Below, in pieces: positions 1 to 64,000 of a stretch of 64,000 bases of DNA. The notes beneath the pieces were generated by a model, which saw only the letters and a program-made list of their open reading frames with translations, searched no databases and was not told the origin of the DNA. The stretch's first letter is position 1, and every line of letters starts with the position of its first letter. The stretch is from contig NC_030381.2 in assembly GCF_001625215.2 (NCBI RefSeq), positions 52,749,214 to 52,813,213 of the forward strand. The letters run 5' to 3'. The position numbers and the translations under genes are program-made. The stretch comes from Daucus carota subsp. sativus (taxonomy: Eukaryota; Streptophyta; Magnoliopsida; Apiales; Apiaceae).

Positions 1-1060
1 CAGATATGAATTGAAAGATGGTTAAGCATCTTGAGGCAGTTATCATGCAAGACTGCGCCGCCAGCTAGCTAGTTGAACTTTTTTTCTCTAAAATATAGAC
101 CGTGTTTATACTTTTAACCAGTGATTTTTAATTTTTAATTAGGGTAAAACAAGATTAGTTAATTAAAACACTACAATCATATCTGTTTAAATAGATTATA
201 CTCACTGCAGGTTGATTATATTATTAATTTTAATTGAAAAAATTATAATCTCATGAAATTATATTACAATTACCTTTTTTTGCTTCTATGAAATATAATA
301 CTTTCTTCATATTATAATTCTACGAAAATGAACTAAAACTATGATTAAACTATGAATTCATATAATGATAATTTATATATTTAAGATGTATAACAAAGGT
401 TTAAGATGATGGGATTAATTTATTACAATAACTAAAGAGTATTTGGAAAAAAGATGACAACTTTTGTGAGTAATTCTTTTTTATACATTTTCTGTCGTGA
501 TAACACATGCACTGGTATTTTGCTAGACTTGGGTGCCGATTCAAAGCTCTGATCAGCCAATTTGTATGTACTTTTTCATCTTCTATTAATTGAGAATTTG
601 AGATAATGCAGGGGTGTCTATGTATATCAAAAATAAATATCTTAATAAAAAATCAAAAATTAGTTCTCAATTATAAATAACTTCTCACATATAAGTTAAT
701 TATGTATATATTTTTTTTGAGAGATAATCTAAATGGCACTAACTCGTAAATTACTTTATGCCTAGTGTTCCATCATTAAACTTGGACTTCTTCACAGTCA
801 CTCCCTCTGTTATACACGCGCCCATTTTTAAAATATTATATAATATATTTTTTTAAATTGTTTAGAGAAAATTTCATTCATAATCATATTTATTGTGGCA
901 TATAGTGATCACAAAAATATAAATTATTAATATGTGATATAAATAATGAATTATATTATGTTAATTATATTGAATTTTTTAAAAAAAAATGAACATATAT
1001 TTTGAAACGACGTTCATGTAAATGAGGTATCCACTGGAAGGCGGTCATCAGCAAATAGCA
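1..1060. other. AT-rich intergenic DNA
   Basis: No coding exon, RNA gene or structured repeat could be supported here. The stretch is AT-rich with many short homopolymer runs and stops in all frames. Confidence 0.6.
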
Positions 1061-1068
1061 ATCACATA

Positions 1069-1500
1069 TTAATGGTAGAAGCATCTTCTTCCCTGGCAAA
1101 GATTAAAGCCCTTTATTCTATACATAATGGTGGCAGCCCCTGATGGGAATGATCGATCGAGCAAGATAATAAAGTCCGTTTTGACTGCAAGCAAGATTTG
1201 ATTATAAGCATGTTCTCTCCGGGTCTCATAATTCATCACACACACATACACACACACAAAGAAGAAGCATTTAGAATACTTTCGGCCACGATGAGACATA
1301 CATGGTGGGGAGCTGAGGTCCCCTCCCTATCTTCCACATGGCTTCTTGGGGTGACCCTTTGTGCTGTGTATACGTACCTCGATCCCCATCCACACATGCT
1401 TCTTTTTCTTTTACATTTTTTTATTTTTTTATTATCATGTATCTTTAGTTTTTTCTTTTGAGATTTGCAGGGTTCTCCACTTCTACTCCCATGTAATTTC
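1069..1500. repeat. Duplicated unidentified segment, copy A
   Basis: This segment is colinear with 7925-8330. Shared blocks, in order, include the stretch around AGCATCTT(C)TT..CTGGCAA, a block ending GATCGAGCAAGATAAT, a block starting AAGCATGTTCTCTC and continuing GGGTCTCATAATTC, a CA-rich run, TTTAGAATACTTTCGGCC, and CCCCTCCCTATCTTCCAC followed by ATGGCTTCTTGGGGTGA. Overlapping short ORFs on both strands are not conserved in frame between the copies, so it looks non-coding. No stable long hairpin was found. It may be a diverged transposon, a duplicated promoter, or a non-coding RNA. The two copies lie on either side of the MIR156 cluster. Confidence 0.6.
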
Positions 1501-2412
1501 TTCACTATCATCTCACATTTTGGGCACAGGCTTATAGATTGTTATCAGAGCCGCCGCTAATGAATGGATCAGCTTTGAGTCAAATTTGGTTTCACAAACC
1601 TGAATATGATCGAGCAAGAGTATACACCAAACTATACCGACAAAAAGAAATTTAAAAAAAAAGTAATATTGGGGCAGTTTGATATCATTGAAATATAGCA
1701 TAAGATCCATTTGAGTCTACTTCTAATATTTTAAGATTTTAGATAGACAGGTTCTTAACATTCGAGGTTTGGCGTAATATTCTCAATTTCAATGGACTAG
1801 TTTCATTTTATGTGTTTGAATTGGATAATTTTTTATATTTATAAATTATCGGTATAAAAATTATTAATATTATAATAAAATATTATAATTTATTCTTTAA
1901 AATGGACATTTATATTTTTAGAAAATAAAATTTTAAAAATAAAAATAAGTCACTAAAAATGTTAGGATTATCAACTTATTCAATTCTGACTTACAGTTCA
2001 GCAATTGACTTTATTGATTTTTTTTATTTATAAATAAACTATTTTTGATTTATAAATATAGGAACGGGACTTTTTAAAACTAACCAAATACCGTAATCTT
2101 AAAGTGAGCCGTTACATGATCATGGATTATTCAATAATTTTTTTAAAAAAAATTTACTACACTAAAACCTCTTACAGTATCATATTTTTAAAATTATGGA
2201 GAAAATATTTCTTTTCAAAACATGAGTTAATAGTTTTTGAACACGTAATTTAATATCACAATAAAATTAAAATAAGGTTTTCTAGTGTGCGCCACTGGTT
2301 GGTGTATTTTGATTGACTCTCATCCCACCTTAATAATGACGACACTCTTACATGCACAAAAATTCTGACCAATCAAAATCTCCTAAGTATATATTTAAAT
2401 ATATAAAAGATA
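1501..2412. other. Intergenic DNA with a weak MITE remnant
   Basis: No gene is visible. At about 2278-2385 there is a diverged relative of the foldback element at 7010-7202: it has a similar GGTTTTCTAGTGTG start and an ACCAATCAAAAT block. Confidence 0.4.
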
Positions 2413-2786
2413 CTCCCTCCGTCCCTATTTATCTGTCCATTTTTAACATTTTCACGCATATTAAGAAAATTTAAGTTTATAAGAAACGTACAGCAATATC
2501 CTTATTTAATGCCTTAATTGTTGGGAAATATTGGTGGGATTACTCCATTATCGAATACAAATTTAATGAATCAGTGAGTAATAGTCATGATATTTATAGG
2601 TAGAAGAACAAAATCAAAGACTCTTCACGTTTTTATATGAGTTATTGGCATTAAACTAACATGTTTATCAGTCACATTGAAAACATAAATAAGGGTAAAA
2701 ATGAAATATTTTGCTTTGATTATATAAATAGACAAACAAACAGGGACAAATTTTTACTTTCAAAATGAACAGATAAATAGGGACGC
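2413..2786. mobile_element. Stowaway MITE
   Basis: The left terminus starts CTCCCTCCGTCCCTATTTAT. The right end is its near-perfect inverse (ATAAATAGGGACG). TA dinucleotides flank both ends (2411-2412 and 2787-2788). This matches the Tc1/mariner Stowaway family. There is no coding capacity. Confidence 0.85.
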
Positions 2787-2788
2787 TA

Positions 2789-3861
2789 GTTGTCAGTGTC
2801 GTGAACACAGCAGAAAGAACCAATTAAAATTGATCGCATAGAATTGATTGATTATGTTCGGCTATAAAACCAAATATAAAATCGATGGTGAGGAAGACGG
2901 TTGGTTGTACTGTCCAATGAGTACTTTGGTGTACTATTCATAATAATAAATCATTCTTTTTAATTTAGAAATGTTTGGTTACATAATAATAACTCAATTC
3001 TTTCAAGAAATTTTGTGTTACAGAATAATAAATCGATTTTTTTTCAAAAATATTGGTTAATGTACAAGGAACAATTATTCCATCATGATTTCATCTTTAG
3101 ATCGGCAATTATAGCCAGATGGTGTCTGTCTTCTTCCGTTTCATGATAACTAATTAGAGCTCTTTCAAGCTTTATTGCGAATTCATGTCGCATGAGTTGA
3201 CATTCAGGCATATACAGTTTATCGATAATGATGATTTAAGTAAAAGGCACACTAACAGACAATACCTATTTTGTCCTTTATATTATATTAAATATAATTT
3301 GACGATCAAAAATATTAATTATATTGTCATCAAATAACAAGGATCTCTACATATACAATTCATTACAAACATTATTGATTTGTTGTTCAGGATCAACTTA
3401 AGATATAATAAAAGAAGTTGATTTGTTGTTCAGCAGATTGATCACCCACCGCAAAAGAAGTTGAGACTAGACCTGCAAAATCACAAGTGCAGCACATCCC
3501 TTTGCCGAACAATATTTGCTGTTATCGATTCATATAGGATATGTAATATATGTAATAATTACTAATAATGAAGCCGAAAAGCAGGTACATAATCGACCCA
3601 TTTCATCAAGCGTCTGCTAAAAATCTATTATTCCTTTTAATCAATAAAAAATCACTTCAATACTACCAAAATATAAACTTAGTTAATTATGTAGTATATA
3701 TAAACAAGCAATTGGTGAATCATATAAATATAATAAAGTGTTAGACCTAATATGAAGTAAATTAGGAGGCTGTTTGGCGTGGCCTTCAATTGCATCTACC
3801 TGTACACACATCCAATCAGCGAGATGAAGATAGACAGATGACCAAAGAGATCATACAGACT
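2789..3861. other. Intergenic DNA
   Basis: AT-rich spacer with no supportable gene. It lies downstream of (3' to) the minus-strand MIR156 hairpins, so the end of the primary transcript could fall here; no terminator signature was identified. Confidence 0.4.
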
Positions 3862-3980
3862 AAGCTGGGAGACGGATGGGATGACAGATAGAGGGTGAGC
3901 ACACAGAGCTTCCAGCATATCCATCTTGCAAGAAAATTACTATGTGTGCTCACTCTCTTCTGTCATCTTCCTTGCCCCCG
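3862..3980 (-). ncRNA. MIR156: MIR156 precursor hairpin 1
   Basis: The minus strand carries the canonical miR156 sequence TGACAGAAGAGAGTGAGCAC (complement of 3946-3965) on the 5' arm. The 3' arm carries a star-like GCTCACCCTCTATCTGTCA (complement of 3882-3900). The arms pair across a ~45-nt loop, with extra pairing below the duplex. miR156 guides AGO1 to SPL (SBP-box) transcription-factor mRNAs and holds plants in the juvenile phase. The mature sequence matches the well-known family member exactly, and the strand follows from its 5'-arm position. A second hairpin lies ~115 nt upstream on the same strand, so both probably come from one primary transcript. Confidence 0.93.
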
Positions 3981-4049
3981 AGGGAGGGAGAGAGAGGGGG
4001 GGGGGGAGAGAGAGAGAGGGAGGGAGGGAGGGAGAGAGAGGGAGGGAGG

Positions 4050-4084
<35 letters not shown>
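3979..4084. repeat. GA-rich low-complexity tract between the MIR156 hairpins
   Basis: The tract has GGGA and GA runs, a G9 run and a terminal (GA)n array. On the transcribed minus strand it is a CT/TC-rich tract separating the two hairpins. ORFs crossing it on either strand are low-complexity artefacts. Confidence 0.9.
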
Positions 4085-4086
<2 letters not shown>

Positions 4087-4091
4087 ACGAA

Positions 4092-4190
4092 GTGGCGGGG
4101 GTGACAGATAGAGAGTGAGCACGCATAAATTTGAACATAAAAATGCCAAAAGTTGATGTGTGCTCACTTTCTTCTGTCACCTCCCAATCT
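4092..4190 (-). ncRNA. MIR156: MIR156 precursor hairpin 2 (variant)
   Basis: The minus strand carries TGACAGAAGAAAGTGAGCAC (complement of 4160-4179), one base different from canonical miR156 (G to A at nucleotide 11). The opposite arm is GCTCACTCTCTATCTGTCA (complement of 4102-4120). The arms form a long stem with flanking GGTGACAG/CTGTCACC pairing and a ~38-nt loop. Tandem MIR156 hairpins are known elsewhere, for example the maize Corngrass1 miR156b/c pair, so the arrangement is credible. The variant base sits beside the AGO slicing site (nucleotides 10-11), so its effect on SPL cleavage deserves testing. Confidence 0.88.
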
Positions 4191-4425
4191 TACCCTCTTT
4201 ATAAACACCCTAAATGAATACATGGAACTTGCCATTGTTGTTGCAGCCGAATAAGCCCTAGAATGAAATGCTTCGAAAATATTTAAAATAAGTATAGCTA
4301 TATATGTGTGTGGGAAGGGTGAGAGAGGGAGGACTTCATGTTTTGATTGACTGAAATGGTACTACTACTAGCTGAATGTAGATAGAGCTACATTTGATGT
4401 GAGATGAAATGTTATGGGTGCTGTG

Positions 4426-4434
4426 CTTTATATA
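4426..4434 (-). promoter_or_regulatory. Candidate TATA box for the MIR156 transcript
   Basis: On the minus strand this reads TATATAAAG in the context TTCTATATAAAGC. It lies ~250 nt upstream of hairpin 2 on the transcribed strand, with CT-rich sequence just upstream, as in many plant core promoters. The placement would start transcription near 4395-4400. This is inferred from motif and position only. Confidence 0.5.
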
Positions 4435-4573
4435 GAACTGGAAAGTGAGAGGAAGAGAGGTTCCCTTTAATTGGGCAAGAGATAAATATTAGAATAAAAG
4501 AATATATGCTATGTGTTGTTGTGTATCAATAGGCCTGTTTATAATATTAATACTGTATTTGGTTGTAGACTTA

Positions 4574-5204
4574 CTCCTTCTGTCTCATTCATTTATATAC
4601 AGTTTATTTTTTTTGCTGTGACACCAATTGTATATATTCTTTTATAAGTCATGGTCTCTGAACCAGTTGTCAGGGGTACAGGTTATTTAACACACACTTT
4701 CAGAACCGTCGGATCTATATTTCAAGGATCCAGATTAGAATTTCGTTTTTTTAAATATCCGCTATAATTTTCCGCGGATAGGGAAAGTTCCTATCCGTGG
4801 AAATTTTCCGTGGATAGAAACTTTCCTTATCCGCGGAAAATTATAGCGCATACTTAAAAAAATGGGTTTCAATCCTGACCCTTGAAATACAGATCTAGAT
4901 AATGGTAATGGAGCTGTGTGTTAGATAAAGCCTCCCTGACAATCAGTTGTCAGGGACCAAAACCCTTCTTCTATAATATAAAATACCATTACTACCAATT
5001 ACTTTCTATCACTATCTCCATTTAATAATAATATAAACACTATTATACTCACTACTTTCCTCCACTATCTCAAATTTATTATTAAATATAAATGAGTCCC
5101 ACCACTATACCTACTTTTCATCTAACTTTACTCATTTTTTATATTTTTTCTTGGTCTCCGTATCCCAATTAAATGTATACAAATGGTTGGGACGGACGAA
5201 GTAG
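4574..5204. mobile_element. Stowaway-like MITE interrupted by a second MITE
   Basis: The left end is CTCCTTCTGTCTCATTCATT. The right end (inverse) starts CTACTTCGTCCGTCCCAACC and continues with a matching ATTTGTATAC block. TA flanks both ends. The element is long because a foldback element (4652-4960) sits inside its left third. Confidence 0.7.
4652..4960. mobile_element. Foldback MITE nested in a Stowaway
   Basis: The whole ~310 bp folds back on itself. The ends are TGGTCTCTGA and TCAGGGACCA, then AGTTGTCAGGG and TAACACACA blocks pair with their inverses. At the centre a long, near-perfect hairpin is built from TCCGCGGATA and TATCCGCGGA units around 4758-4850. No clear target duplication was found. 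Family not assigned. Confidence 0.7.
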
Positions 5205-7009
5205 TATATAGGAAAGTCCATGTTTATCTTTTTATATATTTAATACGTGTGCTATTACATTTTAAAGTTGATTTAAAATTTAATAATAGCTCTATTTATG
5301 ATTCTTTTAAAACATATTATATTTAATTCTTTTTAAATTAATTTAATTTAACAATACATATTATATCCATTTTAAGATATAAATACACTGTTCTCTTCTC
5401 TCTCTTTTTTCAGGAATAAAATGTTCTTTCAAGTTTTCTAAGATCTCCTGACCAAAAAGGAAAGGTGTTATCTAAGATTTATGTTATTGAAATAGTGAAG
5501 TGCAAAAGATCGAAGGATTGATCTAGCTAAAGTACCGGCATGAGAGCATCGATTTGTAGGACCAGAATGATAATGGATATATATGTTCCACTATTGTGAA
5601 ATTCAAAAAGCTAGATGCTTGAAACCCCAACCGTTGGGTTGCAGAGATCGCTAGCCGTTCTCGTCTTCTAACCCTAGCCTATCTTCCAGATTCAAATGTT
5701 CCATAGTCTTGTTTTAATTTGTGATAGTGGTTTGTGTGAGCACTATTTCTGTTATAATTTGTAAGAACATATAAATGTCTTAGATGAGTTTTAGAGAGAG
5801 AGAATATACAATTTAATTTTACATAAATAAGCTTTATGTTACCAAAACTAAATTTATTAATAATGATCTAATTATGAGTTAAATTGGAGTTTTAAGTTGA
5901 AAAATCCTCAGCTAGCTAGTCAAATTTCAATACACATTAACAAGCTCGGAAGAGTTTGGGTGAAGTTTGTTATTTTCTCACCATTTGTGTGAGTAGTGTT
6001 TGATTTAGTGATAAAAGTTGTTAGGGGATTGCATTCTCATCAGTCGATAGCTCAAATTGGTTATGGCGGAAGTCGTCAAAGGTATAGCTCAAACTGGTTA
6101 CGGCAGAAGTGAAAGTGGTGAAGCATGTGTATATATCATCTTCAACAAATCACGTGATTTTATCTCCAAGAATAATGGATTAATCAGTGATTGCGACGGT
6201 TTATGTAGATGCCGTATGACTTTTTATTATTGAATAAACTCATTTATCGAAAAACAAGCTCAGAATATCGGGAAAGTGCACGTGCTCGGAATATACTTCC
6301 TCCGTTATTTTTTATATGTCGCTATGACTTTTGAAACATATTTCAAAGTGTTGTTTTTACATAATCCATATCTCTAAAGTTTATTGAACGGATAAGATAT
6401 TATGTTTCGACAATATAAATTGATTATATTTTAAAAATAAAATGTTATTAATATTTTAGAATAGATGGTCGACTTATATATCATGAGCGATACAAATATG
6501 GATCATCTATTTGTTTATTTATCTAACAAAAAGTTTTTATGTTTGCATTGTCCAATCATTGAGCCCAAATATGTTTATAATAAATTAGGTAAGTCTAGTT
6601 TTTCATGTTCGCATTCTATTGTTTATAGAGTTTTGACAAATATAACAAACATCATGAGGTAGACTATATATATTTATAAAAACAAGAATGTATCATGAGA
6701 GTTGATTTTTTTAATAAAATATTTACATTTTTAATTTAAAGTATATATTTATAATTTTTAACTGAAAATTATGGTGAAAATTATGGTTGGAGATGATCTT
6801 GATATACTTTTAATTAATTTTACTTTGAACATCCAAATTCTCGTTAACTTTGGAAGTGATTAATAACAAATTGCAGTGACGACCGCCCCGTTGTCTCTAT
6901 TAAAAAGTTAAAGTTAACAATTAAAAAATATAATCAGTTATACACACCCTAACAAAGATGAAGAAGATCATCAGTACGAAGGCCATGCGAAGATCTTGTA
7001 TTTCAACAA
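5205..7009. other. Intergenic DNA
   Basis: No gene was recognised. A Stowaway-like left terminus (ACTTCCTCCGTTATTTTTTA, near 6295) has no convincing partner. The ORF at 6465-6662 has no recognisable domain. Confidence 0.4.
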
Positions 7010-7202
7010 CGGTTTTTCTATGGTGTGCCCAAGGGCACACACTAAGCACTAATTTTTATGAGTTTGGTGCATTCTTATTGGTCATGTAATCATAAATATG
7101 GATGGCCCCCTTGCATTTACACCAACTCCACCAATCAAAATCCACTAAACTCATCAAATTTAGAGCTTAATGTGTGCCCTTGGGCACACACTAGAAAGAC
7201 CC
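7010..7202. mobile_element. Mutator-type MITE with 9-bp target duplication
   Basis: Inverted termini are built on a GG(T)CTTTCTA start followed by the palindromic GTGTGCCCAAGGGCACAC, present at both ends. The element is flanked by a direct 9-bp repeat TTTCAACAA (7001-7009 and 7203-7211). A 9-bp duplication indicates the Mutator superfamily. There is no coding content. Confidence 0.85.
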
Positions 7203-7211
7203 TTTCAACAA

Positions 7212-7924
7212 AGCACTTTAAAGTATGCATGCTTTTCATTAACACTAATATTTATGTATAATTATATGCATGTAAAGCATGTAGAATCATTTGACATTTG
7301 TTAGCTAGTACGTCAGGCCTTCCCACTGAAGAGCATGATTAATCTAACTGACGACTAACTAGGTATCAACATTAATTAATTATTTCATAATTGTTCTCCT
7401 CAAAATAATTAATAATAATTAAATGATCGTTAAAACTGATTTGGTCATACTCCATATATATGAGTTGGCCCTTTTGGGAAGTGGGAGATGAATGAGTTGT
7501 TTAATTGGAATAAAACTTAAATTATTACTACATAATTAAAATTCTCGGAAGAAAGCGAGAAAGATGTATATCCTAACATATAAACATAACATTAACATGT
7601 ACACACAGTGTAAGTATAACTTTTACAAGTGAATGGAAGAAAGTCATTTGGACAGTTGATGGAAATGAAAATAAAAAGTATGACGATGAGTATTTTAAGG
7701 ACCGTGGAAATATGATTTATTCATCAAGTGAAAATGAGTTCTTATTACATATCCCAAAATCACTAATTCAAATACGAACATGTTAATTTAAAATTTCGAT
7801 TTTCGTTAACCGGACTCATTAATTCGCTCTTTTTTCAGGAAGGCAGAGTTCATTTTCGTCTCAAGAATAAATATATGTGTGCATAAAAGGGGTCACAACT
7901 CACAAAAATTTGTACATACGGCAG
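7212..7924. other. Intergenic DNA
   Basis: Nothing beyond AT-rich spacer could be supported. Confidence 0.4.
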
Positions 7925-8370
7925 CAGCATCTTTTCTGGCAAGCAAAATAAAGGCACATCCACCTCCTTTTATTCTATATAATGGTGGTAGCCCTAATGG
8001 GATTGATCGAGCAAGATAATGCAGTTATGCAGTCAAGATTTGATAAGCATGTTCTCTCTGGGTCTCATAATTCCTCACACACACACAACGAACAAGCATT
8101 TAGAATACTTTCGGCCCATGGTGGGGGAGGTCCCCTCCCTATCTTCCACTGTTCCACATGGCTTCTTGGGGTGAGCCTTTGTGTATACCTCCCCATCCAC
8201 ATGCTTCTGTTTCTTTCACTCTTTCTTCTCTTTTTTATTTATTCGACTATCTTTCGTTTCATTTTCCGAGATTTGCAAGCTACTGCAATAGCTCCAGTGG
8301 TTTCTTCATTATCATCACGCATAATTATGTGCAAAGGCTGTATTGTTGGGTGGATTTAATTTGTTGGTGA
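7925..8370. repeat. Duplicated unidentified segment, copy B
   Basis: Colinear, diverged copy of 1069-1500. The block containing CCCCTCCCTATCTTCCAC carries a small local insertion here. The 125-codon ORF at 7982-8359 is not preserved in copy A and shows no family similarity, so it is not called as a gene. Confidence 0.6.
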
Positions 8371-9299
8371 ATGAATCAAGTTTAGTTAATTAGTCGGTAC
8401 GATCAAATAGTTCAAAGGGTGGGTTTATTCTATATTGTCTCGTCCTGACCCTTGCGCATTGAATTCTGGCTAATTGAATAAGTATCAGAACAAATATTTA
8501 TATAAAAAATATTTAAGACTAATTTGTAAAAAAAAAATGAAGAGGTAGTTTTTTTAAAGCACAAGCCAGTCAATAAATTGTACTCAACGAATAAGGTACT
8601 GAAATCGTTAAAATTTTAAAAAAAAAGATTAAAAATTATGATAACTCACTGCATTTTCACAGTGCCAAAAATTAACCCGATCTTTTCGTGATAAAATGTT
8701 TTAATATCACGAACGATATGCATGTAAACAGATAATCTGGACTTTTATAGAATTTAATATGATCATTTCCACATCGTCCCAACTAATTATAGAATATCTG
8801 GGCCAGTTTTAGATCTTGTTTGTCTTATTATTTGTGAAAACAGTACATATATAAATGTGTATATTATTTTTCAAATAAGTAACTTATTTTTATAAATAAA
8901 AAATATCTATTTGAATATTTAATATCAATAAATATTATATCATATGTTTTTTTCTCGAAAGAGGTCTTTATTTTATGAAAAAGAAAAATAAATACCCGTA
9001 TTTATTATTTTGACATAATCTCTGTATTGAATATAAATCAGATAAATTAAATTTGGGACGGGCATCATTATTTAGCAAGGATATAAAGATGGAAGGAAAC
9101 GGACTATAAATTCTCTAGTTCGTTTTACCAAGCCCATGACATGTGGATCCAGTCCGGTCCAACAAAATTACTGCCACCGGAGCTCTACAATTAAAGAGTA
9201 AAAACACCCTCCCCATCCCCACGGGCCACGCCCACGCGTGACACGTAAGCAAACAGACCTGTTACTCTATCTCTCCTCTCATTTTTTTAAGTTATTTTT
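8371..9299. other. Intergenic DNA
   Basis: No gene or structured repeat identified. The 9130-9250 part is locally GC-richer. Confidence 0.35.
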
Positions 9300-9492
9300 T
9301 GGCATGCTTTTCAACCTTAATTTATAGTATAGTTCCATAATATATTTTAAAAAAAATTTTGTTCTGAATAAAAATTTGATATATAAACTTCTATTCAAAA
9401 AAAGAAAATTTTGAAAAAAGATTATGAAACTATACTTTATGATAGCCTCAAAATGCGTGCAAACAGTGAACGTAAACTAGCTGGTGGGAGTA
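9300..9492. mobile_element. Truncated Stowaway-like element
   Basis: The right part (ATGCGTGCAAACAGTGAACG ... GGTGGGAGTA) matches the right half of the elements at 21528-21753 and 44098-44317. The left terminus has been lost. Confidence 0.55.
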
Positions 9493-10300
9493 CTTATTAT
9501 GAAAAAAATAGTAGGGACTTTTTGTAAATGTCCAAATTTGAAAAGATTTTTGCTAAAATATTATAATTTTTGAATTATTTGTAAAAATATAATTTTTCAA
9601 ATAAAAATCATAAGAATACTATAAATGTAAGCTCTCTTCTGCGTCCAAGATATCTACTACAATAGAATTAACAACTACAATAGAACCAAACGACCCCTAA
9701 ACCTTTGGAAAATGATGATATTCATAGCCGAAAATGATAATATCTGAAAAGCAACTACAAAAACAACTATAAAATCAAAATTAACAGCCATAACAACTAA
9801 CAATTAATCCTCATAATCAACCAACAACACAATCACACATACAAGCATATACACATAATTATATACATACACTTATGTCCTTTAACCGAGTCTGATTCAA
9901 CTTTTGATTTTCTCAAATTTTAAAATCCTAATTAATCAATTCATTTTCCCAACTCAAATTTTGATGAGAAAGAAAGTGAGAGAAATAACGACCAGAAATA
10001 ATGAAGTAGCACAGAGCTAGAGAGAGAAGTAAAAAGAGGGGGAGCGAGAGAGGGAAAGAGATAGAGAGCTAGAAAGATCAGCGGAGAAGTAAAGAAGAGA
10101 AGGGAGAGACTGATGTTGCTAACATATTTTTGCCAAGTTTTTAACTCTTCTCTTTCAAAAATCGTAAACTTGTAATAGAATCAAGACGACACTAATTTTG
10201 CAATCATTACGTTAAAAAAGGTGTGTATTTGCTATTTTCCTTGTATTATTTTTCAGAAAATCCTAAATTCTTTCGATGGAATATTCTTTTTATATAATAT
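9493..10300. promoter_or_regulatory. Upstream region of eIF4A copy 1
   Basis: Presumed promoter region. A GA-rich block (9960-10110) lies ~200-350 bp upstream of the likely leader exon. No unambiguous TATA box was chosen; TATATAATAT near 10293 is a candidate. Confidence 0.35.
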
Positions 10301-13300
10301 TTAGTATTGAGTATAAGAAATTGGAAAAGCAGAACATGAAGTATACAAGTCACACTTTCTCTGCATAAAACAAAACTTGCACAAACTAGTTTGATCAACA
10401 TTTCTCAACATCTCAAAAAAAAAATTCTAACCTTACTTTGAAATCTTTAATCAAGAGACTTTCTATCTGCAATCAGTAAGTTATTCAATATCTATTTACA
10501 GTTTGATGTGTTTATATGAATCAGCTGTAGTTTTTGGTTCTTTGATATGTCTGTATGCATAGTAAGTTATTCAATTCTTTTTTCACTTTGTGATGGGTTT
10601 TTTTTGTTGATTACAATAAAGTTGAAAACTTTTTATGTGGGCTTATTTGGAATGAAGTTCTTGTTGATGATATGTGTTAAGTGACCGATTCTCCTTGAAC
10701 GTGAAGGTAGGTGTTAGGAGAAGGGCATACCATGATCATATTCTAACATTCCCCTCACTCGAAAACTCATTTATGGGTCGAGAGTGGATCACTTCGAGTC
10801 TCCCGAGCCTAAGCTCTGATACCATATTAAGTGATCAATTCTCCTAAAACTTCAAGGTGTTAGGAAGAGGGCTTATCAGGATCATATTCTAATAATATGA
10901 TGATTTCATATAATAAAAGTAGGATTTTTTACTTCAAGAAATCATTTTTATTGGATTATGATGTTTAAGGCTTAATCTGGCATGGACTTTGTAAAGGAAA
11001 TTTTTGTATAGCTTATAGTTTTGTTCAGCACTGTGTTATAGTAGCAGCTGATTGCTAAAAGGTTGAACTGGAGTATACTATGGTTGTAGACTTGTAGTGA
11101 TAATAAATATGTTAAGTCCCCTGTTATTAAGGAAAAAAATTGGTATATTAAGTTGATTCTGATGCGGGTTTGTCGTGGAATTCGGACACTTACAGACTTA
11201 CAGTGGTTATGGTGAATAGAGAGGTTTTCATGAAGTGTTGTGTACCTAATTTTGTCGAAGAACTAATAATATGTGAATGCTTACATCATCATCATTCATC
11301 GGGTTCATTTTTCGATGTCATGTTGTGGACTGGTAGCTGAGTAAGCAATTAGTAAAGTAGTAAAGTAGCAGCTGGTAGCAGGGAGCTTACAAAATTATAT
11401 GCACATATTTTTGCCCCCAAAATATATTTTCAACGCCAGTCCTCTTGAAGTGCTAAACTTCTGTAGCTCCATTTCAATTAGTTGTAAATTGTTTTCTGAT
11501 CAATTTATCATGCAGTATACTTCGGCCTTCTGTTTAGCATATTTCTTTTTTGTTCAATGGCCAAGGCGCCAAGCTGCTTGAGTGTTTTCTGCTTTTATAT
11601 TTTTACATAAAAATAAAATAATCAGCATATAAAGAGGCTTTTCGTTTGATTGTGCTAGGCTGCTAGTAGTCTCATATATTTTTGATCGTTATTATACAAC
11701 TTTTTCTACTCTGCAAAACATATCATTTCTTTTGATATACTATTTTACTTCATTAAATCATATATTTGCATCAGTGGTCTGGGTTTAATTGGGGGTCAAA
11801 TCTGTACTTTACATGTTTGATTGCTTTTTTACTTTCTTGTGAAGAAAATGCATCTCTTCTATGTACAGTAATCATGGCTGGGGCTGCAGAAGGTTCTCAA
11901 TTTGATGCACGCCAATTTGACGCAAAAATGACTGAGATGTAAGTGATCAGTTTATTGTTTTTACTTGATCAGTTTTTCCGGTCATATGCAAATATTATTG
12001 TCTTTTTCACTCTGTTCCTCTTTCGCTCGATGAACTCATTGGAGCAGACTTAATACTGAGGGAGAAGAATTTTTCACATCATATGATGAAGTTCATGACA
12101 GTTTTGATGCTATGGGATTGCACGAAAACCTTTTGAGGGGCATCTATGCTTACGGTAAGCTGGTAACAGATAGTTTAATTTGTTTTCTTTCATGCGGTGC
12201 TTGCAGCTATATATTATAAAATTGTATGATGACATCCTGAAATTAAAAAAACAACTCACCAATTTCCATGACTTCAAGGGTTACTTATGCCTCTGCCAGT
12301 AGCTTATCCAACAGTATACTTAATGATTAATATAATGTTTTCATGGATCATTCTTCTAGTTCTAGCTTAAGTCTTTCAACTGTCCTTCAAAACATTCTTT
12401 GGCTTGTTTTGCCATGGGAATGTATCCACTGATTCTTTTTGTTTATTATTTACTATCACTGAACAACTTTCTGATAAGCAGAAACTGATAATATTGTCCA
12501 AATTTGTCGTTTTGTTTTCATCAATTTTAAGGTTTTGAAAAGCCATCCGCAATTCAGCAGCGAGGGATTGTTCCATTCTGCAAGGGGCTAGATGTTATTC
12601 AACAGGCACAATCTGGTACAGGGAAAACAGCAACTTTCTGCTCTGGAGTTCTGCAGCAGCTTGATTATGGTGTTATTGAATGTCAAGCATTGGTTCTTGC
12701 TCCCACTCGTGAACTAGCACAACAAATTGAAAAGGTTATGCGAGCACTTGGTGACTATCTCGGTGTAAGGGTTCATACTTGTGTGGGTGGGACTGTTGTC
12801 CGCGAAGATCAACGAATTCTGTCAAGTGGAGTTCATGTCGTGGTTGGTACTCCTGGCCGTGTATTCGACATGTTGCGTAGACAATCACTTCGCTCAGATT
12901 ACATCAAGATGTTTGTTCTCGATGAAGCAGATGAAATGCTCTCAAGAGGTTTCAAGGATCAGGTTTTTGTGTTTCCTATGATCTGCATGGTCATCAATTT
13001 GTGTGGGTTGCTTATTTAATAGGCTATCTGATGCTACTCTACCACTACTAATGCATGATTTCTGGTTTTTTTTCCTTTTCTTAAATATATTAGTGCTTCT
13101 AACATTAGCTAAACACGTCTTGCTCTGAGGGTATATTGTCATTTGAATATGTTCTCATAATTGTGGAGGCTGTTACATTTTATAATACTATCTAAGACTG
13201 CATACTGCTAAAGGCTGATCAATCTCTTCTAATATCTACTTAATTTTGCAGATTTATGATATATTTCAGTTGCTACCATCGAAAGTTCAGGTTGGAGTTT

Positions 13301-13887
13301 TTTCCGCTACTATGCCTCCCGAGGCTCTTGAAATTACTAGAAAGTTCCTGAATAAGCCTGTGAGGATTCTCGTAAAAAGAGATGAGCTTACTCTTGAGGG
13401 TATTAAACAGTTTTATGTGAATGTTGACAAGGAGGAATGGAAACTGGAAACACTATGTGATTTATACGAGACTTTGGCCATTACCCAGAGTGTGATTTTC
13501 ATCAATACCAGGCGCAAGGTTGATTGGCTGACTGACCAAATGCGCAGCCGTGATCACACAGTGTCTGCCACTCATGGTGACATGGATCAGAATACGAGAG
13601 ACATAATTATGCGTGAGTTTCGCTCTGGTTCTTCCCGCGTGCTCATTACAACTGATCTCCTGGCACGTGGTATAGATGTCCAGCAAGTGTCCCTTGTGAT
13701 AAACTATGACCTGCCGACTCAGCCAGAGAACTACCTTCATCGGATTGGACGCAGTGGCCGTTTTGGAAGGAAGGGTGTTGCGATCAACTTTGTTACCAGG
13801 GATGATGACAGGATGTTGGTCGACATACAGAAGTTCTATAATGTGTTGGTCGAGGAGCTGCCAGCAAATGTTGCCGATCTTCTTTAG
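10300..13887 (+). CDS. EIF4A: Eukaryotic initiation factor 4A, copy 1 (ATP-dependent DEAD-box RNA helicase)
   Basis: eIF4A is the helicase subunit of the cap-binding eIF4F complex and unwinds 5' UTRs for 40S scanning in the cytosol. Coding exons: 11874-11938, 12048-12154, 12532-12962, 13252-13887. They join in frame to 412 codons plus TAG, the family's normal length. The protein starts [16 protein letters not shown]. Visible motifs in order: Q-motif region ([12 protein letters not shown]), motif I AQSGTGKT, Ia [37 protein letters not shown] and [14 protein letters not shown] non-coding leader exon ends at 10475. Leader intron 10476-11868 has acceptor CAG directly before TAATCATGG. A TRIM retroelement sits in that intron. 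All motifs are intact, so it is likely functional. The leader start is approximate. Confidence 0.95.
10675..10894 (-). mobile_element. TRIM (miniature LTR retrotransposon) in the eIF4A-1 leader intron
   Basis: Two ~70-74 bp terminal repeats (10675-10748 and 10825-10894) are in direct orientation. Read on the minus strand, TGGTATCAGAGC, a primer-binding site complementary to the initiator Met-tRNA end, follows the first repeat (complement of 10813-10824). A purine-rich GAGTGAGGGGAA (complement of 10749-10760) precedes the second. A 5-bp duplication ATATG flanks it (10670-10674 and 10895-10899). It has no coding capacity. The repeats have diverged, so the insertion is not very recent. Confidence 0.88.
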
Positions 13888-14826
13888 TGTGGAACTGATG
13901 TGACAAGGTACAAGTTTTTGAAAGTTACTTGATATCCTATCTAGTCACGGCTTACTAGACACATATTTGGATCTGGACTTTGATTGTGACAACCCTTGTG
14001 CATTTTGTTGTATTCTAATTTCTGCAAATATTGGTGGATTTATACGTGTCCTATTTTCTCCCTACAACTTGTAGTATGGGATGTTTGAACCAGCAACAAT
14101 TTTACATTTAACTCTGTTCATGTATAATTTGATTTTATAAAGGTGTGATTATCTATTATTCTGCTTGAAACTTGTTTATATTCGGAATTGGAAGAAATTT
14201 TTTGATATCTTGCTCCTGCCGAGTTTATAGGTTCTACAAATTTACTTACATGTGAAAGAAAATAAATGCAGTGATATTTTTACCAAGTATTTTGTATTTT
14301 CAGTATCAACCTGTTTTACCCATACTTGGTTGAAAGTGCCCAACATGCGAATTATCGGCTGAAAGCTGTGCTTCATTCTACTACCTCTTCAGATTTTTTT
14401 CTAGTGGTCCTTTATATAGATTTTGGCTGGTTTACAGAGGATTCTTCACATTGATGTGGGTAACAATGTCTTGAAAAAAATTGACAAAATTTATGGATTC
14501 TTACTGGAATTTTGTAAAAGAGAAGTTAGCTTTGTGTGGCCTTTTCTTATAAGTTGCTTTGGAAGAGTATGAGTGGAAGGGTTGGTAAGCATTGCACTTT
14601 GTTGAAAGGGAGTGCTGAGAATTAACTCAAAGCTAACTACAAAAAAATGAATTATTTTTAATAGAAGGTCATGTTTGTAGATTATCTATTAGTTAGTCGA
14701 GATATAAAATTTGCTTTTAAAATAGACGTGGTCCACCACTTACTAGGATAGGTTTCCTAAATTATATGTAAGTTGGTTTATTCTAATTAAGTTAGTTCAT
14801 ATTAATGTATCTCAATTGATTATGCA

Positions 14827-16119
14827 GACTGAAAAAAACAAAATAGCATTGGTCCCCAATATCCTGCATTTTCTCATGGCTCGTATGCAAATCGTTTATT
14901 TCCAGCTCTAGTAATCTATAATCAGGTTAGTGTGGAAAATTATATCTTGTTCAAGGAGATTTGTTGTCCTTTTGATTAATACCAAGTGTTTTTGTCCTGT
15001 TTATAATTGAGTTGTTGAACAATAAGCCCTTAACAAACTAAGCCACAATTGAATCCTCTGAAATTTACATAGATGTAGGCATTGATTATATGTGTTATGT
15101 TTGCATTCCTTCGCTAGCTGTATGTTTACTTGACAGGAAGACTTGCTTCGAAGGGTCAAAAGATCAGTGAGAACTTCTATTTCAGAAGCGATTGCTCTGT
15201 AAGTTGTGATTGCCTAATTGGCATGTACAGTTTTACTGTAAGTGTAAATAAACTCTTCTAAGCCACATTTTTACCAAAATTTATGTATAATCCCAGCCGC
15301 CTTCTACTTTTCTGAATAGTTCTTGGGAAATTTTGTCGAGAAAATAGATTTGATACCAAATAGCAGTGCTGCAAACAAATGTATCCGTAAGAGAAATTGT
15401 AATGAATAGCTTAGTCTTATTCAGTATCTGAATCTGCTTTTGATCGTAGGGCGTTGGTTTTTACTATAGGTTACTGCTGTACTTGGTAGAAAAATTACGC
15501 TTCCTGCTTATTTGTCTACTGTTCTAAGATTAACTACTAAATTGATTGAGTTTTCTTACAACCTATATATGTAGAAGATAAGTCATGGGAAGTAGATTCA
15601 ATTTGTTTTAAGCACGTTGTTTTGAATTCTTGGATCATATAAGTATTTCTAAGTTCTTTTCAGGTTTCTGCTGCTTGTGCGGTGTGACTCATATAATGCG
15701 CTTCTTCAAGTGCTTTCTTTTTTACATTTATGTGGTAGCTTCCAACATTTAAAATATTGTCTTCAGTTTCTTCTTTCTCTTACTGTTACATCAAAGCTCC
15801 CGCTGAGAAGCGTGATGCTTTAAATTTTTATTTGTTCCTGCTGTTGGCCTGCTGTAGAAGCTCGACATGGACAGACCTTAAAGTTCTACAGTGGTTGATT
15901 CATTCTTTTCTTATTTACTGTCGCCAAAATATTCAATCCCATTTCTTTGTTACATCTGTGTGGCATCTACAACATTGCCAGAATTTAGCATAATATTGTT
16001 TGATATCTGAAAAATATCTGTAATGTTGTTTTACTATGGATTCTGATTGAGTAAGTGCATGTTTTCTGTTGTCTGAGTGTAACTGTCTTCTTTACAGTGA
16101 ATGGGTTCGAGCCACTTAA
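14827..16119 (+). pseudogene. Possible spliced gene fragment, unidentified
   Basis: Three putative exons can be read: about 14842-14925, 15137-15198 and 16098-16119. They join in frame with good splice signals (CAG|GTTAGT, GACAG|GAAG, CTCT|GTAAGT, TTACAG|TGAA). The reading includes PQYPAFSHGSYANRLF, EDLLRRVKRSVRTSISEA and ends EWVRAT-stop. There is no in-frame ATG, and a stop precedes the first exon, so it would be the 3' remnant of a gene. I do not recognise the family. The downstream 16140-16260 stretch also has a coding-like look (MIETEVKLQLPLKESS) without an assignable frame partner. Low confidence. Confidence 0.3.
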
Positions 16120-16649
16120 ACAGTTTGAGCTTTTCATTCATGATCGAGACTGAAGTCAAGCTACAACTCCCTTTGAAGGAGAGTTCCAAGTCTGTTAACA
16201 GAGTGATAGAGCCGGCAACTCAGTCTGAAATTGAATATCTGAAGGAATAGTTGAAATATTTGGTATGTCAAATTTTAATATCGAGGTTAAAACTTCATTT
16301 TTAGTTTTTTCTCATTCTTGTTTGTCGGTGACATTCTCGTTTTATAAGCATGATACAGCTCTATTTACAAACATCTATAACATGTCCGGATTTAAAAAAA
16401 TTTGATAGGGCGGGGATTAAAGAGAAATATGATATATATTTTTTTAGTTGGAGATGAAAAATAAGTACTAATTATGGTTGCAAAGACTTATCAGCTTACC
16501 GTGTAAAACTGATTCGTCTTCTAAACTGCTCCCTGCTAGATTATTGTGGCAAATGTAAGAGACTGGAGTTTCAAGATAAAAGCACTTCCTAAGGAGAACC
16601 AGCACACATGCAAATCACCTGGGCTAATGTTAAGGGAATCAGCTCTTTA

Positions 16650-16983
16650 GAGCATGTGGGTCCTTTTTAATGTTACATAAGCATCATCCAGTGGATTTTA
16701 AAAAGACCCCGGTCACACTGCTTCAATGCACGAGCCCATTTCCACTTACAGATGAGTACATCAAATCTTATCTTTCTTTATATAATATTGTTTTAATTTA
16801 TAATATAATTCTCAAGCATTTGGAACTTGAGAATTTGGATTTGAAGAATAAGAATGTAAAAGTAGATGCACATTTATAAAGATTGTACAAATGAATGCAT
16901 AAGGACCAAAAATAAGCACAGGTAGCAGGAGTTTACCGGGCTATGCCCGGTTTTTGCTTTTACTCCTGTGGGTTGGGATGCTC
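16650..16983. mobile_element. Harbinger-like MITE
   Basis: Ends GAGCATGTGG and ATGCTC are inverted and flanked by TTA trinucleotides (16647-16649 and 16984-16986), as in PIF/Harbinger elements. The right subterminal part forms a nested hairpin (CAGGAGT...ACTCCTG around ACCGGGC...GCCCGGT, 16927-16968). Confidence 0.6.
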
Positions 16984-17465
16984 TTAGGCTCAACGTCCTT
17001 GCAGAAAAATCATCAGGAGGATTCTGTAAAATGATTTCTCAATAGTTTCTTGACCTTGTGGTGACAGCTGAGAAGAGAAGGCACTCCAAGTAATGTCCGA
17101 AACTATTGGTTCAAATCTACATTTCTCTTCACTTGTATATTTTCTCAAAAAAAGAACTTGTATTATGAAATTGATGACCAATTTGTGTAAATGAAAAAAA
17201 GATCCATTATTAGTTAGTTATGCCAAATTTTTAACTAACTAGTTTTCGTTAATTACCTTCGGAAAAATGTTATAGCTATTGCAAGTTAATTTACAAATTT
17301 AAATGATCAAATTACATATATAATTTTTTAGAATTAATCATCAAATAATATCACCCGGTTTTTTATCATATTAGTGGCTTGATCTTTTAACAAATATTTT
17401 TATAATTTTTTGACCATATTGCTATTTTTAATATTTTATTTTATTGAATTATAATGTTAGTTATA

Positions 17466-17713
17466 CTCCTCATGTCCCATTTAATTCTGTGCGTTTTTTT
17501 TCACTACTCAACACACGCTTCAATTCTCCTATAAAATATTATTCTATCACTTATTTTTAAAATTTTATTTTTTTTGAACAAAAATATAACATTCGAATTT
17601 TTATTCAGAAAAAAAAATCTTGAAATTAAGTTACGGAACTATACTTTACGGAATTATTAAAGTATGTGCCACATTCTAATCCCCAATGTATATAACTCCG
17701 GGGACAAAGAGAA
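17466..17713. mobile_element. Stowaway-like MITE, diverged
   Basis: The left end CTCCTCATGTCCCATTTAAT and the internal ATAAAAATT / CTATACTTTA blocks match the family at 21528-21753. The right end GGGACAAAGAG is degenerate. Confidence 0.55.
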
Positions 17714-17909
17714 TATTTTATTTTGAAACTTTTAAAAGAAAAATAATAATAACAATATATGATTAAAGTACCCTGCAAAAAAGAATTGGAAGTATCAAAG
17801 AGAAAAAAGTAGCGTCAGGTCCATTAAAAATTAATTTTTTACACACGAATTAATTTTTTTACACACGAAATATCTAAAAAAATTAATTTTTTTTTTTTTT
17901 GAATTCCTG

Positions 17910-19520
17910 CCATTTTTCTCCAGAACTCGAAGAAACAAGCAAATGCTGTATACATACACGAATGAGCCTCTCTTATCCCTGGGGCGTCCACTCTCAACTC
18001 AATTTCTCTTCAACAATCAGTAAGTCAATTAGCACAATATATATAATATAGCTATGTATTTATTTATGTTTAGATTGATCTTTTCATCTACATCAGATGT
18101 GGGAATCAGTATACTTGATTCATTGAGTTTCTTTTCATTCTTTAGGGGTTTTTTATCCGTTTAGGCTGAATTTATAAAAAAGATAAACTTTTTCTGTTTC
18201 TTTCTGCTAGATTGTGTTAAAGATGAAAACTTTTTATGTGGGTTTATTTGGATTGATGTTCTTGGGTGTGATTTTGTTTGATTAAGCAGGTTTTTGCGTT
18301 TTGTTGATGTTCAACCCTGGAACAATTTCAATCATGTGAATTGGCCTTTTATTGACTAGAATAGCTGGTATCTGAAGCTGATTGTTGTAGACGCGTTGTT
18401 TGGGGAATTTCCGCGTGTATAATTGGGCTGGATAAGAACTGGTTGTGTGTATGATTACACGATTGTAGCAAGAAATAATTTATTTTAATTAAAATTCAGA
18501 TACTTGCTCTGGTAATGGTGTATAGAGTTTTTTTCTTGCAGTGTTGCGCACTCGCGTTTGTTGAAAATTAAGAAATACATTTGGTGGAATATACATCAGT
18601 TAGTGATTTGTTACCTAAATCAGAGCTATTCTTTATAGCTCGGGATGCAACTTAAATTCGACTCCACTAATGAAGTTATAAAAACCGTGTAATTTTGAAG
18701 CTCTCTTGAGTTTAATTAGTTGTAAAAATAATTATGATAGAGATGCCATGCAGCATGCGGTATATATAAGCATTCAATTTTAGCATATTTCCTTCTTTTC
18801 CCAGTGAACGGAGCTGTTTGAGTGTTCTCCATTTCACCAATATAACGTGCCTCATTTATGGTCATGAAAACATATAAGTCCTAACCAACAATTTTATTCA
18901 TTTGCTTTTTCTTTTCCTTGTTAAAGTTTGCAACTTCAGTTAGAAGTTAGAGTTGGAATCATACAGACATAATTATAATATTGATTTTGGTAACCGTCGT
19001 GCTTAAATTGCTCAGCTGTAATTTTGTTTATTGATCGCTGAATATATTTTATCTAGCTTGTCTTTTCTAAATATGCTTTGTATCTAGAATTTGATTGCAG
19101 TTTTTATGTGTTGGATATTAGCTATACACTTATACCACGAGGGGAAATGATGATCAGGATTTAAACCAATGACCTTTCATGAATCTCATTTGATTTTACT
19201 TGTTTGATGTAGTCTCTACTCTCTAGGACTAGTGGTGTTAATGAAATCACTTTGAATTAAAAATTAATTGTTTTTTGTTTATAAAAATGCTCTTTGCAGA
19301 ATATAAATTAGTCACACACTGGGTTATAAGGTGTTTCTCCATTTCGGTTTGCAAAATCTTGAATAAAGATTAGAATTTGTTGCAAGCTCACTTATTTGGT
19401 GAACGATACCTTAATTTTGTTTGCTTTGAAAGAATTTGAAGATTTGTAGCTTATCTGTCCTTTTATTTATCTCTTATTTTTGTAAAATTGATTTATTATT
19501 ATTGTTTTTTTATTTTATAG
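17910..19520 (+). promoter_or_regulatory. eIF4A-like leader exon and leader intron upstream of the SecE-like gene
   Basis: The leader exon ends at 18019 (CAATCA|GTAAGT), just as eIF4A-1 ends at 10475. The following intron shares blocks with both eIF4A leader introns: CTTTTTATGTGGGTTTATTT, then GGATTGATGTTCTTG..GTTTGATTAAGCA (compare 22860-22926), and later TTAGCATATTTC...AGCTG(C/T)TTGAGTGTT (18781-18826; compare 11533-11590 and 23598-23650). The acceptor TTTTATAG is at 19520, one base before the SecE-like ATG. It therefore looks like an eIF4A promoter/leader copy now serving another gene. Confidence 0.7.
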
Positions 19521-19521
19521 G

Positions 19522-20641
19522 ATGGCTGTCAGTTCTGGATTATTAACCAATTTTGCAGGTTCTTTTATATGGTGTTTGTATTTATTCCTTTTTTGATGTG
19601 TATAAACTTATTAGATTTTTTGATTGTACAGTCCACCCAAAGCTGTTATTCAAAATTCAAGGGGTACACCCTATTCGACCTACTTTTTGGAGCAGGCACA
19701 AAATCATTAGTTTCCCTCAAATTTTGGAAAGAGTAATTCTTTTTCTTGAAAGTGTGAAGAAGGATTCATGATTCATAACTTTTAGATGTCAGTTAACTCT
19801 TTGTTTCTCATAGATTAACAATGCACCATTCTTTTCAGAGGGGTGGTGGCACCAGATATGTTCAATCAGTTGGAAGTAACCGTCTTGAGTTTACTTATGA
19901 TGATGATGTGAGTAAAGAATCCCACTGGTCAGTCAAGTTGAAGGAATTTTTAAGGTATATTATAATATGTAGTACTAGAATATTAATGCAATCACTTTAA
20001 AGTTAAACACTATCATCATAGGATCTGAGGAGAAAAGACATCGCTTTATTTGAGTGTCTGTTTTATGATCATTTTTCAGAGGTTTGCGGTTATTACTTGC
20101 ATTTTTGGCTGAGCAACCCGGTCAATTGAAATACATAGAGTGGCCAAGTTTCCAGAGCACGGTGAGTACTAGATACACATGCTTTACTCAGTGATGAAAA
20201 TGTTTGATAGCACTACGTTTTACCTGTGGTACTTTAAATGTTACAATGTTTCTCCAACTTTAGAGTTTCAGATGGGACGGGTTAGTTGTACCCCTGTCAC
20301 AGAGATTTCTTAAATGTTTAATACGTATATCTATTGTGGAATATGTTAATACGAGCTTAACTAGTTTGCTTACCGCCTTGATAACGTTAAATTTGAAGCT
20401 TTTTTTTCCCATTCCAAGTGATACTAATGGTTTCATGCTAATTGCATTCGTATTCCTAATTTCTGTCATTTGTAGATATGCTATGGTAGATATGCTGTTA
20501 ACTTTGTAATTTTGTATGCAGCTGAAGACTGCTACTCTAACACTTGTTATTGTAGCATTGCTTATTGTTGCTCTGTCTTCAGTTGATGGCGGACTCGGTT
20601 ATTTATTGGCTTTATATTTAAGGAGGAAAAATGTCACATAA
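19522..20641 (+). CDS. SecE-like protein translocase subunit (small membrane protein, probably organelle-targeted)
   Basis: Five coding exons join in frame: 19522-19558, 19632-19732, 19839-19954, 20080-20161, 20522-20641, giving 151 codons plus TAA. The C-terminal third has the SecE signature: an amphipathic segment with QLKYIEWPSFQSTLKTAT (compare the bacterial KVVWPTRxET motif), then one hydrophobic segment (LTLVIVALLIVALSSVDGG) and a basic tail (LYLRRKN). SecE clamps the SecY channel. The basic, acid-poor N-terminus (RPTFWSRHKIISFPQ) would fit a plastid or other organelle transit peptide; this is inferred. It lies between two eIF4A genes and carries an eIF4A-like leader intron. Whether it is the SECE1-like or SECE2-like paralogue I cannot say. 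Confidence 0.75.
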
Positions 20642-21079
20642 TGTTGCTTCTTAGAGTGCTAGCTCCTTAGAGTGCTATAATACTGGTGGGCGGATCTTTC
20701 ACGAACCTAACTTAATCATGTTGTGTACATTTATCAGTATTAGCAACACGCTGGGCTGTAGATACACTACAGGTTCAGTTGTAATGTGGTCTCATCCTTG
20801 GATGATGCTCTGACTTCTTACAGCATTATGAACAGTTGATCAAAAAATATCATACGGTGAGAGCATTCCCAAGCGTTGAATGTTATATTTACTTTACTAT
20901 CAGTCTTCATATGTGTTTGAAAGATTATCGTCATATGCCAATATTTGGAGGATAGATCACGACATGATAGATTAAAACCCGCCTGCAATGTAGGCCAATT
21001 ATAAAACTATAGTTGAATACTAGTAGAGACTTCGACCCTCTATAAATCTCCAGTAACAGCTTCATTCATTCCATCTTCA

Positions 21080-21475
21080 ACATGAATATGATAATATATG
21101 TTGCAGAAATTACTGTCAGGAAATTCTATGTCTCGGCCGTTGATGATTTTGTGGTGTGGGCTGGAAACTACACAATTCTGTTGACGGGACACTTCGATTT
21201 GGGCTGGAAACTACACAATTCTGGTGACGGGACACTTCGATTCTAAGGATGATGCTGTAAGCTTCTTAAATTCTGTTAACCAGTCCCAGTACCTAGCTAT
21301 CCCCATGGTATTGCAACCAGGGCTGTGGAGACCTGCTCATGTGTTAAAAGAGTTAAATTATCTGGATAGAGTAGAAACTTTTGCTTTTGATGTGAATAAT
21401 GAATGCTTCACAGAAGGTTTTACAGAAGCCTGGATCTTTCGAGGCGGTTGTTTTAAGGAAATATTTCTTTCTTGA
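21080..21475 (+). pseudogene. Unidentified gene fragment broken by a 43-bp tandem duplication
   Basis: A coding-like frame runs ITVRKFYVSAVDDFVVW...LTGHFD from about 21112. It is interrupted where 43 bp (21158-21200) repeat at 21201-21243. It resumes after the second copy as SKDDAVSFLNSVNQSQYLA and continues through NYLDRVETFAFDVNNECFTE to a stop at 21475. As 43 is not a multiple of three, the duplication shifts the frame. An AG acceptor (TTGCAG) precedes the fragment. Family not recognised. Confidence 0.4.
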
Positions 21476-21527
21476 GAGTTGAGGATAGTACCTGAATTCG
21501 AGGAATATGACTTCGTGAAATTATATA

Positions 21528-21753
21528 CTCCCTCAATCTCATCGGATTGTTTATATTTACTGTTTGCACGCATTTTGAGATTTTATAAAATATAGTTTCA
21601 TAATATTTTTTTTATTTTTTATTCTTTGAATAAAAATTTAACGTCAAATTTTTATTCAGAGAAGAAATTTTTTTAAAAAGTATTTTGAAATTATATTTTA
21701 TATAAATTGTAAAATACATGTTAAAAAGCAAGTAAAGAATCCATGGGACGGAG
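21528..21753. mobile_element. Stowaway MITE
   Basis: Starts CTCCCTCAATCTCATCGGAT and ends CCATGGGACGGAG. TA flanks both ends. Shares the interior block TTTACTGTTTGCACGCATTT with the element at 44098-44317. Confidence 0.8.
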
Positions 21754-22407
21754 TATACAGTACTTTAATTTGGATTAGGAGAAATATGGCTAGTATATAG
21801 TACCTCAAGAAAATATGGCGAGTATATAGTACTCGAGTGTAAATTATTTTGTTATAACTAAAGTCTAAACAAAAGCTACGAGATACTTTTGCAATCGAGT
21901 AAATACCACTCGGCAACCACTATGAACGATCTGCAGGACCAGAGGACACGAAGGATCGACGAAAAAAGCAACAATACCATCTCACTCCACTAATGTTTCT
22001 TTTTGATATAATATTTTTATAAAATAATTTTATATAATTTCACTCCTAACTACCCGTTCATTATAAATTTTATAGATTGAAATGCATGAAACATATGATC
22101 ATATTAACACAAAAATGTGGTTATAATAAATTTACATATTGCTGGAATAACAATAATCAAAAGATGAGAATCGGATTATAAAATTTTGGGCCGGATTTGA
22201 GAGATTTTTCGACTTTATTAGATATATCGATCTTTTCCGATATATATATTATAAACATCTTATTTTATATCTCAAGTCAATATGGATTAAGTCTTTATCC
22301 CGACGATTAAAAACGATATTTAAAATTAAATAACTTTTAATTATTAATCATATTCATATTCATATTCAAATTCAAATTCAAATTCGATTTAGGATCGAAA
22401 AAACTAA

Positions 22408-22609
22408 ATTATCTATAAAACCCAGGAAAAATATGAGAAAAAACACAAAAGTAATTATACAGTCATACCCCCGTCAATACAAAACAAAAGTTGAGACACA
22501 CTCGTCTATCTCTTTCTCTTGCAAGTCTTTCAGCTCCTGCGGCGTACATCCTAGGAGTTTGTCTAAACCCTAACCCTACCTTTCTCAAATCAATTTTTCT
22601 CTGCAATCT
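22408..22609 (+). promoter_or_regulatory. eIF4A-2 core promoter and leader exon with telo-box
   Basis: A TATA-like CTATAAAA lies near 22412. The leader exon ends at 22609 before GTAAGT. It holds AAACCCTAACCCTA (22565-22578), a telo-box, an element common in plant translation-apparatus promoters. The equivalent place in copy 1 is degenerate (ATTCTAACCTTA, near 10421). Confidence 0.55.
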
Positions 22610-25600
22610 GTAAGTATTTCAAGCTTATTAATCAAATAAGTATATCTGTATGTTGCTTATGTATATATTAATGTGTTTATTTGTGTCAGATGTAGCTTCT
22701 TGATTTCTTGATATTGGATTTTTTGTGTTCTTGATTGATTGGATTTTTATTCAATTTTAATGGGGGGTTTTGTAGTAAAATTATTGGGTTTGCTTCTTTT
22801 TAGTAGAATATAATAAAGTTGATAACTTTATGATGTTCTTGTGTGAAATTATGACAAAGTTGATAAATTTATATGTGGGTTTATTTGGATTGATGTTCTT
22901 GTGTGTTATTATGTTTGATTAAGCATGAATTGGATATATACTGTTTAAGGTTGTATGTAGGTGGATTATATTGGGAAATACTTATATCGATTATAGTTCA
23001 TTAAGATTGTGATTATAGTAAGAGCTGATAGTGGTTATAGTTGGAGCTGTTGTTTCTAGAGTTCTATTAATATGTCTTGGGATGATTTTAGAGTTTTATT
23101 GATTTATCTCCGAATGATTTAAATCATGTGAACTGACATGTGTTATTAAATAGATAATCTGGTATAACAAGTTAAATTTTATATGTGTTTGTTTTTGGGA
23201 GAATGCTGCGTATATAATTAGGCAAGATAAGAATTTAATTACTTGTAGAAGGAATGTGTTTCTAGTTTAGAATCTGGATACTTGCTTTGCTAATGGTGCA
23301 TAGAGAGGTTTTCATGCATTCACGTGTACTTATTTTGGTGGGAAAAGGTAATGAATATGTATTCTTGAATATGAATAGTTAATATCTATGTATTGTGTGA
23401 TCCTTTTTTTAAAGCTGAGTTGTGATGTAAGACTTGTAGCTGAGGACAGCAACTAGTAATGTAGCAACTGTTACTAATAAAAAATATGTGCTTAGATTTT
23501 TCTCCACTAAATATTTTTGACTCCACTTCTATTGAAGGGCTAAAAATAGTGTAGTTCTGAAAGTGTTTATGATCAATTTACCACAATTATATGGAGGCCT
23601 TCTAATTGGCATATTTTACTTTTGCAAATGGCCAAAGCTGCTTGGGTGTATTCTTTTTTCAGCAAGCTCTTTATTTTGATACTAAATTTGGCTTGGTCAG
23701 CGCTAGGAGTGTACGTATACACTATTGTGCCATATATATACAACTCTCAAAAATTATTCCTAAGAAGTATAGGATTTCTTAAGGTAATATTTCTTCCTTT
23801 CAAGTAATAAAAGGACAGGGAGTATGAGAGTGCGCTTTCCTCATTTACTTTTTTATTCCTTTTTGAACTTCTAAAACAATTCATATTCTTTGAAAAGGCA
23901 ATTAGTGATGGCCTTGTCTTTTTATCTATATATTGACGTAGATGATCAATATACGATTACATGCCCCATACTTACTATGTTTGATTATTATTTAACCTTC
24001 TGATGAGGAAAATGTATCTCTTATAATTATAGTAATCATGGCTGGAGCTGCACCTGAAGGTTCTCAATTTGATGCACGGCAATTTGATGCAAAAATGACT
24101 GAGATGTAAGTGAAATATGTTTGTCTTTGTCCATTATATTTTTTTTAATGAAAACTTAGTGTATTTGATTGGATATGATCACAACAATATTCTTATTCGG
24201 TTAATGAACTCATTGGAGCAGACTTGGTGCCGAGGGAGAAGAATTCTTCACATCATATGATGAGGTCTATGATAGTTTTGATGCTATGGGACTGCAGGAA
24301 AACCTTTTGAGAGGCATCTATGCTTACGGTACATGACACTTTAATTTGTTTTTCAATATGGTGCTTCTACTTATGTATTGTAAATTTTATAATGTCTAAC
24401 AATAGTATCCTGTATTTAATGAATATTACACTGGTTTAATTACTACTTAAGGGTTGTTTATGCCTCAGCAGTAACCTATACATCAGTTGACTTGATGATT
24501 AATCTGATGATCTCTTATAATGTTCTTCCAATTCTAGCTTGAGATTTCAAAATCTCCTTTAGAACTTTTTGTGGCTTGTTTTTCTATGGGGGTTGCAGTG
24601 TGTTGGCGATGTTTTATTTTATTATATTATTAACGAATGAATGACCTTTTGATTTGTTATTAGAAACTGTTTACTGTGGTTGTCTAAATTTATGTTTTCG
24701 TTTCTGTCCTTCCTTAAGGTTTTGAGAAGCCATCCGCAATTCAACAGAGGGGGATTGTTCCATTCTGCAAGGGGCTAGATGTTATTCAGCAGGCACAATC
24801 TGGTACTGGGAAAACAGCAACTTTCTGCTCTGGGGTTTTGCAGCAGCTTGATTTTAATGTTGTTGAATGTCAAGCTCTGGTTCTTGCTCCGACTCGTGAA
24901 CTTGCGCAACAAATTGAGAAGGTTATGCGAGCACTAGGTGACTATCTTGGTGTGAAGGTTCATGCTTGTGTGGGTGGAACTAGTGTCCGCGAAGATCAGC
25001 GAATTCTCTCAAGTGGAGTTCATGTCGTGGTTGGTACTCCTGGTCGTGTATTTGACATGTTGCGAAGACAATCACTTCGTTCAGATTACATCAAGATGTT
25101 TGTTCTGGATGAAGCAGATGAAATGCTCTCAAGAGGGTTCAAGGATCAGGTATCTGTCTTACCTATAATATATGATTTGTATAGTAATCAATTCATGGGT
25201 GTTGCTGTATCTGATGCAACTATACCAGCTTATATTTGTTTAAACTATATTTGTACATAATGCATGATTTCAATCTGTTTTTTATAATATAGTGTTGTAA
25301 CATGTCGCTCGAACATATTTAACCTAGGTGTATGTTGTCTCATTTGAATGCTCTTTTATCACTGTAGAAGCTGCTGTGTTTCATATACTAATAAAAACTG
25401 TATATTGCTAAAGGTGGATCCATTTCTTCTAATGTTTACTTCATTGTTGCAGATTTATGATATCTTTCAGTTGCTACCACCAAAAGTTCAGGTTGGAGTT
25501 TTTTCTGCCACTATGCCTCCCGAGGCTCTTGAAATCACTAGGAAATTTATGAATAAGCCTGTGAGGATTCTCGTCAAGCGAGATGAGCTTACTCTTGAGG

Positions 25601-26088
25601 GTATTAAACAGTTTTATGTGAACGTTGACAAGGAGGAATGGAAACTGGAGACACTGTGTGATCTTTACGAGACTTTGGCTATTACTCAGAGTGTGATTTT
25701 CGTCAACACCAGGCGAAAGGTTGATTGGCTGACTGACAAAATGCGCAGCCGTGATCACACAGTCTCCGCCACTCATGGAGACATGGATCAGAATACTAGA
25801 GATATAATTATGCGCGAATTTCGCTCTGGTTCCTCTCGTGTTCTCATTACAACTGATCTCCTGGCACGTGGTATAGATGTCCAGCAAGTCTCCCTTGTGA
25901 TAAACTATGACCTGCCGACTCAGCCAGAGAACTACCTTCATAGGATTGGGCGTAGTGGACGTTTTGGAAGGAAAGGTGTTGCGATCAACTTTGTTACCAA
26001 GGATGATGACAGGATGTTGGTTGACATACAGAAGTTCTATAATGTAGTAGTTGAGGAGCTGCCAGCTAATGTTGCTGATCTTCTTTAG
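22450..26088 (+). CDS. EIF4A: Eukaryotic initiation factor 4A, copy 2
   Basis: Paralogue of the 10.3-13.9 kb gene with the same structure: leader exon ending at 22609, leader intron to 24032, coding exons 24038-24105, 24222-24328, 24719-25149 and 25453-26088. They give 413 codons plus TAG. Exons 2-4 have exactly the same lengths as in copy 1; exon 1 has one extra codon (MAGAAPEG). All helicase motifs are intact, including [27 protein letters not shown] and [11 protein letters not shown]. Differences from copy 1 are scattered and mild (GTSVRE versus GTVVRE, FMNKP versus FLNKP, FVNTRRK versus FINTRRK), so both appear under purifying selection. The leader start is approximate. Confidence 0.95.
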
Positions 26089-26299
26089 TTTGGAATTGAT
26101 GTAATGAGGTAAATGTTTTCTAAAAGTGATTCGCTATCCTATCTAGTCGGGGTTTACTAGACACATATATTGGATTTTGGACTTTGATTGGGACAACCCT
26201 TGCGCATTTTGTTGTATTTTAACCTTTGCAAATTTTGGTGGATTTATATGTTGTTTACCCTTCAACTTGTGTTGTGGGATGTTTGAACCTGCAGCAATG

Positions 26300-27680
26300 A
26301 TCTAAATAGCTGATATTTAAATTTTACTATATTCATGCATAAGTTAATTTTCTATGAAGGTGTACTAATTTGTTATTCTGCTTGACACTTGTATATATTC
26401 AGAATCTGAAATTAGTCTGCGTCGATGTCTTGCTCCCATCTCATTTGTAGTTTCTTCAATGATACATGGAAACAATGATAGTTTAAATATATTATTAATG
26501 TATTGCCATATCAATAAATCCTTTGCTACTCGGACTTAACTGGAAGTTGTGTTCCATTTCATCTCGTGGTGGGTTTGTATTTGGTCTTGGCTTGTTTACA
26601 TCAGGATTACTAATGTTATCTCTTGACCTCTGTTCTTCTGTGGTCAGTTTGACGTTGAAGTGCCATACGGCGACTTTGTGAAAATCAACTGGTGTTATTG
26701 TACATTTGTAGCATGATATCTTTATAAACTACCTCATAGTTCTTGCTAAAGTGTGTTAAATTGAAATACTCCGAGGAACTGACATATTTACGGAGAAAGT
26801 GTGATGTAGCTTTGCTGGCCTTATTCTTATAGTATTAGCATGGGAAGAGTATGGGGGAAGGGTTGGTGAATATTGGACTTTTGGGGACACCAGATTTTGT
26901 AGTTTTATGATGAAAGGGGCTGGCGGTGTATTATTTTATCTGAATATTTGCTGTTTTCATCTGTTCATCAACTTGTATGATTAAGCTTAACTTGTTGCTG
27001 AATAAATTAAGTAGATTTGTTGTATATGGCTAGGAAACACGAAACCAGAAAAATTCTCCTGTTGGCAATTATCGTGTTTGAAGATACAATTAGATGCCGT
27101 GTTCTATGGAGCGTTTTATTCGAATAGGAGCATGAATTAAAAGTATAATGCTCACTCGAGAATATCTTAGAACAGATACTCATTTCATTTGAAAGGCTAT
27201 AAGTTATATTTGTCAAAAAAAGTATAATGCTCACTGATTTTGCTCAATTATCTGTTGACTAGTCAAGCTAACTTCGTTTTAGACACAATGATTAGCACAT
27301 AAGCGTCCACTAAACACGCTGTCTATGTTTAATCCATGTGATATGCAGGTAAATAGGAGGTAAAGGCAAGTAAGAGATGAGAGATGTCCCCACTAATTAA
27401 AGTGAATTATGTGTAATTATTGGCAGTAATATGATATTATTCTGTACATGATCGGTGTACGATTAACAACGATTCGATAAATATTCATTTATCTAATATC
27501 ATACGTTCGGAGGAAATCAAATAACATTTTATTTTCTTGAATCTTACTTTCATAATTCAATATTTTACTGTCAGCAAATCGAATAAACAAATATTCATCA
27601 GTAGATTCCAAGCAGTAAAACAGAGTATCAGTGGAATCCAGATTGTCAGACATGATTCTTATCTACTGATAACAGGTTGG
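26300..27680. other. Intergenic DNA between eIF4A-2 and the DUF3511 gene
   Basis: 3' flank of eIF4A-2, resembling the flank of copy 1 for the first ~250 bp. No further gene was seen; ORFs at 27007-27234 and 27537-27806 have no recognisable domain. Confidence 0.4.
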
Positions 27681-27685
27681 CTGAG

Positions 27686-27694
27686 TATATATAA
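27686..27694 (+). promoter_or_regulatory. TATA box of the DUF3511 gene
   Basis: TATATATAA in the context GAGTATATATAATTCC, about 120 bp upstream of the ATG at 27806, followed by a pyrimidine-rich leader. Confidence 0.6.
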
Positions 27695-27805
27695 TTCCAT
27701 CACCCTGTTCAGTTCTTTACTTTTCCCTCTTCTCTGCTCACACAGAGCCTTCAAAACAAGAATCAAGGCATCTGAGTCTCCTCTCTTCTTGTTTCGAGAC
27801 CTATA

Positions 27806-28153
27806 ATGGGAGATTACAGAACAAATTCATACGGTCATGGAGGTCTGCAGATGGAAAGATACTACGGAGCCAGAAGCACCACAGCAAATCCTCACGATTT
27901 CAGGTCTTACAGTGCTTCTGCATACACTTCAACGTATACAGCTCCCTCGTCTACACGAAACAAGGAAATGCAGTTCAAGAAGGGCACAAGTGTAAACGGG
28001 ACAGCATCGAGATCATCTATATTCAGTGATCCAGAGTTTCAGAGGAAGAGGAGAGTTGCTAGCTATAAAGTTTATTCTGTTGAAGGGAAAGTTAAAGGGT
28101 CTTTTAAGAAGAGTTTCAGCTGGCTTAAGAATAGGTTCTATGAGTGGTTCTGA
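27806..28153 (+). CDS. Small DUF3511 protein
   Basis: Intronless, 115 codons. The first ~70 residues are Ser/Thr/Tyr-rich and low complexity (MGDYRTNSYGHGGLQMERYY...). The C-terminus carries the conserved DUF3511 block: DPEFQRKRRVASYKVYSVEG, then KVKGSFKKSFSWLKNRF. The domain is basic and plant-specific; its biochemical role is unknown. There is no signal peptide or membrane segment. The length is typical of the family. The ATG is chosen because it follows a good leader and starts the family's usual N-terminus. Confidence 0.85.
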   Translation: MGDYRTNSYGHGGLQMERYYGARSTTANPHDFRSYSASAYTSTYTAPSSTRNKEMQFKKGTSVNGTASRSSIFSDPEFQRKRRVASYKVYSVEGKVKGSFKKSFSWLKNRFYEWF

Positions 28154-28259
28154 ATTAAATTCTTCGTTTCTGTTCTCATTCTTTAATCTGTCTTTTGTGT
28201 TTCACCTCGAGATTCTGCTTGCTGTTTTGCTTCTGGATCCATATTTTTAAGTAGTATGG

Positions 28260-29168
28260 AAACTTATAGCCTTAGATCATACTTGTTATATTATTTACAA
28301 TTCATTTCTCTGGACAGCCCGTCTTTATGCTTAATCTTGAACAATCGACCTCTTGTTAACAACATGACAGATAGTAAGTATCTCTGTCTAGGATTATAGA
28401 CAGAACATTATGTTCAAACACAGTCGATTATATAAATTATGAACATGAAAATAAAATTATTTTAAAAAAATGCAAGCTTGTGATCCACTCTCTATCCAAG
28501 AATGCTAAAAACAATCTTTTACCTCAACTTTTTTTTTGGTACATAAATTAAGATGTTCTGAAACTGTGAAACACGTCAGATGGAAAGTTAGACCGTCAAA
28601 GCCATAAATCAAACATCAAAGGTTCAGAAATGAGGTATGCATCTTTAGGATTGTTGAAGTATTTTTGAGGAGTAATAACAGCAAACAGAGTTTAGAGACA
28701 TTGGAGGAAAAAAGTATGGCATCCACTTTTATATGATATTCTGAAGTGATTTTATTCATTGTGCTGATCGCCTAGCATATCTGGTAACTGGTACGATGGT
28801 CCAAACCTCTGCGAGCAGGAATTTTTAATTTTTAAGTCAAATTTGATAAATCAAAAGTTTTAGTTTTTTGTGATTTATTTTTATGTTCAAAATTTGATTT
28901 TAAAAAATGTAAACAATAATTGTAAAAGATAATTTATAATATTTTATTATTATACCTGATAATTTATATGTATCAAAAAAATTATCCAAAAACATAAAAT
29001 AAAAACTATTTTTCACTTATAAATAAATATCTATCATAAGTATTAAATACTTATTTTAAGTTAAATAAATGTAATAATGGCCTTTGCAATTCCACTTACT
29101 GAGCACATTTTCATTTTATTTATTATAGAAAAAATTATGAGCAAAAGTGAACCGTCTTTGAAGGAACT
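28260..29168. other. Intergenic DNA
   Basis: AT-rich spacer with no supportable gene. Confidence 0.4.
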
Positions 29169-29292
29169 CTCACAATTTCACGAACAAACTATCACTGATC
29201 TTCTCACAATTTCACAAACAAATTATCCCTCTCACAATTTCACGAACAAACTATCACTGATCTTCTCACAATTTCACAAACAAATTATCCCT
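29169..29292. repeat. Two 62-bp tandem repeats
   Basis: The unit CTCACAATTTCACGAACAAA...TTATCCCT is present twice head to tail. Each unit itself contains two diverged CTCACAATTTCAC(G/A)AACAAA half-units. Confidence 0.9.
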
Positions 29293-29769
29293 CAGTTTTT
29301 AAAATAGGATCCGTGACTTAAATTTCAATTCAGACAGTTAATAATGATAAAGATAATGACTAAGTATATATTTAACTTTCACCAATATCATGAATATAAA
29401 ATTTTACATTTTTATGATGATACTATTTAATAAAATTGAGAGACGCAAATAATAGAAAATGGAGCATTGCAAGACGAATATTTAAAACAAATATCACATA
29501 AAATGTATGAATGCAACACCTCTATCATGATCTTTTAGCAAATAAACGCCATCACATTATCTTTCTTTCAGGAATTCTGTATTATCGCGGTCACACTTCA
29601 ATGACCAGAGAGAGGAAAATGTTTGATCATTTTCTGTAAAAAAACAAAATTATATATTGAAATAAGTTTTTAACTCCGAAATCAATCAGGTCTTGTACTC
29701 TAGTCTGCTCTAATTTACACGTGTCGTAAGAATTGATTTTTCTTACTGCCCTTAAAAGAGTGTTTATAT

Positions 29770-30480
29770 CGGGGTCAGCTCAACAGTGAAGCCAACTAAG
29801 CGGTTGCTTAGGGCCCCAAGCTCTAAAAGGGCCTCAAATTTTATATAATTTTATATATATGTTTATGTTATAATAGTTAAATTTTGATTTGTATTTATGA
29901 AAATAAATATTTAAAATAAATATAATTTATTTTAATTTAAATATATATATATAATAATAATAATATAATATTAGTAATATAAATAAGATTAACTTAAAAA
30001 ATGAGAATTAGATGGAGCAAATGATTCTGAATATTTCAGTAATATGTGCAAGTACTTGATAAATGTAGTATATATACTCTTGAAATAAATAATATCTATT
30101 TTGTTTTTCGTAAGTTTTACGTTATTATAAATTATGTGATTTCTATCTTTTCTGGTATAGTATTCTTGAAAATTTTAATTAGCTTAAATTTTATATTAAT
30201 ATATAAATTAACCTAAAAAAATAAAAATATATAAATGATGTATAAATTTTGAGTAAAATGTAAATATAATTATTATGTTCTCATAAAAAATATATGTATA
30301 ATCATTTATAAGAATCCAAAATATAAACTATTTCAAATATAAAAAAATAAGTATTACATAAAAATTTATTAGAAATAATATATAATTTTATATATTAAAT
30401 AAAATAAAAATATTTATATATATATAAAAAGGCCTACATTAAAATCTTGCTTAAGGCCTTAGAGTGAGTTGAGCCGGTCC
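29770..30480. mobile_element. TIR element (hAT- or Mutator-like), non-autonomous
   Basis: The left terminus CGGGGTCAGCTCAACAGTGA, followed by CTTAGGGCC, is mirrored at the right end (CTTAAGGCCTTAGAG, then GTTGAGCCGGTCC). A direct repeat TGTTTATAT (29761-29769 and 30481-30489) flanks it. This fits an 8-bp hAT or 9-bp Mutator duplication. The interior is ~85% AT and non-coding. Confidence 0.75.
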
Positions 30481-30632
30481 TGTTTATATATAGGATAGTG
30501 ATGTTGTTTGACTAATTTTATTTTTCAAAAATAAATACTCAATTCTGAAAAATAGTACATTGAACTCTATTTTTTTTTTGAAATAATTTTTATATTTTTG
30601 ACAAATAACGAATAAAAATTAACTATTCAACA

Positions 30633-31720
30633 TCAATATACTTATATAAAGGAGAAGCGAGGGGCGTGTAGGTGGCGCCTCTCAGATAGCTCCGTTCTAT
30701 TTTTCTAATTTTCCGGAATTTTTGGATGAAAGATATCAAAAAAAAATTGTTTCAGATTCATTGATATGGTATATATCTTGGCATAAATTAATCTGATTCT
30801 GTTTCAGATTATTTATGGAATATAATAAATTGAAAGTATTAATCTGATTTTATTTCAGATTATTTATGGAATATAGTAGCTTGCAAATTTTTTAATCTGA
30901 TTCTATTTCAAATTATTTAATTATGGAAAAGAGTAGCGCACAAGTTTCTCGGCACCTATAAATACCCTTATAGGTTGTGGGGTTTTGGATCATCTAAACA
31001 CAACATACACTGTCTCTCAATACCACAGTTAAAGGTGTGCATTCGGTTCGGTTAACCGAATATCGAACCGAATAATCAAAATAATTTCGGTTCGGTTAAT
31101 CGAAATTTATATTTCGGTTCGGTTTTCGGTAACCAAATTTTCATTTTTCGGTTATCCGGTTTTTTAACCGCGGTTTCATAGAATTTCAGTTTCGGTTAAC
31201 CCCTAATTACAATGATATATGTTTGTTGGTGATTCTTTTATAATATTTGTTTTGGTCGTCGGACGTATTTGTTGTTGTTTGCAAGCTTAGTGTCTGTTTT
31301 ATTGATGTCATCAATCACTAGAGTCGTATGCTTTTTATATGCAGGTAGTGGTGTATGTGTCTAAGAAGCAGTGTTTGGAAAAGTTAATGACAATGTTAGT
31401 CAAGAACATGATTACTTTTCAAAAAGAAAAACATAATTAAAATTAAGATTCGTCGTGCTTTAAATCGTTAATTACATGTGGAAACTTATTATCATTTTTT
31501 TCACATATGAATTATAGTCCAATTTTGCAATTTTAAAAATTAATATTGGTATTATCGAGATGTTTATAATATAAAATTTATTTTATTCTATAAATATTAA
31601 TTTTGAATCATTAATATAATTTTTATAAGTCGCCGCAAATTGATTTTATTCTATAAATATTAATTTTCAATCATTAATGTAATTTTTATATGCCGCCGCA
31701 ACGCGCGGATTCTCAACTAG
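30633..31720 (+). mobile_element. Probable non-autonomous Helitron
   Basis: It starts TCAATATACTTATATAAAGG after an A and ends CTAG before a T, the expected A/T insertion. A short hairpin CCGC-AACGC-GCGG lies ~10 nt before CTAG. The last ~70 bp are tandemly duplicated (GCCGCAA... repeated near 31630 and 31690). An internal segment at 31035-31200 is rich in CGGTTCGGTTAACCG-type palindromes. No RepHel coding sequence is present. Confidence 0.6.
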
Positions 31721-33180
31721 TTTACATAAAAATAATAAGAAAAAATATTTTTCAAAAAAATGGTATTAACTTTTTTTAAAAAATTGTTGCCAAACATACC
31801 TATTATGCGGCCATTTCTAGTCTTTTGATATGATTTGAGTGATCTCTGTGCCGCATTTCCATGAGGCCGATCACTCTTTATCTTTGTTCTAAAAATCGCT
31901 GATTAATCTTTGTTTAGTAGCTCGTTGAATTGATTAAATCTCCGATTAATCACCGATCAATCTGATTAATCTCTGATCAATTCAATTAATCCTCGATTAA
32001 TCTTTGTTATATGACTTCACCGATTAAGTCTGATTATCATTTTTTACAACACTGCTCTTTATTAGTCATTTCTTCTTTACTTTTTCTTTCCCCCCAGAAA
32101 ACAGAAATATGTATCTTCTTTTTTAATCAGTAACTATGGATATCAAATAACTTAAAAACACACGCTCATACTCCTAATATTCGAAAATTTGTGATGATTT
32201 GCTTGCGAATGTATCCCGGCTATTAGCTGTTTATTTTGCCTGAGATTGTTTTGTTCGCAGGGTGATTTTGACTTATTTCTTAATTTCTCTGTCTTGTCTT
32301 GATGAGTTATATATATTTGGCACGAATTCATTTTTAAAATTCCCATAAAAAATAATATCATTTAGTTTTATTCCGCTCCCTTCCCTTCTCAGTTTTCTTA
32401 CCTGTCAACAGACGGACAAATCCTAAATCTGATTTTTATCTACCTGTATCTATTTTATTAAACATGTAGAAGTAATTTTGAATTTATGTAATAATAAAAA
32501 AATTGCGGCTGGCATTTCCGACGGACAAAGATATATAGTACTAATTAAGTATAATAATGAATTTCGATAGACTCCCAAATCTTAATTATATTATCCATTC
32601 AATTATGTCTATATTGTCTGGTGCATTTGTTTCAAAATTATTAATTAGTTATGTTAACTTATATAGAAATAACATAATTTCTTGATAACAATCAGCTTAC
32701 TTAGATAAAAGAGAAATTTATTTATTTACTCAGGAAATCCGGGATGGATGAGAAATAAATTTGAACGAATTAAAGTTTCAAAATCAAACTTTGATTTGAT
32801 AGAATTCGAGTTCGATTCGGTTTGATTTTGAAGAAAACCATTTAAGAAAATTCCTGTCATCCTGTGCTACTGCTACTTTCCATGTGTCCTCCTGGACTCT
32901 TGTCTTGCCTCTTGTTTTCAATGTTTAAAATTCAAAAATGAAGCGGCTTTTCATTTGCACACCACTCTGCCCACTCTTCTTGTACCCATCTCCCGATAAA
33001 CACAAATCTCTCCCTAGATTTCCTGGCAAAAAAAATAAAATAAAAATCTCTCCCTAAATTTTAATTTCATTTCTCTTTTTAGCCCTCTTCTGACCTCTGT
33101 TTTACTCACCATCTTTCTTTATTAATTCTAACTCTTTTTTTCAAGGGCCATGAAAGTTTTATAGTTTTTCTGCAGACTTC
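31721..33180. other. Intergenic DNA and IQD upstream region
   Basis: No gene visible. A run of GATTAATC/GATCAAT-type repeats lies at 31900-32030. The last ~300 bp presumably hold the IQD promoter and leader; the T-rich leader precedes the ATG at 33216. Confidence 0.4.
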
Positions 33181-33215
33181 TAAGCTTAAATCTACTAATC
33201 AAGAACTTAGGCGAA

Positions 33216-33528
33216 ATGGGTGCTTCTGGAAAATGGGTAAAAACAATAATTGGGCTCAAAAAGCCCGAAAAGGATGCCCAGGTATGCATTTTTCTTGAAT
33301 AAAAATAAAAATCTCATCTTTACTATGTTTTATATGATGGCTAAGAAAATTTGTGTGTTTGTATGGTAGCCAACATTGTGTGTTGCATTAAAATTGCATC
33401 TTTATATTAACTAAGAGTGTCTGTCAGAGAGGTAGAGAGAAAGGGAGGGAGGTAGAGAGGGAGGGGGGGGAGGGGAGAGAATTTGTATTATGAATAAAAT
33501 TATGCTAGTGTAGCTAGGAAGTGAGTGA

Positions 33529-33573
<45 letters not shown>

Positions 33574-36073
33574 ATATTGTGTAATTTTCATGTTTACATT
33601 GTTTATGTAGAATAACTGAGAAGCATATTTTTGTGTGTGTTCAGCTTTGTTTTCTGAGTAAGAATATCATCTTGAATGTGTTTTAAAAGGTACTCCTAGC
33701 TAAGAAGTGTGCATAAATGTGTGTTTCGAATAATGTAGCATAGTTCTGTGTCTGTGTTTTGTGTAGGAAAAAGGTGGGGGAAAGGGCAAGAAATGGAAGA
33801 TGTGGAGGAGTTCATCTGGGGATTTAGTGTCATCAGCTTGGAAGGGGTTCACAGGAAACCGTCATTATAGATCGATTACTTATTCGAACGGTTCTGATAT
33901 ATCATCAATTAGGGGTGGTGATCCTGCTTTCACTGCTGCTGTTGCTACTGTAGTTAGAGCTCCTCCTAGGGATTTCAAGGTTGTTAGGAAAGAATGGGCA
34001 GCCATTCGGATTCAAACAGCTTTTCGTGGATTTCTGGTATGTGTTTATTTTATTTACAATCTGATTAATTGTGTAGATGTTTAAAATTTAGTGGCGGTTT
34101 GAATGAAACTATGGTATGATCTTGTCATATTTCATTTGGTTATCAGTTTGTCTCTTAAGAAATGCGGCAATGTGTAGTAGAATTAGTAGGTTCCTTCATA
34201 CTGACTGTCAGAAAATTGCAAATACTTATTATAAAATCCAAGTAATTTCAATCATAAATATTTTTCTTGTAAGTGTTTTATCTTAAACAACCTCTATCTT
34301 CACAATAAGGTAAGATTATACATTTATCAGACTCTGACATGGGGCCAGCCTTATTAGGCATTCACCGGGAGCTGGATAAGAAGAAACTCTCTAGGACTTG
34401 CAATAAGAAGGGATATTCGTTTTGATCCTTTTACCTTAGTGTAACTGTAACCCTCTTCCGAGGGGGACACACCGAATACTGATGTAGTTTTATCTTGTTG
34501 TTTGTGAAATCCCTCCAGGTATAGAATTTACTGAAACTAGTGACAGATTATGTCCTGAAGCTCCCCAGTTTTTCATTACGCATTTAAATTGAACTGTCAG
34601 ATACTTTGTATGAGTGTCTGTTTTTCTATTCTAATATCTTCATGATGAAAAGATCGATATTAAATCTTAAATGGGTACAACGTGGCTGTCAGACAGTATT
34701 AGTATGGTTTTGAGCCACTTGATTATTAATTCAAGCTACTCCATATCGTATGATATGTAATTCTCTACTTGAAATGATAGCGGAGTTTAGTTGTTGCTTG
34801 CCAGTGCGTTTTTTTTTTTTACCTTAGTTTGTGGAGACGTCGAGCAGTTGTCTGTTATATATTTAGTTATTTTTATATGCCTTTTTCCTTGAACTTGCTA
34901 ATTGTAGATGTTTTACAGTGACCATAATTTATATTTTGATAGTTTAATATGGTGTTTAGAATTTGAGCAACTGTTCCTAATTTGATAAATGTGGTGAATG
35001 TAGGCAAGAAGAGCTTTAAGGGCCTTAAAAGCTGTGGTTAGGATTCAAGCTTTAGTATGAGGCAGACAAGTGAGAAAGCAAGCTGCTGTAACCCTCAGGT
35101 GTATGCAGGCACTGGTTCGCGTTCAAGCAAGAGTCAGAGCTCGACGTGTACGTATGTCCATGGAAGGACAGGCTGTGCACGACATGCTAAATGAACGCCG
35201 CAGCAAGGCTGAACTCCTAAAAGATGCTGAGGTACAATTTTTTGTTTATTTTCATCATTGAATGCTTCTTTTGAAGTCTGTTGTCAAACTAAAATCTCTT
35301 CTGGTCTTAAAAAAATATATTAAAAAAAAATCTCTTTTTACTTGTGTGACGATTCATCTTTCAAAAATTCAGGAGGGATGGTGTGACAGGAGAGGCACTA
35401 TTCAAGAAGTGAAAGCAAAGATAAAAATGAGGCAAGATGGAGCCTTCAAAAGAGAAAGAGCCCTTGCATATTCTCATGCTCAAAAGGTATATCAATTGCA
35501 AATTTGATCACTGAATGTTCTCTTACCAAATAAGGATCAAAATCTTAACTTCTTTCATTTCAGCAGCGGAAATCTATTCAAAGCTCTAACTCACAGACTA
35601 GTTTATTGATGGCATCCCCTAAAAATAGTTTGGGCTGGAGTTGGTTAGAGCGATGGATGTCAGCGAAACCATGGGAGAATCGACTAATGAATAAAGTTGA
35701 ATCTGATCCTCTAGAAGTAACTCCACCTCCTAAAGCCTACATAAACGACAATATCAAAGCTAGCATTTCAAAATCTTCGGAACCATGCTCTCTGAAAATC
35801 AGAAAAAACAATATAACCACAAGGATTTCAGCTAAACCTTCTATTACTGAGCAAAGCACTCGTTCATCTTCGAGTCCAAGCTCTGAATTTCATTGCAAGA
35901 GCTCAGCATCGCCTTCATTCTGCACATCGACGACTCTTTCCAGAAACAAAAACATGGCATCAAATAGAACTGGCGACAACAGTGTTAGCAAGCCAAGGTA
36001 TATGAACCCGACTAAAGCAGCTACCGCTAAACAAAGATATATGTCTCCTACAGCAGTCGTGTCCCGAGGATGA
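33216..36073 (+). CDS. IQD: IQ67-domain (IQD) calmodulin-binding protein with an in-frame TGA
   Basis: IQD proteins are plant scaffolds that bind calmodulin/CaM-like proteins and microtubules. Exons: 33216-33281, 33767-34036, 35004-35231, 35373-35486, 35564-36073, totalling 396 codons including the final stop. Features in order: N-terminal MGASGKWVKTIIG; IQ67 domain from EWAAIRIQTAFRGFLARRA through VVRIQALV and GRQVRKQAAVTLRCMQALV; the conserved EGWCDRRGTIQEVKAKIKMR block; a basic Ser-rich C-terminal half ending in the KPRYM / KQRYMSPT motif. At 35058-35060 (codon 131) a TGA replaces the Arg that relatives have in QALVRGRQVRKQ, most simply a CGA to TGA transition. Splice sites and the rest of the frame are intact, so the break is recent, an allele, or a sequence error. 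If real, a ~130-residue stub results. Confidence 0.85.
33420..33571. repeat. GA-rich tract and (GT)n microsatellite in IQD intron 1
   Basis: A GAGAGGTAGAGAG-type tract at 33425-33480 is followed by about twenty GT units at 33531-33571. This is likely to be length-polymorphic. Confidence 0.95.
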
Positions 36074-36089
36074 GCAAACAGCAACTGGT

Positions 36090-37405
36090 CATGAGATTTC
36101 TCCTGGCCATTGTGAAATCATATCGGATTCTGTTCCTGTCTAATGACTTGTTCTGTATAACTGAGCTGAGTAGATTATGTTCGGATTTAATTTTGTTCCG
36201 ACTTGAGTAGACCATTGGATGAAATTTAACTGATTTTTGTTATCATGCCATATGTAAACAGAATTTTTGACAACTGTAGCAATCTTTGCCTAGGAACAAT
36301 CCTCCATTGGTAAGAAATCCCAATGAGGATGTAAATTATTCTGTGAGCCGCCAATCAGAGCCATTGTTCATTAACCAGACATGATATCTCTTTGCAAGAC
36401 CTCTTGTGTATTCAATAAAAACATTAAATGGTTCATTTTATACCTTGCGACAGTCCTTTTAACTTAAATTTGGCAATAATTCTTTCAGTTAAATGTGTTG
36501 CAAGCAAGGTTCTAAAGATCTCTGATATATTGAAAAATTCTAATTAATCAATCATCCATTAATTCTTAAGAAAATTTACTCCAATTTGACTGAAAATTCT
36601 CCAACAGATTAGTTCCTATTCTCAATTTCTACAACCTATTCTCAATTTCTACAACCACGGTTACAAGTTACAACTTTGGATTTCAAAATACAAAAAATAT
36701 CAGGTACTCCATAATCTTCTAGCAAAAATGATTCTTACAGATTGAAGCTTAGTATGTCTAGAAAAGAAAGTAGATAACATATAAAAAAAAAAAAAAAGTG
36801 TAACAATATACTTCTACATACCAGAATCATAATACAACACAACCTTAATGTTTCAAGACACAACTACATACACGGTTATTTTGGAATGACACTGATAAAA
36901 CACAGAAACCATAGTGGTCTGAACATGAAGGTAAGCTTCATATGACACAAAGACACTAACAATAAGCAAGAACCCTTTTATAGAGATAACCGCAGCCGTT
37001 GTCGTTCAAGACTTCCAGACTCTAGAGACAGTACCTTCCTGGTTCCTGCAAAATGTACAGAACAAACATAAGCACCACAACCACAGAGACACCAAAGATG
37101 TCTGCAGAAGCTGAAACTGAAATGGAGAAAAGAAAATTTATTAATAATAATAGTGAACTATTAGATGATTCGATATCTTCAAGGGTTCATGACACATAAG
37201 CCTCCTTGCAACTTTCATCATCCCCTTCCCTTGCTGTATGACACAAATTATGCGATTAGCCATAAGAGGAAAGTAAAAAAAAATAAGTAAAAAAGTATGT
37301 AGTGATGATTTTTAAGGTACAGGGATGAAGTTGCAGAGACCAACCAATTTCCTTTACCAAAATGCAAACATAATATACCACTTCATTCATCTGTGTAAAG
37401 TTTAG
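36090..37405. other. Convergent 3' flanks of the IQD and HSF genes
   Basis: The two genes are tail to tail. An A-rich run lies at 36782-36797. The HSF 3' UTR probably extends leftward from 37410. No separate gene could be supported. Confidence 0.5.
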
Positions 37406-37409
37406 CCAG

Positions 37410-39179
37410 TCACGGATCCGACCTGAGATATTCCAACTGATCAACAAGGTCTTTTAGCCCATCAATATCCCAACTCAATGATTTTGCTAGATTGTCAACT
37501 TCCACTCTAGGCTGATCACTTGCTATAGCTTCATCTTTGTTCCCAATTCTAAGATCATCACCAAGTAATTCCTCCCACATATTTTCATTGAAGGCATCCA
37601 AGTACTCATCATCCGTAGGTACCTTTGGGACCCTGATATTATCACTTGACTCGTTATCCTCTGCAGCTGACAAGAATGACTCCATTTCAGTTTCAGCATT
37701 ACTGGCCGCTTCTTGCTGCTGACTTGTATAATCCGAAATTTGGTTCTCAAGATTGTCCACACTAGGGCTTAGCGTCAACCTTCTTTTCCTTCCAATCTCA
37801 ATTTTTTTTGGATCCACTCCATGCTTCTCCATATATTGCTGGAGGAATAGAGGATTGCGGATAGCCATGGCAAGGAAATTCATCATACTTTGTTGCTTAG
37901 CTTCTGTCGCCTGGATCCTATTATCCATCGCAATAATTAGATTCTTGGAATCCTGCTGCTGTTGGCGGAGCTTTACAACTTCTGCCATCAACATGTTCCT
38001 ATCCCTCCTTAATCTTTCAAACTCCCCATCAATCCCATAATGGCCTAATTCGACACAAGGTCCTCCTCCTTTTGGTTGCATCCCCTGTGATACATTCCTT
38101 CTCCTCTTTATCGTCTTCAGGAGATGCTTCTGCCCTCCCAGGAAACCCTCATGTGCAAATTCCCATCTATCAGGATCCACTTTTCTGAAACCCTATACCA
38201 ATTAGGCATATATAACTAAGTCAGAATCATAGTACTTCGCAAAAACAATGACACTACAAAGTTTCAACATCCAACAACATAATTATTAACACAAGACACA
38301 ACATCTTCTATTTGATTACAACATATATTTGATCAGCAACCAATGCACAACAATACACTCCCAATAGATGCCAGAATTGCATCGCAAATTATCACTATAA
38401 ACACGTTTTCGCATAGTCGATACATAATTAACATCATGACATGCTTAATTACCAGAAATACAAGTACTCATAATCACATATTTTATCAATACAAAAAGTA
38501 TATATGTTCAGCAATCAGGCCATTAAAAACAAAAGACCACACAATCTCATTCACTCCTGGTACTATCAGAGATGTTCAGTACAGTCACTCAATGTAACTA
38601 CTGGTCTGAAATTTAAACATATAATAATCACACTCAAAGAACATACATAAACACAAATTTCGAAAACCCCACATAATATTTTTATAATTCAAGCACAATA
38701 CAAAAGAAATATGAGATTTCTGGCCCAACCCAGCTGAAAATAACACAATCCAAGCACATCACAAGCACAAATTATCACAACAAAAGCACAAATCATGCAA
38801 AAACCCTAAAATTTTAAAGGGTTTGATCAGAAAGACTTACATAAGTATTGAGCTGGCGCACAAAGCTAGAAAAATTATTATGCTTGAAGAATTTAGGAAG
38901 CATGGAGACACAAAATGTGTGAGAGTCCCAAACAATGAAGCTATTCCTTGCTTGACTCCAAGAAACCACATCATCAGTATTAGGGTCCTCCACCATGTCG
39001 AAAATCTTGATCAAAAATGGAGGTGGGCCCACTTCATGTAGCCCTTCCATTGGCTGTGGTGTTGAAGAAGATGATGAAGAAGATGCAGGAGCAGGAGCAG
39101 ATTGATTACCATGTAACATTACAGCTTCTTCTTTCACCTTCACTTCCATTTCTTCTGCTTTATTCTTGAAATTTTCCAT
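37410..39179 (-). CDS. Class A heat-shock transcription factor (HSFA2/A6/A7 type)
   Basis: Minus strand, two coding exons: 39179-38841 and 38192-37410, joined ...[18 protein letters not shown] at the conserved intron position of plant HSF DNA-binding domains. 373 codons. Order: Ser-rich N-terminus; winged-helix DNA-binding domain (residues ~45-140, [15 protein letters not shown] ... [20 protein letters not shown]); linker; HR-A/B coiled coil ([19 protein letters not shown] and on) with the class A insert; bipartite-like NLS ([11 protein letters not shown]); AHA activation motif ([14 protein letters not shown]); leucine-rich C-terminus [12 protein letters not shown] resembling an export signal. 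It activates chaperone genes from heat-shock elements in the nucleus. FLIKI in place of the usual FLTKT at the domain start is a notable deviation. Subclass is not certain. Confidence 0.9.
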
Positions 39180-39301
39180 TTTTCAAGATTTTTTATTTTG
39201 TGATCTGGGTTTTTTTGGAATGATCAGAAACATTAGAGGGGATTTTATTTTATATTTTTTAATTTTTATGGTGAGGTGAGAGTAATGAAGAAGAGGAGGG
39301 T

Positions 39302-39331
39302 GTATAAGAGGCGGTGTGGAAAGTTCTAGAG
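39302..39331 (-). promoter_or_regulatory. HSF gene promoter: heat-shock element next to a TATA-like box
   Basis: GAAAGTTCTAGAGAA at 39319-39333 fits nGAAnnTTCnnGA(A/G), a three-unit heat-shock element. On the minus strand a TATA-like TTATACA (complement of 39302-39308) lies just downstream, about 120 bp before the ATG at 39179. The spacing suggests heat-inducible or autoregulated expression; this is inferred from motifs alone. Confidence 0.55.
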
Positions 39332-39389
39332 AAGGTGTTTTGCCCTTTGGTCTGAAATTTTGTACATGTGTCAAATCTTACTATCTTTT

Positions 39390-39945
39390 TTGACAAACAA
39401 AGGATTTTATTAATACGAATCGCAAATCCAACCGGGACAAATCCCCGAACTGTCAACTACAATCTGATTGTGAAACAAAGAACGAACTAAATAAATAGTC
39501 GTTTTGTTTTCAGATCGCTTAACAAATAGAATATTCATATTCTTTGATCTAAAAAGTATTACAATGATATCTCGAGCAATCCAACCTACATCACTTATGA
39601 AACTAGTAGTCTCGCAATTAACCTTCACGTAAGCATCATCTGTAGCCCAATGTTCAGAACTATCAGTCAAATCAACTGATCCTGGAGCACCAAACGTTCC
39701 CAAAACATGAACAATTATTTGTTGTGAAAGGTGAGCTCTTGCGGTATCCACCATCGTTCCGAAATCGATGCGAGTCTTACCGATCTCCCAAAATACCGTA
39801 TAAATCCTTTTCAGATTGATAATCGAACGACACATCAAGACACATAAAAATACGAAAACATAACACACTGACATCCCAAAAAAGGCACACACTAACATCC
39901 CAAAACGATGGGCACACAACCTTGATAACAAGGCACTCAAACAAG
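39390..39945 (-). pseudogene. LINE-like RNase H (RVT_3-type) relic
   Basis: An open frame of 176 codons (39940-39410) holds a C-terminal stretch with the look of plant LINE RNase H domains: DDAYVKVNCETTSFISDVGW, then IARDIIVILFRSKN and RSENKTTIYLVRSLF. It is followed on the minus strand by a short AT-rich tail with AATAAAA. The upstream half (MSALLSRLCAHRF...) is not recognised. The catalytic acidic residues are not all visible, so it is a decayed, 5'-truncated fragment. Confidence 0.45.
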
Positions 39946-39982
39946 ATTGGATTTTGGTTTTATTGAAAAACTAGTGAAATAA

Positions 39983-41799
39983 CTAGCGTAGAAACCCGTG
40001 CAAGGCACGGGTCTCTGATTTAAAATCACATTCTAAATTTGTTATTTAATTTATTTAACAAATTTAAATTTTGATACTTTTTTATTTTTGAAATATATAT
40101 TTATTAATTCATCTATTTTTTTTAATATATTTTTGTACTTGAAAAATGTAAATGATGCCAGATGTGAAATTATTGACAAAATTTATATATCGGTTAGACA
40201 AAAAAAGCTTGATGGTGTTCGACATGAGAAAATTAAACTTATATTCAATATCATATGTTACATCCACTTATGCTCTTTTTATTCAAGTGGTCGGACTATT
40301 TATTAATTTTAGATTGAAAATGAACATAAAGTTTTTATAATCGAATAATAATCAAATTCTCTTTCAAGTTGAGTGGACATTTTAAAATCATATAAGTGAC
40401 ATATTTCATCATGCACGTTAAGATATATTCATACACTCTTTTAAAGACGTTCTTGCGATCTTTGAAGAAGGATATTTCTAGTATCGATAATAGACTTTTT
40501 ACCAATGCTTCTACGCTGATCACGTTCTCTTTAATATCCACATCCTATTTATGGAAAAAAAAATCGTGCTCTTAGGGACAATTTTTATATTCTGTGTTAT
40601 GAAGGTAATCGTACATGTCTTGTCCCTAACTTTTGACCAATATCGAAATGAGATCTTCGATTTTCCTATGTTTGAAGATTTTAGACTTTTTAGTTGAAAA
40701 AAAAGAAGAAGAAGAATGAAATTAGGACCGTAAACAAACACAAATGTTTGTCAGGAACTCGACTCGACTCGGTTCATTGTCGAGTTCAAACAACAAAAAC
40801 TGTTCGTTAAGGAATTTGAGTAGAGTTTTATTATTGTGTAAATTCAAACTCAACCTTTAAACTCGTACTCGAGTTGGTTATAGATAAAAATAAATAATTT
40901 TTATTATATCTTTTTATATTTTTCTTGTACACTTTTTCCTTGCGATATTGGGTAATATTATATTGGAATTCATTTAATAAGTTTTTTTAAATTAATAATG
41001 TTAAATCAAAATTCTAGACGAACCAAAACTAAAAAAATAAAATAAAATATTGAAATTGTTTGAGGTGTTCACAAGTGATTCAAATTTGACTCATTTCGCA
41101 TAAAACTTAAACTCAAACAACATAAGTCTAATAACAAAAATAACAAACTTAACTTCACAATTGAATTTACATCTATTATTTATATGTAATGTCATAATAA
41201 AAAATTAAACTAATTTATATTATTTGAAAATTCTTACAACAAATAAAATTATGATATGATAAATAATGTGCATTTACGTAACAAAACATATTATATATAT
41301 ATATATAATAAAATCAAATTATATTATTCAATAATAATAATAATTAATATAAATACAATATATATTATGAGAGTGCTGTCTGATTTTAACAATCCCATAA
41401 CAATAATATTTAATCTATTTTTAACAATAATCATAAAATATTATCATATTTATTATTTTTTTGTTAAATAAGGATATAACAATAATTTTCTATAGGTTAC
41501 GTTTACCCATAGTCCTCTTTTAATATATGAAAATAGGATAACCGTAATATTATTTAAAAGTTATAATAAAATCAAAAGCATCTTAAAAGATTTACTGATT
41601 TATTAAGTTATGATCTTGCATTAAATTCTCGAGGATAGAGGTTTGAATGCTCACTACAATAAAATTAATCAATTTTTGCATTTATGATAAAATGGTGGCA
41701 TTTTTGTTATTTTTTGTTGAATAAGGATATGTTAGTCATTTCACAGCCATTTTATTGGCTCTTTTTGCCCCTTGTTCTCTTTTAATATACAGAAGTAGA
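39983..41799 (-). mobile_element. Probable non-autonomous Helitron, minus orientation
   Basis: Read on the minus strand it starts TCTACTTCTGTATATTAAAA after an A and ends CTAG before a T (39983-39986). The 3' hairpin ACCCGTGC-CTT-GCACGGGT (complement of 39994-40012) lies 7 nt before CTAG. A second start-like block (ATATATTAAAAGAGGACTA, complement near 41508-41528) suggests a nested or duplicated 5' end. The interior contains the GACTCGACTCGG-rich hAT-like remnant at 40755-40880. No coding exons. Confidence 0.5.
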
Positions 41800-41807
41800 T
41801 AGAGGGG

Positions 41808-42060
41808 ATGAGAGAGCGAAGGGGTTAATTGATGAGAAGATGAAGATCTGGGAGGCGGAGAAGTGACGGCTGAAACCCTAATACGGGAGTCGGCTCTCAA
41901 AACGAGAGAGAAAAGAAAACCTTAATAGGACAGAGGAAGTAATCTTAAGTATCTTAGTACATGATGATGTGTCTGCTGCGCAGGTTGGCAAGATATTTTG
42001 TGACTCGGAGGGGGTGTCTGGACTGTTCTACATAGTTCTTGCGTGATGCTTCACTGTTCT
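41808..42060. other. Unassigned transcribed-looking block
   Basis: GA-rich sequence resembling a plant 5' leader (41805-41945) is followed by a short coding-like stretch (VGKIFCDSEGVSGLFYIVLA-stop) after a CTGCGCAG acceptor-like site at ~41982. No family recognised. It may be a captured gene fragment. Confidence 0.25.
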
Positions 42061-42447
42061 TTCATCACTCAATTTTCTTTACCTGGTTTAGTGATAAATA
42101 AATTAAATATGAAACATGATTTCTACGATAAAAGTTGGGTTTTAGGTATTTTGGGCTGGAATTTAATCTAAAATTAATTTTTTGAGTAAATTCAAGGTAA
42201 GTCAAAATTTTGTGTTTAGGTCAATCGAAAAATTATCTTTAAAACAATTAGTAGTATTATATTAAAAGAGTGCACCTCCCATTATTGATCAACCATATTA
42301 TATGTTCTTCATTTTGCTAGAAAAATAATTTAATAACTATCATTAATGTCTCAAGTGACATATCACATGTTCATGTGAATATAAATTTAATTAATTTAAA
42401 AATGGAGAAGTCGAGTGGAATTTAAATTAATTTTGTTTAGAAATGTA

Positions 42448-42702
42448 TTCTCTCTGTTACTTTTTAGTTGTCACATTTTTATTTTTATTGGTCAAATTGA
42501 CTAATTTTTTATCATAGATTATAAGTCGCTCTTTCATTATTTTAAAAACTGAAAATTACATTTAAAATAGATTAAAAGTTATTTTCAATGACATATTTTT
42601 TTTTATTTTATCAATTGATAAAATATTAATATATTTCAGTCAAATTTGATTCATTTAATCGGGATAAAATTAAATGTGAAAAACTAAAAATAGACGGAGG
42701 GG
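42448..42702. mobile_element. Stowaway-like MITE
   Basis: Left end TTCTCTCTGTTACTTTTTAG; right end CTAAAAATAGACGGAGGGG is its inverse. TA flanks both ends. Confidence 0.7.
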
Positions 42703-43077
42703 TAGGAGTTAAGAAAATCTTGGAAGCACTAATGATACAACACTCTTGTTAGTCTCACGAGTCATGTCACACATGCGAGTCCGCTGCATATTTAGGTGAA
42801 ATTAATACTTATATCAATTTAATTGCCAGATACATGAGTTAACAAATCTTACAAGTAAGTAACATTTTGAAAAAAAAGAAAGTTTAAAAACAAATACACA
42901 TAACCCGTCTTTGGTACGAGAACACTGTAGTTATACTTATACCACAGCAGAACAATACAATAATTAAAAAAGTAAAATGTTTACAAACCAGTTCTTATGC
43001 ATTTTCTGAGAAAATGCAGAAAATCTATTTTGACTCTTCACACCAACAAAAAATTGATCCAACGCCCTAAATATAAA

Positions 43078-43292
43078 TAGTTGGCCTTTACTAACTGAAA
43101 CTAAGCCCAGCCCACTTAGAAATGTGGCCTAATATTACCCTCTCACATTTAAAAGTATTTGCTACTACCAAAACCAGCCCAGACTAGTTGGCCTTAACTA
43201 ACTGAAACTAAGCCCAGCCCACTTAGAAATGTGGCCCAATATTACCCTCTCACATTTAAAAATATTTGCTACTACCAAAACCAGCCCAGACC
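43078..43292. repeat. ~107-bp tandem duplication
   Basis: TTGGCCTT(T/A)ACTAACTGAA...CCAGCCCAGAC occurs twice with a period of 107 bp and only a few differences. Confidence 0.9.
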
Positions 43293-43331
43293 TTACCCGT
43301 GGCTATGTTGCTTTGAATGTGTTCCCTGTCA

Positions 43332-43674
43332 TTGGCCCCTGTTCGAGAATTAGTGGTTAGCTGTCAGCGGATTGAACTAGATGTTTTGATTAGCCGATTG
43401 AAATAGATGTTTTGATTATCGGATTGAATTAGCGTTTCATGTAAAACTGTTTGACAAATAGTTGTTTTTTTAGCTTTTTATGACACATACCAAAACCGCT
43501 AACCAAAAAACTCCTCAAAGTAGCTTTTTGAAAATTAACTTTTTGAGCTCAAACTTCTATTTCACTCCGTTAACTATCAAACACTATCATTAACGGATTG
43601 AAATGGTCAAACCTCTGACTTATCCCAAACCTCTAATTTTTTCTCAACCCGTTAACTTCCAAAACACGGCCATT
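43332..43674. mobile_element. hAT-like MITE
   Basis: Left end ATTGGCCCCTGTTCGAGAAT; right end CCAAAACACGGCCAT is its inverse. Subterminal AACCGCTAACC / GGTTAG and GTTAAC blocks are typical of GGCCC(T)GTTTGG-type hAT MITEs. The target duplication is not clear. Confidence 0.55.
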
Positions 43675-44097
43675 ATAATTATCTGCAATCGGCATTACTA
43701 GTATTCTCTGACACTTAAATTAGACAATTCAATTGTATAATAAAATAAAATTTTATTGCTTTTTACAAATTCGATTTTACTATGTATGCTACTCAATCAA
43801 AAAAATTTAAAACAATAATTTACACTATTAAGCTATATAAATATTTTATCAAAAATCAAATTAATTTGTAAATAGAACAGAATATTAAATTTGACTTTGA
43901 CTCATTTTAGGCCATTTATTTACACATTTACCTGCACACTGACATTATTTAAGCAACCGCCTCCATTGAGGCATCATTGACATTTGAACGGATCAGAGCA
44001 TCTCCAGAGCTCCGTTGTCAAAATCTGACTATTCATAATAAATTAATAAATCTACTTTGATATTAATATTAAATTAGTTATCCGCCCTAATCTTATA

Positions 44098-44317
44098 CTC
44101 CATCCGTTCCACTAGATTCTTTACGTTTACTGTTTACACGCATTTTAAGAGTTTTATAAAGCATACTTATATTATATATATATATTTTTTATAATTCAGA
44201 AAAAAAGTTTGAAATTTAAACTTTTATTCAAAAAAAATTAAAAATGAACTATATTTTACGAGAGTCTCAAAATACATGCAAACAGTGTACGTAAACTTCC
44301 TGGCGGTACGGAGGGAG
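44098..44317. mobile_element. Stowaway MITE
   Basis: Starts CTCCATCCGTTCCACTAGAT and ends GGCGGTACGGAGGGAG, with TA at both ends. Closely related to 21528-21753. Confidence 0.85.
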
Positions 44318-44531
44318 TACATATATTAAAATGTATTGACCAGAGTTTTATAAGTTATTAAATATTAAATATTTTTTTATTAAAATTATAAAATTTCACT
44401 TTGATTTCAATTAAAAAATTAATCTATAAGTTCAATTAATTTTTTATATTAATTTGAATTTGATAATTTTATTATTATTCAAAACAATATCTAGTTGCCT
44501 CAACTTTAATAACCTGACCAGTTTTCTTGTC

Positions 44532-45818
44532 GGGTTTTATATCAAACTGACCACCCATTTCGTCAAAAAATCTCACTTGACTTGACCCACTTCATTATTT
44601 ATACCCACTTCATTATTTATACCTTTTTACTTAATTATTTATAAAAATCAACCGTTTATTTTTTTACTACAAAACCACTTCGAGTACTTTCATAATAGTC
44701 CCTGATATTTATTAAAATAATTTGAGAATTTCTAAAGCAACTTCATTATTTATACCCACTTCATTATTTATACCTTTTTACTTAATTATTTATAAAAATC
44801 AACCGTTTATTTTTTTACTACAAAACCACTTCGAGTACTTTCATAATAGTACTTTCATAATAGTCCCTGATATTTAGTACAATTTATGTGTATTAGAGAT
44901 TTTTTTAGTAATTTTATTAATATTGTAATAAAAGTTCTATTAACAATATAAAATTTAATATAACTTCTTTTTATTATATGATTGAATTTTTAATAAATAC
45001 TTTAAGATTCTCCTAAAAATTTTAGGGGTAAGATAAATCAAATATTTGATTAAGTTTATTTAATAGATACATTAAGATTCTACTAAAAGTTTTACTATAT
45101 GTTTCTTTAATTATTTACATATAATATACGATTTTGTTATGTGTTCTTTTTAAATAAGGTAGATTTTGATTTAAAATAATTTAAAATATCTTAAGGTTAT
45201 CTGTGAATTGAGACTAGATATACACAAAAATATGTAAATTGATTTAAGTTGATGATTGATAGGTTGAGTTGTCAGAAATACCAAAAATAGAAGATATTTT
45301 AAAACTACTAGATTTGGATTCCAGATTATGTAATAATTTACGTTATTTACTTTACAGATGTGGAAAATACCAAACATAAAAGATATGAAAATATTCACAA
45401 ACAGATTTTGTCCGAAATTGCCCCTGTTGATATTAGATTTGGATATATTCTGATTGAATTTAAAAATGGTAATAAATATATTCTATCTAATGAATGAACG
45501 ACATCTAAGGGAGTTCTCTCGGTTCTCTTCATAGTAAGGTTCTCTCTCGAACCTTACTCTAGTTATATGATCATCCTAGCTATGTTCCTTTAGGAATTCC
45601 CAAATTATTTTAATAAATACTAGGGACTATTATCAAAGTACTCGAAGTGGTTTTGTAGTAGAAAAATAAACGATTGATTTTTTATAAATGTTTAAGTAAA
45701 GAGCTATGAATAGTGATGATATATATTTTGTTTATAGTGGCTTAAATGAGTCCGAAATTTTTTAGGTGAGTCAGGTGAGATTTTTTGACGAAATGGGTGT
45801 GAGTTTGATATAAAACCC
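44532..45818. mobile_element. Mutator-like element with ~200-bp terminal inverted repeats, 43 bp upstream of a TNL start codon
   Basis: Left terminus GGGTTTTATATCAAACTGAC; right terminus is the inverse (GAGTTTGATATAAAACCC, ending 45818). Similarity extends ~200 bp inward (CACCCATTTCGTCAAAAAAT, the CGTTTATTTTTTTACTACAA region, TCGAGTACTTT and CCCTGATATTTATTAAAATA). A direct 10-bp repeat TTTTCTTGTC abuts both ends (44522-44531 and 45819-45828). The left repeat contains a 151-bp tandem duplication (44589-44739, again from 44740). No transposase is recognisable. Long terminal repeats and a 9-11 bp duplication fit the Mutator superfamily. Confidence 0.8.
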
Positions 45819-45861
45819 TTTTCTTGTCTCCAAATCTTTCAGAAACTCTCATATCTGTTAC

Positions 45862-47471
45862 ATGTCAATGGCTTCTGCAAGTAATAATCAAGCTTCATCT
45901 TCTTCTTCTTCAACTTTGCATCCTACTAAATGGGACGTCTTCTTAAGCTTCAGAGGAAAAGATACACGATACACATTTACCGATTATCTATACCATTCCT
46001 TGCAGCGCAATGGTATTAAAACATTTCGAGATGCTCCTAATATCCGCAGCGGAGAAATTATTACATCAGCATTGTTCCAAGCTATTCAAGATTCCAAAAT
46101 TTACATTGTTGTCTTGTCGCAAAATTTTGCTTCTTCACAGTACTGTCTTGATGAGCTCGTAGAGATCCTCAGTTGTCGCGGAAAATTGGATAGATTGCTT
46201 ATTCCGGTTTTTTACTGCATCGAACCATCGGTTGTCAAGTACCAAACCGGAAGTTATGGTGAAGCTTTCAGAAAACATGGAAATTATCATGGTCCGGATT
46301 TGTTGGATAAGTGGCGTGCAACGTTAAGGAAGGTGGGGGAATTTTCAGGATACCATGTCCGCGAAAATACGTAAGTTGTTTGGAAATATTTAAATTGTTG
46401 TTATTAATGAGATTGGTTTGGAGTAAAATTGCATAAAATTATTGATATTTTTGATATTTTAAGACCTCCGCCAAACCTGAGCTTTGATCCAACCAATTCT
46501 CCCAAATCTCAATGTGTTGGGAGAAGAATTTACCAGGATCATATTGTTATTGTAACAGTGCTCAGTTTTTCTTATCAAAATGAGTCGACCTAGTTGGAGT
46601 CAAACTCGATTGATGTTTAAAAATTTCATTCCTTTATTCTTCTTTTGTGTTGGGCGTACATGAGTATAAGAAGATCATCAGAGTCGGACACAACTAAAAA
46701 CCTAAAGGCTTAACACAAGTTTGTCTGAGTCTAGGGTCAATGAGTTGAAATGATTTTGAATCAAGTTCTGAGTTGGATACATTACAGTTTACTCAAAACA
46801 TGAGATTATCTGTATTACTACTAGGATAGCTATGTATAAAAAAAATAAAAAATGAATCTCTATCTTTAGATAGATTCCTCGAGTCTTCACATCATCTGTT
46901 TTACTGTCAATTAATGTTTTGCATCCATCTGTTGTTGAAAAATGCTAGGTATCTCAGAAAGTGTTCCCAATTCTTTTTTCTCAAATCCTCTTGGCGACGT
47001 ATTATTGGTTTCACTCACACTAATAATAATGGGATCACTGTATGCACATAAACCACCCAATTAAAATTAGCCACCTGTGTGTCATGGACTCATGGGGAAA
47101 AATAGCATTGCTCTCTGTTGTTTTAGTGAAAATCTGACACTATAATAAATTGTGGCAGGTTTCAAGTTGATGTTATCAATGAAATTACTGATAGGGTTTT
47201 ACAAGAAATTAATACCATGCCTTCGGCTCTGGAAGTAGCCCAATATCTTGGGATGAATTCTCCTGTTAAAGATGAGGCAACATTGTCGAGTAATGTCACA
47301 GCAGGTGTGCACAACCAAAACAATGGCCCCTTTAAGGGCAGCAGCTTCTTAGAAATATATATATATATAATATATGATAATATATATATATATAGGAGTA
47401 AGATCCTGGGAGAACTGAGAGAACTACTACATCTGCCGTTGATTAAGAATCTTAATATAATTATATTCTGA
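45862..47471 (+). CDS. Truncated TNL copy: TIR domain with a stub of NBS
   Basis: Exon 1 (45862-46370) encodes a Ser-rich start and a full TIR domain (residues ~25-165: WDVFLSFRGKDTRYTFTDYL ... SSQYCLDELVEIL ... VFYCIEPSVVKYQ). The CLDEL glutamate that TIR NADases use is present. The intron 46371-47158 carries a MITE and a TRIM relic. Exon 2 starts at 47159 and matches the NBS exon of the downstream TNL only to 47355. Then (AT)n and transposon sequence add about 38 foreign codons to a stop at 47471. Predicted product is ~273 residues, a TIR-plus-tail protein without an NBS. The promoter is a copy of the TNL promoter, so it could be expressed. TIR-only proteins can be active in plant immunity; whether this one is remains unknown. 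Confidence 0.75.
46462..46552 (-). mobile_element. TRIM relic in the TIR-gene intron, copy 1
   Basis: Matches the right part of the TRIM at 10675-10894: a decayed primer-binding-site region (GAGCTTTGATCCA) then the repeat (CCAATTCTCCC...GTTGGGAGAAG...CAGGATCATATT). Same sequence again at 53015-53105 through the block duplication. Confidence 0.6.
46941..47109. mobile_element. Small MITE in the TIR-gene intron, copy 1
   Basis: Ends AATGCTAGGTATCTC and GGGGAAAAATAGCATT are inverted. Related copies are at 53494-53662, 59627-59798 and 60113-60280. Confidence 0.6.
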
Positions 47472-48880
47472 AATAATATCCTTACAAAATCAATCAAATC
47501 TAATGAGGCTGGGGTATATTGGTACTATCAAAAAACAAGAAATCAATGACAACTTATTACCAAATTTAATGATATTTCTTGTTGTATTTAATTTCTAAAA
47601 GATCTGATCAATTTTATATTATAATGAGTAAATTAAAATCAATGTAACATAACAATTCTTTCAGGAACCTTCTCACATCAAGCATAATACACGATGCATT
47701 CATAACGGAATTGATGATTTCGACGAATTCACACGATCAATAACAAAGGTAAGATACGTCAAATATTTTGGGGTTTAGAGCTCTATGGAGTGTTCCTGAG
47801 ATGAGCAAAAGCAATAGTAATGGCTGCATAAGGCGTGAGTACTTGAGTTTTTCTCACTGATTTTGGTGTTTCGTTCTTTTGTTTCATGATGGGATAAAAT
47901 AAAGGATTGGGCTAGGGTTTTATGTAGAATTTTTTGTGTGCCTCCCCGCTTAATTTGCTTGTAAGGTCTAAACAAGGAGACTGTTGTTTGTCTAGATGCC
48001 GGGACTATCTTGAAGTTTTAAAATTCAGAGGCATAATTTTCTGGTTTATAGAGATCGGATTATAGTTTATTAGGTGTTTTTTTGGTTTCACAAACCTGGG
48101 TGCCTCATATGTGTTCTGATGGTCCTGTGTTTTTTTATGTTAAGGTTCTATGCAATCGTGAGGTATTCTGCAGATTTGGATGTTAGTTCCCTCTTGGTAA
48201 ATAACTGTTAGGTACTAGTATGGTTTCGCAGTTCTCAGCACAGAAGTCTCATTTTGTTGGTCATTTTTTTTGTCATTGTTTGTACGATTTGGTTTTGTTT
48301 ATGCTCATTGCTGGTGACATGATTTCTGGAGTAAGGATAAGGTGGGTCTGCTATGAAGAACATCACAATCCTGACTAAAGAAGAAGAAGATGATGATGCC
48401 TCTGAGAATGCAGCAACAACTTACAACAGCATCGCCAGATGTTTTATATATCCTAGCACACATGGTGATGGGCTTCAAACTAGGAATGAATAGAGGAATC
48501 CTAGTACCTTAGCTTATTTCTCTCCCCCAATTCATAAAGAAAAATTCTAATCCTACAACTCCCAAAGTCATATTATACACTAAGATTTTGTGAATTTTTT
48601 TTAGGTGTTCCATCCGTCTCTATGATTTTATCTATGCTCATCTTCTCAGTATTCTCTTAACAATTCTATACTATTCTTCTTAGTATTCTCTTGACAATTC
48701 TAAATATTTAAAAGTCATGATTCTAGCAAGTTTGTAAAATTTTTGTCTAAGATTCTATTATGCATATTTAAAATATGTTAATATTCTGTTCGAGGTTTAT
48801 AGAATTCCCATAGTATCTTTTCTTAGAACCAGAGAACCAAAGTATCCACCATTGATCAGATTGTCAAATCCTAACGGTTA
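47356..48880. other. Transposon sequence with a possible captured gene fragment
   Basis: Starts with an AT microsatellite and GGAGTAAGATCCTGGGAGAA. A similar GAACCAGAGAACC block recurs in direct orientation near 48827. Between them are coding-like pieces with splice signals: after TTTCAG at 47664, EPSHIKHNTRCIHNGIDDFD with a donor at ~47748; and at ~48355-48493 NITILTKEEEDDDASENAAT ending GDGLQTRNE-stop. Family not recognised. It could be a host gene fragment carried by the element. Confidence 0.3.
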
Positions 48881-49439
48881 TTAAATTAAGAGTTTTTAAT
48901 ATGGAAAACTTCTATTAATTGCACATGGGTTCCATTTCACTGAAAATATTAAGCAAATATTCTTAACACCGAAAAATCAGTCAAACAACTCCATAAATCA
49001 ATCAAACACCTCGATATGTGCTGATTATGTTTGGAAACTATTTGCATATTTTTTACATATTGAATTAGCATTAAACTATATGAAAAATTTTGTGGAATCT
49101 TATTTTATAAAATATCCAAATTCTAGAAAATCTTCAACAAAAAAGTATTAGAGAATCATAATTAAAAAAAAAATTTGAAACACTGTAGAGAATCTTCAAT
49201 AAAAGACACTTTAGAGCATCTTAATTTATGTAATATCCAAACACTCTAGAGAATCTTCAACAAGAATATCTAAAAATTATTTTTCTAGAATCTAGAACAA
49301 TCTAAAAGGCATTCTAAAAAATATTTTAGAGAATCTTAATTGATAAAATTTTCACAATAATAATTCTAAAAAAATATTTTTATTCTCTATTATGTTCTAT
49401 TATATAATTCCCTCACTATATTAATATTTTATATAAAAA

Positions 49440-51900
49440 AAATATGAGCTGCTTCGTTAGTCGATCATATGTATATCTATCTATAATATGATTTTCTTAT
49501 GTGTTTTTTAAAGTAAATTTTAATTTCATAAAACTAATTTTAATGATACATTAATTACGATTCTACGCATTAAATTTTCTATATAACGCAAATTAAAAAT
49601 ACTTAATTTAAATCTATAAAAGACTTAAGAGAATATAATTAAAATATTCTTTATTATAGAATACTTAATTAATATTGTTAAAAGGCATCTAAACACTTTG
49701 GAACATAGTTAATAGAATTATTTTTTTTGAGAGCAAATAGAATTTTTTTTTTGAGAGCAAATAGAATTTTTTTTATTATCTGATTTAACATATTTGATTT
49801 AACATATTAGAACACCTAGCAAGATATTTTTCAACATAATATTATTGTGTGTCAAACATTTTTTATATAATATTAATAAAATTATAATAAGTGTTCAACT
49901 AACAATATAAAAGTTAATATAAATTACATGATCAAGTATAATAGGTATATTAATATTCCACTAAACCTTTTATGAAGTGTTTCGTTAGTTGGTCATATTT
50001 AACATATAAATTTATTATGTGTTCTTTTCAAACAAAATAGAATTTAATTTAAAATAATTTAGTGGTACATTAATGAAGATTCTATTGATTAATGTATTAA
50101 ACTTTGTATAGAATGACAACCAAGATTTTAAATACATTTTTATTATGTATTAGAGATTTTTAATATTCTTTAAAAATTGTTATAAGAATTTTACTAACAA
50201 TATAAAGTTTATTATAACTTTTTAAATGTGTTTAAGTTTATTTAACAAATACATTAAGATTTTATTAAAAATTTTATTGATATTCTACTAAATCTCACAT
50301 TAATTATATTAAGTATATATTAAGTGTTTCACTAATAATATAATATTTTTATCATTATAATATTAGATATACTTATTCTATTTTAATTTCTATTAAGATT
50401 CTACTGAGTGTTTCACTAATATCATTCGGATTCTATTATTTTAATATTAAATATATTTATATTAAATTAATTTCTAATATATGATTCCCCACCTATGTCA
50501 AGATTTCATAGAAAACTTATAAGTTTGTTCGTAAGTCGTTCATATATAAAATATGATTTTATTATATGTTCTTTTTACATAACATATAATTTTATTTCAT
50601 AAAACTGATTTCAATAAAACCTTAATCAAGATTCTACTAATTGATACATTAAATTTTAAATTTTAGATACAATGATAATAGAAAATATACTTAATTTATG
50701 TTAATAAAAGACTTACAGGAATTTTAATAAAATATTTTTGTTAGAGAAGAATTCATTAATATTAGAAAAACACATTTAAGCACTTTGGAGCAGATTTAAT
50801 ATTTTTTTTTTAATTATCTGATAAAACACAATCGAACACCTAGTAAGAGCTTTAATATATTATTATTGTGCATTAGAAATTTTTAATAACAATAATATTA
50901 AAATTGTAATAAGGATTCATTAACAATACAGAAATCGATAGAATTTTTTAGATCATGTGATGAGATGTATTTTAACAAGTACATTAAGATTCTACTAAAA
51001 TTCTTATTAGGTGTTTCGTTTTTTGGTGATGTATATTATATAGTTTTGTTACGTGATCTCCTCCAATAAAATTTAATTTAAATTAAAATTATTTAGAGAT
51101 ACATTAATGAAGATTCTACTTATTAATGTATTAAACTTTCTATATTGATAATCAAGATTTATGACATATTTCTATTGTGTATTAGATTCTAGTAAAAATT
51201 TTATTGATACTGTACTGAGTGTCACATTGATGGTATTAAGATTCTATTAAATGTTTCACTGATAATTCTACTATTTTAATATTAAATATATTTTTTTAAT
51301 TTTAATTTCTAAATATTAGAAATGTTAATGACTATAAAAGATTCTACTATTCCAAAATCATTTAGTAACATGTTAATGAAGATTCTACAAATTGATGCAT
51401 TAAAATTTCTATATAATGAAAGATTTTTAGTACAATTTATGTGTATTAGAGATTTTTTTAGTAATTTTATTAATATTGTAATAAAAGTTCTATTAACAAT
51501 ATAAAATTTAATATAACTTCTTTTTATTATATGATTGAATTTTTAATAAATACTTTAAGATTCTCCTAAAAATTTTAGGGGTAAGATAAATCAAATATTT
51601 GATTAAGTTTATTTAATAGATACATTAAGATTCTACTAAAAGTTTTACTATATGTTTCTTTAATTATTTACATATAATATACGATTTTGTTATGTGTTCT
51701 TTTTAAATAAGGTAGATTTTGATTTAAAATAATTTAAAATATCTTAAGGTTATCTGTGAATTGAGACTAGATATACACAAAAATATGTAAATTGATTTAA
51801 GTTGATGATTGATAGGTTGAGTTGTCAGAAATACCAAAAATAGAAGATATTTTAAAACTACTAGATTTGGATTCCAGATTATGTAATAATTTACGTTATT
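49440..51900. repeat. Diverged ~0.5-kb tandem repeat array
   Basis: A recurring marker (TGTTTCGTTAGTTGGTCATAT-like, then ATATAA...TTTTGTTATGTGTTC(T)TTTT) appears near 49450, 49978, 50523, 51005 and 51650. Between markers are repeated blocks such as ACATTAATGAAGATTCTACT, ATTAAGATTCTACTAAAA and TTGTGTATTAGAGATTTTT. Unit length varies from about 480 to 640 bp. The last unit is shared with the duplicated block (compare 45097). No coding content. Confidence 0.7.
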
Positions 51901-53908
51901 TACTTTACAGATGTGGAAAATACCAAACATAAAAGATATGAAAATATTCACAAACAGATTTTGTCCGAAATTGCCCCTGTTGATATTAGATTTGGATATA
52001 TTCTGATTGAATTTAAAAATGGTAATAAATATATTCTATCTAATGAATGAACGACATCTAAGGGAGTTCTCTCGGTTCTCTTCATAGTAAGGTTCTCTCT
52101 CGAACCTTACTCTAGTTATATGATCATCCTAGCTATGTTCCTTTAGGAATTCCCAAATTATTTTAATAAATACTAGGGACTATTATCAAAGTACTCGAAG
52201 TGGTTTTGTAGTAGAAAAATAAACGATTGATTTTTTATAAATGTTTAAGTAAAGAGCTATGAATAGTGATGATATATATTTTGTTTATAGTGGCTTAAAT
52301 GAGTCCGAAATTTTTTAGGTGAGTCAGGTGAGATTTTTTGACGAAATGGGTGTGAGTTTGATATAAAACCCTTTTCTTGTCTCCAAATCTTTCAGAAACT
52401 CTCATATCTGTTACATGTCAATGGCTTCTGCAAGTAATAATCAAGCTTCATCTTCTTCTTCTTCAACTTTGCATCCTACTAAATGGGACGTCTTCTTAAG
52501 CTTCAGAGGAAAAGATACACGATACACATTTACCGATTATCTATACCATTCCTTGCAGCGCAATGGTATTAAAACATTTCGAGATGCTCCTAATATCCGC
52601 AGCGGAGAAATTATTACATCAGCATTGTTCCAAGCTATTCAAGATTCCAAAATTTACATTGTTGTCTTGTCGCAAAATTTTGCTTCTTCACAGTACTGTC
52701 TTGATGAGCTCGTAGAGATCCTCAGTTGTCGCGGAAAATTGGATAGATTGCTTATTCCGGTTTTTTACTGCATCGAACCATCGGTTGTCAAGTACCAAAC
52801 CGGAAGTTATGGTGAAGCTTTCAGAAAACATGGAAATTATCATGGTCCGGATTTGTTGGATAAGTGGCGTGCAACGTTAAGGAAGGTGGGGGAATTTTCA
52901 GGATACCATGTCCGCGAAAATACGTAAGTTGTTTGGAAATATTTAAATTGTTGTTATTAATGAGATTGGTTTGGAGTAAAATTGCATAAAATTATTGATA
53001 TTTTTGATATTTTAAGACCTCCGCCAAACCTGAGCTTTGATCCAACCAATTCTCCCAAATCTCAATGTGTTGGGAGAAGAATTTACCAGGATCATATTGT
53101 TATTGTAACAGTGCTCAGTTTTTCTTATCAAAATGAGTCGACCTAGTTGGAGTCAAACTCGATTGATGTTTAAAAATTTCATTCCTTTATTCTTCTTTTG
53201 TGTTGGGCGTACATGAGTATAAGAAGATCATCAGAGTCGGACACAACTAAAAACCTAAAGGCTTAACACAAGTTTGTCTGAGTCTAGGGTCAATGAGTTG
53301 AAATGATTTTGAATCAAGTTCTGAGTTGGATACATTACAGTTTACTCAAAACATGAGATTATCTGTATTACTACTAGGATAGCTATGTATAAAAAAAATA
53401 AAAAATGAATCTCTATCTTTAGATAGATTCCTCGAGTCTTCACATCATCTGTTTTACTGTCAATTAATGTTTTGCATCCATCTGTTGTTGAAAAATGCTA
53501 GGTATCTCAGAAAGTGTTCCCAATTCTTTTTTCTCAAATCCTCTTGGCGACGTATTATTGGTTTCACTCACACTAATAATAATGGGATCACTGTATGCAC
53601 ATAAACCACCCAATTAAAATTAGCCACCTGTGTGTCATGGACTCATGGGGAAAAATAGCATTGCTCTCTGTTGTTTTAGTGAAAATCTGACACTATAATA
53701 AATTGTGGCAGGTTTCAAGTTGATGTTATCAATGAAATTACTGATAGGGTTTTACAAGAAATTAATACCATGCCTTCGGCTCTGGAAGTAGCCCAATATC
53801 TTGGGATGAATTCTCCTGTTAAAGATGAGGCAACATTGTCGAGTAATGTCACAGCAGGTGTGCACAACCAAAACAATGGCCCCTTTAAGGGCAGCAGCTT
53901 CTTAGAAA
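51426..53908. repeat. 2483-bp duplicated block, copy 2
   Basis: Partner of 44873-47355. This copy continues into a full TNL gene, so it is probably the source. It holds the right end of the Mutator-like element (ending 52371) with its flanking TTTTCTTGTC (52372-52381). The matching left terminus is not found upstream of it before 48.9 kb; the nearest is at 44532. Confidence 0.9.
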
Positions 53909-56900
53909 ACGCCAGGGAGGCTTCACAAACAAACAGAGGCATAGCAGCTGGTTTACAACAGAAACCTGTCAATGATATTCTTAAATGTAAGAACATCACT
54001 ATTGACAGTACTGACAGTGGAACTGAGTTGATAAGAGATAGAATTTGTTCAGCAAAAATTCTTGTTGTTATTAATGATTTAGACGGCATAGTGCCACTGG
54101 AATTTTTAGAAGGACCATTCATTGTGGGGAGCACGATCATAATAACAACACGACATGAAGATTTGCTAGATCCAATTGATGAAGAAGCCAAGTACAAGGT
54201 TAAAGAATTGGGTGATTTTGAGTCGCGTCAACTTTTTTGCCAACATGGATTTGGAGGAGATAACGAAATGCTGGACACATTCAGCGAATTGTCCAAAGAA
54301 ATTCTGGAACTTGCTGGAGGACTTCAGCTGGCTCTTAAGGTTTGTGGTTCGGCCTTGATCAAGGACTCTGAGGGAGGATGGAGTTGTTTTATTGATAAGT
54401 TGAGACAAGTTTCTATTGCCGGTGTAGAGGAGATACTACTGATTTGCTTTGATGCACTGGGTGACCCTTTGAAAAATATATTCCTAGACATTGCTTGTTT
54501 TTTTATTGGGCACGAGGAAAAAGATGTTGTTCAGATAATGGAAACTTGTTATGCATCCGTGAACCATGATGTTGGCATTTTAAAGAAAAAAGGTTTGCTT
54601 ACTATTAATTATCATGGATTCATGGTGCGTCAACAAATCATGATGCATGATCTGCTTGTTGATATGGGAAGGAAAATTGCATGTAACAACTCCCCTGATG
54701 CATCAGAAAAGCACAGTCAATTGTGGGTACCGGAAATTATACATGAGGTGTTGAATGAGAACAAGGTACGTCTCTCTTTTCGCCTCAGGATGATTTTGTT
54801 TACAACTTTCGCAATAGTAAGTTTCAGTCTTTACTTAAATTTTTGTGTCAGGGAACAGAAGCAATTGAAGGTATGATCCCGAGCAACTTTGGCTTCTTTA
54901 GGAACTTTAATCCTTTTTCCGAGGATAGCTTGGAACATCTGGGGAGGAAATCCATTCTTGCCTCAAAAAGTAGACAATATGATGCTGAAACATTCAAAAG
55001 GATGAGAAAATTAAGATATCTTTACCTCCAAAAAGTGAATCTCACTGGAAGCTTTGAACACAAATTTAAAGAGTTGAGGTGGCTCTATTGGGAGCGTTGT
55101 CCCCTGTGGTATTTACCTTCTGATTTTTGCCCGCAAAAACTTGTTTTTCTGGCATTGCATGGTAGCAAAATAAAAACAATGTGCACGTTCAGCAGGGTAG
55201 GCATCTTTAAGAACTTGAAGACTCTAGACATGAGGCATTCTTTTGATCTAACTACAATTTCAGACTTCACTAGATTACCGTGTCTTGAAACTTTAAATCT
55301 CAAGTGCTGTAAAAGGTTGGAAGAGGTCCACCATTCAATTGGAAGTTTGGCGAGGCTTGTTTACTTAAATTTAGGGGGGTGTAGTACACTAAAAGGTCTT
55401 CCAGGCAGCATTTGTAACTTAAAAGCACTGAAACGCCTTCATATTTGGAGTTGTATTAATCTGAAATCAATTCCTAGGAACTTTGGGAACATTGAATCTC
55501 TGGTAAAGCTCGACGCAAGGTGGGCAAATCTTAGAAAATTACCAGATTCGATTGGTTGTCTTAGTAAGCTTGTTAAGTTGAACTTGTCTTCTTGTGAAAA
55601 ACTTATAACACTTCCGGACACTATCTGCGATTTGAGATCACTAAATATTCTAGATATCGGTCGCTGTAGTAGTCTGGAAGCATTGCCTGCAAGATTGGGG
55701 AACCTTGAATCCCTGGTAGAGCTCAGAGCGGGGAATCTAATTGTTTCAGAATTACCAAATTCAATTGGACGTCTTAGTAAGCTTGTTAAACTGTTCTTGT
55801 CTTGGTGCCACAAACTTAAAACTCTTCCGGACACCATTTGCAATCTGAAGTCACTGGAAATTCTAGATATTTATGGGTGTACTAGTCTCGAAGCATTGCC
55901 TTCAGAATTTGGGAAACTTGAATCCCTGGTACACCTCGGAGCGGGGGAACTTCAAAGTTGTATCAACTTGTTGTCTATTGCAGAACTTCCTTCTAGTTTG
56001 AAATATCTAACCCTTGAGTGCTGCGAGTCTATGGAAAGATTACCAAATCTATCCAATTTGAAGCAGTTGGAGGATTTAATCCTGAGAGGTTGTCGTAGTT
56101 TGACAGAGATTCGAGGACTGGAGGAATTAACTTCTATTCAAAATCTTCATTTCGGAGGTTGCAACTCGTCTCTACTGAAATCCACTTTTACAAAACGTTT
56201 ATTTCAGGTTTGCTAATCTCAAACTCTTTACGAATCATTTGCTTGATGATTTAATTGAAAATTAGTTTCAGATAGTTGTAAAATAAGATTGCCAGATGAA
56301 TATCTGAACATTAATTTATACAGAAAAAACATCAGAAATTATTGACCTGGTTACAATAATATTTGTTGATTAACTGTTTACGGGGTCGTATCTTGCAACA
56401 GATATACTCTGAATTTGGGCATCAGATAAAATTTTATGCTCCTCCATCAGTGTTTATGGACTGGATTAGTCGATCAGCAGACTGGATCAGCAAAACAAGT
56501 AATTCTGTATCGACAGTTTCTTTAGATTTGCCAGAAGACCTGTCACAAAATTTCTTGGCAATGATCCTTTTCATTAAATCCTCTAGTAGAGGTAGAGCTG
56601 TTAGTTCTGTTAAGACTACCACAAACAACATTTCATGGAGCTTTAGGTATACAAGCTCCTATTATGATGATTATCAAGATATTTCAAGCATGGATATAGT
56701 ACCAAGATCAGTATTCTCGGTTACAGACGATGATGATATAATTGAATTCACAGCAAGTCTAGAAGTAGAATCTTCTGGTATTGGTATGCCTTTTACAAGA
56801 AAACTAGAAAAACCAGAAATTCTTGGGATTCATCTAGTATACAAGCCGGAGATTAAGATAACTGACGAGTGCGTACAGTCAAATACAGATGAAGAAATCT

Positions 56901-56932
56901 TCTTTGAGGCGGTTGAAACATTTGGAATGTGA
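52415..56932 (+). CDS. TIR-NBS-LRR immune receptor lacking the P-loop
   Basis: TNLs are intracellular NLR receptors that detect pathogen effectors and signal through TIR NADase activity and EDS1. Exons: 52415-52923 (TIR), 53712-54765 (NBS), 54852-56207 (linker and LRR), 56402-56932 (post-LRR C-JID), all phase-consistent; 1149 codons. Compared with the neighbour at 59-64 kb, about 20 residues are missing in frame around residue 207: LSNDT..GMGGVGKTT..AVYNQN becomes LSSNVTAGVHNQN, so Walker A is absent. Kinase-2 reads LVVINDLDG with N for the first D, and GLPLAL reads GLQLAL. RNBS-B (GSTIIITTR) and MHD (MMHDLLVDMG) remain. The LRR shows ~47-residue double-LRR units. The C-JID begins IYSEFGHQIKFYAPPSVF. 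The frame is open throughout, so it may encode a nucleotide-binding-deficient NLR rather than an obvious pseudogene. Confidence 0.88.
53494..53662. mobile_element. Small MITE in the TNL intron, copy 2
   Basis: Second copy of 46941-47109, with AATGCTAGGTA and AATAGCATT ends. A TRIM relic precedes it in the same intron at 53015-53105. Confidence 0.6.
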
Positions 56933-57039
56933 CTACTGGCTCTCTCTCAAGTCCTGAACAATTGGATTATTTGGAAAGTGAGAAGAACTAGATGAACAGG
57001 ATAGTTCTTTGCCTGGTAGACGTGCGAATTATATGCTTA

Positions 57040-57170
57040 ACTCGATCATCAGTACTTCCGGACTGGATTTGTCAATCGGCAGATTGGATTAGTCAGTCAA
57101 GTAATTCAGGGACAACAGTGTCTCTAGCAGACTAGCATCGCCACCAGATGTGCCTCAAATTTTTTTTTTA
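57040..57170 (+). pseudogene. C-JID exon fragment of a decayed TNL
   Basis: Resembles 56437-56545 of the preceding gene: CCGGACTGGATTTGTCAATC...GCAGATTGGATTAGTCAGTC...AAGTAATTC. Frame broken; TAG stops within it. This is a leftover of another TNL copy. Confidence 0.65.
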
Positions 57171-57324
57171 AATGATTCTCTGCCTTCAAGACTCCGCCAT
57201 TTATTCTGTAAAGACTACAGCTTGTTATATTGAATGATATCAGAAATATTCAAGTTTATTTTCATGTGATTCTTAGTACAGCTCATGTATGCTTGTAGAA
57301 TTAAAGATAAGTATTCTTATTTAG

Positions 57325-58060
57325 GGTTTTTCTGGAACCTAAAAAGTCTACCGGACAGCTTGTGCCACTTAAAAGCACTAAGAAGCCTTTCTATTGACAA
57401 TTGTTGGAATCTGATAGCAATTCCTGGGAACATTGGGAACATTGAATCTCTGGTATGGCTCAAAGCAAGATGGCTAGCTCTTTGCAAATTACCGGATTGA
57501 ATTGGTTGTCTCAGTAGCCTTGTGGAGTTCAACTGGGGTGTAAATGAGTCAAGCAGTTCGTGAGCTGCTTGAGCTCGAGCTATTCAAATAGTTTACCGAG
57601 CCAAGTTCGAGCTTCGTATTACTCGGTTTGTGAGGCTTGCGAGCATAATCGAGCATGTATTATTATAATTATTTTTATATTATTTCTGTATTATTATATA
57701 AAATATTTAATTTTTATATCTTTTTTATATATTTAATCGAATCGAACTCGAGCCGAACCGAACCGATCAAATTACGAATTTTTGTTAATATTTTGTGAAA
57801 TTAATCGAACTTTCAAGCTGAACTCAAGCCTATCGAACTTTCACGAGCCGGGCTTCGAATTTAAAATTAAAGGCTCGATCGAACTCGAGCTCGAACTCGA
57901 ACCCCGAACTTTTTAATCGAGTTCGAGCTGAGCCTGGCAGTGCTCGACTCGATTACACCCTGTTCAACTTGTTTTCTTGAGCAAACCTTGAAACTCTTCC
58001 GGGCACTATTTGCAATCTGATATCACTAGAAGTTCTATTGGTTAATGGTTACTGTAGTGG
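57325..58060 (+). pseudogene. TNL LRR relic split by a hAT MITE
   Basis: LRR-type sequence (LKSLPDSLCHLKALRSLSID, then NIGNIESLVWLKARWLALCK LPD) runs to a TGA at 57498-57500 where relatives have TCG (Ser). It continues in nucleotide similarity to 57534, is interrupted by a transposon, and resumes at 57970 with homology to the LETLPDTICNL repeat (ACTCTTCCGGGCACTATTTG). No flanking TIR or NBS exon. Confidence 0.75.
57535..57961. mobile_element. hAT MITE inserted in the LRR relic
   Basis: Inverted ends GGGGTGTAAATGAGTCAAGC and CTCGACTCGATTACACCCT. An exact 8-bp target duplication GTTCAACT lies at 57527-57534 and 57962-57969. Subterminal runs of GAGCTCGAGC / CGAACTCGAGC type form a foldback. It is non-coding. 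Confidence 0.92.
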
Positions 58061-58069
58061 TCTGAGAAG

Positions 58070-59050
58070 CCATTATTATCACTGATCAATAGTTACGAAT
58101 TTTTGTTTTGTTTAACATTTTTTTGTTCAAATTGACTAATGACTAAATATTATACATAAAATATGAATAAAGATATAATAAAATTTGTATCACTAGAATT
58201 CACAATGTATCTATTTTAATATGTATTTTTCAAATATTATCAATCATAAAAGGATAAAAAAAACATAAATAATAATCAAAATTCAGTTAATTTGATATAA
58301 AAAGATCGAATAAAATAAAAAAATTGAAACGGGAGTATTAAAGATTTCATGCATTAAAAATTTATAGTACTCGTGTATACACATGTACACCGAAAATTTA
58401 CATATGAGAACAACTTCAAGATCTTATATAGAAGCTATTGATATAAGACTACTGTCCTATTTTTTATATCTCAAAAACTTTACAATGATAAACTATAAAA
58501 TTGATTTCTATATCATTAAAATAGTCTCCAATAATTTTAAATTTATTGAGGATCCAATTATTATTACAACATATTTTTTTAAAAATCAATAATTAAACAA
58601 TTAGTCCATATTTTATAACTTATTGAATTGATTAAACGTTTCAATTATCTGATTATTATTCAATTAATAATTAATTAAATTTCATTTCTTATTTTCACCG
58701 ATTAAATAAGATTCACAATTTTTCAACTCTGGTCAACATGTAAACAAATGTGCTGGGGGAGTTGTTGAAGACTTGAAGATACAGTACCATTGTCAAGATT
58801 CAAGAATATCCACCGCCGCCCACGGTACACCAGATCCGGATTTCACACCACCCAGTAAACACACACGTTAATAAAGTGCAGCCCATATAAGTGAACCTTG
58901 AATTTCAATTCTTTTACAACAATTAGTAAATTACCACAATCCATAGCCCTCTTCTAACCCTTAATCGTATTCCTTAACTCGTCGAATTGATTAAATTTCT
59001 GATTAATTCCCGATCAATTTAATCCTTATTCCGTAACTTCGTAACACTTC
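58070..59050. other. Intergenic DNA upstream of the third TNL
   Basis: AT-rich. A degenerate Stowaway-like stretch may occupy ~58085-58340 (ends GGGAGTA). No gene. The last ~200 bp are the presumed promoter of the next TNL; no TATA box was assigned. Confidence 0.4.
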
Positions 59051-59060
59051 CGAACTAACA

Positions 59061-62000
59061 ATGTTTCCAAATGGGACGTGTTCATAAGTTTCAGAGGCTC
59101 AGACACAAGATACACATTTACCGATTATCTCTACCACTCCTTGAAGCGCACTGGCGTTCGAACATTCCGAGATGATCCTGAGCTACGTAGCGGAGAACTA
59201 ATCTCGGACGCACTGCTCCAAGCGATACATGAATCGAAGACCTACGTTGTTGTCTTGTCGGAAAACTATGCTTCTTCGAGATGGTGTCTAGATGAGCTCG
59301 TGGAGATCAAGTCAACGGGGAGACTGATCGTTCCTGTATTTTATAACATTGAGCCGTCAGTTGTCAAGTACCAAACCGGGAGGTTTTACCAAGCTTTTGA
59401 AGCTCATGAATCTCGTTATGGTAGTCATATGGTGGATAGATGGCGCGTCACATTGATGAAGGTTGGGAACTTGTCAGGATACCATGTCCATGAAAAAATG
59501 TAAGTGCTAATACCTTTCCTCATTTTCAATTTATTTTTTTTGAATAATATTAGAGAACCTAAAAATCTTCCTAAAAATCATCCCAAATGATGGGTTCTTG
59601 CTTGATTATGGATATTTTTAAAAGTTGTCCTAGGTACCCAAATTTGTTTCCAATTTTTTTTCCAAATGACGTGGCTGAGTAATTTTAATTAGGCGGTTTA
59701 TTAATGTCAATATTATTAATGTTAATGAAAATTGAAACCAATCAAACATTGACAACTTATTGAGAACAAAAATGGGAATTATTTTTGGTCCCTAGCATTT
59801 CTCTATTTATTTTCTCTAATTTTAATTGGTCTATTATATGCATAATAATAACACGAACTAAATTAAGTGGACTTAATTGATGATAAATGAGAAAAATTAG
59901 TAGAAAAATTAGTAGTCGATTACATACAATTTGGAAAAGAATTATCAGCATAATTTGGGAGAATTTTGGGATCAGATTAGGAAAACATCACTCTATCCAG
60001 CACAGTGCTGGTGAGGTTCCCTAACCAATTCAATTTCTACAAATATAGGATTCTCTATATTGAACGACACTCCAACAATATTCCCTATTTGTGTTCCTTA
60101 TAATTATTGGAACATGCTAGGTACCCAAAATGTGTTCCCAAATTTTTAGTGTATGATTGGTTTCCCTCACAATAATGATAATGGAACCCCTGTATGCATA
60201 TCAACCAGCCAATTAAAATTAGTCATTTGTCTGCCACGTCATTTGGAAAAAAAATTGGGAACATAATTTGGAGTAGTATTAAATTCATAATCTATTAGCA
60301 AAAAGATAATGCAAAAAATGTAGGAAAAGGTGGGAAGTGAATATTTAATCATTAAAAAGCAAATGAGGAATGAGTTAGCCATTAGTATTTATGAGGACTG
60401 AAGAGTGGATCCTAATTCTAAAAGTTTAGAGAATGACTGAGACTCTTTTGGAGTGGATTTTTGTAGCATATTCCTCGAAATTATAGTTTAGTGTATCATA
60501 TAGCTAATCTGTGGGAGATGGCTCTAATTCAATGGTTATGCAACTGTTTGTTGGTAATTGGTTAGAGGCAAATAATTGTCGGGGACCAGGTCCCTAGTTC
60601 TATATCCAAGAAAAGTCACACTTGTAGAATAGCAGCTCAGATTGAAATTGGAAGTCTAAATAACAAGAGTATTATAGGGCATATAAACTTTAAACAATTA
60701 TACAGAGAAGTTAGCAGCATGGACGTTTAAGACTAATAGTAGCAACAGGAGTTTTGTATACAGTGTTGATCCTTATGCTACAGTTACCACTTACCAGTAA
60801 TATCTGATACAAGTAATACTCGATGCAACAAATGAATACATGGACATCGTCAAAACTAAAATAAGCAATAAAAAGAATATAAATATAAAATACTTAACAT
60901 CTATATTGAAAATTCTTACATTGCTTAAAGTTTGTAGTGACTTGGCTTCTATTCTATACATCCATAACTCCATTATTTTGATATTGAACTTCCTGTCAAG
61001 TTGCTTGACTCCGCATTGACTACTTTACAGGTTGAATGTTCTGCTATATATCCGACAGAAATACATGTGTGAACATATTATCCGCGTAAATCTCATGTAA
61101 ACTGTCATCAGACAGCACCAAGACACACCTTTAGTATAGAATTTACATCATCATCATATTACGAAAGATTCATCAAGTCTTGGCATCCTTTACTTTACTG
61201 TTAATTTAATTTGTATGAAGATCTGATTCTTTATTTTGATTAATAAATTGCATTGCAGGTCCCAAGTTGCTATTATTGATGAAATAGTTGATAGAATTTT
61301 ACTGGAAATAAATCCTGTGACTTTGGATGTTGCCAAATACCCAGTGGGGTTGGATACTCGTGTTAAGGACATAACAGCATTGTTGAGCAATGACACAAAA
61401 TGTGTCAATAGGATTGGCATACATGGTATGGGTGGAGTTGGCAAAACAACTCTTGCCAAAGCTGTGTATAACCAAAACTATCATCGCTTTCAGGGCGGAT
61501 GCTTCCTAGCAAATGTGAAGGATGTTTTAGAAACAAGAAAGGGCCTAATATGTTTGCAACAGAAACTTATTAGTGATGTTCTTAAATGTAAAAACATTAC
61601 CATTGACAATGTTGACCAAGGGATTGAGGTAATAAGAGCTAGAATTTGTTCTACAAAAATATTAATTGTTATTGATGATCTGGACAACTCAGCGCCATTG
61701 GAATATTTAGAAGGACCATTTGCTTTTGGCAGCGCCATCATAATAACAACAAGATATGAAGATCTACTGGATTCAATTGAAGTAGAAGCCAAATATAAGG
61801 TAAAGGAATTGGGAGATGCTGATTCACGTCGACTATTTATCCAACATGCATTTGCAGATAATAATATATCTGATACATTCATGGAACTATCTAAAGAAAT
61901 TCTAGAACATGCTGGGGGGCTCCCACTGGCTCTTAAAGTTTGTGGTTCAAACTTGCTTAATCAATCCGAGGAAGGATGGAGATGGTTCATTGACAAATTA

Positions 62001-64000
62001 AGACGAGTTTCTCTTGACGATGTTGAGAAAAAATTGTTGATTAGTTTTGATGCCTTGAAACTGGTTGATCCTATGTTGCAGGATATTTTTCTAGATATTG
62101 CCTGCTTTTTCATTGGGGATAAGGCAAAAGAAGTTGTTCAAATAATGGAAACTTGTTATACATTCAGCAATCGTAATATCGACATTCTCAAGAAAAGAGA
62201 TCTACTAAGCATCAATGACAGAGATGAGTTGGAGATGCATGATCTACTTCGGGATATGGGAAGGAAAATTTCGTGTAACAACTCTCCTGATGAGCCAGGA
62301 AAACACAGTAGATTATGGGTAACAGAAGATATATATGACTTGTTAAAGAATGACAAGGTAATTTTTAGATATATGCATATATGTCCCGTAATTGTTCTAG
62401 AGGCATCTTATGGTTTCATATAACTTTAATATGATACTCTTAGAGTTCTAAATATATGAAGTCAGTGATGTAGACTAAAATAAAAATTGAAGAAAAGAGT
62501 AGAAGAAAGTGTACATTTTGTATATAATTCCCACTACTGCATGTTACAAGATAAAGGGGCTTTTCAGAATGTGTAACTAGAATGTGCAACTGCTGGTAAT
62601 ATATGCTCATAATATGTAATATATTTATCAACATTAGTCAATAACTTTCCTCCTGATATATATGTTTAGGGAACAGAAGCAGTTGAAGGTATCATCTTTG
62701 GTACAGGAACATTGGTCAATAACCTTCCTCCTGATATTTTTTCCCATCATAGAGCTATCTTTGATCATTTCACTACTGATACATTTCAAAGAATGAGTAA
62801 ACTAAAGTTCCTTCACCTCGAGTATGTGAAGCTCACAGGAAGCTTTGAACATTCATTTAAAGATTTGAGGTGGCTCCATTGGAAGTTTTGTCCTTTGAAG
62901 TGTTTACCTTCTGACTTTTACCTGCAAAGACTTGTTATGCTTGAATTGCCTCATAGCAAACTGACTACAATATGGAAGATAAACAGAGTAAGTACTGTAT
63001 GTAAATTTCTTGCGTATATGATTACTTGTATTGGAAAATCTGGTTTAATTTCTTCCGATTGCAGTCTTTTTTGCAGATTCCACATGTATTTGAAAACCTG
63101 AAGACTTTAAACATGTCCCATTCTCTAGATCTAATTACTACTTCAGACCTCACTAGACTACCGTATCTTGAAACTTTGAATCTCGAGGGGTGTGAAAGTT
63201 TGAAGGAGCTCCACATCTCAATTGGAAGCTTGGTGAGGCTGGTTTCTCTGAATTTGCAGTTTTGTGTCAAACTAAAAAGTCTTCCGGACAGCATTTGTAA
63301 CTTGACAGCACTGAAATGTCTTAACATTGCGCGCTGTAGTAGTTTGAAAGCACTTCCTACGAACTTGGGGAACATTGGATCTTTGGAAGAGCTTAATGCA
63401 AAGTGGCTAACTATAAACAAATTACCACATTCGATCGGTCTTCTAGGTAATCTTATTGAGCTGAAGTTGTGTTTTTGCGGAAACCTTGAAACTCTTCCTG
63501 ACACTATTTGCAATCTGAGGACACTGAAAATTCTATATATTGATGGTTCCTGTCGGCTAAAAGCATTGCCTGAAGAATTGGGTAACCTTGAATCGCTGGT
63601 AGAACTCAAAGCGGAGAATCTAATTGTTTCAAAATTACCAGATTCAATCGGGCGTCTTAGTAAGCTTATTGAGCTGAACCTGTCTTGTTGCAGCAAACTT
63701 GAATCTCTTCCAGAAACTGTCTGCAATCTTAGATCACTGAAAATTCTGGATATTGGCTGGTGTAGTAGTGTGAAAGCTTTACCAACAGAATTGGGGAACC
63801 TTGAATCTCTAATAGAGCTCAAGGCTATGAGACTAACTGTACCAAAATTACCGGATTCGATTGGACGTCTTAGTAAGCTTGTTAAGCTGAACTTGTCTGT
63901 TTCCGAAAAGCTTAAAACTCTTCCAGATAGTATTTGCAATCTAAGATCACTGAAAATTCTGGATATTGATGATTGCCATATGCTAGAAGCATTGCCTACA
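59061..64000 (+). CDS. TIR-NBS-LRR immune receptor, 3'-incomplete, with an apparent start-proximal frameshift
   Basis: Exons: ~59061-59499 (TIR), 61259-62357 (NBS), 62670-62987 (linker and first LRR), 63077 to the window end (LRR, open in frame at 64000). TIR: KWDVFISFRGSDTRYTFTDY ... SSRWCLDELVEI. The NBS is complete: GMGGVGKTTLAKAV (P-loop), ILIVIDDLD (kinase 2), GSAIIITTR (RNBS-B), GLPLALKV, EMHDLLRDMGRKI (MHD). The LRR has the same ~47-residue double-repeat unit as its neighbour (LPDTICNLRxLKIL ... LPxxLGNLESLVEL). The only upstream ATG (59061) reads MFPNGTCS-stop, one base out of frame with KWDVF. A stop lies upstream in the TIR frame, and exon-1 length is one base short of the phase needed by exon 2. 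One T is therefore probably missing in the sequence or the gene. Confidence 0.85.
59627..59798. mobile_element. Small MITE in intron 1 of the third TNL (a)
   Basis: Ends CCTAGGTACCCAAATTTG and ATTTTTGGTCCCTAGCATT are inverted. Same family as the MITE at 46941-47109. Confidence 0.55.
60113..60280. mobile_element. Small MITE in intron 1 of the third TNL (b)
   Basis: Starts CATGCTAGGTACCCAAAATG and ends TTGGGAACATAATTTGG followed by a degenerate AGTAGTATT. Interior CACTAATAATAATGG-like and CAGCCAATTAAAATTAG blocks match 46941-47109. Confidence 0.6.

Follow-up and report, generated by a model that had tools for sequence, protein, structure and literature searches.

In-frame loss of the P-loop from a full-length carrot TNL gene with an open reading frame

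NLRs that lack a P-loop are a known kind. The best described is rice Pb1, a CNL (CC-NB-LRR) with proven resistance, whose NB domain is reported to be degenerate and naturally without a P-loop (PMC3782705; also PMC3478704), and whose locus has a local duplication, to judge from the title of Hayashi 2010 in the reference list of PMC3782705. The pairs RRS1/RPS4 and RGA5/RGA4 can tolerate a mutated P-loop in the sensor without being inactivated, as summarized in PMC9528088; the sensors there, RRS1 and RGA5, contain an integrated domain and have a head-to-head helper. Head-to-tail NLR pairs also exist (e.g. RPP2A/B), according to the same source. In the TNL pair CHS3–CSA1, on the other hand, both P-loops are described as necessary for oligomerization (PMC11298796). 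A benchmark that used Arabidopsis, tomato and rice extracted 1,615 proteins, 44 of which were not annotated with a P-loop NTPase; these are discussed as a mixture of possibly regressive NLRs (e.g. Pb1 and RXL) and of partial genes or pseudogenes (PMC8559963). Two CC-NLRs of Nicotiana benthamiana are reported to lack the P-loop motif (PMC9851556), and Arabidopsis NLRs with degenerate P-loops exist according to other work cited in PMC3478704. A limited search of the literature found no natural TNL without a P-loop, which is no proof that none has been described.

The gene we describe here, gene A of carrot (Daucus carota subsp. sativus), is a further member of this kind: a full-length TNL with an open frame. 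It fits the architecture of Pb1—an NB-ARC remnant, no P-loop and an open frame—and like Pb1 it sits at a locus with a local duplication, but it is a TNL rather than a CNL and is known from sequence alone. It differs from RRS1 and RGA5 in having neither an integrated domain nor a head-to-head helper. Its best full-length matches in the PDB are ROQ1, RPP1 (chain 7crb, which we take to be RPP1) and ADR2; with ROQ1 and RPP1 it shares the order TIR, NB-ARC, winged helix and LRR, but both of these possess the P-loop that gene A lacks. The window, by which we mean the whole stretch of 64,000 nucleotides that was analysed, corresponds to C1:52749214-52813213 in a genome of 441 Mb and 11 contigs. It is AT-rich (32% GC). 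Positions below are those of the window. The splice model of gene A was inferred from the sequence, and has GT-AG at all intron borders:

52415..56932, + strand: gene A, a TIR-NB-LRR gene of four inferred exons and 1149 codons, free of stops
52415..52923, + strand: exon 1, start codon and TIR domain (Pfam TIR PF01582, 142.9 bits; alignment with ROQ1, RPP1 and ADR2)
53712..54765, + strand: exon 2, NB-ARC without P-loop (Pfam; alignment with gene B)
53848..53862, + strand: deletion junction in exon 2 (alignment with gene B and other relatives)
54073..54075, + strand: kinase-2 substitution D291N, the motif reading VVINDLD (position invariant in 12 paralogues and in ROQ1, RPP1 and ADR2)
54325..54327, + strand: GLPL substitution P375Q, the motif reading GLQL (position invariant in the same 12 paralogues and three structures)
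54643..54651, + strand: MHD motif, intact
54852..56207, + strand: exon 3, LRR region (Pfam LRR_14 and others)
56402..56932, + strand: exon 4, post-LRR region, common to relatives and unrecognized as C-JID

Compared with its neighbour, gene B, and with the other aligned relatives, gene A lacks a net 60 nt (20 codons), in frame, around the P-loop GMGGVGKTT. In the A–B alignment, the 20 residues KCVNRIGIHGMGGVGKTTLA of gene B are without counterpart in gene A; the edge of the deletion lies near 53853/53854 and is ambiguous by a few codons. From the anatomy of NB-ARC domains, we take the stretch deleted to comprise the beta1 strand, the P-loop and the first part of the helix that follows. The Pfam NB-ARC model matches gene B with 83.9 bits from profile position 5, and gene A with 33.8 bits from position 95 of 248. 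The loss of the P-loop, which the original prediction had put at about 20 residues, is thus real, and the observation is confirmed. The match of gene A still passes the Pfam cut-off of 23.5 bits, so that a domain-based pipeline would probably list the gene among ordinary receptors.

The other changes that had been claimed for the NB-ARC domain, N for D in kinase-2 and GLQL for GLPL, are present too, and so are the open frame, the MHD motif and the LRRs. In addition, the linker motif YPVGLD has become YLGMN. In the TIR domain, E98 (52706–52708), which in alignment with ROQ1, RPP1 and ADR2 presumably corresponds to the catalytic Glu of TNL TIR domains, is kept, and the Trp four residues before it has been replaced by Tyr (W94Y). 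The C-JID that had been named among the remaining parts was not recovered: gene A has no Pfam match to it even at E ≤ 10. None was obtained in five relatives either, so the model itself may be the reason for this absence; the post-LRR stretch itself is common to the relatives. Compared with a canonical TNL, then, TIR, MHD and LRR are present, and the P-loop, the DD of kinase-2, GLPL and a Pfam C-JID are absent. TIR, partial NB-ARC, winged-helix and LRR models are the only ones in Pfam that match gene A, and by this measure it has no integrated domain. Structure predictions for exon 2 of genes A and B, made from two-row alignments, were useless (mean pLDDT 31.2 and 30.7), and for this reason no structural claim is based on them.

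As far as the sequences were read, the P-loop deletion is peculiar to gene A and not a trait of the family. The pattern GxxxxGK[TS] is present in all 13 other complete NB exons examined. Among 42 loci, a set that includes genes A, B and C and most of the 13 and is a subset of the 117 matching pieces listed (many weaker pieces fall outside it), the pattern was matched in 37; two of these, L036 and L063, are one gene counted twice; although the match listed for it is spurious, its translation contains genuine P-loops. Apart from gene A, four loci gave no match: L033, a copy with a frameshift and a stop; L058, a stretch containing stops, the upstream portion of which lies outside the sequence examined; L059, a piece that starts inside the P-loop, with GGIGKTT visible; and L064, a fragment that matches only the later part of the NB exon. 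For comparison with these 117 pieces, a survey of carrot is reported to have found only six TNLs (PMC10017999).

The 5' part of gene A occurs twice in the window:

44869..47355, + strand: truncated 5' copy of gene A, comprising the upstream region, the TIR exon, intron 1 and the first 65 residues of exon 2; ends in a TA repeat
51422..53908, + strand: source copy of the block, continuous on the right with the rest of gene A and bordered on the left by repeat-like sequence

The two blocks (2,487 bp) differ by one mismatch, at the fourth base, and are identical over 2,483 bp. The upstream piece breaks off just past the deletion point and, stopping 65 residues into exon 2, codes for a TIR fragment only and not for an NLR. 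When the left flanks are compared with the repeat-like sequence, the source copy gives 56 identities, 10 mismatches and six gaps, and the truncated copy 39 identities, 20 mismatches and 19 gaps. Because the repeat-like sequence to the left of 51422 continues into the block, gene A is likely the source and the piece at 44.9–47.4 kb the derived copy. Given the near-identity, the duplication is either very recent or an artefact of assembly. It had been argued that the deletion predates the duplication since both copies share it; this is true, but as an argument it is weak, because a block so young, or artefactual, says little about the age of the deletion, and because the copy consists of a 5' part alone.

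Downstream of gene A lie further TNL sequences:

57049..58080, + strand: relic of another TNL, consisting of post-LRR and LRR pieces with stops (tblastn)
59066..64000, + strand: gene B, a P-loop-intact TNL, open from the TIR to the end of the window (inferred splicing)

Gene B had been proposed as the P-loop-intact partner of gene A. Its P-loop is indeed intact, but it has no evident start: no ATG, near-cognate codon or AG acceptor lies between an in-frame TAA (59042) and the TIR, and the next in-frame ATG comes 120 codons into the TIR. A pairing of A with B is consequently no longer our first choice, and the better candidate is gene C (loci L009/L010), a TNL about 6 kb past the window. Gene C has an ATG, open TIR and LRR regions and an open NB exon with a P-loop, VIDDLD and RGLPL, and is apparently intact under its presumed splicing. 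It belongs to the same subfamily as gene A, with the same exon order. In NB-exon trees C groups with A, although A with B fits the joined data slightly better, and the NB-exon branch of A (0.237) is twice as long as that of C (0.116). The cluster has five TNL units, and four of them, A included, show a visible lesion. All of the units are on the + strand, so that the cluster offers gene A no head-to-head partner.

The original prediction had suggested a test for purifying selection across accessions; we carried it out instead across paralogues of the one genome, using a self-written, branch-specific codon model of the GY94 type (F3x4). All such tests average over the whole branch of A, before and after the deletion. 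The main model used 714 codons from seven genes, namely A, B, C and the four relatives with usable TIR, NB and LRR; the columns were those in which A, B and C all have a residue, junction residues 216–220 were dropped, and the LRR part consisted of columns present in all seven genes within the first 260 residues of exon 3. In this model the dN/dS of A is 0.60 (95% likelihood interval ~0.45–0.80) and that of the rest 0.339; gene B stands at 0.22 and gene C at 0.32. The value for A differs both from the rest (p = 1.9e-4) and from 1 (p = 8.2e-4), and thus falls between neutral and constrained. It is 0.60–0.64 over three topologies, with the conclusion unchanged; for the joined data, the tree that puts A with B is 5.5 lnL better than the main tree (A with C), and it gives the same conclusion. 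The picture also holds when any one part is left out, except that the p-value against 1 rises to 0.09 without ARC+WHD. Pairwise, dN/dS between A and B is 0.41 overall (0.34–0.49) and 0.30 (0.22–0.42) in the NB-ARC. For the NB exon alone (10 of 14 NB exons, in separate and shared-branch-length fits alike), A is at 0.51 against 0.347, a difference that is non-significant (p = 0.067), and is below 1 (p = 0.0013).

Fitted part by part, A gives 0.50 in the TIR (p = 0.05 against the rest), 0.91 in the NBD (p = 0.001), 0.35 in ARC+WHD (p = 0.77) and 0.76 in the LRR (p = 0.04); these values are noisy, gene C reaching 0.58 in ARC+WHD. A release of constraint limited to the NBD was considered and dropped: strong in the separate fits (NBD 0.88–0.91 versus ARC+WHD 0.29–0.35), it shrank to 0.57 versus 0.45 (p = 0.24) when branch lengths were shared. 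At sites invariant in 12 paralogues (L018b being left out), gene A is changed at 10 of 71, the most among 13 genes, the others being changed at 0–8 on closely similar sets of sites. The changes of A are spread over the domain, with five of 32 sites in the linker and NBD, two of 15 in ARC1 and three of 24 in the WHD and after. Counted against ROQ1, RPP1 and ADR2 as outgroups (sites at which at least two of the three agree), changes in A versus B number 11 versus 2 in the linker and NBD, 0 versus 4 in the WHD, 8 versus 7 in the TIR and 3 versus 2 in ARC1; the Fisher p is 0.035, or 0.069 without the two junction columns, and we use this count as background only. The raised dN/dS of A could reflect a neutral spell, lasting weaker constraint or partly diversifying selection. 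If it were due to full neutrality following background constraint, the excess would need 0.05–0.21 substitutions per site, and 7–29 stops would be predicted in 1149 codons, frameshifts not even counted. Gene A has none, so selection was probably still acting on the frame when most of the excess change arose. Gene A is, then, probably relaxed rather than plainly dead, with much of the change predating any loss of selection on the frame.

Taken together, these observations make it fairly probable, in our estimation, that gene A represents a TNL undergoing regressive evolution, the frame of which was under selection until recently. The in-frame deletion removed the P-loop and, by homology, would have removed the central beta1 strand with it. 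Without these two elements, nucleotide binding and a self-powered oligomer are not expected; from the biochemistry of TNLs, the protein is very unlikely to bind or exchange ADP/ATP normally, or to drive a resistosome of its own. On this branch, much of the protein appears to have come under weaker constraint, with selection still maintaining the frame. Any activity that remains would be passive, the TIR and LRR serving inside a complex with a relative that has kept its P-loop, gene C being the most plausible; alternatively, A might act as a brake on a competent paralogue, or interfere with it. Several points count against regression: a late deletion in an already fast-evolving gene would look similar, since the branch mixes both periods; the rise of dN/dS falls short of significance in the NB exon alone, only the NBD being clear by part, and the part values are noisy; and diversifying selection could account for some of the rise. 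Regression is a statement about history, and the two main rivals are statements about the present; they overlap, and our confidences in them need not sum to one.

That gene A is already a very young pseudogene, with a recent deletion, an inert protein and too little time for stops to accumulate, is a real possibility, if a doubtful one. The in-frame lesion comes with the kinase-2, GLPL and linker losses, and the surroundings are decaying, with a truncated copy, a relic and a gene B without a start. The absence of stops would allow (P = 0.05) as many as ~0.021 neutral substitutions per site. The frame is open and dN/dS differs from 1, but a very recent pseudogene would pass on both counts. The excess of amino-acid change is too big for so short a neutral period, though it may predate the deletion, and in the outgroup test against the structure database, with the two junction columns dropped, the joint probability is at best 0.012–0.021.

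Somewhat unlikely, to our minds, is that A is maintained as a P-loop-independent TNL, folding without nucleotide and contributing LRR recognition or a TIR subunit to a complex with a P-loop-intact TNL. The 1149 codons are open, the MHD motif and the aligned TIR Glu are kept, dN/dS on the branch is below 1 and, in the separate fits, ARC+WHD is near the background while the NBD is not. There are precedents in RRS1/RPS4 and RGA4/RGA5, which survive mutation of the sensor P-loop (as summarized in PMC9528088), and in Pb1 (as described in PMC3782705). But gene A is relaxed and its neighbourhood is decaying; the dN/dS estimates are raised in TIR, NBD and LRR, which points to constraint that is weaker rather than retuned; there is no integrated domain and no head-to-head partner, and neighbour B has no start. 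Loss of beta1 should upset the fold and not nucleotide binding alone, and CHS3, a TNL sensor, is reported to require its P-loop (PMC11298796). In its most specific form, the proposal makes gene A a selected, nucleotide-independent TNL and a natural counterpart of Pb1 among TNLs, with the NB as a structural spacer and with the TIR and LRR at work in a complex that a P-loop-intact paralogue, for instance gene C, would power; in this form we consider it unlikely. Identity over 2,483 bp is what a false duplication would produce, but that the 60-nt gap or the 2.5-kb block is an artefact of assembly or sequencing is highly improbable, as the gap is in frame and is accompanied by substitutions at separate motifs (kinase-2, GLPL and linker), and the source copy sits in continuous context.

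The original interpretation of gene A is thus partly supported. Its choice between a nucleotide-independent NLR and a gene starting to decay frames the case well; the word 'decoy' is without support, there being no integrated domain and no head-to-head partner. Selection on the gene, relaxed relative to its relatives and yet short of neutrality, leaves it between the two. If a TNL such as this does work without ATP, it would show which step of activation really needs the nucleotide switch, and it would put hetero-complex models to a natural test. If it is only regressing, gene A is a useful case all the same.

Gene B, the TNL gene with an intact P-loop that neighbours gene A, is under strong purifying selection (branch dN/dS 0.22), and no start codon was found for it in 59042-59069. 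That it lacks a start despite such strong selection is due to recent loss of its 5' end, or else to an error in the assembly. Between genes A and B lies a TNL relic, interrupted at 57540-57960, as read from the sequence, by a repeat-like, GAGCTCGA-rich insert.

A segment of intron 1 of gene A, 53488-53656, occurs a further 14 times in the genome at 70-83% identity, and looks like a dispersed repeat because, in the same search list, 12 of these occurrences stand apart from any further gene A match. Six pairs of inverted repeat arms, 84-97% complementary, lie at 44552-45799 on either side of the stretch that precedes the truncated TIR copy (a 5' fragment of gene A), and stop ~60 bp before the ATG of that copy; none was found in the region of the source copy (51000-52420).

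Elsewhere in the window are two copies of a helicase C-terminal domain gene, 81% identical to each other, and Helicase_C (Pfam) matched in both ORFs tested:

11805-14100, first copy
23969-26298, second copy

In a related TNL elsewhere in the genome (L063, C2:41810550-41811728), the P-loop stretch is duplicated, GMGGLGKTT followed by GMGGVGKTT, and the NB exon that carries both is open. The lesions in the two genes are thus opposite: the P-loop is doubled in L063, whereas in gene A it is missing.
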